A stretch of 64,000 bases of DNA. Source: Streptomyces marispadix. GTDB lineage: Bacteria > Actinomycetota > Actinomycetes > Streptomycetales > Streptomycetaceae. The stretch covers positions 2,046,001-2,110,000 of the forward strand of contig NZ_JAKWJU010000002.1 of the NCBI RefSeq assembly GCF_022524345.1, in the 5' to 3' direction. The number at the start of each line of letters is the position of its first letter. Position 1 is the first letter of the stretch. Positions 1-64,000 of this stretch are shown here, piece after piece. The translations under genes and the position numbers were made by a program. Under the pieces are notes generated by a model. It was not told the origin of the DNA. It searched no databases and worked only from the letters and a program-made list of their open reading frames with translations.

Positions 1-1
1 G

Positions 2-160
2 GTACGTACGGAGGGCCCGCGCCAGTGGCTGGCCTTCCCGGCGTCGGCGAGCGCCGCGCCGATCGTCTCGCAGATCGCCGACGGCTATCCGCTGGTGGAT
101 CTGTCGGTGCGCGAGCCGGACATCGAGGACGTCATCGCCCGTATGTACGGGGGTGGTTGA
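2..160 (+). CDS. ABC transporter ATP-binding protein, C-terminal fragment
   Basis: Open at the left window edge; only the last 52 codons are visible, ending in TGA at 158-160. The reading frame is set by the peptide RQWLAFPASASAAPIV followed by DLSVREPDIEDVIARMY and a Gly-rich end. This resembles the C-terminal tail of actinobacterial drug-type ABC ATPases, in which a short helix of the form REPxIEDVIxRxY closes the protein. Walker and signature motifs lie outside the window, so the assignment rests on the tail alone. A partner permease would be expected upstream. Confidence 0.6.
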   Translation, partial: VRTEGPRQWLAFPASASAAPIVSQIADGYPLVDLSVREPDIEDVIARMYGGG

Positions 161-216
161 GAGGCGGGGCCCATGCCGGGAGGGGCGTGACCGGCGGACC
201 CGGACGCCCGGCCCCA

Positions 217-300
217 CAGGTCTCGCCCCTCAGGCCTCGCCCCTCAGGTCTGGCCTCTCAAGGTCCGGCCTCCCAAGGTCCGGCTCCTCAGGTCTTCGCC
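217..300. repeat. six imperfect 14-15 bp tandem repeats
   Basis: Units start near 217, 231, 245, 259, 274 and 289 and share the core CAGGTCT(C/G)GCC(C/T)CT, with the fourth and fifth lengthened by one base (CAAGGTCCGG). The array lies between the ABC fragment and the SGNH hydrolase and runs into the last codons and stop of the hydrolase, so expansion could alter that gene's 3' end. Confidence 0.7.
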
Positions 301-1598
301 GGTGACGAGCCCTTCAGCAGCTTCAGGTCGAGCGCCTCGGCCATCGCGCGGAATCCGTTGTCGCTCGGGTGGAGGTGGTCGCCGGAGTCGTAGGCGGGGC
401 GCAGCCGGTTGGGGTTCGCCGGATCGCGGAGGGCGGCGTCGAAGTCGACGACGTCGTCGAAGACCTTGCCCGAGCGGATCTCGTCGTTGACCCGCTGCCG
501 TATGTCGTCCAGCCGCTTCTGGTAGCCGCGGTGTTCGCCGAAGGGCGTGAGCGTGCCGCCGATGACTCGCAGATTGCGTGCGTGGGCGTACTTCACCAAC
601 TGCCGCAGCCCGCTGACGATTCGGCGCGGGTCGCGCTGACGCGGCGGCTTGATTATGTCGTTGAGGCCCATCTCGATGACGACGGCCTTCACTCCGGAGC
701 GCGAGAGCACGTCGCGCTGCATGCGGGTCAGGCCGCTGGGCCCGTTGTTGGGCGAGTAGCGGGGACCGTCGACGAGGACGCGGTTTCCGCTGATGCCGCC
801 GTTGAGCACGCTGTAGCGCGGTGCCTCCCGTTCGGTGCGCAGCCGTTCGGCGAGGAAGTCGGTCCAGCGGCGGTTGGCGCCGGGGCTGGAGCTGATGCCG
901 TCGGTGATGGAGTCGCCGAGCACGGCTACGGCGCCGCGGGTCTGGTTGGTCCATACGTCGACCGCGGTGAGGTAACGCCAGTACGGGCTCTGCTCGGTGA
1001 AGGCCGTGCCGGAGGTCTCGTCCGCCTTGTCGCCGCGCGCCACGTAGCTGGTCTGGCGGGCGTAGGGGTGGTAGGTGACGGGTCCGGACGGCTTCGGGGA
1101 GTAGGTGGTGACGAGGAGGTCCGCGGCGTGCGGGACGTTGAGGCGCACGGAGTCGCTGGTCGCCTTGCGTCCGGGCGGGATGGTGACGGTGCGGGAGTTG
1201 CCGAAGGTCAGCCGGCGCATGCTGCCGCTCGCTGCGGTCGGGTTGCTGGGCGCGGCGGCGAGCGCGAGCGTCGCGTGGGAGATGGTGAGCGGCTTGGTGC
1301 CGTAGAGGTTGGAGAGGGTGATGCGGGCCCCGGAGCCGCCGACGGAGGTGTGGACGACGTTCCGTATCGACATCTTGGGGTAGCCGTCGCGGGTGTTGGG
1401 CTCCGCGGCGACCGCGGATGCGGCCCAGGTGCCTACCCAGTTGCCGGAGGAGGCGGGTGCGGCGTTGTCACGGGTGCCTTGCGTGATGCCGTCCAGGCTG
1501 CCGTCGTCACTGCCGGCGCCGATGAAGACGGCGGTCGAAATCAGCACGACGATCGCCGCCAGACCGGCGAGCAAGGCATAACCCATGTTTCTGGTCAC
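288..1598 (-). CDS. membrane-anchored SGNH/GDSL-family hydrolase
   Basis: A 436-residue protein with one N-terminal hydrophobic segment (about residues 5-28, LLAGLAAIVVLISTAVFIGA) that looks like an uncleaved anchor or signal sequence. A beta-rich region follows, then a C-terminal SGNH domain. All four blocks are visible: GDSITDG with the nucleophile near residue 230, GGISGNR for the oxyanion Gly, GLNDI for Asn, and DHLHP for the Asp-His pair. It probably hydrolyses an ester outside the membrane; the substrate cannot be told. The GTG start at 1598 is chosen because the complement carries GAGGAGA 10 nt upstream; reading further upstream adds 22 residues without hydrophobic character. Confidence 0.85.
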   Translation of the reverse strand: MTRNMGYALLAGLAAIVVLISTAVFIGAGSDDGSLDGITQGTRDNAAPASSGNWVGTWAASAVAAEPNTRDGYPKMSIRNVVHTSVGGSGARITLSNLYGTKPLTISHATLALAAAPSNPTAASGSMRRLTFGNSRTVTIPPGRKATSDSVRLNVPHAADLLVTTYSPKPSGPVTYHPYARQTSYVARGDKADETSGTAFTEQSPYWRYLTAVDVWTNQTRGAVAVLGDSITDGISSSPGANRRWTDFLAERLRTEREAPRYSVLNGGISGNRVLVDGPRYSPNNGPSGLTRMQRDVLSRSGVKAVVIEMGLNDIIKPPRQRDPRRIVSGLRQLVKYAHARNLRVIGGTLTPFGEHRGYQKRLDDIRQRVNDEIRSGKVFDDVVDFDAALRDPANPNRLRPAYDSGDHLHPSDNGFRAMAEALDLKLLKGSSPAKT

Positions 1599-1811
1599 GC
1601 TCGGTGTGTCTCCTCGGGCAGGCGGAGCCCGAGGCTCCGAGTGGTCGCGGTGGAATGATCCCACGATCGCGGCGCGGTCCTGCCCCTGGGGCGGCCGGGC
1701 CGGGACGCCCGATCGGTCGTCCGCTGAGACAGACGCCGAATGACCGGGCTTCGTTCCACCTGTCAGGCACCTTGGGACACTGTAGGGGGGACTGGCCGAA
1801 CGGTGGAGTGG

Positions 1812-3392
1812 ATGGATCAGGGAAAAGCGGGCAAGGCGCCTGCCGGAGAGCCCGGCGGAGTGAGAGCAATCACAGGCGGTGAGTCGGCGGCGGGTTCCGC
1901 GGAGACGCGTCCCAACGGCCGTACGGGCAGCGGGAGTTCGGGCCCACCGCGCACCGCGGGCTCCTCGGGTGCGGCGAACTCACCGGGCGGTACGGGACCT
2001 TCGGGAGCCTCAGGCGGTACTGGCGGTACGGGAGCATCAGGCGGCACGGGCGCATCGGGTGGTTCGGGCTCCTCAGGGGGCCCCTGCGCTCCCGCGGGCG
2101 GCGCCCGACGGCCCCCCAATCCCGGCCCGTTGGGCACGTTCACCGCCGCCGACGAGGAACGGCAGCGCGGCGTCCGCAGGATGAAGACCATCGCGACGGG
2201 CGCCCTGGCGCTGATGGCGACGGTCTTCGTACTGGTCAAGTGGGCGCAGCACGAGGGCGCGGGAGCCTGGGCCGGCTATGTGGCGGCTGCCGCCGAGGCG
2301 GGAATGGTGGGTGCGCTCGCCGACTGGTTCGCGGTGACGGCGCTCTTCCGTCACCCCCTGGGGCTGCCCATCCCCCATACGGCCATCATCCCCACCAAGA
2401 AGGATCAACTCGGCCACACTCTGGGCGAGTTCGTCGGTGAGAACTTCCTCTCCAGCGGCGTCGTACGCTCCCGGCTGCGTGCCGTGGGCATCGCGGGCCG
2501 CCTCGGTGCGTGGCTGGCGCAGCCGGACAACGCGGACCGGGTGACGTCCGAGCTGTCCACTGCGCTTCGCGGCGCTCTCGCCGTGCTGCGGGACTCCGAT
2601 GTACGGGCGGTGGTGGGCGAGGCCGTCACGCGCCGCGCCGACGCACAGGAGATCGCGCCCGGTCTGGGACGGATGCTGGAGCGGGTCGTCGAGGATCAGG
2701 GTCATCGCCGTGTGGTGGATCTGATGTGCGCGCGTGCGGCCGAATGGCTGGAGCAGCACAGCGATTCGGTGATGGAGGCCGTCACGGGCGGCGCCCCCGG
2801 CTGGACGCCGCGGTTCGTCGACCGCCGTGTGGGCGACCGGGTCTACCGCGAACTGCTGCGGTTCGTCACGGAGATGAGGGACATGCCGACGCATCCGGCG
2901 CGCGGCGCGGTCGACCGTTTCCTGACGGACTTCGCCGCGGATCTGCGTACCGATCCGCAGACGCGTGCACGTGTGGAGCGGCTCAAGAGCGACGTGCTCG
3001 GCCGCGGCGAGGTGCAGGACCTGATCTCCTCGTCGTGGAACTCCGTACGCTCCATGATCGTCGCCGCCGCGGAGGACGAGCGCAGCGAACTACGCGTAAG
3101 GGCAAGGGCGTCGCTGCTGTCGCTGGGCCAGCGGGCAGCCGCGGACGGGCGGTTGCGCGGCAAGATCGACGGCTGGATCGAGGACGCCGCGGTGCACGTC
3201 GTCACCACCTACCGCGACGAGATCACATCGCTGATCACGGAGACCGTCGCCGGCTGGGACGCGGAGCACACCTCGAAGAAGATCGAGGCGCACATCGGCC
3301 GCGACCTTCAGTTCATCCGCCTCAACGGCACGGTCGTCGGGTCCCTGGCGGGGCTTGCGATCTACGGGCTGGTCAACCTGGTCCAGGGCTGA
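1812..3392 (+). CDS. DUF445 family membrane protein
   Basis: About 526 residues. The first 90-100 form a Gly/Ser/Thr/Pro-rich low-complexity tail. They are followed by a hydrophobic helix (IATGALALMATVFVLVKW) and the hallmark DUF445 stretch with EAGMVGALADWFAVTALFR and HPLGLPIPHTAIIPTKK. The rest is long helical sequence ending in a second hydrophobic segment (VVGSLAGLAIYGLVNLV). That architecture matches the YjiN/DUF445 family, predicted inner-membrane proteins of unknown role. The ATG at 1812 is one choice; a GTG at 1803 or an ATG at 1740 in the same frame are possible because the low-complexity N terminus gives no guidance. Confidence 0.8.
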   Translation: MDQGKAGKAPAGEPGGVRAITGGESAAGSAETRPNGRTGSGSSGPPRTAGSSGAANSPGGTGPSGASGGTGGTGASGGTGASGGSGSSGGPCAPAGGARRPPNPGPLGTFTAADEERQRGVRRMKTIATGALALMATVFVLVKWAQHEGAGAWAGYVAAAAEAGMVGALADWFAVTALFRHPLGLPIPHTAIIPTKKDQLGHTLGEFVGENFLSSGVVRSRLRAVGIAGRLGAWLAQPDNADRVTSELSTALRGALAVLRDSDVRAVVGEAVTRRADAQEIAPGLGRMLERVVEDQGHRRVVDLMCARAAEWLEQHSDSVMEAVTGGAPGWTPRFVDRRVGDRVYRELLRFVTEMRDMPTHPARGAVDRFLTDFAADLRTDPQTRARVERLKSDVLGRGEVQDLISSSWNSVRSMIVAAAEDERSELRVRARASLLSLGQRAAADGRLRGKIDGWIEDAAVHVVTTYRDEITSLITETVAGWDAEHTSKKIEAHIGRDLQFIRLNGTVVGSLAGLAIYGLVNLVQG

Positions 3393-3423
3393 GGCGCCCG
3401 CACACACGAACGCGCGGACAGGG

Positions 3424-3439
3424 CGGCCCGGTTGGGCCG
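3424..3439. terminator. short hairpin between convergent genes
   Basis: CGGCCC and GGGCCG form a 6-bp stem around a GGTT loop. It sits between the stop of the DUF445 gene and the stop of the convergent lipoprotein gene, so it could terminate either. There is no U-tract, as is common in high-GC actinobacteria. Confidence 0.4.
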
Positions 3440-3488
3440 GTCGTGCCTGCCGTGCGGTGCGTGCGAGCGCGGTCCGGCGATTCGGCCG

Positions 3489-3866
3489 TCAGCCCGTGCA
3501 GACCTTGGACAGCTCGTCCGCGGCCTTGCCCACCGGGCGGACATCGGGCTCACGGCCCTCGTCGACGGCCTTACCGGCGTCCTCCACAGCGGTGTTCATG
3601 TGGTCGACCGCCTTGCTCACGTCGGAGTCGCCCGTGCTGTCGTCTATCTTCTTCAGGTTCTTCTCGATGCGGTCGATCGACTGCCTGGCCTGCGCCGGGT
3701 CCTCGGAGGCTCCGGAGACGGCCTGCTGGAGATCGTCGGCGGCATCGGCCACTGTCACGGCGGTGTTGGCACAGCTCACCGCCTTGTCCACGGCGCTGCA
3801 TCCGGTCAGCGCGGTGACGGCGAGTGCGGCGGTGCCGAGGACGGCGAGCACGGGAGAACGACGCAC
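3489..3866 (-). CDS. small secreted lipoprotein
   Basis: A 125-residue protein. The GTG start at 3866 follows the purine-rich GAAGAAGAGG. Residues 3-22 form a signal peptide ending in the lipobox LTGC with the lipidated Cys at 23. The mature part is helical and charged, with heptad-like runs (ARQSIDRIEKNLKKIDD) and a single further pair of Cys near positions 32 and 123. No enzymatic motif is visible. Such small alpha-helical lipoproteins are common in Streptomyces and uncharacterised. Confidence 0.75.
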   Translation of the reverse strand: MRRSPVLAVLGTAALAVTALTGCSAVDKAVSCANTAVTVADAADDLQQAVSGASEDPAQARQSIDRIEKNLKKIDDSTGDSDVSKAVDHMNTAVEDAGKAVDEGREPDVRPVGKAADELSKVCTG

Positions 3867-3998
3867 GGGGACCTCTTCTTCCTTGTCAGTGGACGGGCCG
3901 CGCGGTATGACCCGCACGGCCCGTACCCTTTAGACGCGTAAAGCACACGCAAAGTTCCCCGGCTCCAACTGCCTTTCCCTCACTGCGAGTTGAAGCGA

Positions 3999-4023
3999 CC
4001 CCGGCAACAAGGCCGGGCCGGGG
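3999..4023 (-). terminator. probable rph terminator
   Basis: CCCCGGC and GCCGGGG form a perfect 7-bp stem around an 11-nt loop, starting 4 nt past the rph stop codon on the complement strand. Position and stem strength suggest an intrinsic terminator without a U-tract. Confidence 0.5.
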
Positions 4024-4027
4024 GCGC

Positions 4028-4753
4028 TCAGCCGCCGAGCGCCCGCTGCTGCGCCTCGTCGAGCTGTGAGCAGCCCTTGACCGCCAGGTCCAGCAGCCCG
4101 TCGAGTTCCTGCCGCGCGAACGGCTCGCCCTCGGCCGTGCCCTGCACCTCCACGAAGCGCCCGTCGCCGGTGCAGACCACGTTCATGTCGGTCTCGGCGC
4201 GCACGTCCTCCTCGTAGCACAGGTCCAGCAGCGGCTCCCCGCCCACGATGCCGACGCTGACCGCCGCGACCGTGCCGGTCAGCGGCTGCGCCTTGCTCTT
4301 GACGAGCTTCTTCTCCTGCGCCCATCCGATCGCGTCCGCGAGCGCCACATACGCGCCGGTGATGGCCGCGGTGCGGGTGCCGCCGTCGGCCTGGAGCACG
4401 TCGCAGTCGAGCACGACGGTGTTCTCCCCCAGCGCCTTGTAGTCGACGACGGCGCGCAGGGAGCGGCCGATCAGGCGGGAGATCTCATGGGTACGGCCGC
4501 CGATCTTCCCTCGTACGGACTCGCGGTCGCCACGGGTGTTGGTGGAGCGCGGCAGCATCGCGTACTCGGACGTGACCCAGCCCTCTCCGCTTCCCTTGCG
4601 CCACCGCGGCACCCCTTCCGTGACGCTCGCGGTGCACAGCACCCGGGTGTCGCCGAAGCAGATCAGAACGGATCCCTCGGCGTGCTTGCTCCAGCCGCGG
4701 TCGATGGTGATGGGGCGCAACTGGTCAGCCGTACGGCCGTCGATACGAGTCAT
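4028..4753 (-). CDS. rph: ribonuclease PH
   Basis: A 241-residue protein of the usual RNase PH length. It begins [20 protein letters not shown] and carries the conserved segments [10 protein letters not shown], the phosphate-binding R-rich stretch [20 protein letters not shown], and [20 protein letters not shown]. The enzyme trims tRNA 3' ends by phosphorolysis in the cytoplasm as a hexamer. It stands next to the PTS genes as in other Streptomyces I recall. No unusual features. Confidence 0.95.
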
Positions 4754-4940
4754 GGGGCGAGCCTAGATGGTGTCGCGCGGGCGGAGTCGATCAGGCAGCG
4801 GAGGGTGTGAAGCCCCGCGCGCCGCAAGGGCGTTCGCGCCTCTTCCGCGGAGCGGCCCGTCGGTCGCCCGGCATCCGGGCCCCGACTGCCCGGCGGCGGC
4901 GGCTGGTTGGCCGTTCAGCCGACCGGCAACCGGTCAGCAT

Positions 4941-4956
4941 CCGGTCAGCCGGACCG
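4941..4956 (-). terminator. possible nagF terminator hairpin
   Basis: The sequence directly after the nagF stop contains CGGTC and GACCG separated by five bases, a 5-bp stem. Adjacent copies of CCGGTCAGC make the exact pairing ambiguous. Weak evidence. Confidence 0.3.
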
Positions 4957-5190
4957 TCACAGCATGTCCTCGATCTCCCCCGCGATCGGGTCGGCGTCGG
5001 TGCCGATGACGATCTGCACGGCCGAGCCCATCTTCACGATCCCGTGTGCACCGGCGGCCCGCAGGGCGGCCTCGTCGACCAGCCCGGCGTCCGCGACCTC
5101 CGTACGAAGGCGGGTGATGCAGCCCTCGATCTCGGAGATGTTGTCCAGTCCGCCGAGCCCGGCGACGATCTTTTCGGCCTTGCTGCTCAT
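4957..5190 (-). CDS. nagF: PTS EIIB component, N-acetylglucosamine type
   Basis: A 77-residue stand-alone EIIB protein: MSSKAEKIVAGLGGLDN, ISEIEGCITRLRTEV, then AHGIVKMGSAVQIVIGTDA. The Cys in EGCITRLR is the phosphorylated residue of glucose-superfamily EIIB domains. It would take phosphate from a EIIA (Crr-like, not in this window) and pass it to the sugar carried by the divergent EIIC. The ATG at 5190 is preceded by CAGGAGA on the complement. The symbol follows S. coelicolor usage for the GlcNAc system; other sugars of the family cannot be excluded from sequence alone. Confidence 0.85.
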   Translation of the reverse strand: MSSKAEKIVAGLGGLDNISEIEGCITRLRTEVADAGLVDEAALRAAGAHGIVKMGSAVQIVIGTDADPIAGEIEDML

Positions 5191-5385
5191 CTCGGTCTCC
5201 TGCTCTCCGCCGCCTCGTACGCGGGCGCCCACGCACACCGCCGGGCCTGGGTCACCCCAGTATGGGCCAACCCGCCGCCCTCGCCCCCTGTGCCCGGCCG
5301 AGCGTGAGACTCCCCATATCGGTGGGTACATATGCGCCTTTAATGCGGCAAACCGCACTTTCCGCGCTGCTGCACCCGTGCTAAA

Positions 5386-5401
5386 AGAGGTCTAAACCAC
5401 T
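5386..5401. promoter_or_regulatory. dre-like DasR operator
   Basis: AGAGGTCTAAACCACT matches the palindromic DasR-responsive element AGTGGTCTAGACCACT in 14 of 16 positions. It lies between the divergent EIIB and EIIC genes, 53 bases before the EIIC start. DasR is the GntR repressor of GlcNAc and chitin uptake in Streptomyces, released by amino-sugar phosphates, so GlcNAc-dependent control of the EIIC gene is expected. A second inverted repeat, TGCGG-CAAA-CCGCA, sits at 5344-5357. Confidence 0.75.
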
Positions 5402-5454
5402 TGTGGGGTCTGCTCCCAACGGTCCGACCTCCCGGAGGCCACTGGAGGAAGTCC

Positions 5455-6981
<1,527 letters not shown>

Positions 6982-6996
6982 CCCGGCCCCTCACGC

Positions 6997-7029
6997 CCGC
7001 GCCCGCCGCCGACAAGGCAGCGGGCGCGG
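6997..7029. terminator. strong hairpin between convergent nagE2 and MBL gene
   Basis: Positions 6997-7006 pair perfectly with 7020-7029 (10-bp stem, core GCGCCCGC/GCGGGCGC) around a 13-nt loop, starting 15 nt after the nagE2 stop. Placed between two converging genes, it is a good bidirectional terminator candidate. Confidence 0.6.
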
Positions 7030-7165
7030 TGCCTTGCGTGCGGGTGTCTTGCGGTCGGGATGCCTTGGGATGGGGGTGCCTTGGGTCGGCGGTGTCGCGT
7101 AGAGGGCCGGATGCCATGCCGTACGGGCCTCAAGTCCCATACGGTCCGCGACGGCGCTGCTCGCG

Positions 7166-7927
7166 CTACAGCTCGTAGACCGCGCCGGGCCTCGCCAGCT
7201 CCACGGGCCCCTCGAAGGTGTCCTTCGCGTCCCGCAGATTGACCTTCGCGTCCGTCCACGGGGGGACGTGGGTGAGGACCAGCCGCCCCACGCCCGCCTG
7301 CTGCGCGCACGCCCCCGCCTCACGGCCGTTGAGATGCAGGTCGGGGATGGATTCCTTGCCGTCCGTGAACGACGCCTCACACAGGAACAGCCCGGCGCCG
7401 CGCGCCAGTTCCGTCAGTGCGCCGCACGCCCCCGTGTCACCCGAGTAGGCCAGCGTCTTGCCGCTTTCGCGGTGGGTCACGCGGAACGCGTAGGACTCCA
7501 CGGGATGCGAGACCTCTTCCGTACGGACGGTGAAGGGGCCCAGCTCGAAGACGCCGCCCGCCGTCAGCTTGCGGAAGTCGAAGACCTCGCTCATGGCGGA
7601 GTCGGACGGGGTGTCCCCGTACGCGACGGTCAGCCGGCGCTCGGTGCCGCGCGGCCCGTAGACGGGGATCGGCTCGCAGCGTCCGCCCTCGTGGCGGTAG
7701 TAACGCGCCACGAAGTAGCCGCACATGTCGATGCAGTGGTCGGGGTGGAGGTGGCTGAGCGCGATGGCGTCCAGATCGTAGAGACCGCTGTAGCGCTGTA
7801 GCTCGCCGAGCGCGCCGTTGCCCATGTCGAGAAGCAGCCGGTAGCCCTCGGCCTCGACCAGATAGCTCGAACAGGCGGACTCCGCCGATGGAAACGACCC
7901 GGAGCAGCCGACGACGGTGAGCTTCAT
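7166..7927 (-). CDS. MBL-fold metallo-hydrolase
   Basis: A 253-residue metallo-beta-lactamase-fold protein starting MKLTVVGCSGSFPS. The zinc motif is SHLHPDHCID, giving His59, His61, Asp63 and His64. Later ligands fall in VSHPVESYAF, YSGDTGACGAL and LVLTHVPPW. The layout resembles RNase Z/ElaC-like and phosphodiesterase-like members, but the tRNase exosite is absent, so the substrate is undetermined. The ATG at 7927 is the natural start; the sequence upstream is not protein-like. Confidence 0.85.
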   Translation of the reverse strand: MKLTVVGCSGSFPSAESACSSYLVEAEGYRLLLDMGNGALGELQRYSGLYDLDAIALSHLHPDHCIDMCGYFVARYYRHEGGRCEPIPVYGPRGTERRLTVAYGDTPSDSAMSEVFDFRKLTAGGVFELGPFTVRTEEVSHPVESYAFRVTHRESGKTLAYSGDTGACGALTELARGAGLFLCEASFTDGKESIPDLHLNGREAGACAQQAGVGRLVLTHVPPWTDAKVNLRDAKDTFEGPVELARPGAVYEL

Positions 7928-8111
7928 GAAGCGGGGACCTCCGTTGGCGGCTGTGGGGTTTTTCGAGCGTAAGCCGCTGGGCGCCGCCTTTGGACTCAAG
8001 AGCGTGCTGGTGTGGGCGGAATCACCAGCGCGGGGTACGGTCGGCAGCCTGTGCGGTGCTGTTCGCGCGCCGGCGCACGGAGCGTACGGAGGTCCGGGAG
8101 GCGAAGCGGGC

Positions 8112-8591
8112 GTGGACACTTGGTGGTGGCTGGCGCTGGGGGCCGTCGTGGCGCTGTCACTTGTGGCCGCGCTGATCGACGGAGGCGCCAGGCTGGGCCG
8201 TCCCCTCTCCCGCATGTATCGAGGCCGCCGACGCGGGCGTGACGTACCGCTGCCTCATACGGGCCCGCGTGCCGGGGAGATCTGGTGGACGCGTGAACCG
8301 CTGCTGGTCCTGGTGCTGGCGGTACGCATCGACGGGGCGCGAGTGGCGCGGATCACCGCGGAACGCCCGTGCGGCGAGGGCGAGTACCGGCTCGCCGAGA
8401 CCTCGGGGTCGAAGCTGGCGCTGCCGCCGGGGACGGTCCCCGATGCTCCGGGCCGGGTGACCGCGCTGTGCACGGACACCGCGTGGGAGGTGGCGCTCGG
8501 CGACTTCGGCCGGCGGGCCGGTGAGGTCGAGCCGGACACCTGGGCGCGGGTGCGGCGGTGCTTCGGAATGGAGTCCCACGCCGGGGAGTGA
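8112..8591 (+). CDS. membrane-anchored small protein, possibly PemK/MazF-like
   Basis: 159 residues from a GTG at 8112 preceded by GGGAGG. Residues 2-22 are a hydrophobic anchor (WWWLALGAVVALSLVAALI), then a basic linker (RMYRGRRRGRDV), then a soluble domain opening GPRAGEIWWTREPLLVLVLAV. The start GEIWW plus a following beta-strand resembles PemK/MazF-family domains, where GEIWW..(6-15 residues)..RPCLVL is typical, but the RP(C/V) element is not intact here. There is no adjacent antitoxin. The link to that family is tentative; otherwise this is a conserved-type membrane protein of unknown function. Confidence 0.6.
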   Translation: MDTWWWLALGAVVALSLVAALIDGGARLGRPLSRMYRGRRRGRDVPLPHTGPRAGEIWWTREPLLVLVLAVRIDGARVARITAERPCGEGEYRLAETSGSKLALPPGTVPDAPGRVTALCTDTAWEVALGDFGRRAGEVEPDTWARVRRCFGMESHAGE

Positions 8592-8748
8592 GAGACCTCG
8601 GCCGGGCGTCGGGTTCCTCCCGACCCGGCCTCCTGCCCCGGCGGCCCGCAACCACGACGAGGCAGCGACGCGCGGACTGCCGACTACTGCCGACTCCCGT
8701 GGCGGGGCCGGTGCCCGGCCGCTCAACAACCGGGCCCGTTGCGGTCGT

Positions 8749-10043
<1,295 letters not shown>

Positions 10044-10191
10044 GGAAGCTCCTGTGGGTGGAGGCTGGCAGGACGGTGTGCTTGCGGGGTGCCGGGCGGG
10101 CGCTGGGGGCGTACTCACGCGAGGACGGGGACGGCGGTGCCGGTCCGCTGTGTCCTCGAACGGCCGGGCGGGGCGGGGCCGGTGGCCCGTG

Positions 10192-10323
10192 TCAGACGTG
10201 GACGTACGCGCGGCGCCGCGGCGCCCCGAGCGCGCTGGCGAGACGGCACAGGTCGACGTGCAGGCGCCCGACGAGCAGCGTGCTCCGGGTCTTCTCAGAA
10301 GCACTCACGTCGTGGACAACCAT
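10192..10323 (-). CDS. short leader peptide with DLCRL motif upstream of cysO-cysM
   Basis: A 43-codon reading frame ending at 10192 contains GRLHVDLCRLASAL, the pattern of the actinobacterial leader peptides (HVDLCRV/L-A-x-AL) found before sulfur and other genes. It ends 148 bases before the cysO start. A Cys codon in the motif suggests ribosome-mediated attenuation that senses cysteine or charged tRNA-Cys. The start is uncertain: ATG at 10323 or GTG at 10308, neither with a strong ribosome site. It is too short for standard gene finders. Confidence 0.65.
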   Translation of the reverse strand: MVVHDVSASEKTRSTLLVGRLHVDLCRLASALGAPRRRAYVHV

Positions 10324-10500
10324 GGGCTCATCGTAACGATTCCCGCCGGGGCGCCCGGGTACGGGTCCCAGGATATGGACCGCGACGTCTCAAATCGCGT
10401 CGCAGGTCGTGTGACCTGCATGGACACCGTCCGCTCGTGCACCGTCGCTTCCCGGGCCGGGCTCGGTACTCCGGGACGGCTCCGGACGGTTCGGGCCACA

Positions 10501-10563
10501 CACAGACCGTTCAGACCGCACAGACGGTTCAGGCCGTCCAGGCCGCACAGACGGTTCAGGCCG
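10501..10563. repeat. three 18-bp direct repeats between mec and the cysO leader
   Basis: CACAGACGGTTCAGGCCG occurs at 10519-10536 and 10546-10563, with a two-mismatch copy at 10501-10518 and a 9-bp spacer before the last copy. They lie just past the mec stop. They may be slippage products or part of an untranslated leader. Confidence 0.6.
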
Positions 10564-10566
10564 TTC

Positions 10567-10998
10567 TCAAGCCTGCCGACGGTCGACGATCTCGACGTCC
10601 TCCTCGGTGACCTCTCCGTCCACGATGCGGAACGAGCGGAAGGAGAAGGGACCTTCGTCGTTGCCGCACTCGGCGGTGGAGACGAGCACGTAGTGGGCGC
10701 CGGGTTCGTTGGCGTAGCCGATGTCGGTGCGCGAGGGGTACGCCTCCGTCGCCGTGTGCGAGTGGTAGATGACGACCGGCTCCTCGTCCCTGTCGTCCAT
10801 CTCCCGGTAGAGGCGCAGCAGATCGCCGGACTCGAACTCGTAGAACGTAGGCGAACGCGCCGCGTTCAGCATCGGGATGAAGCGCTCCGGTCGGTCGGTC
10901 CCCGCGGGTCCGGCGATGACGCCGCACGCCTCGTCGGGGTGGTCCCTGCGGGCGTGGGCGACGATCTCGTCGTGCAGCTCCCTGGTGATGGTCAGCAT
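10567..10998 (-). CDS. mec: JAMM metalloprotease Mec (CysO-processing)
   Basis: 143 residues with the complete JAMM/MPN+ zinc signature: Glu23 in DEACGVI, then H79-S-H81, seven residues, Ser89 and Asp92 (YHSHTATEAYPSRTD). In M. tuberculosis the homologue releases cysteine from the CysO-cysteine adduct. The CysO of this locus also has residues after its diglycine, so Mec may do double duty as maturation protease. The start MLTITRELHDEI at 10998 is chosen over an extension with no homology character. Confidence 0.88.
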   Translation of the reverse strand: MLTITRELHDEIVAHARRDHPDEACGVIAGPAGTDRPERFIPMLNAARSPTFYEFESGDLLRLYREMDDRDEEPVVIYHSHTATEAYPSRTDIGYANEPGAHYVLVSTAECGNDEGPFSFRSFRIVDGEVTEEDVEIVDRRQA

Positions 10999-11097
10999 GG
11001 TGGGAAGGATATGCGGGCCGCAGGGGGCGGGGTCCGGCCAGGTCACCGGCCCCGGGCACGGGAGAGGTCGACGGCCCGGAGCCGGGGGCGCGACCGG

Positions 11098-12573
11098 TCA
11101 GGCGCCGTCGCTCCTCCCGTGCGTCGGCCGCTCGCGCCGGAAGGTGTCCGGGTCGCGCGCCTTGAGCACGAAGTACGCGACGAGCAGTCCGGCGGCCCAG
11201 ATCGGCGCCCCGTAGAGCGACACCCTGGAGTCCGGGTCGAAGCCCATCAGCACGACCACCCCGCCGATGAACGCCAGCGAGGCCCAGCTCGCATACGGGG
11301 CGAAGGGCGCCCTGAACGACGAGCGCGGCAGCACCCCCCGGTCGGAGGCGCGGCGGTAGCGGATGTGCGCGGCGAGAATCATGATCCACGCCCACATGCC
11401 GGAGATGGTGGCGAAGGCGACGACGTAGTCGAACGCCTTTGAAGGCCACTGGTAGTTGATCCATACGCCGGCCGTCATCAGCGCGGCGGAGACGCTGGTG
11501 CCCAGCAGCGGAAGGCCGTTGCCGGTGAGCCTGCCGAACGGTCTGGGGCCCTGCCGGTTGAGCGCCAGGTCGCGCAGCATCCGGCCCGTGGAGTACATCC
11601 CGGAGTTGCACGAAGAAAGGGCCGCGGTGAGCACGACGAAGTTCACGACGGCGGCGCCCGCGGGCAGCCCGATTCTGCCGAAGGCGGCGACGAAGGGACT
11701 GGTGCCGGGCTCGAACGCCGTCCAGGACACCACCGAGAGGATCACCGCGAGGGCGCCGACGTAGAACAGCGCGATGCGCCACGGCACGGTGTTCACGGCA
11801 CGCGGGAGGGCACGCTCGGGGTTCACCGACTCCCCCGCCGTGACGCCGACGAGTTCCACCGCGAGGAAGGAGAACATCACGATCTGAAGCGTCATCAGCG
11901 TCCCGCCGACGCCCTTCGGGAAGAAGCCGCCGTCCGCCCACAGATGCGCGAGGGAAGCGGTGTCGCCGGCGTCCGAGAAGCCCAGGGTGAGCACGCCGAC
12001 GCCGATGAGGATCATGCCGATGATCGCCGTCACCTTGACCATCGAGAACCAGAACTCCAGCTCGCCGAAGATCTTCACCGAGATCAGGTTCGCTCCGTAG
12101 AGGACGAGCGTGAAGACGAGCGCGGACACCCACTGCGGCACGGACGGCCACCAGAACTGCACATACGTGGCCGCCGCGGTGACCTCCGTGATGCCGGTGA
12201 CGACCCAGAAGAGCCAGTACGTCCAGCCGGTGGCGAAGCCGAAGAAGGGCCCGAGGAACTCGCGGGCGTACTCGGAGAAGGAGCCGGAGACCGGCCGGTA
12301 CATCAGCAGTTCGCCCAGCGCCCGCATGACGAAGTAGATGACGGTGCCCGCCACGGCGTAGGCGAGGATCAGGCTGGGTCCTGCCCTGGTGATGGCCTTG
12401 CCCGCGCCGAGGAAGAGGCCGGTGCCGATGGCCCCGCCGATGGCGATCATCTGGATCTGGCGGCTGCCGAGGCCGCGGCGGTAGCCCTCCTCGGGAGGGG
12501 CGACGGCGCCCTCCGCCGTCTCCGTGGTCTCGCGGCGGGGGCTGCCGCGGTCGTCGACCTGCTCGAAGGCCAT
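11098..12573 (-). CDS. APC-family amino-acid permease
   Basis: A 491-residue transporter with about 12 hydrophobic segments. The conserved first helix of amino-acid/H+ symporters (QIQMIAIGGAIGTGLFLGAG) is followed by GPSLILAYAVAGTVIYFVMRALGE (split across TM2) and FLAVELVGVTAGES in TM6-7. It belongs to the AAT group (lysine, D-alanine/glycine, GABA and asparagine permeases); the substrate is not predictable. The ATG at 12573 has GGAGAAAGG upstream. Confidence 0.88.
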   Translation of the reverse strand: MAFEQVDDRGSPRRETTETAEGAVAPPEEGYRRGLGSRQIQMIAIGGAIGTGLFLGAGKAITRAGPSLILAYAVAGTVIYFVMRALGELLMYRPVSGSFSEYAREFLGPFFGFATGWTYWLFWVVTGITEVTAAATYVQFWWPSVPQWVSALVFTLVLYGANLISVKIFGELEFWFSMVKVTAIIGMILIGVGVLTLGFSDAGDTASLAHLWADGGFFPKGVGGTLMTLQIVMFSFLAVELVGVTAGESVNPERALPRAVNTVPWRIALFYVGALAVILSVVSWTAFEPGTSPFVAAFGRIGLPAGAAVVNFVVLTAALSSCNSGMYSTGRMLRDLALNRQGPRPFGRLTGNGLPLLGTSVSAALMTAGVWINYQWPSKAFDYVVAFATISGMWAWIMILAAHIRYRRASDRGVLPRSSFRAPFAPYASWASLAFIGGVVVLMGFDPDSRVSLYGAPIWAAGLLVAYFVLKARDPDTFRRERPTHGRSDGA

Positions 12574-12935
12574 GGGTGCGCCTTTCTCCGTGCCGGCGCA
12601 GGCAGCGGGCGCACGCCGGGACATGACGGATGTTCAGGATCTTCCGGACGGGCCGGAGTCATCATCATGTCCGCGCGTACGGGGAGTTCGGGGCGCGGGA
12701 AGGCAGCGGGCGCCGGATGCCATCCGTTCAGGGGACGGCGGCACGGGCAGCGCGGACGTGCGTGGCTCGTAGCGAAGCGCCGGGCGCCCAGGAAGGCCGA
12801 GGGCCGGTAAGGCCGGGCACTCGGGAAGGCCCGGCGCTCAGGATGGCCGGGCGTACGGATGCCCAACAGGGGGGCGCCGGGCGGAGGTTACGCGCCCACC
12901 GCGAGGGCCGGCGTTCGCGCCCTCGCTCTGCGCCT
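12574..12935. other. intergenic region with imperfect repeats
   Basis: This 362-bp gap is upstream of the permease and downstream of the DUF2017 gene. Between about 12781 and 12860 there are degenerate repeats of the form (A/T)GGCCGGGC..CTC.GGA in roughly 25-bp steps. No gene is supported; the permease promoter should lie near 12600-12680. Confidence 0.5.
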
Positions 12936-13586
12936 CTACGGCATCAGCGTCTCGACGAGCGACTCCTGGAGCCCGCCCAGCCACAGATACGCCATCACCA
13001 TCGGCTTGCGCGGGTCCTCGTCGGGCAGCGCGTACAGCTCGCTGCTGTCGTCGTCGTCCCGGACCTCCAGCCGCGTACCGATCGCGAGCCGCAGGTCGTT
13101 CAGCGCGCCGAGCCACTGCTTTGACTCCTCGGGCTTGAGCGTCAGCACCGCGCCCGAGCTGCCGCCCGCCCCCTGGGGGCGCCTCCCGGGCCCGGAGGGC
13201 CCAGGGGGAGGGTCGGGGGTCAGCGAATCCAGGGCGCGCACGACCGCGAGTCCGTCCTCGCGCTTGCGTGCGCGCAGATCGTTCTCCGTGAAGCGGCGGA
13301 ACTCGGCGGAGGCGCGGCGCTCATCCGGTCCCTCCTCGCCCGGTTCGGCGTCCGGGCCGCCGCCGTAGGCGTCGGGGAAGAGCCTGGCCAGCGCCGGGTC
13401 GGACGGCGGCTCGCTGGGCCCCTCGGCGAGGAGGGCGGTCAGCGGGTCCTCGCCGTCGGCGGGCTCGTCGCCCGGACCGATCAACTCCAGTAGCTGGACG
13501 GCGAGGCTGCGCAGAATCGAGATCTCGACCTCGTCAAGGGCGATGGCGGCGCCGCCGTCGCCGGTGGCCTCGAAGTGCCCGGCCAT
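12936..13586 (-). CDS. DUF2017 family protein
   Basis: 216 residues, starting [20 protein letters not shown] and ending with the characteristic PMVMAYLWLGGLQESLVETL. The family is nearly always located next to clpS in actinobacteria; its function is unknown, possibly a partner of ClpS/ClpP proteolysis. The ATG overlaps the clpS stop (TGATG), so expression is coupled. A Pro/Gly-rich stretch (PPPGPSGPGRRPQGAGG) in the middle is encoded by a palindromic insert-like sequence at 13169-13208. Confidence 0.85.
   Translation of the reverse strand: MAGHFEATGDGGAAIALDEVEISILRSLAVQLLELIGPGDEPADGEDPLTALLAEGPSEPPSDPALARLFPDAYGGGPDAEPGEEGPDERRASAEFRRFTENDLRARKREDGLAVVRALDSLTPDPPPGPSGPGRRPQGAGGSSGAVLTLKPEESKQWLGALNDLRLAIGTRLEVRDDDDSSELYALPDEDPRKPMVMAYLWLGGLQESLVETLMP
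13169..13208. repeat. in-frame palindrome inside the DUF2017 gene
   Basis: CCCCCTGGG at 13169-13177 pairs perfectly with CCCAGGGGG at 13200-13208, and the inner bases contain a further imperfect palindrome around CCCGGGCCCGG. It encodes only Pro, Gly, Arg and Ala residues. It looks like a small palindromic repeat element or a hairpin tolerated in a linker. Confidence 0.6.
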
Positions 13587-13897
13587 CAGCGGTCCTGCTG
13601 AAGGGTGGCCCAGAGGCCGTAACCGTGCATGGCCTGCACGTCGCGCTCCATCTCTTCGCGGCTGCCGGTGGAGACGACAGCCCGGCCCTTGTGGTGGACG
13701 TCCATCATCAGCTTCTTCGCCTTGTCCTTCGGATAGCCGAAGTAGCTCTGGAAGACGTAGGTCACGTAGCTCATGAGGTTGACCGGGTCGTTGTGAACGA
13801 TCGTCGCCCACGGCACGTCGGGCTCGGGCACCTCGACGGGCGCCTCGGCCGACTCGGGGCGTTCGATCTCGGTAGGGGCAACACTCACGGGTCCCAT
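13586..13897 (-). CDS. clpS: ATP-dependent Clp protease adaptor ClpS
   Basis: 103 residues. The ClpS core is clear: [20 protein letters not shown], the helix [17 protein letters not shown] and the end [11 protein letters not shown]. ClpS binds proteins with bulky N-terminal residues and delivers them to ClpA/ClpC-ClpP. An N-terminal acidic extension of about 28 residues is typical. The start is either ATG at 13897 or GTG at 13888; neither has a good ribosome site. It forms an overlapping pair with the DUF2017 gene. Confidence 0.9.
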
Positions 13898-13939
13898 GCT
13901 GCCACTCAGAGGCGTCGGGAGGCCAAACGGCCACGAGCG

Positions 13940-13960
13940 ATATCGTCACAGTGACGAGAT
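13940..13960. promoter_or_regulatory. 21-bp palindromic operator in the clpS-pncB divergent region
   Basis: The core TCGTCAC-A-GTGACGA (13943-13957) is perfect, and the arms extend to 13940 and 13960 with one mismatched pair. It sits 43 bp before the clpS start and 68 bp before the pncB start. The length and symmetry indicate a dimeric repressor site, plausibly an NAD-salvage regulator acting on pncB. No regulator gene for it is recognisable nearby. Confidence 0.65.
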
Positions 13961-14027
13961 GTGTTGTACGCTCGGTTCCCGCACCGCCCCTGCCCCAGGG
14001 GCTCTCCGAAGCGAGGAGTCAGTACAA

Positions 14028-15356
14028 GTGAATGTGGCCGACAGGGGACTGCCGGTGGCCGTGCCGTCGACGGCGCTCTTCACCGACCAGTACGAATTCA
14101 CCATGCTCCAGGCGGCGTTGCGCGCCGGGACGGCCGAACGGCGGTGCGCCTTCGAGGTGTTCGCGAGGCGGCTGCCGGAGGGACGTCGCTACGGAGTCGT
14201 CGCGGGAACGGGCCGTGTGCTGGACGCGGTCGAGAACTTCCGCTTCGACGACCAGGTGCTCCAGTACCTGCGCGAGCGGCGGATAGTCGACGCACCCACC
14301 CTCGACTGGCTCTCGCGCTACCGCTTCGGCGGCGACATCACCGGCTACCCCGAGGGCGAGGTCTACTTCCCCGGCTCCCCCGTGATGAGAGTCGAGGGCA
14401 GCTTCGCCGAGTGCGTACTGCTGGAGACCGTGATCCTCTCCATCCTCAACCACGACTCGGCGGTCGCCGCCGCCGCGTCCCGCATGGCCGTCGCCGCCGC
14501 CGGGCGCCCGCTGATGGAGATGGGTGCGCGCCGAACCCATGAACTGTCCGCCGTGGCCGCCTCCCGCGCCGCCTACCTGGGGGGCTTCGCCTCCACCTCG
14601 GACCTCGCGGCCGGATTCCGCTACGACATCCCCACCGTCGGCACCAGCGCCCACTCCTTCACGCTGCTGCACGACAGCGAGCGCGACGCCTTCACCGCGC
14701 AGGTCGACTCGCTCGGCAGCGGCACGACCCTGCTCGTCGACACCTACGACGTCGCGGAGGCCGTGCGTGCCGCCGTCGAGACCGCAGGTCCCGGACTCGG
14801 CGCGGTGCGCATCGACTCCGGCGACCTGCTGCTACTCGCCCACCGGGTACGCCAGCAGCTCGACGAACTGGGCGCCACCGGCACGAGGATCGTGGTCACC
14901 AGCGACCTCGACGAGTACGCCATCGCCTCGCTCGCCGCCGCACCCGTGGACGCCTACGGGGTCGGCACCCAGCTCGTCACCGGCAGCGGCCACCCCACCT
15001 GCTCGATGGTCTACAAGCTGGTGGCACGCGCCGCCTCGGCGGAACGGGACGCGCCGCTGCTGCCCGTGGCGAAGAAGTCGATGGGCGGCAAGACCTCGGC
15101 GGGCGGGGCGAAATGGGCGGCGCGGCGGCCCGACGAGGACGGCGTCGCCATGGCCGAGGTCGTCGGCACGGGCACCGTCCCGGAGGAGCTGAGGGAGCAT
15201 CAGCTCCATGTGCCGCTCGTGCGCCGCGGTGAGACCGTCGCCCGCGAGCCCCTGGACACGGCGCGCGAACGGCATAAGAAGGCGCTTGCGGGACTGCCGA
15301 TGTCGGCGATGCAACTCTCGCGCGGCGAGCCGGTGTTGCCCACGGAGTACGTATGA
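14028..15356 (+). CDS. pncB: nicotinate phosphoribosyltransferase
   Basis: 442 residues from GTG at 14028 with GAGGAG upstream. Typical features: TALFTDQYEFTMLQAALRAG at the N terminus, FEVFARRLPEGRRYGVVAGT, the active-site region MEMGARRTHE, VGTSAHSFTLLH and RIDSGDL. The enzyme converts nicotinate and PRPP to nicotinate mononucleotide with ATP, the committed step of NAD salvage. It is followed by pncA, so nicotinamide can be fed in through nicotinate. Confidence 0.95.
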   Translation: MNVADRGLPVAVPSTALFTDQYEFTMLQAALRAGTAERRCAFEVFARRLPEGRRYGVVAGTGRVLDAVENFRFDDQVLQYLRERRIVDAPTLDWLSRYRFGGDITGYPEGEVYFPGSPVMRVEGSFAECVLLETVILSILNHDSAVAAAASRMAVAAAGRPLMEMGARRTHELSAVAASRAAYLGGFASTSDLAAGFRYDIPTVGTSAHSFTLLHDSERDAFTAQVDSLGSGTTLLVDTYDVAEAVRAAVETAGPGLGAVRIDSGDLLLLAHRVRQQLDELGATGTRIVVTSDLDEYAIASLAAAPVDAYGVGTQLVTGSGHPTCSMVYKLVARAASAERDAPLLPVAKKSMGGKTSAGGAKWAARRPDEDGVAMAEVVGTGTVPEELREHQLHVPLVRRGETVAREPLDTARERHKKALAGLPMSAMQLSRGEPVLPTEYV

Positions 15357-15433
15357 CGCCCGTTCAGGGCAGGTCGCACGCACGAGACCGGTACACGGAA
15401 AAGCCGTACGTGGCAGCGGCGGCGACAGGTGTG

Positions 15434-15449
15434 CGTGGGACCTCCCACG
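15434..15449. promoter_or_regulatory. inverted repeat between pncB and pncA
   Basis: CGTGGGA-CC-TCCCACG has 7-bp arms. It stands 78 bp after pncB and 71 bp before pncA. It could be a terminator of pncB or an operator of pncA; a possible -10 element (TAGGGT) follows near 15465. Confidence 0.4.
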
Positions 15450-15519
15450 GAGGCGGCTGATTCTCTAGGGTCGTGCCGACCGCGCTTCCCCCTTCCTCCC
15501 ACCCCCGAAAGGGCTCCCC

Positions 15520-16113
15520 ATGCACCGGGCACTGATCGTCGTAGACGTGCAGAACGACTTCTGTGAAGGGGGCAGCCTCGGGGTCAACGGAGGTGCGGAC
15601 GTGGCCGCCGCCATCACCGATCTCATCGCAGACGCCTCCGCCGGCTACAACCATGTGGTGGCCACCCGCGACCACCACATCGAGCCGGGCGACCACTTCG
15701 CCGACAACCCCGACTTCGAGCACTCGTGGCCCCCGCACTGCGTCGCGGGCACCGAAGGCATCGGATTCCACCCGAACTTCGCCCCCGCCGTCGCCGCCGG
15801 GTCGATCGACGCCGTCTTCAGCAAGGGCTCGTACTCGGCCGCCTACAGCGGCTTCGAGGGCGCGGACGAGAACGGCACACCGCTCACCGAGTGGCTGAAG
15901 CAGCGCGACGTGGGGCAGGTCGACGTCGTGGGCATCGCCACCGACCACTGCGTACGGGCCACGGCGCTCGACGCCGCCTCCGAGGGTTTCCGCACCCAGG
16001 TCCTGCTGAACCTCACGGCAGGCGTCGCGCCCGCCACCACCGAGCACGCGCTCGACCAGATGCGCGCCGCGGGCATCGAGCTGTCGGGTACGCCGGTCCT
16101 GCGCGAGGCGTGA
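15520..16113 (+). CDS. pncA: nicotinamidase (isochorismatase-like cysteine hydrolase)
   Basis: 197 residues with the Asp-Lys-Cys triad: Asp9 in LIVVDVQNDF, Lys102 in FSKGSYSAAYSGF and Cys144 in GIATDHCVRATA. The metal site is in ATRDHHIEPGDHF. It deamidates nicotinamide to nicotinate, supplying the product of the preceding gene pncB. GAAAGGGG precedes the ATG. Confidence 0.94.
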   Translation: MHRALIVVDVQNDFCEGGSLGVNGGADVAAAITDLIADASAGYNHVVATRDHHIEPGDHFADNPDFEHSWPPHCVAGTEGIGFHPNFAPAVAAGSIDAVFSKGSYSAAYSGFEGADENGTPLTEWLKQRDVGQVDVVGIATDHCVRATALDAASEGFRTQVLLNLTAGVAPATTEHALDQMRAAGIELSGTPVLREA

Positions 16114-16114
16114 G

Positions 16115-16130
16115 GGCCGTACGTACGGCC
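16115..16130. terminator. perfect 16-bp palindrome after pncA
   Basis: GGCCGTACGTACGGCC begins 2 bp after the pncA stop. As RNA it would fold only with a tight loop, so it may be a terminator shared with the convergent gene or a protein-binding site. Confidence 0.4.
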
Positions 16131-16236
16131 TGTGGCTGCGGCCCCCGGGGCGGCGGGCCGACAGCGCGGCCGACGCGACGCAGGCTTCAGGCGTCAGGGC
16201 GGCCGCAGAGAGCGCGGGCGACTCCGAGCGCGCGCC

Positions 16237-16764
16237 CTACCCCGTGCGCACCCGGTCCGAGGGCCGCAGCAGGGACTCGATCGGGTGCCATGCCTCACGG
16301 TCGTCACCGGGCGTCATACGCCACACCAGCCCGTCGGGATGGTGCAGCACGGCCGTGATCTCGTCGGCGCACGGCGGCTCCGCGTTGCCCCGCAGATAGA
16401 CCGCCCGCATGCCCAGGTTCCGCAGCCTGGTCAGGGCGCGGGCCCGGTTCAGGGAGTGGACGAGCACGCGTACGCGCGGCTCGTCGCCTTGCCGCCTGGC
16501 CGTCACGGCACGCACCGTGTGCGCCTCGTCGGCATGGGCCGACCAGCGCCGCCGCTCCGGCATGAGGCCGTCGAACGCACCGCCCCTGCGGCCCTGCCGT
16601 ACGGGGCCCGGCTGCCGGCCTTCAGTGACCGGCTCCGAACCCGCGTCCAGGGTCGCCCCCTGCTCCGGCTCAGCATGCCTTGCTGCGCGCTGCGCCGGCA
16701 CCGGAAGGGTCAGCGCGACGATCACGCTCCCGTCCGGCAGCTGGACGAATCCGCCTCCAGCCAT
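16237..16764 (-). CDS. conserved-type protein of unknown function
   Basis: 175 residues, starting MAGGGFVQLPDGSVIVALTLP. The middle is basic and Gly/Arg-rich; the C-terminal half (RVRVLVHSLNRARALTRLRNLGMRAVYLRGN then DEITAVLHHPDGLVWRM) looks folded. No recognised domain or catalytic motif. Start 16764 is favoured over 16776 only because the sequence looks more natural. Upstream is the M6 protease, on the same strand but separated by a hairpin. Confidence 0.65.
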   Translation of the reverse strand: MAGGGFVQLPDGSVIVALTLPVPAQRAARHAEPEQGATLDAGSEPVTEGRQPGPVRQGRRGGAFDGLMPERRRWSAHADEAHTVRAVTARRQGDEPRVRVLVHSLNRARALTRLRNLGMRAVYLRGNAEPPCADEITAVLHHPDGLVWRMTPGDDREAWHPIESLLRPSDRVRTG

Positions 16765-16833
16765 GATCAACAACACCCCCGCGAGACTGTTCCGGTGGAC
16801 CTCCGCGAAGGTCCGTCACAGGCATCTAAGCGC

Positions 16834-16870
16834 GATCGGCCGCTGCCCGCCAGGGGGTCAACGGCCGATC
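16834..16870 (-). terminator. terminator of the M6 protease gene
   Basis: GATCGGCCG (16834-16842) and CGGCCGATC (16862-16870) form a perfect 9-bp stem with a 19-nt loop, beginning 25 nt beyond the protease stop on the complement strand. Confidence 0.6.
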
Positions 16871-16895
16871 ATGTTTTGACCTGCAACGATGCAAA

Positions 16896-19280
16896 TTAAT
16901 TTGTGGAAGGTCTCACCTGCACGGTGATCGTCTTACCCGAGCGAGGCTGTTTGACGACCTCGATCCGGGTCCCGGTGTCCGGGACCTTGACCCCCTGGGT
17001 CGGGTTGGACTTGTACCAGTACGTACCGTTGCGGTCGTCGAATACGCGAATGCCCTTCTTGGAGCTGATCGTCACTGCTTTTCCGTCGTTGTGAAGCTTG
17101 ACGGCGCCTGTGGCGTATTTTCCGAAGGGCGAGTCGTACGCCTGCATCCGGTTCCGAAGCGGCTTTCCGTCCGACCACTTCTCCGGTTTCGCGTGTGCGT
17201 CCACCGGCAGGATCAGGCCCTCGCCCGGGTGCGCCGAGACGTTGTTGTCCTGCTGAGAGGTGTCCCAGAGCCAGAGCAGCAGACCCTTCTCATAGGCGTA
17301 GCGCTCGACCCAGTCGGGCTTCGTGGAGGTCCAACCGAAGTTGTACGGGCCGTAGTTCAGCGCCTTGTCGTACGAGACGTGGTTGCGGTTCTCGGCGATG
17401 TAGAACTGCGCGTAGGGCTTGGTGAAGGACTCTCCGATGCGCGAGAACCCCTTCTTCTCCCAGCCGTTGTCGCCGTCGCCCTCGGCGCCGTCCTCGAAGA
17501 GCTTCTTGCCGTCGGCGGTGACGCTGAGAGCGTCCGCCGCAAAGCCCTTCTGAGCGACCCCACCATCCGTCAGATAACGGAAGCGAACATCAATCTTCTT
17601 CCCTGCGAACTTGTCGAGGGGGAAGGAGAGATCGCGGTACGACTTCGACACACCGGTCAGGCCCGGCTGGTCGCTGCCGTCGCGCGGAATGGGCTTGCCG
17701 TCCGCGGTGCCGTCGATCGGCGTCCAGTTCTCGCCGTCCGTGGAGACCTCGGTGTAGAGGAAGTCGTAGTTCTTCTCGATGTCCCACCAACCCTGAAGGT
17801 CCAGCTTGGCCTTGGACTTGCCCGTCAGATCGACGCTGCGGGAGAGGGTGTTGCGCAGATCGTCGCCGCTGCCGCTCCACCACTGCTTCTCGCCCTCGGC
17901 GGGCTTGGTGATGGTGGTGGTGACGTCCTTCTCGGGGAGTTCGACGACGAGCGCCTGCTTGTTCTTCGTCTGGTACGAGTGAGTGCCCAGCTTGTGCTGC
18001 GACTTGGTGGCCGCCTTGGCCTTGTCGTAGTCCAGCCAGCCGAGTTGGAGCTTGTCCCACGCGCTCATGTCGGCGGAGTCGCCGATGGCGTCCTTGCCCT
18101 TGTTGAGCCAGGAGCCCACGGACATGATCGACCAGAAGCCGACGGAGTTCTCACCCTCGCCGGTGGTGTCGTAGTGGTCCGGCAGGCCCAGGTCGTGGCC
18201 GTACTCGTGGACGAAGACGCCCAGTCCGCCGTTCTCCGGCTGCGCGGTGTAGTCGCCGACCCAGATGCCGCTGTCGCCGATCTCGGTGCCGCCCGCCTTG
18301 TTGTTCTCCGGACCGGTCTTGCCCGCGTCGCTTCCGTACGCGTACCAGCGGTGCGCCCAGATGGCGTTCTCGCCCTCGGCTCCGCCACCGGCCGACTCGT
18401 CCTCACCGGCGTGCACGAACTGGAAGTGGTCGATGTAGCCGTCCGGCTCGTTGAAGTCGCCGTCCTCGTCGAAGTCGTAGCGGTCCCACTTGTCGTAGTC
18501 GGCCACGGCGGCGGCGATCTCGTCGTCGCTCTTGCCGGCGGCCTTCTGCTCCTCGACCCACTTCTCGACACCGTCGCGGATCGCGTCCCACACGGTCGGG
18601 CAGTTGGTGTCGCCGCAGTAGTTGGACCCGTAACGGGCCTCGTTGTAGTCGACCTTGACCCAGTCGGAGACCGTGCCGTCGACGGAGTAGCGGCCGGAGG
18701 ACTGCCTCTCGTAGTAGCTCTTGACCGAGTCCTCGGTCTCGTCGGAGAAGTAGGTCTTCTGGAAGTGCTCCCTGTCGAAGTCCTTCTTCCAGTAAGTGGA
18801 GTTGTCCTTCTTGCGGTCCGGCTCGGGGATCTTGTTGTGCACGGGGCCGGGGTCGCCGCCGTACTCGTCGTCGATCTTGTCGCCGAACTCCACGAGGATG
18901 GTGAAGATCTTGTCCGTCTTCTGACGGGCCAGCTCCACGTACTTGCCGTCGTCGAGCTTGACGACCTCGGAGCCCTTGCGCTCAACCTTCTTGGCGTCAC
19001 CCCGTGCCAACTGCTCCAGGGCCGCCTGGCGTTGCGCGTCCTGCTTCTTGTCGAACGGGCCCGCGAGGTCGTCCTCGCTGTGCCCCGCCCCGCTCCGGCC
19101 GGGCGAACCCGGCTGCGCCGCCGCGGACTGCGGGGCCGGATGTGCCGCCTGCGCCGCGGAACCGGGCGCCTGCTGCGCCTGCGCCGCACTCGCGGGTATG
19201 AGTGCCGTCGCGCCGATCGCCGCTACGGCGACCGCTAGCGCCCCTGCCCTCGATCTTTTGGATCTCCGTCTGCCGTTCAC
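16896..19280 (-). CDS. secreted M6 metalloprotease (immune inhibitor A-like)
   Basis: 794 residues from GTG at 19280, with GGGAGGG upstream. A signal peptide (residues about 8-33, ending ASAAQAQ) is followed by an Ala/Gln/Pro-rich propeptide. The zinc motif HEYGHDLGLPDHYD has His358, Glu359 and His362. Acidic, Asp-rich calcium-binding-like stretches surround it, and beta-rich domains fill the C terminus. M6 peptidases of this kind are exported and degrade host or environmental proteins. The gene is monocistronic, with a terminator behind it. Confidence 0.92.
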   Translation of the reverse strand: MNGRRRSKRSRAGALAVAVAAIGATALIPASAAQAQQAPGSAAQAAHPAPQSAAAQPGSPGRSGAGHSEDDLAGPFDKKQDAQRQAALEQLARGDAKKVERKGSEVVKLDDGKYVELARQKTDKIFTILVEFGDKIDDEYGGDPGPVHNKIPEPDRKKDNSTYWKKDFDREHFQKTYFSDETEDSVKSYYERQSSGRYSVDGTVSDWVKVDYNEARYGSNYCGDTNCPTVWDAIRDGVEKWVEEQKAAGKSDDEIAAAVADYDKWDRYDFDEDGDFNEPDGYIDHFQFVHAGEDESAGGGAEGENAIWAHRWYAYGSDAGKTGPENNKAGGTEIGDSGIWVGDYTAQPENGGLGVFVHEYGHDLGLPDHYDTTGEGENSVGFWSIMSVGSWLNKGKDAIGDSADMSAWDKLQLGWLDYDKAKAATKSQHKLGTHSYQTKNKQALVVELPEKDVTTTITKPAEGEKQWWSGSGDDLRNTLSRSVDLTGKSKAKLDLQGWWDIEKNYDFLYTEVSTDGENWTPIDGTADGKPIPRDGSDQPGLTGVSKSYRDLSFPLDKFAGKKIDVRFRYLTDGGVAQKGFAADALSVTADGKKLFEDGAEGDGDNGWEKKGFSRIGESFTKPYAQFYIAENRNHVSYDKALNYGPYNFGWTSTKPDWVERYAYEKGLLLWLWDTSQQDNNVSAHPGEGLILPVDAHAKPEKWSDGKPLRNRMQAYDSPFGKYATGAVKLHNDGKAVTISSKKGIRVFDDRNGTYWYKSNPTQGVKVPDTGTRIEVVKQPRSGKTITVQVRPSTN

Positions 19281-19609
19281 CTCTGCGGTGCCCTCCCCTG
19301 TGGAGTGTGTTGGACAGAGGTATTGGACAGCAGCACCGTGAGAAAAGACAGACCCTGATACGACCTTGATGCGCGGATTCGCACGGGGCACACAACGGCC
19401 CGCGGCAGTCCACCCGTTGGGACGGACGGCGGGCCGTGCGTCCGTGCGCCCCCTGTGCGACTTCGACGTGTGCGGGCTCACGCTTAGCGTGGTGTACGTC
19501 CGGGAATCCCGGACCGTAGAGTCGTTCGACGGGCACCGCGTGCCTTCGTCCGTCACGGCTCGACCGACGGCCCCACTCCCCCGACACGTCTCCGAGGACG
19601 GATCACGCC
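19281..19609. other. divergent intergenic region with two hairpins
   Basis: The 329-bp gap separates the M6 protease from a divergent small membrane protein. It holds an inverted repeat with 9-bp arms (ACGGCCCGC 19395-19403, GCGGGCCGT 19429-19437) and a compact one, GTCCGGG-AAT-CCCGGAC at 19498-19514. Both probably regulate one or both divergent promoters. No gene is seen. Confidence 0.5.
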
Positions 19610-19933
19610 ATGCCGCGTCCGACCCCCGCACAGCTCGCTTACGGTTCGGTCACCGTCGTCTGCTCGACCCTCGCGATGCTTCTGCTCACCCGGACTCCAT
19701 CGGGGCCGGGAGTCGCTCTGATCGCGGTGGCCGCACTCGCGCTCGGCGTACTGGTGGCACTCACCGCTCCCGGCATGCGGACGGCAGGCCGCGTACGCAT
19801 GGGGTCGGCGGTACGCACGGCGAAGCCCCGCACGGCCACGCCCTCCCGCATACACGCACGCCACGACGGGACGGCGGCGGCAGCGAGGGCGCGGGCCGCA
19901 CAGCGGATGGCAGAGCCCTCGCTGCGCTCCTGA
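19610..19933 (+). CDS. small two-helix membrane protein
   Basis: 107 residues. Two hydrophobic segments (AYGSVTVVCSTLAMLLLT and VALIAVAALALGVLVALTA) are joined by a short loop, then a very basic C-terminal half rich in Arg, Ala and Thr. GAGGA precedes the ATG. No family recognised; the basic tail is probably cytoplasmic. Confidence 0.65.
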   Translation: MPRPTPAQLAYGSVTVVCSTLAMLLLTRTPSGPGVALIAVAALALGVLVALTAPGMRTAGRVRMGSAVRTAKPRTATPSRIHARHDGTAAAARARAAQRMAEPSLRS

Positions 19934-20026
19934 GCGCGGCCGTTGCCCTGCCTATCGGCCTGTGCTGTGCCTTGCAGGGGCCCTTCGACGGGGGCCTTCG
20001 ACGGGCCTTTCGCTGTGCTCCTGACC

Positions 20027-20058
20027 GGCTGAGCGGCTGAGCGGCTGAGCGGCTGAGC
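20027..20058. repeat. four perfect 8-bp tandem repeats
   Basis: GGCTGAGC is repeated four times without mismatch downstream of the RDD gene, in a 179-bp intergenic stretch. It is a likely slippage hotspot and a strain-typing marker. Confidence 0.8.
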
Positions 20059-20112
20059 GCACGGTCGTCCTGTGCCCGGCTTCGCGTCCCGTTCCCGGCC
20101 TAGCGTCCCGGG

Positions 20113-20811
20113 TCAATCGGCCGCCACGACAACGGTCTTGACCGCCTTGTCGTGCAGGCACTGCTGGTACGGCTTGTCCCATGTGCAGAACAGCACATTC
20201 GCCAGCCAGAAGAGGAAGCCCACGCACGGCACCAGCGGCGGCACGCTGTAGACGGCTGCACGCAGCCAGCCCGGTGTTCCTCGCGGCACGGCGCCGTCGG
20301 CGAGCATGGCGACCCTGATGCGCATCAGCTTCTTGCCCAGCGTCTGCCCGGAGTTGGTGAGCATCAGCCCCTCGTAGACGAGGTAGACGAGCGTGTAGAC
20401 GGCCTGCTGACCGTAGGCGCGCCCGTCGTCGTCACCGGCCCAACCCCCTTGTGCGAACGTCATGATGAGGCCGACGGGGATGCCGATGAGCAGCGCGTCG
20501 ACGATGCGCGCGAGCAGCCGTCTGCCGCGTGACGCGAGCGGGGGCATGCCGGCGAGGGGGTCGGTGGCTCCGTTGATGCCGCCGTACGGGTTGGAGGCGT
20601 AGGGGCCGCTGTCGTACGGGCCCCCGCTGTACGGGCCGCCGTAGGCGGGCGGCTCCCGGCCCTGGGCCCGGCCCTGATCCTGACCCTGGCCATGGCCCCG
20701 GCCTGGGCTCTGGGCTTCGCCCCAGCCCTGTGCTTCGCCTTGTCCCTGGTCCTGGCCGTCTCCGGGCGGCTCCTTCTTGCGGAACGGGTCGCCGGGCTGA
20801 TCCGTACTCAT
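20113..20811 (-). CDS. RDD family membrane protein
   Basis: 232 residues. The first ~80 are a Gln/Gly/Pro-rich, then Tyr-Gly-Gly/Pro-rich low-complexity cytoplasmic tail. An RDD domain follows: ASRGRRLLARIVDALLIGIPVG, then GQTLGKKLMRIRVAML and the last helix with WLANVLFCTWDKPYQQCLHDK. RDD proteins are proposed ion or solute transporters of unclear function. It is in tandem with a second RDD gene. Confidence 0.82.
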   Translation of the reverse strand: MSTDQPGDPFRKKEPPGDGQDQGQGEAQGWGEAQSPGRGHGQGQDQGRAQGREPPAYGGPYSGGPYDSGPYASNPYGGINGATDPLAGMPPLASRGRRLLARIVDALLIGIPVGLIMTFAQGGWAGDDDGRAYGQQAVYTLVYLVYEGLMLTNSGQTLGKKLMRIRVAMLADGAVPRGTPGWLRAAVYSVPPLVPCVGFLFWLANVLFCTWDKPYQQCLHDKAVKTVVVAAD

Positions 20812-20903
20812 GCGCCGAGTGGACCCCGGCGCGGGCGGCCTCGCACCCGGCGTGCGTCAACGGGGTGACGGGCCGTGCGCGGGCGCGGGGTCTCCGCAGG
20901 GCG

Positions 20904-22766
20904 TCAGAGGCGGACCTCGCCGGAGTCCTTGGAGACGAACGTGCCCGCGAGCTTGTCGTGCCAGCACTGGCGCCAGGGGCGGTCGAAGACGCACCACAGG
21001 ACGTTGACCACGCCGACCACGAGGGCCGACAGCACGCCGTACGTCAGCCAGCGCTTCAACGCGCTGCCGAAGCCCGGCTTGTCGTGCTGCTCCATGGTCA
21101 GCACGCGCAGCCCGAACAGCTTCTTGCCGAGGGTGCGGCCCCAGCGGCTGGTCGGCAGCACCTCGTAGAGCAGGCCGAACAGGAGCAGGACGCCGAGGAC
21201 GACGGCGAGATAGCCGCCCGTCGTGCCGTCGATCAGCCACACGGTCTTGGTCTCGCCCGCGTCGCGCACCGCTTCGATCTTCGCCTGTACGTGGTCGACG
21301 GCCTGGCCGAGGAAGGGGAAGGCGACCGCGACGACCACGGCGCCCGTGAGCACGCCGTCGACGAGGCGGGCGGCGAAGCGCTTGCCCAGGCCCGCGGGGC
21401 GCGCCTCCTGCTGTGCGGCCTGGAGGAACGGGTCCGCGACCGGCGGGCGCCAGGGCATCACGGCCTCCGGGCCCGCGGCGCCCTGCGCATCGGGACCGGG
21501 GCCTGGAGCGCCTTGAGCGCCGTGGGCCGCCTGGCCGCCGCCCGCGAGGTCGTGGACCTGCTGGGCCCACGACGGCTGGGCATGGCCGGGGCCCGGGGCG
21601 CCCTGCTGCGGTACGCCGGGCGGAGCCTGCGCGGGGGCCTGCGGCTGCGCGGGGGCCTGCGGCTGCGCGGGGGCCTGCGGCTGCGCGGGCGGGGCCTGAT
21701 GGGGAACGGACGGCGACTTGGGCGACGCCGGGGCCGAGGGCGTCGCGGGCGCGGAAGTCCCGGACGGGGACGGGGAGTTCGGCTGGGGCTGCGACGGGGA
21801 CTGGGACGGCGGCTGGGACTGGGACTGGGACTGGGACGGCGGCTGAGACGGCGGCTGAGACGGCGACAGCCCGTACTCGGCGACCTCCGAGCGCCGCAGA
21901 CCCACGGTGTGCTCGGGCTGCCCGGAGCCGGAGGCGCCGCCGCTCGCGTCACGGGCCTCCTGCGCGGCCCGCCTGAGCGCGTCCGAACTCATCGCACGCA
22001 TCTGGAACGTGCCGTCACGCGGCGGCGTCCCCGCGGAGTCCGCCGGGGTCTCGGGGGAGGTGCCGGATGGGGCGGGCGAAGCTCCGGACGACGCCGCGGC
22101 CGAGGCGGCGCCCCCGTCCGCGCCCCCGTCCGCGCGCCCTTCGTCGCCCGTAAGTCCCCAGCCGCCACGGGGGTCGCCCGCGCTCTCCGAGGCGCCGCCC
22201 GCGGCCTCCGCGGCTCCCTCTCCGCGTCCCCAGGAGACGCGCTCCTCGTTCTGCCCGGTGAAGCCCGCCTGCTGTGCGGCGTCGGCCTGCCACGCGGACG
22301 CTGGCTCCGGTCGCTGGCCGTGCAGCCTGCTCGGGTCGTCCCAGTCGATGGACCCGGCCTGGGCGACCTCGCCACGCGGACGTACCTCGGGAAGCGGGGA
22401 GTCGCCCTCGCGTGCCGCCGGAACCTGCGTATCCGGGCCGAATGCCTCCGGAGTCTGCGCACCGGGAACGTGCGTCCGCGGGGCCTGAGTCGAGGTCGCG
22501 CCGGCGCCCGGCTCCTCGTCCAGGAAGACCGGGCCCGTCTCCTCCGCAGGTGCGGGCTCCTCACGTGTGGGAGGCGCGACAGCCGACGAAGACGCGGCGG
22601 CCGACGGGGGCGTGGGCAGCGGTTCGCCCTCTTCAGGTTCGGGACGGCTGGTGCCCGGCACCCACGAAGTGCCGTTCCAGTAGCGGATGTAGCCGGGGAT
22701 GGACGGGTCCGGATAGAAGCCAGGGGCAGGGCTGCCGCCGGAGGATCCTGAGAGGGGCGCGCTCAT
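20904..22766 (-). CDS. DUF2510-RDD membrane protein with very long low-complexity linker
   Basis: 620 residues. The N terminus has a DUF2510 motif (PGFYPDPSIPGYIRYWNG, residues about 15-35), common in actinobacterial membrane proteins. About 400 residues of Pro/Ser/Gln/Ala/Gly-rich linker follow, including runs of Ser-Gln and Ala-Pro-Gln repeats. The C-terminal RDD domain begins near GLGKRFAARLVDGVLTGAVV and ends WCVFDRPWRQCWHDKLAGTF. It presumably arose with the neighbouring RDD gene by duplication, as the C-terminal ends are alike. Function unknown. Confidence 0.85.
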   Translation of the reverse strand: MSAPLSGSSGGSPAPGFYPDPSIPGYIRYWNGTSWVPGTSRPEPEEGEPLPTPPSAAASSSAVAPPTREEPAPAEETGPVFLDEEPGAGATSTQAPRTHVPGAQTPEAFGPDTQVPAAREGDSPLPEVRPRGEVAQAGSIDWDDPSRLHGQRPEPASAWQADAAQQAGFTGQNEERVSWGRGEGAAEAAGGASESAGDPRGGWGLTGDEGRADGGADGGAASAAASSGASPAPSGTSPETPADSAGTPPRDGTFQMRAMSSDALRRAAQEARDASGGASGSGQPEHTVGLRRSEVAEYGLSPSQPPSQPPSQSQSQSQPPSQSPSQPQPNSPSPSGTSAPATPSAPASPKSPSVPHQAPPAQPQAPAQPQAPAQPQAPAQAPPGVPQQGAPGPGHAQPSWAQQVHDLAGGGQAAHGAQGAPGPGPDAQGAAGPEAVMPWRPPVADPFLQAAQQEARPAGLGKRFAARLVDGVLTGAVVVAVAFPFLGQAVDHVQAKIEAVRDAGETKTVWLIDGTTGGYLAVVLGVLLLFGLLYEVLPTSRWGRTLGKKLFGLRVLTMEQHDKPGFGSALKRWLTYGVLSALVVGVVNVLWCVFDRPWRQCWHDKLAGTFVSKDSGEVRL

Positions 22767-23032
22767 ATTGTCCAGGTCCCGTATCTGTTCGACCGTTGTG
22801 TCGTCTTGTGGCTTGTAGATGCTCCGCAGTTGACCGGCGCGGTGCAACCGTGAAGCGTAGTGTCCACATCTACCAGACAGGGCCGGCAGCTTGCCCACCC
22901 GAGCCGGACGCGTATGCCCTCCCCCGGAGGAAGAATGAGGCGAACTCGCGAGACCGGCACGGCCTGGGCCCTCTTCGATGCATGCCTCGACAGGCTGCGC
23001 GACTGATCACGGGATCACGAAAGGGCGGTCCG

Positions 23033-23509
23033 ATGAACCTCGTCGTCGAATGCGAGCTCGAGATCCGGCTTGTGCTCTCGCCCGAGCACGGGCTGCCCGT
23101 ACAAGCGCGCCTCACCTACCGGGCGGACGATCCGTACGCCGCGCACATCGCCTTCCACGTCGGTGCCGCCGCGCCCGTCACCTGGACGTTCGCGCGGGAA
23201 CTGCTCGTCGAAGGTGTCTTCCGCCCCTGCGGCGAGGGCGATGTACGCGTGTGGCCCGCGAAGGTGCAGGGGCGCGATGTGATCTGTGTGGCGCTCTCCT
23301 CGCCGGACGGCGACGCCCTGCTGGAGACGCCGTCCGGGGTGGTCTCCGGATGGCTGGAGCGGACGCTGCGGGCCGTGCCCGCGGGCGCGGAGGGCGAAGT
23401 GCTGGGCATGGACGCCGCGTTGGCGGAACTGCTGCTGGGCGACCACGGCGACGGCGTGTGCCTGAGCGACCCGTCACCGTCCGACGAAGCAGGCGACGGC
23501 GACGGGTGA
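23033..23509 (+). CDS. ssgG: SsgA-like sporulation/cell-division protein
   Basis: 158 residues with the SALP fold: MNLVVECELEIRLVLSPEHG, then LTYRADDPYAAHIAFHV, TWTFARELLVEGVFRPCGEGDVRVWP and a C-terminal helix SGWLERTLRAVPAG. These proteins occur only in morphologically complex actinomycetes and guide septum placement and wall remodelling during sporulation. Between the RDD and glycolate-oxidase genes it occupies the position I recall for ssgG (SCO2924) in S. coelicolor; the subfamily symbol depends on that. Confidence 0.88.
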   Translation: MNLVVECELEIRLVLSPEHGLPVQARLTYRADDPYAAHIAFHVGAAAPVTWTFARELLVEGVFRPCGEGDVRVWPAKVQGRDVICVALSSPDGDALLETPSGVVSGWLERTLRAVPAGAEGEVLGMDAALAELLLGDHGDGVCLSDPSPSDEAGDGDG

Positions 23510-23525
23510 GGGTGATTTTCCCTGC

Positions 23526-23568
23526 GACTTTCACTCGATCCGATGAATGTGCGTAGAGCGTGAAAGTC
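23526..23568. terminator. hairpin downstream of ssgG
   Basis: GACTTTCAC (23526-23534) pairs perfectly with GTGAAAGTC (23560-23568) over a 25-nt loop, 16 bp after the ssgG stop. It may be a terminator between ssgG and the convergent flavoprotein gene. Confidence 0.4.
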
Positions 23569-23699
23569 TCACGCACGACGGGGAGTTGACTCGGAGAGGC
23601 GAGAGGCTCCCTCTCCTGGTTCCCCTCCCTGATTCCCCTGGGTCCCCGAACCCGCTACCTCGCCGGACCCGCCGTCGGGCCCTCCCCTGCCGACCCCTT

Positions 23700-25067
23700 T
23701 CAGAGGACCTTGCCGGGGTTCAACAGGCCCAGCGGATCGAAGACCTGCTTGATGCTGCGCTGCAACTCCAGCCCCGCCGGACCGAGTTCGCGCGCCAGCC
23801 ACTCCTTCTTCAGTACGCCCACGCCGTGTTCGCCGGTGATGGTGCCGCCCAGTTCCAGGCCGAGCGCCATGACGGCGTCGAACGCCTCGTGCGCGCGGCG
23901 CGTCTCGTCCTCGTCGTCCGGGTCGAAGCAGACGGTGGGATGGGTGTTGCCGTCGCCCGCGTGTGCGCAGACGCCGATGGTCAGGCCGTACTTCTCGCTG
24001 ATCGCGGCGGTGCCGTCCAGCATCTCCGCCAGCTTCGTACGCGGGACGCACACGTCGTCGATCATCGTCGTGCCCGGCAGCGCCTCCAGCGCCCAGTGCA
24101 CGCTGCGGCGGGCCTGTAGCAGCAGCTCCGACTCGGCGGGGGTCTCCGCCGGTACGACCTGGCTCGCGCCCGCCGCCTCGCACAGCTCGCCGACGGCGGC
24201 CAGGTCGGCCGCGGGGTCGGGGGTGTCGAACGCGACGAGCAGCAGGGCCTCCGTGGAGTCGGGAAGCCCCATGCCCGTGAGGTCGTTGACGGCGCGCAGC
24301 GTCGTGCGGTCCATCAGCTCCATCAGCGAAGGCACATGGCCGCTCTCCATGACCCTGCTCACGGCGTCACCGGCAGCGGACGCCGACGGGAACTCGGCGG
24401 CCAGCGCGAGCTGTCGAGGCGGCTGCGGCTTGAGCGCGAGCACCGCGCGCACGACCACGCCGAGGGTTCCCTCGGAACCCACGAACAGCCGCGTCATGTC
24501 GTAGCCCGCGACGCCCTTCGCGGTCCGCCGCCCGGTGGAGATCAACCGGCCGTCGGCCAGTACGACATCGAGCCCGAGCACGTACTCGGCGGTGACCCCG
24601 TACTTCACACAGCACAGCCCGCCCGCTGCCGTGCCGATGTTGCCGCCGATGGTGCACTGCTCCCAACTGCTCGGGTCCGGCGGGTAGTTCAGGCCGTACT
24701 CGCCGGCCTTGCGGGAGAGCGCGGCGTTGACCACCCCCGGTTCGACGACGGCGATCCGGTCGGCGGGGCTGATCTCCAGGATGCGGTCCATGCGGATCAG
24801 GGAGAGGACGATGCAGCCGTCGGAGGCGTTCGCCGCCCCGGACAGGCCCGTACGTGCGCCCTGCGGTACGACGGGGACGCGCAGGGCCGTGGCCGTACGC
24901 ATCACGTGCTGCACCTCTTCGACGGTGCGCGGCAGCACGACGGCGGCAGGCGTGCCCGCCTCGCAGAAGTCGGCCATGTCACGGGCGTAGGAGCCGGTCA
25001 CGTCGGGGTCGGTGAGTACGGCGCTCTCGGGCAGGCCGTCCCTGAGCCGCTGGATCAACTCGCTCAT
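23700..25067 (-). CDS. FAD-linked oxidase, glycolate oxidase GlcD type
   Basis: 455 residues. The FAD_binding_4 domain shows VVLPRTVEEVQHVMR, VPVVPQGARTGLSGAANA and the pyrophosphate loop GGNIGTAAGGLCCVKYG. The C-terminal domain ends in GDGNTHPTVCFDP, GGTITGEHGVG and PLGLLNPGKVL. The family oxidises 2-hydroxyacids such as glycolate or D-lactate. No Fe-S partner gene is adjacent, so it may be a stand-alone D-lactate/D-2-hydroxyacid dehydrogenase. ATG at 25067. Confidence 0.88.
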   Translation of the reverse strand: MSELIQRLRDGLPESAVLTDPDVTGSYARDMADFCEAGTPAAVVLPRTVEEVQHVMRTATALRVPVVPQGARTGLSGAANASDGCIVLSLIRMDRILEISPADRIAVVEPGVVNAALSRKAGEYGLNYPPDPSSWEQCTIGGNIGTAAGGLCCVKYGVTAEYVLGLDVVLADGRLISTGRRTAKGVAGYDMTRLFVGSEGTLGVVVRAVLALKPQPPRQLALAAEFPSASAAGDAVSRVMESGHVPSLMELMDRTTLRAVNDLTGMGLPDSTEALLLVAFDTPDPAADLAAVGELCEAAGASQVVPAETPAESELLLQARRSVHWALEALPGTTMIDDVCVPRTKLAEMLDGTAAISEKYGLTIGVCAHAGDGNTHPTVCFDPDDEDETRRAHEAFDAVMALGLELGGTITGEHGVGVLKKEWLARELGPAGLELQRSIKQVFDPLGLLNPGKVL

Positions 25068-25152
25068 GGGCAAAGCGTCGCACCTGCCCGCGGCGCCGGG
25101 AAGGGTCGGCTGCCGCGGGCGGTGGGACTGCGGTCGTCAGCGGGCGGGCACC

Positions 25153-25296
25153 CGCTGACGACTGGCAGATGACGGCTGGCAGATGACGGCTGACGGCTGA
25201 CGGCTGTCAGATGACGGCGGGCGGATCACAGACATCAGCTTTCAGATGTCAACTATCAGGTGACATCCGACAGATGACAGATGACAGATGGCAGAG
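25153..25296. repeat. degenerate tandem repeats between the flavoprotein gene and hpd
   Basis: The stretch is built from alternating CTGACGG/CTGGCAG and CAGATGACGG cores, in 7- and 14-bp periods, decaying to copies of GACAGAT near hpd. It starts 86 bp upstream of the flavoprotein start, in the space downstream of hpd, and may have displaced normal promoter spacing. Confidence 0.6.
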
Positions 25297-25300
25297 AATG

Positions 25301-26461
<1,161 letters not shown>

Positions 26462-26481
26462 TCAAGGCTCCCCCTGCTTCA

Positions 26482-26520
26482 CAAGGTGCGCAATACTTTG
26501 CGTATTCACTGGTCACCTTG
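26482..26520. promoter_or_regulatory. nested palindromes in the hpd-lrp divergent promoter region
   Basis: AATAC-TTTGC-GTATT (26492-26506) is a 15-bp inverted repeat of the length bound by Lrp/AsnC dimers. It is flanked by a second pair, CAAGGT (26482) and ACCTTG (26515-26520). The whole lies 24-62 bp before the hpd start and about 80-120 bp before the regulator start, as expected for a shared operator. Confidence 0.5.
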
Positions 26521-26601
26521 CTCAGTCGTACTCGGCAAACGCCCGACGATCTGTACAAGGTGCTCAGGAAGCCGAAGGCCGGAGCCGAAGAAAGGACAGC
26601 C

Positions 26602-27114
26602 GTGGGAATCGACGGGCTCGACGGACGACTGCTCGAACTCCTCGCGGACGAGCCGAGGATCGGCGTGCTCGAGGCGTCACGGCGGCTGGGCGTCGCACGC
26701 GGCACCGTGCAGGCGCGGCTGGAGCGCCTCAGGACGGCGGGCGTGATCCGCGGCTTCGGGCCGGACGTCGACCCGGCGGCGATCGGCTATCCCGTCACCG
26801 CGTTCGCCACGCTGGAGATCAAGCAGGGCCAGGGCGCGGACGTCAGGGCCCATCTGGATTCCGTGCCCGAAGTGCTGGAGCTGCATACGACGACGGGGCA
26901 CGGCGATATGCTCTGCCGCCTCGTCGCGCGGTCCAACGCCGATCTTCAGCGGGTGATCGACCGCGTGGTGGGCTTCGAGGGGATCGTGCGGGCCTCGACG
27001 GCCATCGTCATGGAGAACCCGGTGCCGCTGAGGATCGTCCCGCTGGTCCGCCAGGCGGCGGGCCATGCCGCGCAGCCGGGCCGGACCCCGGGCGGGCTCA
27101 CGGAGAGCGGCTGA
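26602..27114 (+). CDS. Lrp/AsnC family transcriptional regulator
   Basis: 170 residues from GTG at 26602 with AAAGGA upstream. N-terminal helix-turn-helix: LDGRLLELLADEPRIGVLEA, SRRLGVARGTVQARLERL; C-terminal RAM/AsnC ligand domain: YPVTAFATLEIKQGQG, VLELHTTTGHGDMLCRLVA. Divergence from hpd suggests it controls tyrosine degradation in response to an amino acid. A further in-frame region upstream (LYKVLRKPKAGAEERTAV) might be translated if an earlier start is used. Confidence 0.88.
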   Translation: MGIDGLDGRLLELLADEPRIGVLEASRRLGVARGTVQARLERLRTAGVIRGFGPDVDPAAIGYPVTAFATLEIKQGQGADVRAHLDSVPEVLELHTTTGHGDMLCRLVARSNADLQRVIDRVVGFEGIVRASTAIVMENPVPLRIVPLVRQAAGHAAQPGRTPGGLTESG

Positions 27115-27434
27115 CGCCGGGCGACGGGCGATGTCCGGCGCGTACCGGCCCCGGGCGAACCCGGCAGCGGGCCACGCGGCCGGACACTGCGAACGACCCT
27201 GGTGAACGGCCCGAGCGAACGACCCTGTTGAACGGGCCCGAGCGAACGACCTCGGCGAACCCCGTCGGCGAACCACCGCGGCGGTACGGCCCCGGCGCGA
27301 GCCGCACGGCCTTCACCGAGTCGTGACGCGTCGTTCTCCGCTCGCCGGGCAGAAGAGCACGCGGTCGCCGTGTACGCGGCGAGGAGGACCGGACGGAGAG
27401 GCTGCGACGACGTGACGACGCGAGGGGCTGCGCA
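27115..27434. other. intergenic region with 26-27 bp tandem repeats
   Basis: The 320-bp gap before the osmoprotectant transporter operon contains three imperfect tandem units at 27191-27216, 27217-27243 and 27244-27269, each beginning GAACGACC and containing GAAC(G/C)(G/C). The operon promoter is probably between 27300 and 27420. No gene seen. Confidence 0.55.
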
Positions 27435-28082
27435 GTGAGCTTCTGGGAGTATCTCGGCAACCGCCACACGCAGCTACTGGCGGATGCCCTCCAGCATGCG
27501 AGCGCGGTGTTCCAGTGCATGGTCGCCGCTACCTTGCTCGGCGTCGCCATCGGCGTGCTGACCTACCGCAGCGAGTGGGCGGCCGATCTCGCCAACACGA
27601 CCGGGGCGACGATCCTGACGGTGCCGTCGCTTGCCCTGATCGGGCTGCTGATCCCGCTCGTAGGGCTCGGGGTGGCGCCGACCGTCATCGCGCTGACGCT
27701 CTACGGGCTGCTGCCCATCGTCCGCAACGCGATCGTCGGGCTGCGCGGCGTCGATCCGGCGCTGGTCGACGCGGCACGCGGCATCGGCATGTCCCGCGCC
27801 CGGCAGTTGCTGAAGGTCGAACTGCCCCTCGCCTGGCCGCCGATCCTCACCGGCATCCGCGTCTCCACGCAGATGCTGATGGGCATCGCCGCCATCGCCG
27901 CGTTCGCCTCCGGGCCCGGCCTGGGCAACTCCATCTTCCGGGGCGTCGCCTCCCTCGGCAGCGCCAACGCCCTCAACCAAGTGCTCGCCGGGACTCTCGG
28001 CATCGTCGTGCTCGCCCTGCTCTTCGACGGCGCGTACGTCGTCGTCGGGCGCCTTACCACCCCGAGGGGGATACGTGCCTGA
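27435..28082 (+). CDS. osmoprotectant ABC transporter permease (OpuC/ProW type)
   Basis: 215 residues from GTG at 27435. Five to six hydrophobic segments and the permease EAA-like loop VDAARGIGMSRARQLLKVELPLAWPP split as DAARGIGMSRARQLLKVELP. The length matches OpuCB-type subunits of glycine betaine/choline/carnitine importers. First gene of a four-gene operon (permease, ATPase, permease, binding protein); its stop overlaps the ATPase start by 8 bp. Confidence 0.88.
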   Translation: MSFWEYLGNRHTQLLADALQHASAVFQCMVAATLLGVAIGVLTYRSEWAADLANTTGATILTVPSLALIGLLIPLVGLGVAPTVIALTLYGLLPIVRNAIVGLRGVDPALVDAARGIGMSRARQLLKVELPLAWPPILTGIRVSTQMLMGIAAIAAFASGPGLGNSIFRGVASLGSANALNQVLAGTLGIVVLALLFDGAYVVVGRLTTPRGIRA

Positions 28083-29397
28083 GACCTCCACCCCTGAGTC
28101 GTCCGCCGCGTCCGGGGCCACGGCCGGCGCCGGGACCGGGGCCGCCGGTCCCGGCGGGGCCGCCGCGTCCAACGGTCCCGGTGGCACCACCGGCGCGACC
28201 ATCCGCCTGGAGGGCCTGACGAAGCGCTACTCCGGGTCCGGCACTCCCGCAGTCGACGACGTCAGCCTGGAGATCAAGGCGGGCGAGACCGTCGTGCTCG
28301 TGGGGCCGTCCGGCTGCGGGAAGTCGACGCTGCTGAAGATGATCAACCGGCTGATCGAGCCGACTTCGGGCCGCATCCGCATCGACGACGAGGACGTCAC
28401 GGGCATCGACGCGGTCAGGCTGCGGCGCAAGATCGGCTACGCGATCCAGTCGTCCGGGCTCTTCCCGCACATGACCGTCGCGCAGAACATCGCCCAGGTG
28501 CCCAGGATGCTCGGCTGGCCGAAGGCGAGTATCCAGGCGCGGGTCGAGGAGATGCTCGACCTGGTGGGGCTCGACCCGGCCGAGTTCCAGGGCCGCTATC
28601 CACGGCGCCTGTCCGGCGGGCAGCAGCAACGCGTGGGCGTGGCAAGGGCGTTGGCCGCAGATCCGCCCGTACTGCTGATGGACGAGCCGTTCGGCGCGGT
28701 CGACCCCATCACCCGCGACCATCTTCAGGACGAACTGATACGGCTCCAGCACGAGTTGCGGAAGACCATCGTCTTCGTCACCCACGACTTCGACGAGGCC
28801 ATCAAGCTGGGCGACCGCATCGCGGTGCTGCGTGAGCACTCGCACATCGCCCAGTTCGACACTCCGGAGGCCATCCTCACCAATCCCGCCGACGACTTCG
28901 TGTCCGGCTTCGTCGGGGCGGGCGCGGCGCTCAAGCGGCTCAACCTCACCCGGGTCCGGGACGTCGACGTCGTCGACTTCCCCACCGCGACCGTCGACGA
29001 GCCGGTGGAGCGGATCTCGGAGATGCTCAGCGCCGGTACGACCAACGAGGTGCTGCTGCTCGACCCGAAGCAGCGTCCGTACAAGTGGCTGCGCCGGGGC
29101 GATCTCGCCCACGCCAAGGGCTCGTTGGCGCGTGCGGGCACCCTCGTGCACGACACCGTCACCCGTGACGCGACGCTGCGCGACGCGCTGGAGGCGGTGC
29201 TCACCGACAGCGGTGGACGCGTCGCGGTGACGGGCAGGCGCGGCGAGTACACGGGCGTCGTGGACCTGGAGACGCTGATGAACTGCGTGCACGAACTCCT
29301 CGACGCCGACCGGCTGGAGGCCATCGAGCACCGGCACAGCCTCAGCGAGGCGGAGGCGAAGCGCACCTACGCGGCGCAGGAGGGCCTCACATCGTGA
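28075..29397 (+). CDS. osmoprotectant ABC transporter ATPase (OpuCA/ProV type)
   Basis: 440 residues from GTG at 28075. A Gly/Ala-rich N-terminal tail (~40 residues) precedes the ATPase: Walker [12 protein letters not shown]-loop [15 protein letters not shown], signature LSGGQQQR, Walker [13 protein letters not shown] and switch [10 protein letters not shown]. The C terminus contains tandem CBS-type sequence ([23 protein letters not shown] as two pieces), which in OpuA-like systems senses ionic strength or c-di-AMP. It energises compatible-solute uptake. Confidence 0.92.
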
Positions 29398-30308
29398 GCG
29401 GAGCCTCGACACACGTACCGGGACAGCCGGGGAAGCCCGAACAGCCGGGCGGGCGCGGGGAGTCGGAGCCGCAGGACCGGCCGGACCGGACGCGGCGGAC
29501 GGGCGGCCCGGAGCGCGCGGAGCGGGAGCAGGCGCCCGCGTCCGCGCCACTCGCCGACGAACGGCGCCGCGACAGGCTCACCTGGCAGAAGCTGACGGTG
29601 CTGCCGGGAGTGCTCGCGCTCGTGCTGCTCGGCACCTGGCTGTGGTTCCAGGGCGCCGAACTCGACACCATCGCCCGCAACTCCCTCACGGGCGGCAACG
29701 TCGTCCTGCGGCTGCGGCAGCACATCGAGATGACGGCGATCTCCACCTTCTTCGTGCTGATCATCGCCATCCCGCTGGGCATCGCCCTCACCCGTCCCGG
29801 GCTGCGCAAGGCGACGCCCGTCGCGATGGCGGCGGCCAACCTGGGGCAGGCCGTGCCGTCCCTGGGCCTGCTGGTGCTGCTGGTGTTCTGGCTGAGCATC
29901 GGGCAGACCACCGCCGTCGTCGGCATGGTCGTCTACGCGGTCCTGCCGGTGCTCGCCAACACCATCACCGGGCTGCGCAACATCGACCCGGGGCTGACGG
30001 AGGCCGCCAAGGGCATCGGGATGTCGCCGCTCGGCGTGCTGGCCAAGGTCGAACTGCCCCTGGCGGTACCGCTGATCCTCGCGGGCGTACGCAACGCCCT
30101 CGTACTGAACGTCGGTACGGCCACGCTCGCCACGTTCATCGGCGGCGGCGGCCTGGGAGACCTGATCTCCTCCGGCATCACCAACCAGCGCATGCCGGTG
30201 CTGATGCTCGGCTCGATACTCACCGTCGCACTGGCCCTGCTGGTCGACTGGATCGCCTCACTCGTCGAACTGCTGCTGCGCCCGCGCGGCCTGGAGGGAT
30301 CGTCCTGA
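29394..30308 (+). CDS. osmoprotectant ABC transporter permease, second
   Basis: 304 residues; the start GTG overlaps the ATPase stop (GTGA). A 60-residue charged, Pro/Gly-rich N-terminal extension precedes six hydrophobic segments. The EAA loop reads EAAKGIGMSPLGVLAKVELP, closely matching the first permease, as expected for OpuCB/OpuCD pairs. Its stop overlaps the binding-protein start (TGATG). Confidence 0.88.
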   Translation: MSGASTHVPGQPGKPEQPGGRGESEPQDRPDRTRRTGGPERAEREQAPASAPLADERRRDRLTWQKLTVLPGVLALVLLGTWLWFQGAELDTIARNSLTGGNVVLRLRQHIEMTAISTFFVLIIAIPLGIALTRPGLRKATPVAMAAANLGQAVPSLGLLVLLVFWLSIGQTTAVVGMVVYAVLPVLANTITGLRNIDPGLTEAAKGIGMSPLGVLAKVELPLAVPLILAGVRNALVLNVGTATLATFIGGGGLGDLISSGITNQRMPVLMLGSILTVALALLVDWIASLVELLLRPRGLEGSS

Positions 30309-31297
30309 TGCGCAGGCACGGGCGTACGTACGCACTCGCCGCCGGCGTCACGGCGCTGGCGCTCACCGGCACGCTGAGCGGCTGCGGCCTGGTCAGCGGA
30401 AGCCCGATGACCGACAAGGTGCGGCCGGGCAGCGTGGGGGCGGGGCAGCCCCTCAAGGGCGCCCAACTCACCGTCACCTCGAAGGAGTTCACCGAGCAGA
30501 TCATCCTCGGGAAGGTCATGGGGCTGGTGTTCCGCGCGGCGGGCGCCGACGTCGTCGACCGGACCGCCGTGCAGGGCTCCATCGGGGCGCGCTCCGCCGT
30601 GGAGACCGGCACGGCCGACGGCATGTACGAGTACACCGGCACCTCCTGGATCACCTACCTCGGCCACACCAAGCCGGTGGTGGACCCGATGGAGCAGTGG
30701 AGGGCCGTACGGGACGAGGACCGGGCGAAGGGCGTCGAGTGGCTCGCGCCGTCCAAGCTCGACAACACCTATGCGCTCGTCGTCAGCGACAGGCTTCAGA
30801 AGAAGTACGGCACGAAGACCCTCTCCGACGTGGCCGAACTGACGCGTGAGAAGCCGGAGTCGGCGAGCATCTGCGTCGAGAACGAGTTCGCCTCGCGGCA
30901 GGACGGTCTGAAGGGCATGGCGAAGAAGTACGGCATGCGCTTCCCCGAGGGGAAGGTGCACAAGATGGCGGGCGGCGTCGTCTACACCCAGACCGCGCAC
31001 GGCAAACCGTGCGTCTTCGGCGCCATCGCCGCGACCGACGGCCGCATCCCGGCGCTGAAGCTGAGAATCCTGGAGGACGACAGAAAGTTCTTCCCGAACT
31101 ACAACGTCGCGCCGGAGATGAACAGCAAGACGATGAAGGAGCACCCGGAGATCGAGAAGCTGCTGGCGCCCATCACCGAGGCGCTGGACAACAAGACGGC
31201 GCAGAAGCTCAACGCCAAGGTCGACGTGGACGGTCAGGACCCGCACGACGTCGCCAGGGACTGGCTGGTGCGGGAGGGCTTCATCAAGACCGGCTGA
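30308..31297 (+). CDS. osmoprotectant-binding lipoprotein (OpuCC type)
   Basis: 329 residues. Signal peptide with lipobox LSGC, lipidated Cys26. The mature protein is a type-II binding fold with LTVTSKEFTEQIILGKVMG near the start and ETGTADGMYEYTGTSW for the ligand pocket region, as in OpuAC/OsmX glycine betaine/choline-binding proteins; the aromatic residues Tyr and Trp in that stretch suit a quaternary-amine cage. It completes the importer encoded by the preceding three genes. Confidence 0.9.
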   Translation: MRRHGRTYALAAGVTALALTGTLSGCGLVSGSPMTDKVRPGSVGAGQPLKGAQLTVTSKEFTEQIILGKVMGLVFRAAGADVVDRTAVQGSIGARSAVETGTADGMYEYTGTSWITYLGHTKPVVDPMEQWRAVRDEDRAKGVEWLAPSKLDNTYALVVSDRLQKKYGTKTLSDVAELTREKPESASICVENEFASRQDGLKGMAKKYGMRFPEGKVHKMAGGVVYTQTAHGKPCVFGAIAATDGRIPALKLRILEDDRKFFPNYNVAPEMNSKTMKEHPEIEKLLAPITEALDNKTAQKLNAKVDVDGQDPHDVARDWLVREGFIKTG

Positions 31298-31381
31298 GGG
31301 GCCCACGGCTGACGGATTCCACACCGGCGCCCAAGTCGCCGCGGAGCGGCGGGTACCGGCGCCCGGGTCCGTGAACTCCCG

Positions 31382-32257
31382 TCAGCAGGCGGGCACTCGG
31401 CCGCCGCTCTTCAGCGCCCTGAGCGCCTTCACGGCACCGCCGAGCGTGTCGACCGGCACGAGCCGCAGCCCCTTCGGCCGCTCCGCCAGCGCGTCCGCGC
31501 ACTCGGCACGCGGCACGAGGAATACGCTCGCACCGTCCCGCTTGGCGGCCTTCGTCTTCAGCGGCACCCCGCCCACGGGGCCCACCGTGCCGTCCGCCTT
31601 GATCGTGCCCGTACCGGCGATGGTCCGTCCTCCGGTGAGGCCCCCCGCGTCGTCCCCGCCGCCGCTACGGCCGCTGCCGCCGCCGAGCTTGTCGATGATG
31701 CCGAGCGAGAAGAACAGCCCCGCGCTGGGGCCGCCCACGTCGGCGAGGCGCAGCGTGACCCGTACATCGCGGGGCGACTTGTGCAACTGCCGCAGGGCCG
31801 CCTTGACCGCGGCCGTCTGCGACTTGTGCATCTCGCCCTTGTTGTGCTTCTCGATCTCCTTGAGGGTGTCGCCCACCGGGTAGACGGCCTCGGTCGGCAT
31901 CGCCGCCCTGTCCGTACGGAACCAGCTCTCGACGACGTCCGGCAGCCGCACCGTCGCTCCCGGCGGCGTCGCGGCGATCGTCGTCATCAGCAGCTTCCCG
32001 TCGGCTTCGCCGGTTCTGCGGCCCTTCTCGCCGGAGAGCGTGATGACGGGCTTGTTCTTGCTGTCGCCGATCACGTTCGCGGTGAGGCCGGGCTGCGCCA
32101 GTGCGAACGGCAGCGGTGCGAGCGCCGTCACCGCGAGCAGCGCGGCCAGCGGCGCCGCACAGACGAGAAGGGTGCGCTGCCGCCCCGTGAGCCGCCGCGG
32201 GCCGAGTACGGCGCCGATGCGGGAGGGCAGCGAGGAACCAGGGGCCGGTGTGTTCAC
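31382..32257 (-). CDS. membrane-anchored Lon-like (S16) serine peptidase
   Basis: 291 residues. One transmembrane segment (residues about 28-56) then a C-terminal S16 domain with nucleophile Ser178 in LADVGGPSAGLFFSLGIID and the Lys in GPVGGVPLKTKAAKRDGA. There is no AAA+ domain and no clear PDZ domain, although related actinobacterial proteins often have a PDZ. A Gly-rich insertion (residues about 192-210) follows the Ser loop. It probably cleaves extracytoplasmic proteins; the substrate is unknown. Confidence 0.85.
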   Translation of the reverse strand: MNTPAPGSSLPSRIGAVLGPRRLTGRQRTLLVCAAPLAALLAVTALAPLPFALAQPGLTANVIGDSKNKPVITLSGEKGRRTGEADGKLLMTTIAATPPGATVRLPDVVESWFRTDRAAMPTEAVYPVGDTLKEIEKHNKGEMHKSQTAAVKAALRQLHKSPRDVRVTLRLADVGGPSAGLFFSLGIIDKLGGGSGRSGGGDDAGGLTGGRTIAGTGTIKADGTVGPVGGVPLKTKAAKRDGASVFLVPRAECADALAERPKGLRLVPVDTLGGAVKALRALKSGGRVPAC

Positions 32258-32341
32258 CCCGGCAACCTAACAACAGCGCCTGGTGCGCTCGCCCCTGCGG
32301 GCCCGGACCCGGCGGAGTCGACGGAGAGCCACCGCAGGACG

Positions 32342-32413
32342 CACCGGACTCACCGCCCACACCGGACTCACCGCGCTCACCCGGCTCCCCGCCCACACCG
32401 GACTCACCGGGTA
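32342..32413. repeat. four 18-bp tandem repeats
   Basis: Units start at 32342, 32360, 32378 and 32396 with the consensus CACCGGACTCACCG(C/G)CCA; the third is diverged. They lie in the gap between the Lon-like gene and the IclR gene, on the upstream side of the former. Confidence 0.75.
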
Positions 32414-32434
32414 CGGCCGCCGGGCACCGGGATG

Positions 32435-33079
32435 TCAGCGCAGCGCGTCGGACACTTCCCTGGCGGCGCGCACCACCCGCTCCCCGACCTGCGGGGGCAC
32501 CGCGTCCGTCAGCATCACCACGCCCACGCTGCCCTCGATCCCCGTGACGCCCCGCACGGGTGCGGCGGCGCCGCCCGCGCCGGTCTCCAACTCGCCGTGA
32601 GTGAGGACGAATCCGGGACCCAGCTCGCTGTCGGGGCCGCGCCCCGCGAGGATGGCGCGGCCCGCGGCGCCCTTGTCCAGCGGGTGGCGGAAGCCCGTGC
32701 GGTACGCGACGTGGTAGTCGGTCCAGCTCGGCTCCACGACGGCCACGGCGAGCGCCTCCGTACCGTCGACCAGCGTCAGATGAGCCGTGGCCCCGACCTC
32801 CTCGGCGAGGGACCGCAGCGCGGGCAGCGCCGCCTCCCTCACGAGTGGATGCACCTGCCGCCCCAGCCTCAGCACGCCGAGCCCTACGCGGGCACGCCCG
32901 CCCAGATCACGCCGTACGAGGGCGTGTTGCTCAAGGGTGGCGAGCAATCGGTAGACGACGGTGCGGTTGACGCCCAGCTTGTTCGACAACTCGGTCACGG
33001 TCAGGCCGTGGTCGGTGTCGGCGAGCAGCTTGAGGACGCGAAGTCCACGGTCGAGCGTCTGAGAGGTCTCCGCAGTCAC
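32435..33079 (-). CDS. IclR family transcriptional regulator
   Basis: 214 residues, GTG start at 33079. N-terminal winged helix: TLDRGLRVLKLLADTDHGLTV as two pieces, ELSNKLGVNRTVVYRLLATL; C-terminal IclR ligand domain. Shorter than the usual ~250. The region after the HTH keeps DKGAAGRAILAG, the family's effector-domain core. No catabolic genes are adjacent, so the target is unknown. Confidence 0.85.
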   Translation of the reverse strand: MTAETSQTLDRGLRVLKLLADTDHGLTVTELSNKLGVNRTVVYRLLATLEQHALVRRDLGGRARVGLGVLRLGRQVHPLVREAALPALRSLAEEVGATAHLTLVDGTEALAVAVVEPSWTDYHVAYRTGFRHPLDKGAAGRAILAGRGPDSELGPGFVLTHGELETGAGGAAAPVRGVTGIEGSVGVVMLTDAVPPQVGERVVRAAREVSDALR

Positions 33080-33567
33080 GGACGCGCTCCTCTCCTCTGG
33101 TCGTGGGGGGCGGCGGCACCGGGTGAAGGCACAGCCGTGGGAGGCGTCGCCATGGGCGCGGCCGGTGGGGGCACAGCCGTCGGGGCCGCGGCCGACGAGG
33201 GCCGGCCGTGGCCGGGATCACGCTGTGGCCTTGCAACTTAGCGACCCTCTCCGCTGACCGGAAGAGTGCGTCCAGAATCCGGTCACTGCGACTTCGCCCC
33301 GCACATGCGGTTCCGTACGACCTCCGACTCGCGCGGGAACCGCTGGACACGGGGCTCTACGGGATCTGCCCGGCGTATGCGGCGTAAGGGACGTACGGCG
33401 CACTACGCGAGGCAACGGGCCCTCGGTGTCGGCTCGCAGACGAAGGCGTCGGTCGGCCCACGGCACGGAGCGGAGCGCCGGGCGGAGCGGGTGCGGCACC
33501 CCGGAAACGGCACGCAGGGCAGCGGCGCACCGGCGGAACAGCGCCCGAAACGGAACTCGAAGGAGCG
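33080..33567. other. 488-bp intergenic region
   Basis: The stretch between the IclR start and the helicase stop has no convincing reading frame in any direction. The IclR promoter should be between 33080 and 33260. Nothing else recognised. Confidence 0.4.
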
Positions 33568-35361
33568 CTACCGCATGCGTGTCGCCCACTCCCGCACCTT
33601 CGCGATGCGCTGCTCGATCTGCCCCGCGGTGGCCTCCGCGCTCGGCGGTCCCCCGCACACCCGTCTCAGCTCGTTGTGGATCACACCGTGCGGCTTGCCG
33701 CTCTGGTGGACGTACGCGCCGACGAGGCCGTTCAACTGCTTGCGCAGCTCCAGCAGTTCCTTGTGTGTGACGACGGGCCGGCGGTCGGCGGGCAGCTCCA
33801 GCAGGTCCGCCTCCGCGTCGGGCTTCTTCCTGCTGTGCGCCATCTGCCGGGCCTGCCGCTTCTGCAACAGCGCCTGCACCTGGTCCGGTTCGAGCAGCCC
33901 CGGGATGCCGAGGTAGTCCTGCTCCTCGTCGCTGCCGGGATGCGCCTGCATGCCGAACTCGGCGCCGTCGTACATGACACGGTCGAAGACGGCGTCCGAC
34001 TCCAGTGCCTCGAAGGGCAGTTCGTCCTGCTCGCCGGTGTCCTCGTCCTGCTCGCGTTCGGCCTCCTTGAGCAGGTCCGCCTCCTCCGCGTACGGATCGT
34101 CCTCCTGCGCCTTCTTCGGCTTGTCGAGGACGTGGTCGCGTTCGACCTCCATCTCGTGCGCGAAGGTCATCAGCATCGGAATCGTCGGCAAGAACACCGA
34201 CGCCGTCTCGCCGCGCCGCCGCGACCGTACGAAACGGCCCACCGCCTGCGCGAAGAAGAGCGGCGTCGAGATCGTCGTGGCGTAGACGCCGACCGCGAGA
34301 CGCGGCACGTCGACACCCTCGGAGACCATGCGGACCGCGACCATCCAGCGGTCCTCGGAGCCCCGGAAGTCCTCGATGCGCTGCGACGCCTTGCTGTCGT
34401 CGGAGAGCACGACGGTGGCGGATGAGCCCGTGACCTCGCGCAGCAGCTTCGCGTACGCGCGTGCCGAGTCCTGGTCGCTGGCGATGACGAGCCCGCCCGC
34501 GTCGGGCACGGCCTTGCGTACCTCGCTCAGGCGCCGGTCGGCGGCGCTCAGCACCGACGGCATCCATTCGCCGTGCGGGTCGAGGGCGGTGCGCCAAGCC
34601 TGGGAGACGGCGTCCTTCGTCATGGGCTCGCCGAGGCGGGCCTCGATCTCGTCGCCCGCCTTGGTGCGCCAGCGCATGTTGCCGCTGTAGGAGAGGAATA
34701 TGACGGGGCGCACGACGCCGTCGGCGAGCCCGTTGCCGTACCCGTAGGTGTAGTCGGCGACGGAGCGGCGCACGCCGTCGGCGTCCTCGGCGTACTCGAC
34801 GAACGGGATCGGGTTGGTGTCGGAGCGGAACGGCGTGCCCGTCAGGGCCAGTCGACGCGTGGCCGGTTCGAACGCCTCCTGGCACGCCTCGCCCCAGGAG
34901 CGGCTGTCCCCGGCGTGGTGGATCTCGTCGAGGATGACGAGGGTCTTGCGCTGCTCGACGCGGTTGCGGTGCAGCATCGGACGTACGCCGACGCCCGCGT
35001 ACGTCACCGCGACACCGTGGTACTCCTTGCCGAGCGCTCCCGCGCTGTAGTCGGGGTCGAGCTTGATGCCGATCCGTGAAGCGGCCTCCGCCCACTGCTT
35101 CTTGAGGTGCTCGGTCGGCGCGACGACGGTGACCCGCTGTACGACGTGGTGGTGCAGCAGCCAGGAGGCGAGGGTGAGCGCGAAGGTCGTCTTGCCCGCG
35201 CCGGGGGTGGCGACCGCGAGGAAGTCCCTCGGCTGCCGCTGGAGATACGCGTCCATCGCCGCCTGCTGCCAGGCGCGCAGCTTGCCGGCCGTGCCCCAGG
35301 GGGCGCGGCCGGGGAACGCGGGCGACAGGTGGTGGCTGGTGGAGGAAGTGCTGGTAGTCAC
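33568..35361 (-). CDS. SF2 DEAD/DEAH-box helicase
   Basis: 597 residues from a GTG at 35361 (frame open further upstream, so the start is approximate). Walker A VATPGAGKTTF near residues 50-60, DEIHHA (motif II) near 145-150, TGTPFRSD (motif III-like), and QAVGRFVRSRRRGE (motif VI). The C-terminal third is acidic then helical. It resembles XPB/type III-restriction-like SF2 helicases found singly in streptomycetes. It is divergent from the ATP-grasp gene, so a functional link with that unit is possible but not shown. Confidence 0.85.
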   Translation of the reverse strand: MTTSTSSTSHHLSPAFPGRAPWGTAGKLRAWQQAAMDAYLQRQPRDFLAVATPGAGKTTFALTLASWLLHHHVVQRVTVVAPTEHLKKQWAEAASRIGIKLDPDYSAGALGKEYHGVAVTYAGVGVRPMLHRNRVEQRKTLVILDEIHHAGDSRSWGEACQEAFEPATRRLALTGTPFRSDTNPIPFVEYAEDADGVRRSVADYTYGYGNGLADGVVRPVIFLSYSGNMRWRTKAGDEIEARLGEPMTKDAVSQAWRTALDPHGEWMPSVLSAADRRLSEVRKAVPDAGGLVIASDQDSARAYAKLLREVTGSSATVVLSDDSKASQRIEDFRGSEDRWMVAVRMVSEGVDVPRLAVGVYATTISTPLFFAQAVGRFVRSRRRGETASVFLPTIPMLMTFAHEMEVERDHVLDKPKKAQEDDPYAEEADLLKEAEREQDEDTGEQDELPFEALESDAVFDRVMYDGAEFGMQAHPGSDEEQDYLGIPGLLEPDQVQALLQKRQARQMAHSRKKPDAEADLLELPADRRPVVTHKELLELRKQLNGLVGAYVHQSGKPHGVIHNELRRVCGGPPSAEATAGQIEQRIAKVREWATRMR

Positions 35362-35698
35362 GGTCTCCGGTGTGGTCGGGTGCGTGGTCGTCCGCGTGGG
35401 CGTCGGCGTGACCTCCGCCCTGGTCCGGGTGGGCGCCGGGCCGTGGCGGCAAGGTCCGTTCAGCGTACCGGCGGCCGGTGACAGGCCCCGGCGCGGAGTC
35501 CGTTTCCGGCCGAATCGCCTTGCGGGGTACGGCAGTCGGACGGACGACGCGGGCGGGCCGGTACAGCCCGACAGCGTCGGCTTGGCCGCGACCTTGCGCC
35601 GGGTGAGGTGCGTGCGCGGCAGGTCGGCGGGTAAGCGCTGAGTACGGCCATGCCATTCACGCCGTCGATGCGCGCACGCGCCGAAGGAGAAACGGTCT
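35362..35698. other. intergenic region between helicase and ATP-grasp genes
   Basis: 337 bp between divergent genes. The helicase frame continues open into it, so part may be its N terminus if an earlier start is used. A good ribosome site (AAGGAG near 35684) belongs to the ATP-grasp gene. No precursor-peptide gene is apparent. Confidence 0.4.
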
Positions 35699-36940
35699 AT
35701 GCCACAGGGCGAACCGGTCACCAGGGACCCGGACAAGGGCTATGTAGCGCTTCTTGGCTGGAGTATCAATGCGGTGGAAGCTCTCGACCGGTTCGACCGG
35801 AGATACGTCGTCGTGGCGCCGGAGTGGGCCGAAGAGTACTGCGTCGAGCACGACATCCCCTACGTGCCCTGGAACTTCGAACGGCTCAACGACCGCTCCA
35901 TGGAGATCGCCGAGACTCTTCAGAAGAAGGGTGTCGACGTTGCGATCCCGCTGTTCGAGGAAACGGTCGAATGGGCAGGGGCGATCAATTCGGTTCTGCT
36001 GGACAACCCGCGTCTGTACGGTCAGGCCATGCTGCTGCGGGACAAGGCGCTGATGAAGCGCCGCGCCCAACTCGGCGGCATCCGGGTCGGAATATTCGAG
36101 GAAGCCCACGACCGGGACGACGTGATCCGGTTCCTCAAGCGCGTCAATCAGACCCTGCTCAAGCTGGACGGCGACCCCAACGACCCGATCCACCTCAAGG
36201 CGTTCGACAAGGCAGGGTGCCTCGGGCACCGCGTCATCCGCACTCCCGACGAGATCGACACGATTCCGGAAGAGGAGTTCCCGGTCCTCATGGAATCCCA
36301 CCTCGACGGCTGGGAGTTCGCGGTCGAGGCGTGGGTACACAACGGGAAGATCAAGTTCCTCAACATCTCCGAATACGTCACGCTGGGATATTCGGTGTTC
36401 GTGCCGGCGACACCGGAACTGGAGCGGTACCGCCCGCAGATCACGTCACAGATCGAGAAGCTCATCAAGACGTTCGACATCGAGTTCGGCTTCGTGCACC
36501 CGGAGTATTTCGTCACCAGTGACGGCGAGATGTACTTCGGCGAGGTCGCCTACCGGCCGCCGGGTTTCAAGGTGTTCGAACTGCTGGAGCGGGCCTACGG
36601 ATTCAACGCCTACCATGGGCTGGTGCTGGCCTTCGACCCGAAGACGACCGAGGAGGAGATCGACGCCTTCTTCCCGCGCGAGGTCGTCGACGCGTCCGGA
36701 GTCGCCGGCTGCTTCGGTGTCTACCCGCGCCGTCGCGTCGTGAGCGGCCTGGAGATCCCGGAGGAGACCGAGGACGACGACTACTACGAGTCGCACGACC
36801 TCTCGACGCCGCTTGAGGAGACCGTCACCAAGAGGACCGCGTTCGGCACCCACTGGGGCCTGGTGTACTTCTTCGGTGAAGACCCGTACCGGATGCGCGA
36901 CCTGCTGAAGAGGCAGGAAGAGCTCGACTTCTACGTCTGA
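35699..36940 (+). CDS. ATP-grasp ligase of unknown substrate
   Basis: 413 residues. A pre-ATP-grasp region (residues 1-105) opens YVALLGWSINAVEALDRF. The ATP-grasp fold then shows RDKALMKRRA (Lys116), LKAFDKAGCLGHRVI (Lys167), LMESHLDGWEFAVEAWV and the metal-binding GEMYFGEVAYRPPG (Glu282). The nearest look is to the carboxylate-amine ligases of the biotin-carboxylase/CARNS group. It is 43 bp before the 676-residue gene on the same strand, so the two are probably an operon. Ligation of an amino acid, peptide or other carboxylate is inferred; the substrate is unknown. Confidence 0.85.
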   Translation: MPQGEPVTRDPDKGYVALLGWSINAVEALDRFDRRYVVVAPEWAEEYCVEHDIPYVPWNFERLNDRSMEIAETLQKKGVDVAIPLFEETVEWAGAINSVLLDNPRLYGQAMLLRDKALMKRRAQLGGIRVGIFEEAHDRDDVIRFLKRVNQTLLKLDGDPNDPIHLKAFDKAGCLGHRVIRTPDEIDTIPEEEFPVLMESHLDGWEFAVEAWVHNGKIKFLNISEYVTLGYSVFVPATPELERYRPQITSQIEKLIKTFDIEFGFVHPEYFVTSDGEMYFGEVAYRPPGFKVFELLERAYGFNAYHGLVLAFDPKTTEEEIDAFFPREVVDASGVAGCFGVYPRRRVVSGLEIPEETEDDDYYESHDLSTPLEETVTKRTAFGTHWGLVYFFGEDPYRMRDLLKRQEELDFYV

Positions 36941-36983
36941 TCGACCAGTTGACGCAGGAGAACAACCCGAGGGAAGCAGCCCA

Positions 36984-39014
36984 GTGAAACCGACCGCCGA
37001 CGTCAGCGGTGAGGCCACGACGCTGGACAAGCGCGTGGCCTCACTCGACGACGCCATCCAGGCCATGGCCGAAACCCGCGACTTCGGCAAACACACGAAG
37101 GTGCGGCGAGTCCTGGAAGCACTGCGGCGGGTGCTCCTGCAGCCGGGCGGTGCCGCGGCGGTCCAGGCCAGAGCGCAGGCCCTTGAGGAAGCCGGGCTTT
37201 TCCAGGGGACGGACTGGGCGTCGCCGGAGATCCTTGTCCCGTCGCTGGTCGGCCCCGGCCTGCACAGCGGAGACGCGGACACCGTCGTCTTGGAGGCGAC
37301 CAGCGAGCTGCGGATGCTGGCCGTCGCCCGCGGCGACTTCGCGCACCCGACGTTTCCCGCCGAGGACGCCCGCCAGTTCCTGTCCCAGGTACTGGCGACG
37401 AACCTGGAGCTGCTGTTCACCCCGCCCAGCGAGGCGGAACGAATCCAGCAGGGCCGGACTGCACAGCTCATCCGGGACCTGTTCCGCCACATCGCCGGCG
37501 AGATCGGTTACGACAGCGTCCTGGACAACCTGGTCGACGAGATCTGGCGGATACTGCGCCAGCGTCCGATCCAGGTCGAGGCGGTGCAGTCACTGATCAC
37601 CCGGATCGCGACCTACCGCGAAGACCCGGACGTCGCTCTTGGCCCGACGTCAGGCCAGGGCGTCGACCGGCTCATCACGAGCCTGTTCGGCACCACCGAG
37701 GCGTGCCGGGAGGACCCGGGCATCGACGTCTTCCGCTCCCGGCTCGAGGCGATGGACGCCGGCGCCCTGCAGTACGAGGCGACGGGCTTCGCGCGGGCGA
37801 TGCACGACACCGGCCTGGTGTCGCCGTACCACGCGGAACTGCTCCGGTTCCTCCTGCGCGAGAGCGACTACCTCATCGGTGAGGCGCTCGGGCTGTCCGA
37901 CACCGGCCGGAACTGCCTGCTGCGCTACAGCCAGCTCGTGCACCGGTTGATCGAGGTAGCCGTGCACCCCCAGACCGCGCAAAGCATCTACGGGCTGGCG
38001 CTGCTGCTCGACCGCGGCATCCTTTACGAGCCGCCGGTGGTGCCCGCGCTGTGGCGCCAGTTGAGGCTTGAGATCTCCCCCGTCGCGCGGGAGCGGTTGA
38101 CGACGGTTTTCGGCGAGGTGCCGGGGCCGCAGGAGCGGCTGGTTGCGGGAGTGCTCTCGATGCTGGGCCAGCCGCTCGGCGTCGGTCAGGGCGACAACCC
38201 CACCTGCCAGTCGGCCCGCGCGCTGTCGATGTGGTCCTACAACGACCCGGACTACCTGCTGCAAATGGTGGTCTGGGCGGCCCGCGACGACGAGGTCCTC
38301 ATGCACTTCGAGGGTCAGCCGATCTCGTCGAAGGACAGCGCGACGGGAGTCGCGAGCACGCTGCCGATGGACCTGGACCCCGTATCGCTGCTCGTGGTAC
38401 CGCACTTGGACCGGATCTACGCCGAGATGGGGCGACGCTGCGCCGCGCGGCCAGGGGACCCGCACCGGTGGGTCAACCCCGAGTTTCACGGCTGGTGGGC
38501 GGCCCGTGGGTTCCACATCAACGTCGACGTCGCGACCGGAAACCTGGTCGGCCTCGATGAGTTCCTGCGGCAGTTCCACGCCAGCTACCACCCGTCGTAC
38601 AACGGCGAGCAGCCGCTGATCCATCCGCAGCCGGCCGGCATCGCCGTCACCGACAGCGCGGCGCGCTACGTCGGCTGGCACGCGATCACGATTCTGCGGG
38701 CGGCGCCGGACCCGCAGGGCGTCATGCGGGTGTACTTCTTCAATCCGAACAACGACAGCGGCCAGGACTGGGGCGACAGCGTCGTCGTCTCCACCGCGGG
38801 CAACGGCGAGAGGTTCGGCGAGTCCTCACTGCCGTTCGACCAATTCGCCTCGCGGCTCTACATCTTCCACGCCGACCCGCTTGAGCGCGGCGAGCCGAAA
38901 CGGGTGCCCGCGGAAGAAGTCGCGCGGATCATCGGCTATATCGAGCGCAGTTGGGGCAGCGAGCGGCTACCCGCGGGGACGCTGCAGGCCCTCGAAACGC
39001 CCACGAACCTCTGA
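36984..39014 (+). CDS. large uncharacterised protein with candidate papain-like active site
   Basis: 676 residues. Residues 1-380 are mostly helical with no family I recognise. Residues 400-630 contain the ordered candidates of a papain-like (clan CA) site: Gln402, Cys408 in GDNPTCQSARALSMW, His566 in YVGWHAITILRA, and Asn587 in VYFFNPNNDSGQDWG. The spacing and the last block recall YopT/C58- or C39-like thiol peptidases and transglutaminase-like enzymes. It may hydrolyse or form amide bonds with a product of the ATP-grasp partner. GAGGGAAG precedes the GTG start. Function unproven. Confidence 0.8.
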   Translation: MKPTADVSGEATTLDKRVASLDDAIQAMAETRDFGKHTKVRRVLEALRRVLLQPGGAAAVQARAQALEEAGLFQGTDWASPEILVPSLVGPGLHSGDADTVVLEATSELRMLAVARGDFAHPTFPAEDARQFLSQVLATNLELLFTPPSEAERIQQGRTAQLIRDLFRHIAGEIGYDSVLDNLVDEIWRILRQRPIQVEAVQSLITRIATYREDPDVALGPTSGQGVDRLITSLFGTTEACREDPGIDVFRSRLEAMDAGALQYEATGFARAMHDTGLVSPYHAELLRFLLRESDYLIGEALGLSDTGRNCLLRYSQLVHRLIEVAVHPQTAQSIYGLALLLDRGILYEPPVVPALWRQLRLEISPVARERLTTVFGEVPGPQERLVAGVLSMLGQPLGVGQGDNPTCQSARALSMWSYNDPDYLLQMVVWAARDDEVLMHFEGQPISSKDSATGVASTLPMDLDPVSLLVVPHLDRIYAEMGRRCAARPGDPHRWVNPEFHGWWAARGFHINVDVATGNLVGLDEFLRQFHASYHPSYNGEQPLIHPQPAGIAVTDSAARYVGWHAITILRAAPDPQGVMRVYFFNPNNDSGQDWGDSVVVSTAGNGERFGESSLPFDQFASRLYIFHADPLERGEPKRVPAEEVARIIGYIERSWGSERLPAGTLQALETPTNL

Positions 39015-40495
39015 GGCTGCGGCGGAACCCTGGGTTCTGGCGGTCGCACGGGCAGAGGTTCCGAGCTGCCCGACGCCGGCAGTGGCTGATGCGTGACCGT
39101 GGCTGGTGCACGTCGCCAGGTCCGGCCCCGGCTTACCGCTACCAACGACCGCCACCGGAACATGAAGACCGCGGTCTGCGGCTGGAGCAGCCGTCACCAG
39201 CACCCCGCCGTACGACACCCCCGCGACGACGATCCACGCGCACAGCCCGAGCGCCGCGACCCTGCTTCCCGTACGGGCGAGGGTGGGCAGATGCACGGCG
39301 CTGCCGAGGCCGAACAGGGCCGCGGCGAGCAGCAATTCCTGCACGTCGCCGGCGAACGAGAGGGCACCGGCGGGGAGAGCCGGCCCGTGCTGCGGACGGC
39401 GACCATGAGCAGGAAGCCGGCGACGAACAGCGGGACGAGCGGCGGACGCCGGCCGCCCGCGCCGGAGCCGCCGGTACCGGCAGCGGCACCCGAACCGGCG
39501 GGGGTACCGTCCACCGCAAAGTCGCCGACGGCGGCTTCACCGGCGGAGGTTCGGGCGGGGCCTTCCGCAGCCGCACGCCGCCGCGCCCGCACGGAGAGCA
39601 CCACGGCGGCGACCAGCGGCGCGAGCAGAGCGACACGCATCAGCTTCACCAGCACCGCCTGCCCCAGCGCATGCTGCCCGGCGGTCTGCGCGGTGGCGAC
39701 GACCTGCCCGACGTCGTGCACGCCCGCCCCCACCCAGCGCCCGAACTCCTCCGCGTCGAGGCCCAACGGGTGGTGCAGCAGCGGCAGTACGGCGATGGCG
39801 AGGGTGCCGCAGAGCGTGACGAGGGCGACGGAGGTGGCGACGTCGCGCTCCTCGCTGTCCCGTACCTCGCTGACGGCGCCGATCGCGGAGGCGCCGCAGA
39901 TCGAGTAGCCGGTGGCGATGAGCAGCGGCTGGTCGCCGGGGAGGCCGAGCCTCCTGCCCAGCCACAGCGTTCCGCAGAAGGTCGCGGCGACGACGGCGAG
40001 CACCATGGCGACGGTCGCCCAGCCGAGCCCGAGGATGTCGCCGAAGCTCAACTTCAGCCCGAGCAGCACGACTCCGAGCCTCATCAGCCGCTTGCCGGCG
40101 AGCGACAGCCCCGGCCTGGCCGCTCCGCCCGCGAGGGTGCGCACGCCCGGCAGATGCGCGGCGAGTATCCCGAGCACGACGGCCGCGGTCAGCTTCGGCA
40201 CGGCGGGCACCGCCAGGTGCACGGCACCGGCCGCCGCCACACCGAGCGCGGCGAGGGCGAGTCCGGGCAGCTTGCTCGCGGGGCGGGCCGAACGTACCGC
40301 CGTGCGTGCGGGGCGAGTCGGGCCGTCGGTGCCGACAGCCTTACGGACAGGGCGAGTCGCACGGGCCGAGCGGACCGGTGGGTCGACGGGGCGGGCGGCG
40401 GAACGTGTGTCCGGGTGCGCGGCGGCGCCGGTGTCCGGCGCGGATGCGGACGCCGATGCGGCCGCGGACCGGCGGTGGCCGTCCAGCAGCGCCAT
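38967..40495 (-). pseudogene. YeiH/UPF0324 family putative exporter, frameshifted and missing its end
   Basis: Ten or so hydrophobic segments of the YeiH family: LPGLALAALGVAAAGAVHLA, LMRLGVVLLGLKLSFGDIL, ATGYSICGASAIGAV. The frame runs from the ATG at 40495 to a point near 39380-39388, where the expected sequence jumps by one base: the conserved ...LPAGALSFAGDVQELLLAA...LFGLGSAVHL continues in another frame. Family similarity ends about 39190 (SYGGVLVT), but no stop follows until 38967, inside the end of the 676-residue gene. Either a real decay or a sequencing error causes the shift; the lost stop suggests a junction. The N terminus adds ~75 low-complexity residues. Confidence 0.75.
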
Positions 40496-41097
40496 CAGCG
40501 GTCCGCCGGCAGCTCGTACACCCGGCGCACGCTGCTGCCCAGGCGGGAGATGTCCGCACCGTAGATGTGGAGCGAGATCGCCTTCTCCCGGCAGCCGTTC
40601 CACACCTTGTGAATGTCGCCGGGCGGCGCGAAACCGCAGACCGCGCCGACGGGGTTGACCACGTCCTCCGTGGCGACGAGCCGTGCGCTGCCGCCGGGCT
40701 CCTCGGCGGGCAGCAGCCTGTAGCGCCGCTCGTGCTCCTCGCCCTGGTGCACGCCGGTCACGCACCACGAGACGTGGTCGTGCACGGACGTGCACTGGCC
40801 GGGCAGCCACACCAGCGCCACGATGGAGAAGCTGCCGTCGGACTCGGCGTGCAGCAGATGCTGCCGGTAGCGCTCCGGGTCGCCCTCCTGCTGCTCGGGC
40901 GTGAGCAGCGCGTCCGTGCAGCCGACGGCGCCGAGGTGCGGTGCGAGCTTCTCCCCCGCGAGGTAGGCCGTGACGTCGGGCGCCATGCCGCGTGCGACCA
41001 CTTCGCGTACTTCACCGACGAGGGCGTCGAGTCGCGCCGTACGGGGCGCGGTGCGTGCGGCGGTCTCCGAGGTGGGGCGCTGCGTCGAAGTGGCCAT
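40495..41097 (-). CDS. cysteine dioxygenase family protein
   Basis: 200 residues. The cupin-fold type I CDO signature is visible: SIVALVWLPGQCTSVHDHVSWC (two pieces), the His-X-His pair in VHDHVSW, and the late His in DIHKVWN. It would oxidise cysteine to cysteine sulfinate. Its stop overlaps the start of the YeiH gene (TGATG); CDO with a YeiH exporter suggests disposal of sulfite/sulfonate from cysteine breakdown. ATG at 41097. Confidence 0.88.
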   Translation of the reverse strand: MATSTQRPTSETAARTAPRTARLDALVGEVREVVARGMAPDVTAYLAGEKLAPHLGAVGCTDALLTPEQQEGDPERYRQHLLHAESDGSFSIVALVWLPGQCTSVHDHVSWCVTGVHQGEEHERRYRLLPAEEPGGSARLVATEDVVNPVGAVCGFAPPGDIHKVWNGCREKAISLHIYGADISRLGSSVRRVYELPADR

Positions 41098-41206
41098 GTC
41101 CGCAGCGTGACGCCGCCGACCCATCACGTCCACTGAGGATTTCTTCGCCGGACCACAACGAACGCTTATGGACGGCGACTCGGCAGAGGCGCCCGCCCGT
41201 GCCCCG

Positions 41207-42652
41207 TCACTTGACGCCGAGGAGCTGCTTCAGCGGGTCGATGGCGAAGTAGACGAGGAAGAGCAGCGCCGTGCCCCACAGCAGCCAGTGCACCTCGCGG
41301 ACCTTGCCCAGCCACGCCTTGATCACCACGAAGGCGAGGAAGCCCGCGCCGATGCCGTTGGTGATGGAGTAGGTGAACGGCATGACGGTGATGGCGAGGA
41401 AGGCGGGGACGGCGACCTCGTAGCGGTCCCAGTCGATGTGCTTGACCTGCGTCATCATCAGGAATCCGACCGCGACGAGCGCGGGGGACGCCGCCTGGAG
41501 GGGCACGATCGTCAGTACGGGCGTGAGGAAGAGCGCGAGGCCGAACAGGCCGCCGGTGACGAGGTTGGCGAAGCCCGTACGAGCACCCTCGCCGACACCG
41601 GCCGCGGACTCGATATAGGCGGTGGCCGACGAGGACGACGAGGCGCCGCCCGCGACGGCGGCAGCACCGTCTATGAGCAACACGCGGCCCAGATTGGGGA
41701 CTTGGCCGCGTTCGTCGAGGAGCCCCGCTTCGGACGTGACGCCCACGACGGTGCCCATCGTGTCGAAGAAGTCCGACAGGATGAGCGTGAAGACCAGCAG
41801 CACGACGGTCAGAACGCTGATGTGCCCGAACGCGCCGAGCAGGTCGAACTCGCCCAGCAGCCCGAAGTCGGGCGGCGCCACCGGCTTTTCGGGAAGCGCC
41901 GGGGAGATCAGCCCCCAGGACTTGACCTCGGCGTACTCGTTGATGACGACGGCGACGACGGTCATCAGCACGATGCTGATGAGGATGGCGCCCTTGACCT
42001 TGCGGCACAGGAGCATGATCGTCACGAACACGCCCACGCAGAAGACGAACATGGGCCAGCCGACGAGGTTGCCGGTGCCGAGCTGGACGGGGACGGTGGT
42101 CTTCGCGTCGTCCGGGATGCGGGTGACGAAGCCGGCGTCCACGAAGCCGATGAACGCGATGAACAGGCCGATGCCGACGCTGATCGCCTGCTTCAGCGGC
42201 TGCGGGATGGCGTGCATGACGGCCTCGCGCAGACCCGTCATCACCAGCACACAGATCAGCAGGCCCTCCAGGACGATGATGCCCATCGCATCGTCCCAGC
42301 TCATCAGGGGCGCGACCTGGACGGCGACGATCGCGTTGAGCCCCATCCCCGCCGCCAGCGCCACCGGGAGATTGCCGCCCACGCCCATGATCACGGTCAT
42401 CACCGCGGCCACGAGGGCGGTGGCGGTGGCCAGTTGGACCGGGTCGAGCTGCTCCCCGAACTTGTCCTTCGCACCGCCCAGGATGATCGGGTTGAGCACC
42501 AGGATGTACGCCATCGTGAAGAAGGTGGCGAACCCTCCGCGTATCTCCCGGTTGAAGGTCGAACCGCGCTCGGTCACGCGGAAGAACCTGTCCACGGGTC
42601 CGACGGACTTCAGCCGTGGACGGTGGACCGGGCGCGTAGGGCTCGACTGCAT
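41207..42652 (-). CDS. NCS2/AzgA-type purine permease
   Basis: 481 residues with about 12 hydrophobic segments. It starts with a RFFRVTERGSTFNREIRGG motif and GFATFFTMAYILVLNP, the hallmark of AzgA/PbuG-type hypoxanthine/guanine permeases, and later has SDFFDTMGTVVGVTSEAGL and ASSSSSATAYIESAAGVGEGAR (split). It imports a nucleobase by proton symport. The palindrome CACAATTGTG lies 100 bp upstream of the start. Confidence 0.9.
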   Translation of the reverse strand: MQSSPTRPVHRPRLKSVGPVDRFFRVTERGSTFNREIRGGFATFFTMAYILVLNPIILGGAKDKFGEQLDPVQLATATALVAAVMTVIMGVGGNLPVALAAGMGLNAIVAVQVAPLMSWDDAMGIIVLEGLLICVLVMTGLREAVMHAIPQPLKQAISVGIGLFIAFIGFVDAGFVTRIPDDAKTTVPVQLGTGNLVGWPMFVFCVGVFVTIMLLCRKVKGAILISIVLMTVVAVVINEYAEVKSWGLISPALPEKPVAPPDFGLLGEFDLLGAFGHISVLTVVLLVFTLILSDFFDTMGTVVGVTSEAGLLDERGQVPNLGRVLLIDGAAAVAGGASSSSSATAYIESAAGVGEGARTGFANLVTGGLFGLALFLTPVLTIVPLQAASPALVAVGFLMMTQVKHIDWDRYEVAVPAFLAITVMPFTYSITNGIGAGFLAFVVIKAWLGKVREVHWLLWGTALLFLVYFAIDPLKQLLGVK

Positions 42653-42753
42653 GGCTGCGTCTCCTGAACCTGCTGGTGAGAGGAGTGGGCGGAGCGACAC
42701 CGCCGGGGCTGGGCAGCGCGTTGCTGGCGGATCATACGCGGTATGGCGGATTT

Positions 42754-42763
42754 CACAATTGTG
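42754..42763. promoter_or_regulatory. AT-rich palindrome upstream of purine permease
   Basis: CACAATTGTG is a perfect 10-bp palindrome within an AT-rich patch (42745-42780) in the 231-bp gap between the purine permease and the LysR gene. It may be part of the permease promoter or operator. Confidence 0.4.
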
Positions 42764-42883
42764 TTGGGATATTTGATGTTTGAACGGCTACCATCGCCTG
42801 CCGGTGTCTCCGGCGAGCCCCGACCGCGGGCCCGTGCGCCGGTCGGCGGGCCGCAGAACCAGAGGGTGGCGGGAGGCGGGCTT

Positions 42884-43789
42884 CTAGCACCCGACCCGGT
42901 TCGCGGCGGCCGCCTTCAACTCGTCCAGCACCAGTGCCGTAGCAGGGATGTCCAGGTGCTCGCGCAGCACATATGCGGAGACCTGCCGCCGTGAGGCCGG
43001 GTCCAGCGCGCGTCCGGCGACCTTCCGGTGCACGAGGAAGGACAGCACCAGGCCCGGCATCATGGCGATGCCCAGCCCCTCGGCCACGAGGCTCTGCACG
43101 ACGAGAATGTCGTCGGTCGTGAAGGCCACATCGGGTGCGAAGCCCAACTCGGCGCACTCGTGAAGGAAGTTGGCGCGGCACCGCAGACATCCCGCGATCC
43201 ACCGCTCGTCCGCCAGCTCCGCGAGCCGCACCGCGCGCCGCCGCGCCATCGGATGCCCGGTCGGCAGCAGCACCGTCAACTGGTCCTCCATCAACGGGAT
43301 CTCGACCAGCTCGTCCGGCACCTGCTCATGGAGACCGGGATAGGTGAAGGCGAGGGTGATGTCGCACTCGCCGTCTGCCACGCGCCGCATGGAGTCCGGC
43401 GGCTCCGCCTCCTGCAACTCGACCCGTATTCCCGGGTGTTGCGCCCCCAGGCTCGCCAGCGCCTCCGGTACGAGGGTCGCCCCCGCGCTGGGGAAGGCGC
43501 ACATCCGTACGCGCCCGGCACGTAGCCCGGTGATCGCCGAAAGCTGCTGCTGAGCGGCGGTGATCCGGTCCAGGATCACGCCCGCGTGCCGCTCCAGCGC
43601 CTCGCCCGCCTCGGTCAGCCTCATCTGCCGCCCGACGCGTACGAACAGGGGCGTGCCGACGGACCGTTCGAGGGCCTTCATCTGCTGGGTGATCGCGGGC
43701 TGTGTGTAGCCGAGTGCCCGCGCCGCCGCCGAGTACGAACCGGCGCGGACCACTTCGTGGAACGTGCGTATGTGCCGCGAGTCGAACAT
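42884..43789 (-). CDS. LysR family transcriptional regulator
   Basis: 301 residues of standard length. N-terminal HTH: FDSRHIRTFHEVVRAGSYSA, ARALGYTQPAITQQMKALE; then a LysR substrate-binding domain. Two Cys close together in CLRCRANFLHEC (near residue 200) could sense redox or a metal. It stands on the same strand before the purine permease and may regulate it; a target could also be elsewhere. Confidence 0.88.
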   Translation of the reverse strand: MFDSRHIRTFHEVVRAGSYSAAARALGYTQPAITQQMKALERSVGTPLFVRVGRQMRLTEAGEALERHAGVILDRITAAQQQLSAITGLRAGRVRMCAFPSAGATLVPEALASLGAQHPGIRVELQEAEPPDSMRRVADGECDITLAFTYPGLHEQVPDELVEIPLMEDQLTVLLPTGHPMARRRAVRLAELADERWIAGCLRCRANFLHECAELGFAPDVAFTTDDILVVQSLVAEGLGIAMMPGLVLSFLVHRKVAGRALDPASRRQVSAYVLREHLDIPATALVLDELKAAAANRVGC

Positions 43790-43853
43790 GGTCGAACCAT
43801 AAGCGGATTTTGGGGCCGGGCGACACAGGAGTATGAGGGCTTAGAGCGGGAGA

Positions 43854-44237
43854 TCACCTGCCGTCGCGAAGAGACCGCAACGCACGCGCGATCACCGTCA
43901 CTTCCTCGATCTTGCCCGCCGCGACGTCCATGACCAGTCCGTAAGCCGCGTCCTGGTCGGCCTCGACCATCTCCACACCGTTGAAGTCGAGGAATACGAC
44001 GGTGCACATCCACCCGAGGCGCTTGTTGCCGTCCACCAGCGGATGGTTCACGACGAGCGAGTGCAGAAGCGCAGCGGCCTTCTCGAACAGCCCGGGATAC
44101 GCCTCCACCCCGAACATCTGCGACTTCGGCCGCAGCAGGGCCGACGAGAGCAGACCGATGTCGCGCACCGCCACTTCCTGCTCGGGGCAGGCGAGTTGAG
44201 CGAGATCCAGGGCTTCCTGGAGGGACAGGTACTTCAC
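43854..44237 (-). CDS. doc: Doc-type toxin (Fic/DOC family)
   Basis: 127 residues from GTG at 44237. The Fic motif is NHPLVDGNKRLGW (His65, then DGNKR). Doc enzymes phosphorylate EF-Tu and arrest translation; the size and single-motif arrangement fit that role rather than AMP transfer. It begins three bases after the stop of a small RHH protein, the classic antitoxin-then-toxin order. No helix with the (S/T)xxxE(G/N) Fic inhibitory motif is seen. Confidence 0.85.
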   Translation of the reverse strand: MKYLSLQEALDLAQLACPEQEVAVRDIGLLSSALLRPKSQMFGVEAYPGLFEKAAALLHSLVVNHPLVDGNKRLGWMCTVVFLDFNGVEMVEADQDAAYGLVMDVAAGKIEEVTVIARALRSLRDGR

Positions 44238-44240
44238 CGG

Positions 44241-44444
44241 CTACTCCCCGAGCCTGCGCAGCAGGTCCGCGTGCTCGGTCGCGTACTTGGCTCCCAGCTT
44301 GCGGACGGTCGCGCGGTCCGCCTCCTCGACCAGATAGCGCTCCACAGCCTGAACCACTATGGCGTGCATGCTGCGGCCCTCCGCCTCGGCGCGCTTCTTG
44401 AGGGTCTCCTGAACATCGTCGGGCAGACGCAGATTCATTGCCAT
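44241..44444 (-). CDS. ribbon-helix-helix antitoxin
   Basis: 67 residues: AMNLRLPDDVQETLKKRAEA then GRSMHAIVVQAVERYL is an Arc/MetJ-type ribbon-helix-helix, followed by a C-terminal tail (EADRATVRKLGAKYATEH) that would neutralise the toxin. Starts at ATG 44444 or 44438. It should bind its own promoter, in the 41 bp before it, where GGTACCACC and GGTACC-like short repeats occur. Confidence 0.82.
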   Translation of the reverse strand: MAMNLRLPDDVQETLKKRAEAEGRSMHAIVVQAVERYLVEEADRATVRKLGAKYATEHADLLRRLGE

Positions 44445-44485
44445 ACCGAAAAGATACCAGCTTTGGGGCCACGGTGGTACCGCCT

Positions 44486-46240
44486 TCAATGCCGCTCCCG
44501 GAGCCTCCCCGCGACTCCCACGCCCAGCGCGCACACGAGCGCCGACGCCGCGTAGACCGCGACGAACGCGAGGGGACGCCCTTCCGTACCGGCCGCCTCG
44601 GCGCCGCCGGCCGCGTGCCCCGCCGCGCCGACCCGCACCGAACCGCCCCCGCACAGCGCGAACGCCGCGCCCGTGACCGCCAGCAGCACCACGTTGGAGA
44701 GGCTGTCGGACATCTGGAGGGCGGCGGAGTTCTTACCCGCCTCCTCCGGTGCGGAGAGTTCCAGCAGCAGAACGCTCGTCGAGGAGATCACCAGGCCCAT
44801 CCCGTAGCAGCCGACCGCCATCGCCACAGCCAGCGTCCACACCGGCACCGCCGGGGCCAGCGCGAGCGGCGCGTATGCGATTCCGCACGTCACCAGGACC
44901 ATCCCGGCACGTGCCAGGCGTGCGCGGTACGGGCCGAGCCGCGGCCGTGACTGGGTGAAGGAGCCCAGCGCCCACGTCAGGCCGCCCGCCGCCATCGCCA
45001 GACCGGCCATCGTGACCGACAGCCCGCGCTGGCTGACGAGCATCAGCGGCACGAAGCTCTCCGCCACCACGAATCCGCCGGAGGCGATGCCGCGCAGCAG
45101 CACCACCGCGGGCAGGCCCCGCGCCGCGCGATAAGTGCCGTGGGGCAGCAGCCGCAGGGCCGCCGGTACGAGCAGCGCGGCGCCCGCGACCGCGGGCAGC
45201 AGCGCGAGGAGCGTCAGCCGCTGCCCGGCGTACTGGAGCAGCCCCGCACCCGCGGCGAGCACCACCGCATAGCGCAGCCGCCGCCGGTCGTCCGGCCTTC
45301 TCGCCGCTTCGCCGCCGGGCGGCGGGCCGGACGCGGAACGGCGCAGGGCGGGCATCATCACCGCGAGCGGCACCGCCACCAGCACCGGAATCCCGAGGAA
45401 CACCCAGCGCCAGCCCAGATGCTGGGTCACGGAGCCCGCGATCAGCGGACCCACGACGGCGGGCACCACCCATGCCGCCGCGAACGACGCCATCACCGTG
45501 GGCCGCAGCCGCTCCGGATAGGCCCGGCTGACCGTGACGTACAGCGCGACGATGACGAGTCCGCCGCCGACGCCCTGAAGTGCCCGCCCCAGCACGAAGA
45601 TCCACATGCTGGTGGCAGTGCCGGACGCGACGAGCCCGGCGGCGAACGCTCCGATGCCCGTCGCCACCGGAGGCAGCGGGCCGCGCCGGTCGGACCACTG
45701 ACCGGAGACGACCATGCCGAGCAGCGAGGTGGTGAACAGGGCGGAGAAGGCGAAGGCGTAGGCCGATACGCCGTGAAGCTCGTCGGCGGCGACGGGCATC
45801 GCCGTGCCTACGGCGGTCGCCTCGAAGGCGATGAGGAAGATCACGGAGACGATGCCGAGGGTGAGGGCCCGGTATCCGCGGCTGAGGACGGTCTTCTCAC
45901 GCCGGGCCGGGGGCGGTTCGGCGGACGGCTTCACAAGGGGCGCTCGGGGCGGGGGCGCGGCGGGCGCATGCGCCGGTGCCGCCGTCGACGCCGGTGCCTG
46001 TGAGTGTGCCGGTGCCGGTGCCGGTGCGGCCGAACGGCCCCCGGGCGGCGCCGAGTCGGGCGAACCGGCTGCCGCCTCGCCCGGCGTCTCACCGATCGCC
46101 TCGTTCACCGCCTCGTTCACAGCCTCGTCCCCCGTGCCGTAACGCGTGCGGGCCCCCGTACCGCCCGGCGCCGGGCTGCCCTCGGAGCGAGGCGACTTGG
46201 GCGCTCCCGCCCGGCCGGGCTCGTCCGCGGATGCAGTCAT
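44486..46240 (-). CDS. MFS transporter with Pro/Ala-rich N-terminal tail
   Basis: 584 residues. The first ~110 are low complexity (Ala, Pro, Gly, Glu). A 14-helix-like MFS core follows: SVIFLIAFEATAVGTAMPVA, motif A-like GMVVSGQWSDRRGP, motif C-like AAWVVPAVVGPLIAGSV. It resembles DHA2-type drug or metabolite exporters. Between a Doc toxin pair and a divergent alpha/beta hydrolase; no regulator adjacent. Confidence 0.8.
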   Translation of the reverse strand: MTASADEPGRAGAPKSPRSEGSPAPGGTGARTRYGTGDEAVNEAVNEAIGETPGEAAAGSPDSAPPGGRSAAPAPAPAHSQAPASTAAPAHAPAAPPPRAPLVKPSAEPPPARREKTVLSRGYRALTLGIVSVIFLIAFEATAVGTAMPVAADELHGVSAYAFAFSALFTTSLLGMVVSGQWSDRRGPLPPVATGIGAFAAGLVASGTATSMWIFVLGRALQGVGGGLVIVALYVTVSRAYPERLRPTVMASFAAAWVVPAVVGPLIAGSVTQHLGWRWVFLGIPVLVAVPLAVMMPALRRSASGPPPGGEAARRPDDRRRLRYAVVLAAGAGLLQYAGQRLTLLALLPAVAGAALLVPAALRLLPHGTYRAARGLPAVVLLRGIASGGFVVAESFVPLMLVSQRGLSVTMAGLAMAAGGLTWALGSFTQSRPRLGPYRARLARAGMVLVTCGIAYAPLALAPAVPVWTLAVAMAVGCYGMGLVISSTSVLLLELSAPEEAGKNSAALQMSDSLSNVVLLAVTGAAFALCGGGSVRVGAAGHAAGGAEAAGTEGRPLAFVAVYAASALVCALGVGVAGRLRERH

Positions 46241-46390
46241 ACGACGCACGCTAAGGCTCCCCGCCTGCGGCGGCACCTGACTTTCGGCCGACTTCGGCGC
46301 CTCCCGGCTCGGCCTTTCGCCCTAGGGCGCGCCGGGGGCCCGGCCGAACGGTGACGGCTGTACGCCCCCGCTTGGGGCACGCTGAGGGGT

Positions 46391-47272
46391 ATGCCGCACT
46401 ATTCGTCGTATGACGGCGCCGAACTGAACTACCGCGTTCTCGGTTCCGATCCCCCGGGACGCGAACGGCCGCCCCTGGTCTGCCTCGCCGGCGGCCCGGC
46501 GCGCGACGCCGCCTATCTCGGGGACCTCGGCGGGCTCGGCGCATACCGGCGTCTGATCGTGCCCGACGCCCGTGGCACGGGGGACTCCCCGGCCGCCACC
46601 GATCCCGGCGAGTACTCCTTCCCCCGGCTCGCCGAGGACGTCGAAGCCCTCCGCGGCCATCTCGGTCTCGGCCGCTTCGCCCTCCTCGCGCACGACGCGG
46701 CAACGGCCACCGCCCAGACGTACGCGGCGTCCCACCCGGACCGTCTGACCGGTCTCGTGCTGCTCAACCCGGGCTCCCGGCTACAGGGCGAACTCCCCGA
46801 CGACGCACGGCAGATCTTCAACTCCCGTGCCGCTGAGGGCGACTGGTGGGCTGAGGCACGCACCGCCGTTCGGCTCCTGGAGCAGGCGACCGACCTGGAC
46901 GAGATCCGTACGCTTCTGCACCGTGCCGCGCCCATGGGGTACGCACGCTGGGACGAACCCCAGCGGGCGCACGCCGCCGAGGAGGGCGACCAGCTCAACC
47001 CGGTGCCCCGCGCGGGCTTCTGGCAGGGCGTCGACGAACGGGCCCGCCTCGCCGTGCTGGACGCGCTGCGCCGCGTGGAAGCCCCGGTCCTCGTGGTCAC
47101 CGGAGATCTCGACGCGGTGACGGGCATGCGCGCGGGCGAGGCCGTCGCCCGGTGCTTCCCCAACTCCCGCCTCCACACCCTCAAGGACACGGGCCACTAC
47201 CCCTGGATCGACTCCCCCGGTTCGCTGGTCCGCCTGCTACAGGACTTCCTGCGGGAAGCGCCCTCGGTCTGA
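46391..47272 (+). CDS. alpha/beta hydrolase fold protein with Asp at the nucleophile position
   Basis: 293 residues, with the oxyanion motif LAGGPA (HGGPG-like in proline iminopeptidases) and PDARGTGDS. The nucleophile elbow, normally G-x-S-x-G, reads A-H-D-A-A at residues 100-104 (LLAHDAATATAQTYAASHPD), so Asp102 replaces Ser. The acid (VTGDLDAV) and His (DTGHYPW) are kept. Asp nucleophiles occur in epoxide hydrolases and haloalkane dehalogenases, but the surrounding sequence looks like an iminopeptidase/lactonase. Function uncertain. Confidence 0.78.
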   Translation: MPHYSSYDGAELNYRVLGSDPPGRERPPLVCLAGGPARDAAYLGDLGGLGAYRRLIVPDARGTGDSPAATDPGEYSFPRLAEDVEALRGHLGLGRFALLAHDAATATAQTYAASHPDRLTGLVLLNPGSRLQGELPDDARQIFNSRAAEGDWWAEARTAVRLLEQATDLDEIRTLLHRAAPMGYARWDEPQRAHAAEEGDQLNPVPRAGFWQGVDERARLAVLDALRRVEAPVLVVTGDLDAVTGMRAGEAVARCFPNSRLHTLKDTGHYPWIDSPGSLVRLLQDFLREAPSV

Positions 47273-47367
47273 GCGCGCCCTCCGCCTGAGCCCCCGTCTC
47301 CGCCGATCGCCCGCGCGGCCACGGCCCCGACTGCACGTCGTGCGGCGCCCGTTCGGCCCGTCGCGCG

Positions 47368-48195
47368 CTATGCGGCGGACGCGAGCGCGAGGTCCCGGCC
47401 GATGCCCGTGACGGCGGCGGAGATCGCCGCGACCCACACCGGCAGGACGTCCTTGCCGAAGCGTGCGGTGGGCGCGGCGAGGGAGACCGCCGCGACAGGC
47501 TGCCCGTCGGGGTCGTGCACGGCCATGCCAACGGCCGTCAGCCCCGTCTCCGTCAGGCCGTCGTTGACGGCGAAGCCCCGTTCGCGTACGAGGGCGAGTT
47601 CACGGCGGAGCCGTCGCAGACCGGGCCGGGCCGAAGGTGCTCCGGCGTCGTGACCGGCGGTGTCGTCGGTCGAGCGGCCCGTCCCGTCCCCGTCCTCGTC
47701 CCTCGCCTCTTCCCCGCCGTAGAGGCGCTCCAACTCGCCCTCCCCCAGCGCCGAAAGCAGCACCTTCCCGCCGGAGGCCAGATGCGCCGGCAGCGCGAGG
47801 CCCGCGCGGTCCCCGACGCGCAGGACGCGGTCGCATTCGACGGTGGCGAGGAACCGCACTTCCGTGCCCGCGAGCACCATCAGGTTCGCCGTCTCGCCCG
47901 CGCGCTCCACCAGCGCCTCCAGGTGGGGCCTGGCGATCCTCCGCAGCAGCGCCACCGGCGCCTCGGAGACCTCGGTGGGCCGCAGCACCGGCCCCGCGCG
48001 GTAGCGGCGGTCGTCGATCTGCTCCGCGAAGTCCCGGTAGACGAGCATCGCCAGCAGCCTGTGCGCCGTCGAACGGGACACCCCGAGCTGCTCGGCAGCG
48101 TCCGTGACGCGCAGCGGGCCCTCCTGTCGCAGCAACTGCGCGAGGTGCAGCGCGTGGTCGACGGAGCCGATGGCATACGGCGGTTTGTTCTTCAC
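47368..48195 (-). CDS. IclR family regulator of the gentisate operon
   Basis: 275 residues from GTG at 48195. HTH: IGSVDHALHLAQLLRQEG, AEQLGVSRSTAHRLLAML; ligand-binding domain with LASGGKVLLSALGEGELE. A Glu/Asp/Gly-rich loop (EARDEDGDGTGRSTDD) is inserted in the effector domain. It is divergent from the transporter and enzymes of gentisate breakdown; IclR proteins commonly control such operons and respond to an aromatic intermediate. Confidence 0.85.
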   Translation of the reverse strand: MKNKPPYAIGSVDHALHLAQLLRQEGPLRVTDAAEQLGVSRSTAHRLLAMLVYRDFAEQIDDRRYRAGPVLRPTEVSEAPVALLRRIARPHLEALVERAGETANLMVLAGTEVRFLATVECDRVLRVGDRAGLALPAHLASGGKVLLSALGEGELERLYGGEEARDEDGDGTGRSTDDTAGHDAGAPSARPGLRRLRRELALVRERGFAVNDGLTETGLTAVGMAVHDPDGQPVAAVSLAAPTARFGKDVLPVWVAAISAAVTGIGRDLALASAA

Positions 48196-48245
48196 AGCAG
48201 AAAACTCTATCCCGCAGGAAGGAATCACGGGCAGTCTGCCGTGGT

Positions 48246-49862
48246 ATGAGCCGCTTCACATCCGCCGCGAACGCTCACGCCGCGCGGCCCGGAGCCACGC
48301 CCTCCGCCGCGCACGGGGCCACGTCCGGGCCCACGCCCTCCGCCTCCTCCCCGGCCTTCCGCAGCGGCGCGACCCTCGTGACCGCGCTGTGCTGGGTCAT
48401 CGTCGTCTTCGACGGCTACGACCTGATCGTCTACGGGACCGTGCTGCCCCGCCTCCTCCAGGAGCCCGGCTGGGAGCTGTCCAAGTCCGGTGCGGGGCTG
48501 CTGGGTTCGCTCGCCTTCGCGGGCATGCTCATCGGGGCCGTGCTCGCGGGCAGGCTCGCCGACCGGTACGGCAGGCGCCGCACGATCCTGGCCTGCACCG
48601 TGTGGTTCTCGGTGTTCACCGCGCTGTGCGCCCTCGCGCCGGGCCCCGCCTCGTTCGGCGTGCTGCGGCTGCTCGCGGGCGTCGGCCTCGGCGGACTGGT
48701 GCCCAGCGCCAACGCCCTTGCCGCCGAGTACGTACGGGCCCGCCACCGCTCCGTCGTCTCCACCCTGATGATGTCCGGCGTGCCCATCGGCGGCGTACTG
48801 GCGTCGGTCACCGGGATGTTCGTGATGCCGCGCTTCGGCTGGCAGGCGATGTTCCTGATCGCGCTGCTCGCGCTGGCCGTCGTAGTGCCGGTGTGCTGGC
48901 GGCTGCTGCCGGAGTCCGCCGTCTGGCTGCGTACGGAGGGCCGCCACGGGGAGGCCGAGCGGCTGGAGCGGCGCTTCGCGCTGCCCGCGGGGGAAAGCGA
49001 GGGCGAAGGCGAGCACGGGGACGGGGACGGTGACGGGCGCGAACACCCCGACCGCGGGCGGTCGTTGAGGTCCCTGCTCCGCGCGCCCTACACCGCCGCG
49101 ACGCTCGTCTTCTCGCTCGCCACGGTCGCCACCCTGTTCGCCTGGTACGGGCTGGCGACCTGGCTGCCGCAGCTCATGGTGGAGACGGGCTTCGATCTCG
49201 GCTCCTCGCTTGCGTTCCTCCTCGCGCTCAGCCTCGGCGCCGTCACCGGCTCGCTGCTCACCGCGTGGGCGGGCACACGTATCGGCCCCGTACCGACGGC
49301 GGTGACCGCTGCGGGACTGGCGGCCGCGGGCCTCGCCGTACTGCTGCTGCATCCGGCGACGTGGATCGCCTACGGGGCGCTGGTCCTGGCGGGTGTCGGC
49401 ACTCACGGAACGCAGTGCCTGATCATCGCCGCGGTCGCCGACCACTATCCGCCCCGACTGCGCGGCAGCGCCCTCGGGTTCTCGCTGGGCTTCGGGCGCA
49501 TCGGTGCCGTGCTCGCACCGCAGACCGGCGGCTGGCTGCTGGCGGCGGGGCTCGGCGTCGACTCCAACTTCCTTGTCTTCGCGCTGGGAGCGGGCTTCGC
49601 GGCGCTGCTGCTCACCGTGCCGCGCGGCTCGTCCGAGAACAGCGGCCCGCCCGAGAACAGCGGTACGTCCGAGAACAGCGGTACGTCCGAGAACAGCGGT
49701 AAGTCCGAGACCCCGGGCCCCGGCGGTCCCATGGCCGCGGACGAGCCCGCACCGGCGGCCCCGCCTCCGGCAGCCGCCCCCGGAAAGCCCGCCCCGAACG
49801 AGCCCGCCCCGAACGAACGCGACTCCAGCACACCAGACCCGAGCGAAGGAGCACCGCAATGA
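48246..49862 (+). CDS. MFS aromatic-acid:H+ symporter (AAHS family)
   Basis: 538 residues. Twelve-helix MFS with the AAHS hallmark first helix containing DGYDLIVYGTVLP, motif A GRLADRYGRRR, and GVGLGGLVPSANALAAEY. Close to PcaK/BenK/MhpT and gentisate transporters; it would import 3-hydroxybenzoate or gentisate. The C-terminal tail is disordered and contains four tandem ENSG(T/P)S units encoded by 18-bp repeats. The stop overlaps the dioxygenase start (ATGA). Confidence 0.88.
   Translation: MSRFTSAANAHAARPGATPSAAHGATSGPTPSASSPAFRSGATLVTALCWVIVVFDGYDLIVYGTVLPRLLQEPGWELSKSGAGLLGSLAFAGMLIGAVLAGRLADRYGRRRTILACTVWFSVFTALCALAPGPASFGVLRLLAGVGLGGLVPSANALAAEYVRARHRSVVSTLMMSGVPIGGVLASVTGMFVMPRFGWQAMFLIALLALAVVVPVCWRLLPESAVWLRTEGRHGEAERLERRFALPAGESEGEGEHGDGDGDGREHPDRGRSLRSLLRAPYTAATLVFSLATVATLFAWYGLATWLPQLMVETGFDLGSSLAFLLALSLGAVTGSLLTAWAGTRIGPVPTAVTAAGLAAAGLAVLLLHPATWIAYGALVLAGVGTHGTQCLIIAAVADHYPPRLRGSALGFSLGFGRIGAVLAPQTGGWLLAAGLGVDSNFLVFALGAGFAALLLTVPRGSSENSGPPENSGTSENSGTSENSGKSETPGPGGPMAADEPAPAAPPPAAAPGKPAPNEPAPNERDSSTPDPSEGAPQ
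49631..49702 (+). repeat. four in-frame 18-bp tandem repeats in the MFS tail
   Basis: Units of 18 bp at 49631, 49649, 49667 and 49685 carry GTCCGAGAACAGCGGTAC with two or three mismatches in the first two. Because 18 is a multiple of three, copy-number change only lengthens or shortens the cytoplasmic tail. Confidence 0.8.
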
Positions 49863-51007
49863 CCACCGCACCGGTGCGCATCACCGCCGCCGAAGGCCCA
49901 GGGCAGCCCGAACGCACCCCCGAACTGGAGGAGTTGTACCGGGGTTTCGAGTCGGAGCTGCTCGTACCGCTGTGGACGGAGATCGGCGACCTGATGCCGC
50001 ACGAGCCGAACTCCCGTGCGCAGGCCCACGCTTGGCGCTGGAGGAATCTGCTGCCGCTGGCCGAACGCGCAGGGCGGCTCGTACCGGTGGGCCGTGGCGG
50101 CGAGCGCCGGGCCATCGCCCTCGCCAACCCCGGCCTGGGCGGCGCCCCGTTCGCCACTCCCACGCTGTGGGCGGCGATCCAGTATCTGGGGCCGCGTGAG
50201 GACGCACCCGTGCACCGCCACACGCAGCACGCCTTCCGCTTCGTCGTCGAGGGCGAGGGCGTCTGGACGGTCGTGGACGGCGATCCGGTGGCCATGCGCC
50301 GGGGCGACTTCCTCCTCACCCCGGGCTGGCATTTCCACGGGCACCACAACCGCAGCGACGCGCCCATGGCGTGGCTCGACGGCCTGGACATACCTCTCTC
50401 GCACTACACCGGTTCCACCTTCTTCGAGTTCGGCCCGGACGAGGTGGGCGACCGCACGGCGCCCGCACGCTCCCGCTCCGAGCAGCTCTGGTCGCACCCG
50501 GGGCTCACGCCGGTCTCGGCCGCCGGGACGCCGCGGCCCAGTTCACCCATCGCCGCCTACCGCTGGGAGCACACCGACCGGGCGCTCGACGACCAACTCG
50601 CCCTGGAGCGGGACGGGTTCGCGGGCGTACTCGAACCGGGCCATGCCGCCGTGCGGTTCACCAACCCCACCACCGGCGGAGATGTGATGCCCACGATCCG
50701 CGCCGAGTTCCACCGGCTGCGCGCGGGCACCGTGACCGCCACACGGCGCGAAGTGGGCTCGTCCGTCTACCAGGTGTTCGACGGCGCCGGCACGGTACGC
50801 GTCGGGGAGCGCGAGTGGACCGTCGCACACGGCGACCTGTTCGCCGTGCCGTCGTGGCAGCCCCTCACGGTGGCCGCGGCGGGCGGCGAAGGGCTCGACC
50901 TCTTCCGTTTCAGCGACACCCCCGTGTTCGACCGGCTCCACCAGTCCCGCGTCCACATCGAGGACACCCCCGTCGAAGACATCCCGTCCGAAGGAGCCGC
51001 ACGTTGA
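49859..51007 (+). CDS. gentisate 1,2-dioxygenase
   Basis: 382 residues with two cupin domains. The Fe(II) ligands of the first are in VHRHTQHAFRFVVEGEG (His119 and His121) and PGWHFHGHHN. The second cupin (SSVYQVFDGAGTVRVGEREW) is degenerate in metal ligands, as in the family. It cleaves gentisate between C1 and C2 to maleylpyruvate. Translationally linked to neighbours by ATGA and TTGA overlaps. Confidence 0.92.
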   Translation: MTTAPVRITAAEGPGQPERTPELEELYRGFESELLVPLWTEIGDLMPHEPNSRAQAHAWRWRNLLPLAERAGRLVPVGRGGERRAIALANPGLGGAPFATPTLWAAIQYLGPREDAPVHRHTQHAFRFVVEGEGVWTVVDGDPVAMRRGDFLLTPGWHFHGHHNRSDAPMAWLDGLDIPLSHYTGSTFFEFGPDEVGDRTAPARSRSEQLWSHPGLTPVSAAGTPRPSSPIAAYRWEHTDRALDDQLALERDGFAGVLEPGHAAVRFTNPTTGGDVMPTIRAEFHRLRAGTVTATRREVGSSVYQVFDGAGTVRVGEREWTVAHGDLFAVPSWQPLTVAAAGGEGLDLFRFSDTPVFDRLHQSRVHIEDTPVEDIPSEGAAR

Positions 51008-51891
51008 AGCTCGCCACCCTCCGCATCAGCGACACCGGGAGCACCGCCGCCGGCGGGGCCGCCCGCCATGGCTCGCGCACCGAGGCCGTACGCGTCGACG
51101 ACGACGGCCACTGCACGGGCCTCGGCTTCGCCGACGTGGGCGAACTCCTCGCCCAGGACGGCTGGTTGGACACCGCGGCGACCGCACGGGCCTCCGGTAC
51201 GCGGCATCCCCTCGACGCCGCCGACCTGGCGCCGGTGGTTCCGCGCCCCGGCAAGGTCGTCTGCGTAGGACTCAACTACCGCAACCACATACTCGAGATG
51301 GGACGCGAACTCCCCGAGCACCCCACGCTGTTCGCCAAGTACGCGGACGCCCTGATCGGTCCTCGCGACACGATCGAACTCGCCGAGGAGTCCCGACAGA
51401 CCGACTGGGAGGCCGAGTTGGCGCTGGTCGTCGGCGAGACCGTGCGCCGCGCCGACGAGGCACGGGCGCGGCGGGCGATCGCCGGATTCACCGTCCTCAA
51501 CGACGTCACCATGCGCGACTGGCAGTACCGCACCAAGCAGTGGCTTCAGGGAAAGACCTTCGAGGCCACCACCCCCGTGGGGCCCTGCCTGGTGACCCCC
51601 GACGAACTGCCCGGCGGCACCGCGCCCGCGCTGACCATGACCTGCTCCGTGGACGACGAGCCGATGCAGAAGGCCGACACGTCCGAACTGGTCTTCAGCC
51701 CCGTGGAGTTGGTCCGCTACGTCTCCACCGTCACCACTCTCCGGCCCGGCGATGTCATCGCCACGGGAACACCGGGCGGCGTCGGCCACGCACGGAAACC
51801 CCCGAGGTATCTCGCCGACGGCTCCCGCCTCGTGACGGAGATCAGCGGCATCGGGCGGCTGGAGAACATCGCGCGGCGGGCAGTCGATTGA
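51004..51891 (+). CDS. fumarylacetoacetate hydrolase family, fumarylpyruvate hydrolase
   Basis: 295 residues with an unusual TTG start at 51004, overlapping the dioxygenase stop (TTGA) and preceded by GAAGGA. FAH-fold motifs: VCVGLNYRNHILEMG, ALIGPRDTIEL, DWEAELALVVGE and NDVTMRDWQYR, TFEATTPVGPCLVT, with the C-terminal GDVIATGTPGGVGHAR. Because a maleylpyruvate isomerase follows, hydrolysis of fumarylpyruvate to fumarate and pyruvate is the likely reaction. Confidence 0.9.
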   Translation: MKLATLRISDTGSTAAGGAARHGSRTEAVRVDDDGHCTGLGFADVGELLAQDGWLDTAATARASGTRHPLDAADLAPVVPRPGKVVCVGLNYRNHILEMGRELPEHPTLFAKYADALIGPRDTIELAEESRQTDWEAELALVVGETVRRADEARARRAIAGFTVLNDVTMRDWQYRTKQWLQGKTFEATTPVGPCLVTPDELPGGTAPALTMTCSVDDEPMQKADTSELVFSPVELVRYVSTVTTLRPGDVIATGTPGGVGHARKPPRYLADGSRLVTEISGIGRLENIARRAVD

Positions 51892-52568
51892 CCGCGCGCA
51901 GCACACGGGACCCGGCGGGCAGGGCGAACTCACCCGCGCCGCACCGCACTTCACATCCGCCGGACGACTCGCCCCGCACTTCGTCGGTACGGCACTGGAT
52001 GGACGACGGCACCGGCCGGTTCCTCGCCGCCGTGAACGCCCTGCCCGACAGCGGCTTCGGCGCGCCCACGGCGCTTCCCGGCTGGACGCGTGCCCATCTC
52101 GTAGCGCACGTCCACCACAACGCGGAGGCGCTGATGCGGCTGCTCCACTGGGCCCGTACGGGCGAGCGGACCCCGATGTACGCGAGCGCCGGCCAGCGCC
52201 GGGCCGAGATCGAGGAGGGCGCGCTCCTCCCGGCGCCCCGGCTGCGCACCCTCGTACACGACTCGGCCGTCGAACTGGCCTCGGCCGTCGACGGACTGCC
52301 GGACGGTGCCTGGGACAACGAGGTCGTCACGGCACAGGGCCGTACCGTCCCGGCGCGCGAGGTGCTGTGGATGCGGACACGTGAAGTGGCGGTGCACGCG
52401 GTCGACTTGGAGGCCGGTACGGGCTTCGCGGACCTGCCCGCCGGCCTCAACGCGGCCCTGGCGGCGGACGCCGCACGCAAGCACGCGAACGGCGGCGACG
52501 GCGCCGCGGTCGCCGCCTGGCTGACGGGCCGCACGGCCGAGGCGCCACGTCTCGGTCCATGGCTGTAG
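51888..52568 (+). CDS. mycothiol-dependent maleylpyruvate isomerase
   Basis: About 226 residues if the TTG at 51888 (overlapping the previous stop, TTGA) is used; an ATG at 51999 gives 189 and would leave only a few residues before the domain. The MDMPI N-terminal domain has FLAAVNALPDSGFG, ALPGWTRAHLVAHVHHNAEAL with its metal His residues, and LHWARTGERTPMY; the C-terminal part has LWMRTREVAVHAVDL. It isomerises maleylpyruvate to fumarylpyruvate using mycothiol, an actinobacterial cofactor. Confidence 0.88.
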   Translation: MTARSTRDPAGRANSPAPHRTSHPPDDSPRTSSVRHWMDDGTGRFLAAVNALPDSGFGAPTALPGWTRAHLVAHVHHNAEALMRLLHWARTGERTPMYASAGQRRAEIEEGALLPAPRLRTLVHDSAVELASAVDGLPDGAWDNEVVTAQGRTVPAREVLWMRTREVAVHAVDLEAGTGFADLPAGLNAALAADAARKHANGGDGAAVAAWLTGRTAEAPRLGPWL

Positions 52569-52670
52569 GCGGAGCCGTGGCGGCAGCAAGGGGAGGACAG
52601 CGAACCGTGAACCACGTGAACAGCGCCGGCAACGACAGCCGGCGAATCGGCCGAATCCGCGAAGCCGGAC

Positions 52671-53849
52671 GTGGACGTCGTCATCGCGGGCGGCGGCATC
52701 GCCGGGCTCGGGAACGCCTACGCGCTCGCCACAGCGGGGCACCGCGTCCGCGTGCTGGAGCGAGCCCCGGACTTCACCGAGATCGGCGCCGGGCTGCAAC
52801 TCGCGCCCAACGCGACGCGTGTGCTGCGTGGTTGGGGCCTGCTGGACGAGGTCGTCGAACTGGGCGTGCTGCCGCGCCGACTGGTCTTCCGCGACATGCT
52901 CGACGGCACCCCGCTGACCCGTCTCGATCTGGACGACGTCTTCGAGGCCCGCTACGGAGCACCGTATGTGCTGATCCACCGCAGCGACCTGCTCCGTGTG
53001 CTCGTCTCGGCGTGCGAGCGCGCGGGCGTCGACCTCGTGCCCGATCACGACGTCGTCGGCGTGGAGACGGACGGCGACCGTGCCGTCGTGCACACGGCAG
53101 GCGTCCGTGCCCGCCACCGCGCCCAAGTCGCCCTGGCCGCCGACGGGTTGCGCTCCCGGCTGCGCGCACGCATCAGCGATGACGAGCCGGTCCCCTCCGG
53201 TTATGTCGCCTACCGGGGGGCGTTCCCCGTGGCCGAGGTCGCCGGGCGGCTCGGCGAGGACGCCCTTCGCGACGTCGTCGTCCATATCGGCCCCGGCTGC
53301 CATCTGGTGCAGTACCCGCTGCGCTCGGGGGAGATCTTCAACACCGTCGCCGTCTTCGCCTCGCCCGGCTTCCGGCGGGGAGAGAGCGACTGGGGCGGCC
53401 CCGACGAACTCGACGCGGCGTTCGCCGACGCCTGCGAGGAGGCGCAGCGCGGCCTGAAGTCCCTCTGGCGCGACCGCCGTTGGCCCATGTACGACCGTGA
53501 GCCCATCCCCAGGTGGGTCGACGGCCGGCTCGCCCTCACCGGCGACGCCGCCCATCCCATGCTCCAGTACCTCGCGCAGGGCGCGTGCCAGGCGCTGGAG
53601 GACGCGGAGTGCCTGGCGGCCCGGACCGTGAAGTACCGGGCGCCGGGCGGCGGTTGCGACTGGCCGGGTGCCCTGCGCGAATACGAGGCGGCACGTACGG
53701 CCCGTACCGCCGAAGTGCAGTACGCGGCCAGGGTGTGGGGTGAGACCTGGCACGTCGACGGCTTCGCCCGCACCCTGCGCAACACCCTTTTCCGCGACCG
53801 CGATCCGGCGGACTTCCGCCACGTCGACTGGCTCTACGCCGCCCCATAG
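52671..53849 (+). CDS. FAD monooxygenase, likely 3-hydroxybenzoate 6-hydroxylase
   Basis: 392 residues from a GTG at 52671; an in-frame stop precedes it closely. N-terminal Rossmann motif VVIAGGGIAGLGNAYALA, DG motif (LAADGLRSRLR) and GDAAHPMLQYLAQGACQALEDA. It belongs to the class A flavin hydroxylases. Placement after gentisate dioxygenase, FAH hydrolase and isomerase argues for hydroxylation of 3-hydroxybenzoate to gentisate, though salicylate hydroxylases look alike. The gene is 102 bp behind the isomerase. Confidence 0.85.
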   Translation: MDVVIAGGGIAGLGNAYALATAGHRVRVLERAPDFTEIGAGLQLAPNATRVLRGWGLLDEVVELGVLPRRLVFRDMLDGTPLTRLDLDDVFEARYGAPYVLIHRSDLLRVLVSACERAGVDLVPDHDVVGVETDGDRAVVHTAGVRARHRAQVALAADGLRSRLRARISDDEPVPSGYVAYRGAFPVAEVAGRLGEDALRDVVVHIGPGCHLVQYPLRSGEIFNTVAVFASPGFRRGESDWGGPDELDAAFADACEEAQRGLKSLWRDRRWPMYDREPIPRWVDGRLALTGDAAHPMLQYLAQGACQALEDAECLAARTVKYRAPGGGCDWPGALREYEAARTARTAEVQYAARVWGETWHVDGFARTLRNTLFRDRDPADFRHVDWLYAAP

Positions 53850-53858
53850 AATCCCCCC

Positions 53859-54197
53859 ATGGCGTTGAACGGGGAGCGACGGCCGATCGAACTGTCAGAG
53901 CTGGTACGGCAGTTGCGTACGGAACTGAAAGCCGCGGCGGCGGAGGGCGCGGACGCGGGCGAGTCGCTCCAGTTCGAGCTGGGCCCGGTGGAGATCGAGG
54001 CGACCGTGGCCGCGGGTCGTGATCTGGGGGCCAACGGCAAGGTGCGCTTCTGGGTCGTCGAGGCGGGCGGCGACGCCAGGTTCAACCGCTCGGAGACCCA
54101 GCGGATCACGCTCACGCTGCACCCGAAGGGCGTGCGCCCCGACGGTACGGCGTACTCACCGCGCATCTCCGGCGACCGGCTCCATGGCGAACGCTGA
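53859..54197 (+). CDS. Trypco2 (trypsin-co-occurring) domain protein
   Basis: 112 residues: IELSELVRQLRTELKAA (helix), LQFELGPVEIEATVAAGRD (strands), GKVRFWVVEAGGDARF and SETQRITLTLHPKG, the alpha-beta-sandwich signature of Trypco2. Such small proteins occur beside trypsin-NTPase fusions in conflict systems of multicellular actinobacteria. It overlaps the next gene by 14 bp. It is 9 bp after the monooxygenase stop, so it may be cotranscribed with the gentisate operon. Confidence 0.85.
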   Translation: MALNGERRPIELSELVRQLRTELKAAAAEGADAGESLQFELGPVEIEATVAAGRDLGANGKVRFWVVEAGGDARFNRSETQRITLTLHPKGVRPDGTAYSPRISGDRLHGER

Positions 54198-57100
54198 GCC
54201 CGCCGAGCGCCCCGCGCCCGACGGCGACCGCCCCTGGACCGAGCTGCCCAACGGCCGCACCGCCGAGATCATCGTCAGCAGACAGGACGGCGGCCAGGGC
54301 CGCGGCTCGGGCCATCTGGTCGCCTCCGGCGTGGTGTTGACGTGCGCACATGTCGTCCAGGGCGCCTCCAGCGTCCAGGTACGGTTCAACGCCGAACGCG
54401 AGCAGGAGCGGAAGTTCGAGGCGTCTACTGCCTGGGACCACTCGGGCATCGACGTAGCCGTCCTCACCTTCGAGCCCGGCGGAGACCGCGCCGAGCCCCA
54501 CGAGTCGCATGAGCCCCGGGAACCCCATGAGCCCGGCGAGCCCGGTGATCCCCGCGCGTCCCGCGAGACCGGCCCGCAGGTACGGCCCGAGTCGTTCGCC
54601 CGCATCGGCGACCAGGCCGTACGGCTGGGCTGCGAGGCGAAGGGCTTCCCGCTGTTCAAGTACCGCCCGCCGCCGGAGGGCCCGCTCCGCGACGTCGCGC
54701 ACATACAGGCCGAGTGCGTACCGCACGCCAACTCCCGTACACGCACGCTGGAGTTGGAGGTCGTACCGGCCCCGGACCCGGCCGCGGACCCCCGCCCGCC
54801 GGAAGACCGCGAAGGCCGGTACATGCCGTGGTCGGGCATGTCGGGCGCGGTGGTCTTCAGCGGCGGCCGGATCATCGGCGTGGTCACCGAACACCACCCC
54901 GCCGAGGGAGGCCGCCTCACCGCGAGCCGCGTCGACACCTGGAAGCAACTCGTCGCCGACGACGACCGGTTCAGGCACCTGGAGGAGCTGCTCGGCAGCG
55001 GCAGCCTCGACCCGGCGGCGCTGCCCGACGCGGCGGCGCCCCCGGTGCACCTCCCCGAAGGCGTACGCACACACCGCCAGGAGCTGGCGAACGGCATCAA
55101 CCAGCGCAAGTACCTCACGAATCGCCAAGTGCCGTTCGTCAGCCCGGGAGAGACCCACGAGGCCGACCCGGAGAACCTTCTCGACCGGCTCTCGGCGATG
55201 TCCACACCGGGTTCGAGGCCCGGGGACCTGGGAGTGGTGCTGGTCGGCGCCGCCGGCAGCGGCAAGACGCGTACCTGCTTCGAAGTGGCGGAGAAGGCCC
55301 ACGAGCGCGGCTGGTCCGTGCTGCACGTCGGACGGGAAGCGACCGCCTCAGCGGAGGAGCTGGCCGACGCCGTCGCCGCGCTCCACTCGCGCGGCGAGGA
55401 CGTCCTGCTCGTGCTGGACTACCTGGACCGCTACACCGACCTCGACCACGACTTCGCCAACAAGGTCGAGGACCGGCGCACTTCGCGGGCGCGGCTGGCG
55501 TGCATCGCCTCGCTCCGCCCCGGCGCGGTGCAGAACGTGGAGGACCGCGAGCAGCTGCGGCTCTTCGAGACGATCGAGGTCTGCCAGGAGGAGTCCCATC
55601 AGCAGAGCGTGACCCGCGGCATCGTGGCGAAGGCCGCACCCGCCGCCGTCTACGCCTACGGCACCGACGAGGTCGCGGCCGTCTGCGGCACCCGGCCCGT
55701 GCTCGCTCTGCTCATCGCGAGAGCCATCGAGTACCGCGTCCTCGACGGCGAGGAGGACGTGCTGCCGCTGCCCGGTCTGCGCAACGACCGCGACCTGTCG
55801 TACTGGCTGAAGCAGCGGACCCGTGAGGACTTCGGAGACGCCCGTACGGGACTGCTGGCGTCCGCCGTGGCGGCCGCGGCCTGCACACAGCACTCCGACG
55901 CCGTGCACGACGCCGTGGCCGCGTTCCTCGAACGCCACGGCGACCGGGACTTCACCGGCGGCGACGTCGGAGTCGTAGGGCATCTGCGAGACCTGGGCTG
56001 GCTGCTCGAATCGGACGGCGAACTCGACGTCCTCCACGACTTCGTCGCCGACGAACTCCTTCAGCAGGCGCTGCTGCCGACCAGGACGCGGCTCGAAGGC
56101 GCCACGGCCGCCACGATGTTCTCGGCCTTCCTCGTCTCCCTGCGCACCTTCCGTCTCGCCGCCGGCCACATACGCCGCTGGAGCACCGACCTCGAAACAG
56201 GCAAACGAGAGGACGTACGGCGGGTCTGCGACAACTGGCTGCGAAGGGAGGGCGCCGAGGCCCTTGCCCGACTCGCCGCCGACGAGGCGGACTTGGCGGA
56301 GAGCGGCCGGATGCTGCTGGCCCTGCTGTCGGGGCCGCCATGGCAGTCCGGAGCGGTCGCCGCGTGGGACAGGCTCGTCACGCCCTGGCTGAAGAGGGCC
56401 GAAGACGCCGAGTACGCGGAGGAAGGCGCAGCGCACCTCGCGCACACCTTCCTCGCCGACGCCGTGCGCAACACCTCCGACTCCGTGCCCGAACGCCTCT
56501 CCGCGGCCGCCCTCACCTGGACCGAGGAGCACCCGGACCGGCGCCGCGAGACCCGTACCGTCCTCGAAGCGCTGCTACGGGCGCCCGGCCTGTGCGCGGA
56601 CCACCGGGCCGAGGCCGCACGCCGGGCCGTGGACTGGCTCGGCGCACACGGCACGACCTGGGCCGCCCGCCCCCTCGCGCTCACCGAGACGCTTCTCACC
56701 CGTGACGACCTGCCCGAGGGCACCGCCGAGGAAGCGGTACGCAGGGGCCTGGACGTCGCCGAGTCGCACCTTCCGGTGCCCGCCACGGCACATGTGCTGG
56801 ACGCCGTGCTGCGCGTCTCGCGCCGTCCCGCTCTCCAACCGGGGCCGCGCGAACGGGTGTTGGTCCTCGCCCTCAGATGGGTCAGACGCCATCCCGGCTC
56901 GGACGCCGCCTCCTTCGTGCTCGCTCCGCTGCTCCAGCAGCCCGACCTGGACGACGCCCGTACGCAGGCCGTCTTCGACCGTTCCCTGGACTGGCTCGGC
57001 GACCGCCGCACAGCGCCCCTGGCCACCTTCGTACTGCGGCATCTGCTCAAACACCCCGCGCTGACCGGGAAACGGCTCGGCAACGCGACCGGCATCGCGA

Positions 57101-58890
57101 TGGACTGGCTCGCCGAGCGGGGCGGGGACCGCTACGCGACGTTCCTGCTGACGCCTCTCCTGCTGCGCTCCGACCACGGGCAGGACACCGGCACGCTCGT
57201 CGCCCTCGGACTGGACTGGCTGAAGGCCCACCACCACCGCGAGGAAGCACACTTCCTGCTGCGCGCCGTACTGGAACAGCCCCGACTGCCCGAAGGCGCA
57301 CCGGAGTCGGCGGCGGCATACGCGAGGGCCTGGCTGGGCAAGGACGACCACGGCGTCACCGAGAACGCCAGGTCCGTGCTCTCACCGCTGCTGAAGCGCC
57401 GCGAGCTCTCCCACACCTACGACCACTGCGCCGCCGCCCTCCGCTGGCTCGGCGTGGAGGCCAACCTCGGCTCGGAGCAGGCGAGTTTCGTACTCGGTCC
57501 CCTGCTGAACCATCCCGCGCTCGGCCCGCACACCCGGGATGCGGGCAAGATCGCCCTCCGCTGGCTGGACCGTCATCCGCAGTCCGAGAACGTGTCGTAC
57601 GTACTCGGGCCGCTGCTGTCGCTGTACGGCTTCGACGGGGACTGCGAGGGAGAGCGGGCCGGGGGGCGGGACGGCGAGCCGGGCGCTGTGGGCCGGGGCG
57701 CCGAGGCGACGGGCGTGCGCGGGGGCGCCGAGGCGGGCGGCGTGGGCCGGGGCGCCGAGGCGGTCAGTGTGCGCCGGGGCGCCGAGGCGGGCGGCGGGGC
57801 CGACCCGGTCGCCCTGGGCTTCGACTGGCTTGCGGGGCACGGCACTTCACCGGCGGCACGCTTCGTACTGGCGCCTCTGCTGCGCCCGGACCGGGCGGGA
57901 GCGCGGGCGGCTCCATCGGCCCTCGCCTGGCTCGGCACCGGCGACAACAGCACGCTCAACGACGCCCTCTACGTCCTGGAGCGGCTGCTGACATGCCCGG
58001 GGCTGGACTCGGACCTCACCTCCGAGGCAGTCGCCCATGCGCTCGACTGGCTCGACGTCCACCACGCCTCGCCGGGCGCCCTGCGGGTACGTGAACCGCT
58101 GCTGCGCGGCCCGCTCACCGAACTGCCGCTGCGGGACCGCACGGTGACGCGAGTCCTGGACTGTGCGGGGCACGGCCACCTGTCGTTGTCGGGCTCGATT
58201 CTGCGGCGCCTGCTCGACCTGGGCCCCCTGTCTCCCGGACCGGCCGCCGCCCTCGCCCGGTCGGCGTGGGAGCGAGCCGACGCACAGGCGAGCAAGGGGG
58301 CCCTCGAGACGCTGGCGTGGGCCCTGGGGCGCGACGACGTCCCCTCCGACGCCTTGGAGAAGCTCGCCGACCTGGCGCTGCAACGGCTCGACGGCGACCA
58401 GTTGCTGAGCAACTCCCGTACGAAGCTGCTGAGGGCCCTGCTGAGCCGTACCGACCTGGACGCCACACGGTCCGCCGAAGCCGTGTCCCGGGCGCTGGCG
58501 TGGCTGGACGCGCGGGGCGACGTCTCCTTCGCGGGCGTGATCCTGGGGCTGCTGCTCCGGCGCCGGGACGTCATCGGTCGTACGGGGCCGCCGGGCACAG
58601 AAGCCGCCCCCGGCGCCGAAGGCGGCCACCACGCCGAAGGTGGCCCCGGCCGACTGGTCGCAACGGCCTTCGAATGGCTCGGCGTTCACGCCACGCACCC
58701 CTACGCGGCGGACGTCCTCTGCGGGCTGCTCGAAGCGTCCACTACGGGCGGGAGTGAGCGCCGAGGGGTCCTGACGAGCGAGCAGGAGGCCGAGTGCGTA
58801 CGCCTGGCCCGCGCCTGGTTCGAGGAGGCGGACCTTCAAGACCGGCCCGCCGGACGGCGGTTGGCGGAGCTGATGGGAGGGCGGGGGTAG
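54184..58890 (+). CDS. trypsin-like protease/STAND-like NTPase/helical-repeat giant protein
   Basis: 1568 residues. Residues 25-250: trypsin-like domain with His56 (VLTCAHVVQG), Asp90 (SGIDVAVLTF) and Ser220 (WSGMSGAVVF). Residues 345-700: P-loop NTPase with Walker A GAAGSGKT (355-362) and Walker B DVLLVLDYLDRY (from 406). Residues ~775-1560: roughly 18-20 helical repeats of 36-40 residues with the pattern (A/L)xWLxxH..SxxAxFVLxPLLxxPxL, as in RRHPGSDAASFVLAPLL. Protease, switch-like ATPase and repeat sensor in one chain resemble NLR-like proteins. Nine-residue tandem units (GAEAxGV) interrupt the repeats near 1170-1205. Confidence 0.88.
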   Translation: MANAEPAERPAPDGDRPWTELPNGRTAEIIVSRQDGGQGRGSGHLVASGVVLTCAHVVQGASSVQVRFNAEREQERKFEASTAWDHSGIDVAVLTFEPGGDRAEPHESHEPREPHEPGEPGDPRASRETGPQVRPESFARIGDQAVRLGCEAKGFPLFKYRPPPEGPLRDVAHIQAECVPHANSRTRTLELEVVPAPDPAADPRPPEDREGRYMPWSGMSGAVVFSGGRIIGVVTEHHPAEGGRLTASRVDTWKQLVADDDRFRHLEELLGSGSLDPAALPDAAAPPVHLPEGVRTHRQELANGINQRKYLTNRQVPFVSPGETHEADPENLLDRLSAMSTPGSRPGDLGVVLVGAAGSGKTRTCFEVAEKAHERGWSVLHVGREATASAEELADAVAALHSRGEDVLLVLDYLDRYTDLDHDFANKVEDRRTSRARLACIASLRPGAVQNVEDREQLRLFETIEVCQEESHQQSVTRGIVAKAAPAAVYAYGTDEVAAVCGTRPVLALLIARAIEYRVLDGEEDVLPLPGLRNDRDLSYWLKQRTREDFGDARTGLLASAVAAAACTQHSDAVHDAVAAFLERHGDRDFTGGDVGVVGHLRDLGWLLESDGELDVLHDFVADELLQQALLPTRTRLEGATAATMFSAFLVSLRTFRLAAGHIRRWSTDLETGKREDVRRVCDNWLRREGAEALARLAADEADLAESGRMLLALLSGPPWQSGAVAAWDRLVTPWLKRAEDAEYAEEGAAHLAHTFLADAVRNTSDSVPERLSAAALTWTEEHPDRRRETRTVLEALLRAPGLCADHRAEAARRAVDWLGAHGTTWAARPLALTETLLTRDDLPEGTAEEAVRRGLDVAESHLPVPATAHVLDAVLRVSRRPALQPGPRERVLVLALRWVRRHPGSDAASFVLAPLLQQPDLDDARTQAVFDRSLDWLGDRRTAPLATFVLRHLLKHPALTGKRLGNATGIAMDWLAERGGDRYATFLLTPLLLRSDHGQDTGTLVALGLDWLKAHHHREEAHFLLRAVLEQPRLPEGAPESAAAYARAWLGKDDHGVTENARSVLSPLLKRRELSHTYDHCAAALRWLGVEANLGSEQASFVLGPLLNHPALGPHTRDAGKIALRWLDRHPQSENVSYVLGPLLSLYGFDGDCEGERAGGRDGEPGAVGRGAEATGVRGGAEAGGVGRGAEAVSVRRGAEAGGGADPVALGFDWLAGHGTSPAARFVLAPLLRPDRAGARAAPSALAWLGTGDNSTLNDALYVLERLLTCPGLDSDLTSEAVAHALDWLDVHHASPGALRVREPLLRGPLTELPLRDRTVTRVLDCAGHGHLSLSGSILRRLLDLGPLSPGPAAALARSAWERADAQASKGALETLAWALGRDDVPSDALEKLADLALQRLDGDQLLSNSRTKLLRALLSRTDLDATRSAEAVSRALAWLDARGDVSFAGVILGLLLRRRDVIGRTGPPGTEAAPGAEGGHHAEGGPGRLVATAFEWLGVHATHPYAADVLCGLLEASTTGGSERRGVLTSEQEAECVRLARAWFEEADLQDRPAGRRLAELMGGRG
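57691..57798 (+). repeat. four 27-bp in-frame tandem repeats inside the NTPase gene
   Basis: Units start at 57691, 57718, 57745 and 57772; each encodes (G/R)RGAEAxxV. They form a flexible Gly/Ala linker between helical repeats. Copy-number change would be in frame. Confidence 0.85.
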
Positions 58891-58974
58891 GGCGTACGGC
58901 ACGGCGGGTGCGCGGGGCGCGGCGGGCGTCGGGGCGCCGTGCGCACCTGGGTACTCCCGGGCCGGGTCCCGGGG

Positions 58975-59457
58975 TCAGATCCCGGGGTCGAAGTCGCTCA
59001 CCAGGGCCCGTGCGCGGACCAGTTGCTCGTCCGGCATCGGACACGACCGGCGGGACTTCGTATCGAAGTGGACGCCGGTCAGCACCGTGACGGCGGCGAC
59101 CTCCCCGGTGGCGACGTTCTCCATCCGATGACAGAAGCGGATCACCTTCTCCCGCACCTCCAGCAGCGCCGACCGCACCGCGACCACGTCCCCCGCCAGC
59201 AACTCCCGCTGGTAGCTGATCCGTTGGTCGACGGCGACCATGCCATGGCCGCTGCCGCGCAGATACTCGGGCGTCACTCCGAAGCCCGCGAAGAGCTGCC
59301 ATGTGGCCTCGTCGAACTTCCCCACGTACCACATGACGTTCATGTGCCCCATCTGGTCGCAGTGCCAGGGGTAGACCGTCCCGCGGTACGTCTCCACCCA
59401 CCCCGCAGTCGCATCCGCGGCATCGGCGGCGGCATCGACTGCCTCCTCGGCGGCCAT
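58975..59457 (-). CDS. hotdog-fold acyl-CoA thioesterase
   Basis: 160 residues; start at ATG 59457 (59493 possible). The 4-hydroxybenzoyl-CoA-thioesterase-like signature is PWHCDQMGHMNVMWYVGKFDEA (as two pieces) with Asp in the catalytic position, then VDQRISYQRELLAGD and AVTVLTGVHFDTKSRRS. Hydrolyses an acyl-CoA of unknown chain; could serve aromatic catabolism, but it lies outside the gentisate operon. Confidence 0.85.
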   Translation of the reverse strand: MAAEEAVDAAADAADATAGWVETYRGTVYPWHCDQMGHMNVMWYVGKFDEATWQLFAGFGVTPEYLRGSGHGMVAVDQRISYQRELLAGDVVAVRSALLEVREKVIRFCHRMENVATGEVAAVTVLTGVHFDTKSRRSCPMPDEQLVRARALVSDFDPGI

Positions 59458-59820
59458 GGCCTCGTCTCCCTCGCTCGCCCCCGGTACGTGCATGTACGTC
59501 CCGTGCCCGCACGGCACGTTAGCCGACGTTAACCGCAGCAGGCGAGGCTTGCCGCGCCGGCCGGAGCATCCGCCCGCCCGGGGCACGCCCCGGCGGCTCC
59601 TCGCGAGACGGGAACAAGCCGGGCACCGTATGAGTAAGCCCCTCCCCGGTTCATACGGTGCCCACATCGCCGGAGGCCGCGCCCGCGCTGAGCCCCGCCT
59701 CCGGCCCCGGCCGCCCTCCCGAAAACCCCTGGCAGGCGCTGCCGCGCACGGCTACCGTCCGGGCAAAGGACACAGAGCGTGGCCCCGCGGAGGTCCATGC
59801 GGACCAGGGGAGGCCAAAGG
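59458..59820. other. divergent intergenic region with a perfect 13-bp inverted repeat
   Basis: 363 bp between divergent thioesterase and HAD genes. GGGCACCGTATGA (59621-59633) and TCATACGGTGCCC (59651-59663) are perfect complements over a 17-nt spacer. Because it is between divergent genes it is not an ordinary terminator of either; it could end a short unannotated RNA or be an operator. GGAGG near 59807 serves the HAD gene. Confidence 0.65.
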
Positions 59821-60513
59821 GTGAGGCACGAACGCCAAGTGCTCGTCTTCGACGCGGACGACACGCTGTGGGAGAACAACGTCCTCTTCGAGCGGGTCAT
59901 CGAGGACTTCCTGGACTGGCTGGCACACCCCACCCTCGACAAGCGCCAACTGCGCGCCGTGCTCGACGACATCGAGCGGGCCAACACCGTCGCACACGGC
60001 TACGGCACACAGTCACTGCTGCGCAGCCTCGGCGACTGCGTGGAGCGTCTGCGCAGCCGCCCGGCGACAGCACAGGAGCACGAAGAGATCAAGGAGCTGG
60101 CCGCGGCGCTCATCGACCACCAGGTGGAGCTGATCCCGGGAGTCGCCGAAACCCTCACCGCACTCCGCGACCGGCACGACCTCCTGCTGCTCACCAAGGG
60201 CGACCCGGACGAGCAGCAACGCAAGATCGACATGTCACAACTGGGCCACCACTTCCGGGAGATCGGCATAGTCCCGGAGAAGAACGACGCGACGTACCGC
60301 AGCTTCATCGACACCCACGGCCTCACACCGTCCACGAGCTGGATGATCGGCAACTCCCCGAAGTCGGACATCCTCCCCGCCCGCCAGGTCGGCATGAACG
60401 CCGTCTTCATCCCCAACCCCCACACCTGGGTCCTGGAGCACGACGAACTCGACCCGGCCGACAACCAGGTCCTGCACCTTCAGACCTTCCGCGAACTGAC
60501 GAACCACTTCTGA
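59821..60513 (+). CDS. HAD-superfamily hydrolase
   Basis: 230 residues from GTG at 59821. Motif I VLVFDADDTLWEN (Asp11, Asp13), motif II LLLLTKGDP, and motif III/IV WMIGNSPKSDILPA. A phosphatase of the class I cap type; specificity cannot be told. Overlaps nothing, followed by a GNAT gene after 137 bp. Confidence 0.85.
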   Translation: MRHERQVLVFDADDTLWENNVLFERVIEDFLDWLAHPTLDKRQLRAVLDDIERANTVAHGYGTQSLLRSLGDCVERLRSRPATAQEHEEIKELAAALIDHQVELIPGVAETLTALRDRHDLLLLTKGDPDEQQRKIDMSQLGHHFREIGIVPEKNDATYRSFIDTHGLTPSTSWMIGNSPKSDILPARQVGMNAVFIPNPHTWVLEHDELDPADNQVLHLQTFRELTNHF

Positions 60514-60650
60514 GGCGCGAGGTGTCCGAGGATCGGGCTCACGGCCTACGGATCACTGGGCACGGGTCACGGGTCACAGCCCACGGATGGAGTGTGGGCA
60601 CCGGGGCGAACTGACCGCGCCGGTGCGCTGAACTCCCGTTTGGAGGAACG

Positions 60651-61244
60651 ATGTTCGCGATAACCCTGGGCGACGACGCCGAACTCCGCCCCCTCGAACC
60701 ATGGCAGGCCGAGGAGTTCCTGGCCCACATGGACCGCGGACGGGAGTTCATCGGGCAGCACATCGGCCTGCCCGACGCCGTCCCGGACCTGGAGTCCGCC
60801 CGCGCCTACCTCCAGTCGTACGCGGACAAGGCCGCATCCGACACCGGCCGCATCTACGGCATCTGGAAGAACGCCACCCTGGTCGGCGGCGTCCTCTTCC
60901 GTACCATGGACGTCCCCCAAGGCACCGCCGAGGCAGGCTGCTGGCTGGAACCCTCGGCCACGGGCAAGGGCCTCGTGACCCGCGCTTCACGCATCATCAT
61001 CGACTGGGCTGTGCGGGAACGCGGCATCCACCGCATCGAATGGATCACCTCCTCCGAGAACGCCCCCAGCATCGCCGTCGCCCGCCGCCTGGGCATGACG
61101 CAGGACGGCGTCCTCCGCGAGAGCTACCCGTACCGGGGAAAGCGCCGCGACATGGAGATCTGGTCGGTGCTGGGCCCGGAGTGGCGAGAGCGGCGGGCAG
61201 CGCAGCGAGCGGCGTCCGGCACGGTCGCCCCCAACGAGCGCTGA
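60651..61244 (+). CDS. GNAT-family N-acetyltransferase (RimJ/RimL type)
   Basis: 197 residues with GGAGG before the ATG. AELRPLEPWQAEEFLAHMDR-like start, then GYWLEPSA-type region WLEPSATGKGLVTRASRIII, RIEWITSSENAPSIAVARRL and GKRRDMEIWSVLGPEW. Acetylates a protein N terminus or small amine. Confidence 0.87.
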   Translation: MFAITLGDDAELRPLEPWQAEEFLAHMDRGREFIGQHIGLPDAVPDLESARAYLQSYADKAASDTGRIYGIWKNATLVGGVLFRTMDVPQGTAEAGCWLEPSATGKGLVTRASRIIIDWAVRERGIHRIEWITSSENAPSIAVARRLGMTQDGVLRESYPYRGKRRDMEIWSVLGPEWRERRAAQRAASGTVAPNER

Positions 61245-61317
61245 GCGCCGACGACTTCACGAACGCGCGCACCTTGGGGGCCGGGGGATGGCGGCCGGAC
61301 CTCCGCTGCGCCCTCGC

Positions 61318-62742
61318 TCAGTTATCCGACTCCTCGACATGATGGCCGGGGCGCTCGCTCTGTACGCCCCTCTCGTCCTGCGTACGCGAGGAGTAAGGGT
61401 CATCCGTACGCCGGGAGTACTTGGTGGGACCACCGGGACGCACGGGCCGCCCCAGGGCGCCGGCAGCCAGCGGACCGTCGCCCTCCCGGCCCCGCTCGCC
61501 CGCCAACGCGCCGCCACGGCTGAAGTGCAGGGCCCGGCCTCCCTGTTGGGTTCCCGTCTCTCCCCGCTGCGCGATGTGGTCGAGGTTGCCGCCTATGCCT
61601 TGGCGCGCGGACGGCACCGACGGCGTCGACGGCCTACGACCGGCGGCGGCGTCCATGGCCCTGCCACCGCTCCCTGCGGATACCCCCGGCACGGCACCGG
61701 CACCGGCACCGAGACCACCTGGCACCGCGCCTCCGGCGCCCCGGCTCGCGCCCACGCCTGAACCGGGCGCGGGACCGCCACCCATGACCCCGCCCCCGGG
61801 CACGCCCGAACCCGTAATCCCCGAAGAACGAGGCGGCACTTCCCCTCCCTGCGGGCGCGGAGCGTTCGCTGTCCCGCCCGAGATGCCGTCGACTCTGATG
61901 GCGGCGGCTTGATTTGCGGCAGAGCCGGACTGCTCCGGCATGGGCACGCTCCTCCCGACCACGGGCCCGCCGCTCCCTGCCGCACCGACGATCACTGCCC
62001 CGTCGGCCCGTCGGCCGAGGCTCACCGGACCGGAGACGGGAGCGACACCCCCGGGCTCTCCGGGATAGTCACCCCCGTCGCCCCCCTGCCCGGGCGGCAG
62101 CTTCATCTGCCACGAATTCATCGCCTGCGTCTGCGAGTTGTACGTAAGAGCCAGCTCCACCATCAGGGCCACTGCCTTGGACCGGTCGTCCTTGCCCGCC
62201 GGGAGGCCGGGATCGCCGTCGTCCGGAGCCCTCCGCTCGCCCAGGTCCCCCCGGAATCCGGGGTCCAGCCTGCCGCCGCCGCGCGAAAAGGCACCGCCGA
62301 TCCGGTTGACGGCGTCCCCGAAGCTGCGGCGCTTCCCCAGCGCCTCGATCTTCGGCTTGATCTCGCTGAGCCGCTCGCCCGCGTTGCGCATCGCGGTCGC
62401 GATGTAACGCGCGTACGTACCGCAGTCGCCGAGCTGCTTGCTGACCTTGCCCGCTTCCCTGGCGAACGCTTCGGCGGCCTCGCCCTCCCAGTGCTGAAGC
62501 AGATTCCGCACGGTCCGGTCGAAGTCGCCCTTGACGCTGCCGCCGCCGTGCACCAGGAGATCGTGGATGTTCTCCCATTCCTCGGCGACGTTCAGGACCA
62601 GCTCAGGCTTGGCGTCGACCACCATGGCCTTCATCGACTCCAGGTCCTCACCCGTGGCGAACGGGGTCTTGACCTCACCCGCGTAGTACGTCCCACCCGA
62701 GTCCCCGTACTCCCCGCCGATTCCAGCCTGTCCGCCGTCCAT
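61318..62742 (-). CDS. WXG100-like domain protein with long Gly-rich tail
   Basis: 474 residues. Residues 40-160 are helical with HWEG (Trp85-Gly87) between two helices, the WXG turn of type VII secretion substrates. Residues 250-474 are Gly/Pro/Ala/Ser-rich, PPE/toxin-linker-like, ending in basic and polar residues. Starts 24 bp after the stop of the small WXG-like gene 62767-63099, so they form an operon. Likely an exported structural or effector protein. Confidence 0.75.
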   Translation of the reverse strand: MDGGQAGIGGEYGDSGGTYYAGEVKTPFATGEDLESMKAMVVDAKPELVLNVAEEWENIHDLLVHGGGSVKGDFDRTVRNLLQHWEGEAAEAFAREAGKVSKQLGDCGTYARYIATAMRNAGERLSEIKPKIEALGKRRSFGDAVNRIGGAFSRGGGRLDPGFRGDLGERRAPDDGDPGLPAGKDDRSKAVALMVELALTYNSQTQAMNSWQMKLPPGQGGDGGDYPGEPGGVAPVSGPVSLGRRADGAVIVGAAGSGGPVVGRSVPMPEQSGSAANQAAAIRVDGISGGTANAPRPQGGEVPPRSSGITGSGVPGGGVMGGGPAPGSGVGASRGAGGAVPGGLGAGAGAVPGVSAGSGGRAMDAAAGRRPSTPSVPSARQGIGGNLDHIAQRGETGTQQGGRALHFSRGGALAGERGREGDGPLAAGALGRPVRPGGPTKYSRRTDDPYSSRTQDERGVQSERPGHHVEESDN

Positions 62743-62766
62743 CTCGCACTCGCCCCCGACCGCTCG

Positions 62767-63099
62767 CTACTCCCCGGCCCCTGAACGAGCGCCGTTCATG
62801 CCGTTCTTCGCCTCGTACTCGGCGTTCTGATAGTTGCCGTGCACGATCTTCGTCTTCGTACCGAAGTCGTCGATCGCATCGTTGATGACGCGGATGATCT
62901 CCTCGATGTGGGCCTTCATCTGCCGGTGCGCGGAGGTCAGTTCGGTGCTCTCGACGAACCGGTGACTCCCGAGCGCCCCGTCGGGAAGGTAGGTGTTGTA
63001 CTTGCTCTTGGTCACCGACTCGCCCATGGCGGTCGTCAGACGACCGAGCTTGCGCACCGTCTCCTCGAGTTCGCTGAGATCGACTCGCGTCCCACGCAC
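62767..63099 (-). CDS. small helical protein, ESX-type partner
   Basis: 110 residues from GTG at 63099 (GGAGG nine bases upstream). LSELEETVRKLGRLTTAMGE and MKAHIEEIIRVINDAIDDFG are amphipathic helices separated by a loop; the end (NAEYEAKNGMNG) may carry the YxxxE-like secretion signal. First gene of the pair with the WXG100-like protein. Confidence 0.7.
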   Translation of the reverse strand: MRGTRVDLSELEETVRKLGRLTTAMGESVTKSKYNTYLPDGALGSHRFVESTELTSAHRQMKAHIEEIIRVINDAIDDFGTKTKIVHGNYQNAEYEAKNGMNGARSGAGE

Positions 63100-63682
63100 C
63101 GACTGCGTCCTCCCCCGTCCCGATTCGACGCGTACGTACGGCAGTCGCGGCCTGCCCCGGCAGTGCCCCGCCCGGCGAGCACCGTCACTTCGCGGGTGCC
63201 GTACGTGTTTCTCCACACCCTAATGAGGACCACTGACAGCCCGTCAGTTCGCTGCTCGCACGCACCCCACCGCGCACGGAACCCGGCCCTACGGACGGTT
63301 CTCCCGTCACCCTGCGTCGATCTGCCCCGCAATCGAGAAACGGACTCCAGTCCTACGGAGCGAGGCACACAAACGCCGTACGCCACACCCGAGTCGCCCC
63401 GCACGGTGACACAGGATCGTGATACGCACCCTTGAGTCGCATACGAGATCTCCGCACAAACTCCACGCGGGAAATGCGAGCACCTCCACGGCAGAGGCCC
63501 GCCGCTGATGCCGAATGCGGCTCAGCAAAGCGGGAGTCGGAGACGCCGGTCAGGTCCGTCCCACAGCGATGAATGCGAACGGCCGGGGCCCGAAGGGCAC
63601 TTGATGACATGGCAGCCCCCTCATGTAGCGTCGTGAGCCGATGTCTTGATCACACGGGCAGCGACAACGGGGAGAGCACGCG
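63100..63682. other. 583-bp divergent intergenic region
   Basis: Between the two divergent WXG100-like operons. No convincing gene. A possible promoter for the rightward operon is TTGATG (63601) with TAGCGT or TGTAGC near 63624-63631. Nothing else stands out. Confidence 0.4.
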
Positions 63683-63973
63683 GTGAGTGAAGAGTTCCGG
63701 ATAGACGTCCCGCGCGTCGAGAAGATGGTGGACAAGCTCGGCGAATCCACCGAGCGGATGCAGCAGGCGCGGACCCGGCTCAAGAAGGTCGGCCCGAAGA
63801 CCCTCGGCACCGAGGGCCTCGACGAAGCGTGCGACACCTTCCAGTCGGAGTGGGAGGACGGCATCAAACGCATCGAGGACAGCGCCAAGGACATAAAGGA
63901 CCGGCTCAAGACGACCGTCGACGCCTACAAGGCCGGCGAGGAAAAAGAAGCCAAGACGTACGGGCAAGGCTGA
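63683..63973 (+). CDS. WXG100-like protein
   Basis: 96 residues from GTG at 63683. Two helices around a Trp-Glu-Asp-Gly turn (FQSEWEDGIKRIED), similar to WXG100 proteins but with an extra residue in the turn; the C-terminal helix is Lys/Glu-rich. The next gene begins 18 bp later, so it probably heads a type VII-related operon that runs off the window. Confidence 0.75.
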   Translation: MSEEFRIDVPRVEKMVDKLGESTERMQQARTRLKKVGPKTLGTEGLDEACDTFQSEWEDGIKRIEDSAKDIKDRLKTTVDAYKAGEEKEAKTYGQG

Positions 63974-63991
63974 GCACGAACGGGGGAAGAC

Positions 63992-64000
63992 ATGTCCTGG
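63992..64000 (+). CDS. start of next gene (cut by window edge)
   Basis: ATG TCC TGG preceded by GGGGGAAG. Only three codons are inside the window, so identity is unknown. Confidence 0.5.

Follow-up and report, generated by a model that had tools for sequence, protein, structure and literature searches.

Does a protease gene with a small overlapping companion, standing directly behind a catabolic operon of Streptomyces marispadix, belong to a surveillance or conflict system, and what does the companion do? The locus was analyzed within a window (the whole stretch of DNA under study) of 64,000 nucleotides. Domain content and relatives indicate that the gene pair is probably a surveillance or conflict module, and it resembles a bacterial version of immune sensors.

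Gene pair and genomic neighborhood

The Trypco2 gene (53859..54197, +; ATG 53859, stop 54195-54197) encodes 112 aa matching PF19631, a putative direct partner of the protease. It shares 14 bp of sequence (54184..54197, +) with the gene for a 1568-aa protein carrying a trypsin domain, a STAND NTPase, a winged helix and 38-aa repeats (54184..58890, +; stop 58888-58890), and this overlap may couple translation of the two genes. The mechanical open reading frame of the larger gene begins upstream at GTG 54019; ATG 54184 was taken as the start because the MANAE start is common to several homologues. The 1568-codon frame is uninterrupted. Full-length homologues reach E = 0, and three custom family models each matched one location among window ORFs of at least 60 aa, so the pair is not a product of chance. 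The sequence-only reading had proposed a trypsin-NTPase-repeat protein with an overlapping Trypco2 gene, and Pfam profiles, coordinates, catalytic triad and repeat count all agreed with it.

The upstream catabolic operon (49859..53849, +), considered only as context, comprises by Pfam the genes for a cupin dioxygenase-like protein, an FAA hydrolase, an MDMPI_N protein and an FAD monooxygenase (PF01494), the last of which ends at 53849, 9 bases ahead of the Trypco2 ATG. This spacing had been remarked on as unexpected, and the distance was confirmed. The module is syntenic in strain HNM0575 with the catabolic-operon neighbor kept; WMMB 322 has the module too, but all four operon genes were missing from the 10 kb upstream, and a functional tie to the operon was therefore rejected as a general feature. 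The location is clade-specific and does not in itself point to a functional link. The 14 neighboring ORFs scanned with Pfam (chosen by eye, 44486-63973) were metabolic, transport or regulatory genes or had no assignment; the neighborhood is no defense island. Given the lack of a defense island and the synteny in HNM0575, the module behaves like a resident gene. PADLOC returned no system match for it.

Domain architecture of the 1568-aa protein

The HtrA-like trypsin domain spans residues 25-270 (54256..54993, +) and scored 30.4 bits with the Trypsin_2 profile against a cutoff of 27.6. All three residues of the triad claimed earlier were located, H56 (CAT, 54349-54351), D90 (GAC, 54451-54453) and S220 (TCG, 54841-54843), and are invariant in 15/15 aligned homologues. 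The domain combines the trypsin fold with an intact His-Asp-Ser triad and is a putative active protease. Structural comparison of the protein (VIA-align) gave a list filled with trypsin folds and was uninformative on the NTPase and repeats.

The STAND-type P-loop NTPase follows at residues 329-520 (55168..55743, +; PF25199 and AF2 model), with Walker A GAAGSGKT (355-362) and Walker B VLLVLDYLD (407-415). K361, D412 and R445 are kept in 28/28 aligned rows, and the Walker A lysine is invariant in 15/15 homologues. The nSTAND_NTPase5 profile (PF25199) is a marginal match, passing its cutoff of 34.0 by 0.1 bit (34.1). Residues 538-618 (55795..56037, +) contain helices and two short strands in the AF2 secondary structure, and we read them as a winged helix. 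The protein has the features of STAND proteins: the marginal profile, Walker A and B, the winged helix by our reading and the C-terminal repeats. The top Foldseek match by E-value was Avs3 bound to phage terminase (8dgc; E 2.3e-6 over 1196 columns, at a TM of 0.12 and 11% identity). Among the phage-sensing STAND proteins, Avs3 has the same effector-NTPase-repeat order; it differs in that the effector here is a protease and the repeats are 38-aa WL units. Assignment of the NTPase to an unrelated housekeeping family had been named as grounds for abandoning the idea of a conflict module; instead, profile (marginal) and fold (Avs3, TM 0.12) pointed to STAND.

The proposed sensor arm consists of alpha-helical WL repeats with a period of about 38 aa at residues 770-1517 (56491..58734, +). 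Fifteen units were detected at a domain E of <=1 and 14 at <=0.01; the span could hold about 20, making the earlier estimate of about 20 helical repeats a fair one. The arm is helical in the AF2 model as far as residue 1150, where the model ends. A 27/54-bp minisatellite found by TRF (57663..57802, +) lies within the array and leaves the frame open.

The highest dN/dS values, 0.55-0.66, belong to the trypsin domain and the distal repeats, with the distal half of the array diverging most rapidly (distal repeats 0.57-0.66); the NTPase has 0.31-0.32 and neighboring genes have 0.13-0.30. The high values of the trypsin and distal repeats could reflect relaxed constraint.

One core with exchanged N-termini and partner genes

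The NTPase-repeat core is present in 27 other actinobacterial loci, in which the N-termini are exchanged and the partner gene changes along with them. The loci came from a contig profile search with alignment and were found via two NTPase motifs, so that NTPase presence holds by construction; a single-protein search gave no relatives. The number of repeat units ranges from 5 to 34 across the 27 loci. Within the genus, the NTPase family was found in 16/199 genomes (300-aa query piece, E<=1e-30, 11 candidates scored per listed genome).

Trypco2 adjoins the trypsin of this type in 17/18 loci, which speaks for the co-conservation whose absence had been named as damaging to the proposal. In L007, the one locus of this type that lacks Trypco2, Asp90 is replaced by His; this is a single case. 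The custom model matched Trypco2 in 0/9 remaining loci of the 27, even at E 10. Two of the loci, L011 and L018, bear a second trypsin type together with Trypco1, and neither Trypco1 nor Trypco2 was found in seven others; the Trypco1 search covered 48 loci with a two-sequence model that matched only its own seeds, L011 and L018, and could miss a distant Trypco1. Further N-termini on the core are a caspase (L029), a domain with a weak Mrr/LmuA-like match (L024) and, in L023, L025, L026 and L028, a domain without Pfam assignment that has an invariant Cys and His and adjoins LCAT/PGAP1 hydrolase genes. For this last domain a transglutaminase-type peptidase was considered from a by-eye Cys/His likeness and is not claimed, Pfam and PDB giving no match. 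The suggestion that the repeat array is the sensor and the protease the effector fits both the exchange of effectors and the dN/dS gradient.

Association of Trypco2 with trypsin

The Trypco2 protein matches the full PF19631 profile (1-78) with E 1.7e-25 and 89.5 bits, above the cutoff of 24.2, and its gene overlaps that of a trypsin-like peptidase, as befits the family. Pfam detects the 78-position Trypco2 domain alone and no enzyme domain. The AF2 model is poor (pLDDT 59, pTM 0.42), and the search for a solved-structure relative gave none that was convincing (best E 0.1). The C-terminal GER, common among close relatives and missing in most loci, was rejected as a functional tag.

Trypco2 also occurs with trypsin domains carried by NACHT, TPR, kinase and VMAP proteins, and the family was matched in 44/61 genomes of the genus. 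Twenty loci were sampled as high-scoring single copies from 20/44 matching genomes, excluding the own genome and skipping one higher-ranked copy near a contig start (G011). An adjacent trypsin was found in 18/20 (in L057 only a fragment) by a custom model that was retrained on matches in the same loci, finally with 60 rows. Pfam, run on neighbor proteins of 16/20 loci (L056, L057, L058 and L068 left out), recognized the neighboring trypsin in L072 and detected none in L069, L071 and L073, where the assignment comes from the custom model alone. In L074, Trypco2 occurs with VMAP-C/EAD2, and a trypsin-EAD2 gene lies about 8 kb away. The triad is kept in 37/37 aligned Trypco2-paired trypsins.

A second module in the own genome (L032:6037-10201, -) likewise has a trypsin N-terminus, an NTPase and an adjoining Trypco2. 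It differs from the module described here in its NACHT (96.4 bits) instead of nSTAND5, its leucine-rich C-terminus (by eye) and its downstream Trypco2; its trypsin comes from the custom model, Pfam listing none at E<=0.01. Since the two genes are divergent in L058, L059 and L072 (3/20 sampled loci) and Trypco2 lies downstream in L032, gene order is not fixed.

As a control, 918,183 bases of 48 loci contained 40 trypsin ORFs, of which 36 lay within 1 kb of Trypco2, a proportion that gives no genome-wide rate because an NTPase or a Trypco2 match was the basis for selecting each locus. The four exceptions were in L007, L011 and L018 and the second trypsin in L010. Trypco2 and trypsin distances correlate with r 0.88 across 37 loci and with r 0.61 over 458 cross-platform pairs (Mantel, permutation p 2e-4). 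L057, where the trypsin is a fragment, L074, where none adjoins Trypco2, and duplicates from the own genome were left out of the Mantel set, whereas the L072 trypsin was added by hand from the ORF list and confirmed by Pfam. Platform also correlates with Trypco2 and trypsin distances (r 0.34 and 0.37, p 2e-4) and the Mantel test ignores species relatedness, so shared history accounts for part of the r of 0.88. From these sequence comparisons, Trypco2 is rather likely a direct partner of the trypsin domain.

Comparison with known conflict systems

The names Trypco1 and Trypco2 date from 2020 and were based on gene neighborhoods; the passages found that use them describe no experiments on either protein. 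According to parts of Kaur et al. 2020, the trypsin N-terminus of VMAP ternary conflict systems often occurs with Trypco1 or Trypco2, in a mutually exclusive manner, and a caspase N-terminus with an alpha/beta-hydrolase neighbor (PMC7159879). The present module shares the pairing of trypsin and Trypco, unlike these systems in its core of STAND NTPase and WL repeats. With no Pfam match to VMAP-C in the 1568-aa protein at E<=10 and no MoxR or vWA genes among the 14 neighboring ORFs scanned (44486-63973), membership in the VMAP ternary systems was rejected. VMAP-C copies of the own genome lie outside the window at about 1.46 and 4.65 Mb.

In sections of a further paper, trypsins fused to Avs1b or HamA are described as cleaving the product of the adjacent gene, an MBL pro-nuclease (PMC12799240). 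AVAST type I (Avs1a/Avs1b) resembles the module in the fusion of trypsin to a STAND NTPase and in a partner gene just upstream; the difference is the partner, Trypco2 here and the MBL pro-nuclease there (PMC12799240). An Avs1a-like MBL fold is absent among the 14 neighbors, the upstream genes being Trypco2 and the FAD monooxygenase, and the best match to the full-length Avs1b model of PADLOC covers positions 15-79 of 1924, the trypsin part only, with 11.8 bits. The module was accordingly not assigned to AVAST type I.

Proposed mechanism and alternatives

We favor, with moderate confidence, an NLR/Avs-like STAND surveillance module in which Trypco2 is the direct partner of the protease. The superhelix of 38-aa repeats would bind a ligand derived from an invader or from stress, upon which the NTPase/winged-helix core, judging from its fold, would exchange nucleotide and oligomerize. 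Clustering would activate the N-terminal HtrA-like protease, and the active enzyme may cleave a limited set of cell proteins, leading to growth stop or cell death. Co-occurrence and co-divergence suggest that Trypco2, encoded first, would bind the protease domain and not the sensor or NTPase, most likely holding or gating the protease before activation or serving as its first substrate. Taken singly, the role of inhibitor or gate is proposed tentatively, and that of an adaptor appears unlikely. A literature search turned up no phage, toxicity or protease assay of such a module.

An intracellular developmental or stress-response protease, whose repeat arm scaffolds a fixed cellular partner in differentiation or protein quality control with no invader involved, would suit the HtrA-like fold, the location next to ordinary genes that it shares with two strains, the absence of a defense island and the tie of such systems to a multicellular habit drawn in parts of Kaur et al. 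(PMC7159879). This explanation seems improbable in view of an NTPase family restricted to 16/199 genus genomes, distal repeats that change much faster than the neighboring genes (0.57-0.66 versus 0.13-0.30) and an N-terminus swapped for caspase and other domains. Still less credible is a decaying or idle pair, its fast change a sign of lost constraint: dN/dS up to 0.66 and the minisatellite would agree with decay, against which stand the open frame of 1568 codons, the full conservation of the triad and of the Walker A lysine in 15/15 homologues and the lower dN/dS of the NTPase.

Trypco2 might also be the substrate proper, cleaved by the activated protease to free or unmask a Trypco2-derived signal or effector, as with the Avs1b and HamA trypsins and their MBL pro-nucleases. 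The upstream adjacent order is that described in parts of the nuclease-protease work (PMC12799240), Trypco2 diverges in step with trypsin, and it is missing where the catalytic Asp is lost (L007). We regard this as doubtful, because no enzyme domain accompanies the 78 Trypco2 positions, no solved relative is convincing, no cut site was identified and the gene order varies.

These comparisons turn a co-occurrence into a prediction, namely that the target of Trypco2 is a trypsin domain with catalytic activity, whichever sensor bears it. If true, this would explain a partner gene of 44/61 genus genomes and reveal how an immune protease is kept harmless to the bacterium. Trypsin and Trypco2 could form a portable cassette on at least five sensor platforms (nSTAND5-WL repeat, NACHT, TPR, kinase-TPR and VMAP/EAD), with Trypco2 dedicated to one class of immune trypsins, either gating them or serving as their client or first substrate, although we offer this only as a speculative possibility. 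Trypsin-Trypco2 would then stand as a second protease-partner principle alongside the MBL pro-nuclease pairs. The nSTAND5-WL-repeat proteins would likewise represent a sensor family not yet catalogued, one able to carry trypsin, caspase or other effectors along with the matching partner genes.

Conservation of the module and exchange of its N-terminal domain

The sequence-only reading of a Trypco2 gene (53859-54197) overlapping a gene for a trypsin-NTPase-repeat protein (54184-58890) was correct, with the domains, the H56-D90-S220 triad, the Walker motifs, and the gene overlap all present. When GTDB representatives were searched with an alignment of the family, 27 homologous loci came up (Streptomyces 20, Actinomadura 2, Amycolatopsis 2, Saccharothrix 1, Lentzea 1, and Paractinoplanes 1). 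The NTPase and repeat models matched in all 27, for the NTPase by construction of the search. Within the genus, the NTPase family occurred in 16 of 199 genomes, own included (E<=1e-30). The trypsin type of the window's protein was present in 18 of the 27 loci, and Trypco2 lay directly upstream in 17 of these, bearing out the expected co-conservation of the two genes. The pair is a genuine STAND-protease module of two genes, and it is conserved.

The exception, L007 (homologue at L007:5458-10008), has His at the catalytic Asp position and a gas-vesicle GvpL/F gene upstream, and by its residues would be a natural case of an inactive protease. The Trypco2 model had no match, even at E 10, in L007 or in the nine loci without the window-type trypsin. 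Two of these nine, L011 and L018, carry a different trypsin type adjoining Trypco1 (PF19493, 70.8 and 62.5 bits), with trypsin and NTPase in separate reading frames in L018. The N-terminus of L029 is a caspase (PF00656, 27.2 bits; PADLOC caspase, 45.3), and its upstream ORF has alpha/beta-hydrolase matches below the Pfam cut-off (15.0 and 14.6 bits). L024 showed a weak Mrr-like match under the cut-off (15.1 bits) and an LmuA match (21.6 bits). An N-terminus of ~200 aa (about 9330-9930) without profile match, with invariant Cys89 and His121 and an LCAT/PGAP1 hydrolase gene upstream, is common to L023, L025, L026, and L028 and may be a cysteine peptidase effector. By eye, adjacent units of the L025 repeat array are almost identical, as if recently duplicated. 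The Paractinoplanes homologue, with 34 repeat units and a small ORF directly upstream (L020:9309-9863 and 9806-15022), had no nameable effector domain fused at its N-terminus. On one NTPase-repeat core, effector swap is accompanied by partner swap.

Pairing of trypsin and Trypco2 across platforms

Trypco2 was found in 44 of 61 genomes drawn from the genus, own genome counted, and 14-kb neighbourhoods were taken for 20 copies. A trypsin match by our own model adjoined Trypco2 in 18 of the 20, being a 101-aa fragment only in L057 and divergently oriented in L058 and L059. The model missed the divergent trypsin of L072 (Pfam Trypsin_2, 38.2 bits); conversely, Pfam saw none in L069, L071, and L073, detected by our model at 138-176 bits. 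L074 Trypco2 lacks a trypsin next door and neighbours a VMAP-C plus EAD2 protein; a possible link through EAD2 was therefore sought, and a trypsin-EAD2 gene (217 bits; motifs for H, D, and S visible on inspection) was found ~8 kb away.

Trypsin-bearing proteins in the sampled loci included NACHT, TPR, nSTAND5-like (under the Pfam cut-off in L064, L069, and L071), and PknG-like kinase-TPR types. A second trypsin module of the own genome (L032:6037-10201, about 5.464-5.468 Mb of G000:C2, minus strand) encodes a 1238-aa trypsin-NACHT protein, its C-terminus leucine-rich by eye, with Trypco2 downstream. The association is tight: H-D-S was kept in all 37 aligned Trypco2-paired trypsins, and Trypco2 and trypsin distances correlated at r = 0.88 over 37 loci and at r = 0.61 across 458 pairs differing in platform label (permutation p 2e-4 for each, species relatedness ignored). 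Correlation with platform, coarsely labelled, was weaker (r 0.34 for Trypco2 and 0.37 for trypsin). Neighbourhoods and distances together indicate that Trypco2 goes with trypsin rather than with platform.

Evolutionary rates and genomic site

In comparison with L003, the syntenic locus of Streptomyces sp. HNM0575, four neighbour genes had dN/dS values of 0.13-0.29. Within the module, dN/dS was 0.39 in Trypco2, 0.63 in trypsin, 0.32 in the NTPase and 0.35 in the segment that follows it, and 0.43 and 0.66 in the proximal and distal repeats. The pattern was the same against WMMB 322 (L004): three neighbour genes 0.20-0.30, trypsin 0.55, NTPase 0.31, following region 0.30, and repeats 0.47 and 0.57. 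A rate gradient thus runs through the module; since dS was raised in the distal repeats (0.66-0.82, versus 0.28-0.51 for neighbours, Trypco2, trypsin, and NTPase), alignment error contributes to their rates. A slow switch flanked by two fast-changing ends would be the pattern expected from an arms race; the fast change at trypsin and distal repeats may also reflect relaxed constraint. A 27/54-bp minisatellite within the repeat array (57663-57802) adds a Gly/Ala/Glu-rich stretch and is a possible site of length change.

The catabolic operon (49859-53849) adjoins the module in HNM0575 as in the window. None of its four genes lay within the 10 kb examined in WMMB 322, which shares thioesterase, HAD, and GNAT genes on the opposite flank. 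The site is therefore old within one clade, and the 9-bp gap to the operon is probably incidental; read-through expression into the module is possible. The 14 neighbour ORFs scanned (44486-63973) were metabolic, transport, regulatory, or without assignment. At 61318-63973, a Gly/Pro-rich 474-aa ORF, without match in a Pfam search, accompanies small genes of WXG100/ESX-like look, one (63683-63973) with a WXG100 match under the cut-off (19.6 of 27.3 bits).

Relation to known systems and proposed mechanism

According to Kaur et al. (PMC7159879), trypsin in VMAP proteins is often paired with Trypco1 or Trypco2, never both, and an alpha/beta hydrolase accompanies caspase. For trypsin, this rule is valid here too, with a core of another kind; for caspase, it is represented by one locus (L029) and weak matches. 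According to Tuck et al. 2025 (PMC12799240), trypsin domains in Avs1b or fused to HamA cleave and activate a neighbour-encoded pro-nuclease, which for HamA-trypsin requires oligomerisation. These systems are the best experimental precedent; their partner is a pro-nuclease, whereas the upstream gene here is Trypco2. The parts of the literature searched contained no description of the NTPase-repeat core family or of platform-independent trypsin-Trypco2 coupling; the module's parts and pairing are already known from VMAP systems and AVAST. In the proposed mechanism, the repeats would act as sensor, nucleotide would gate oligomerisation, the protease would be the effector, and Trypco2 would serve as its gate or substrate, with growth arrest or death as the presumed outcome.
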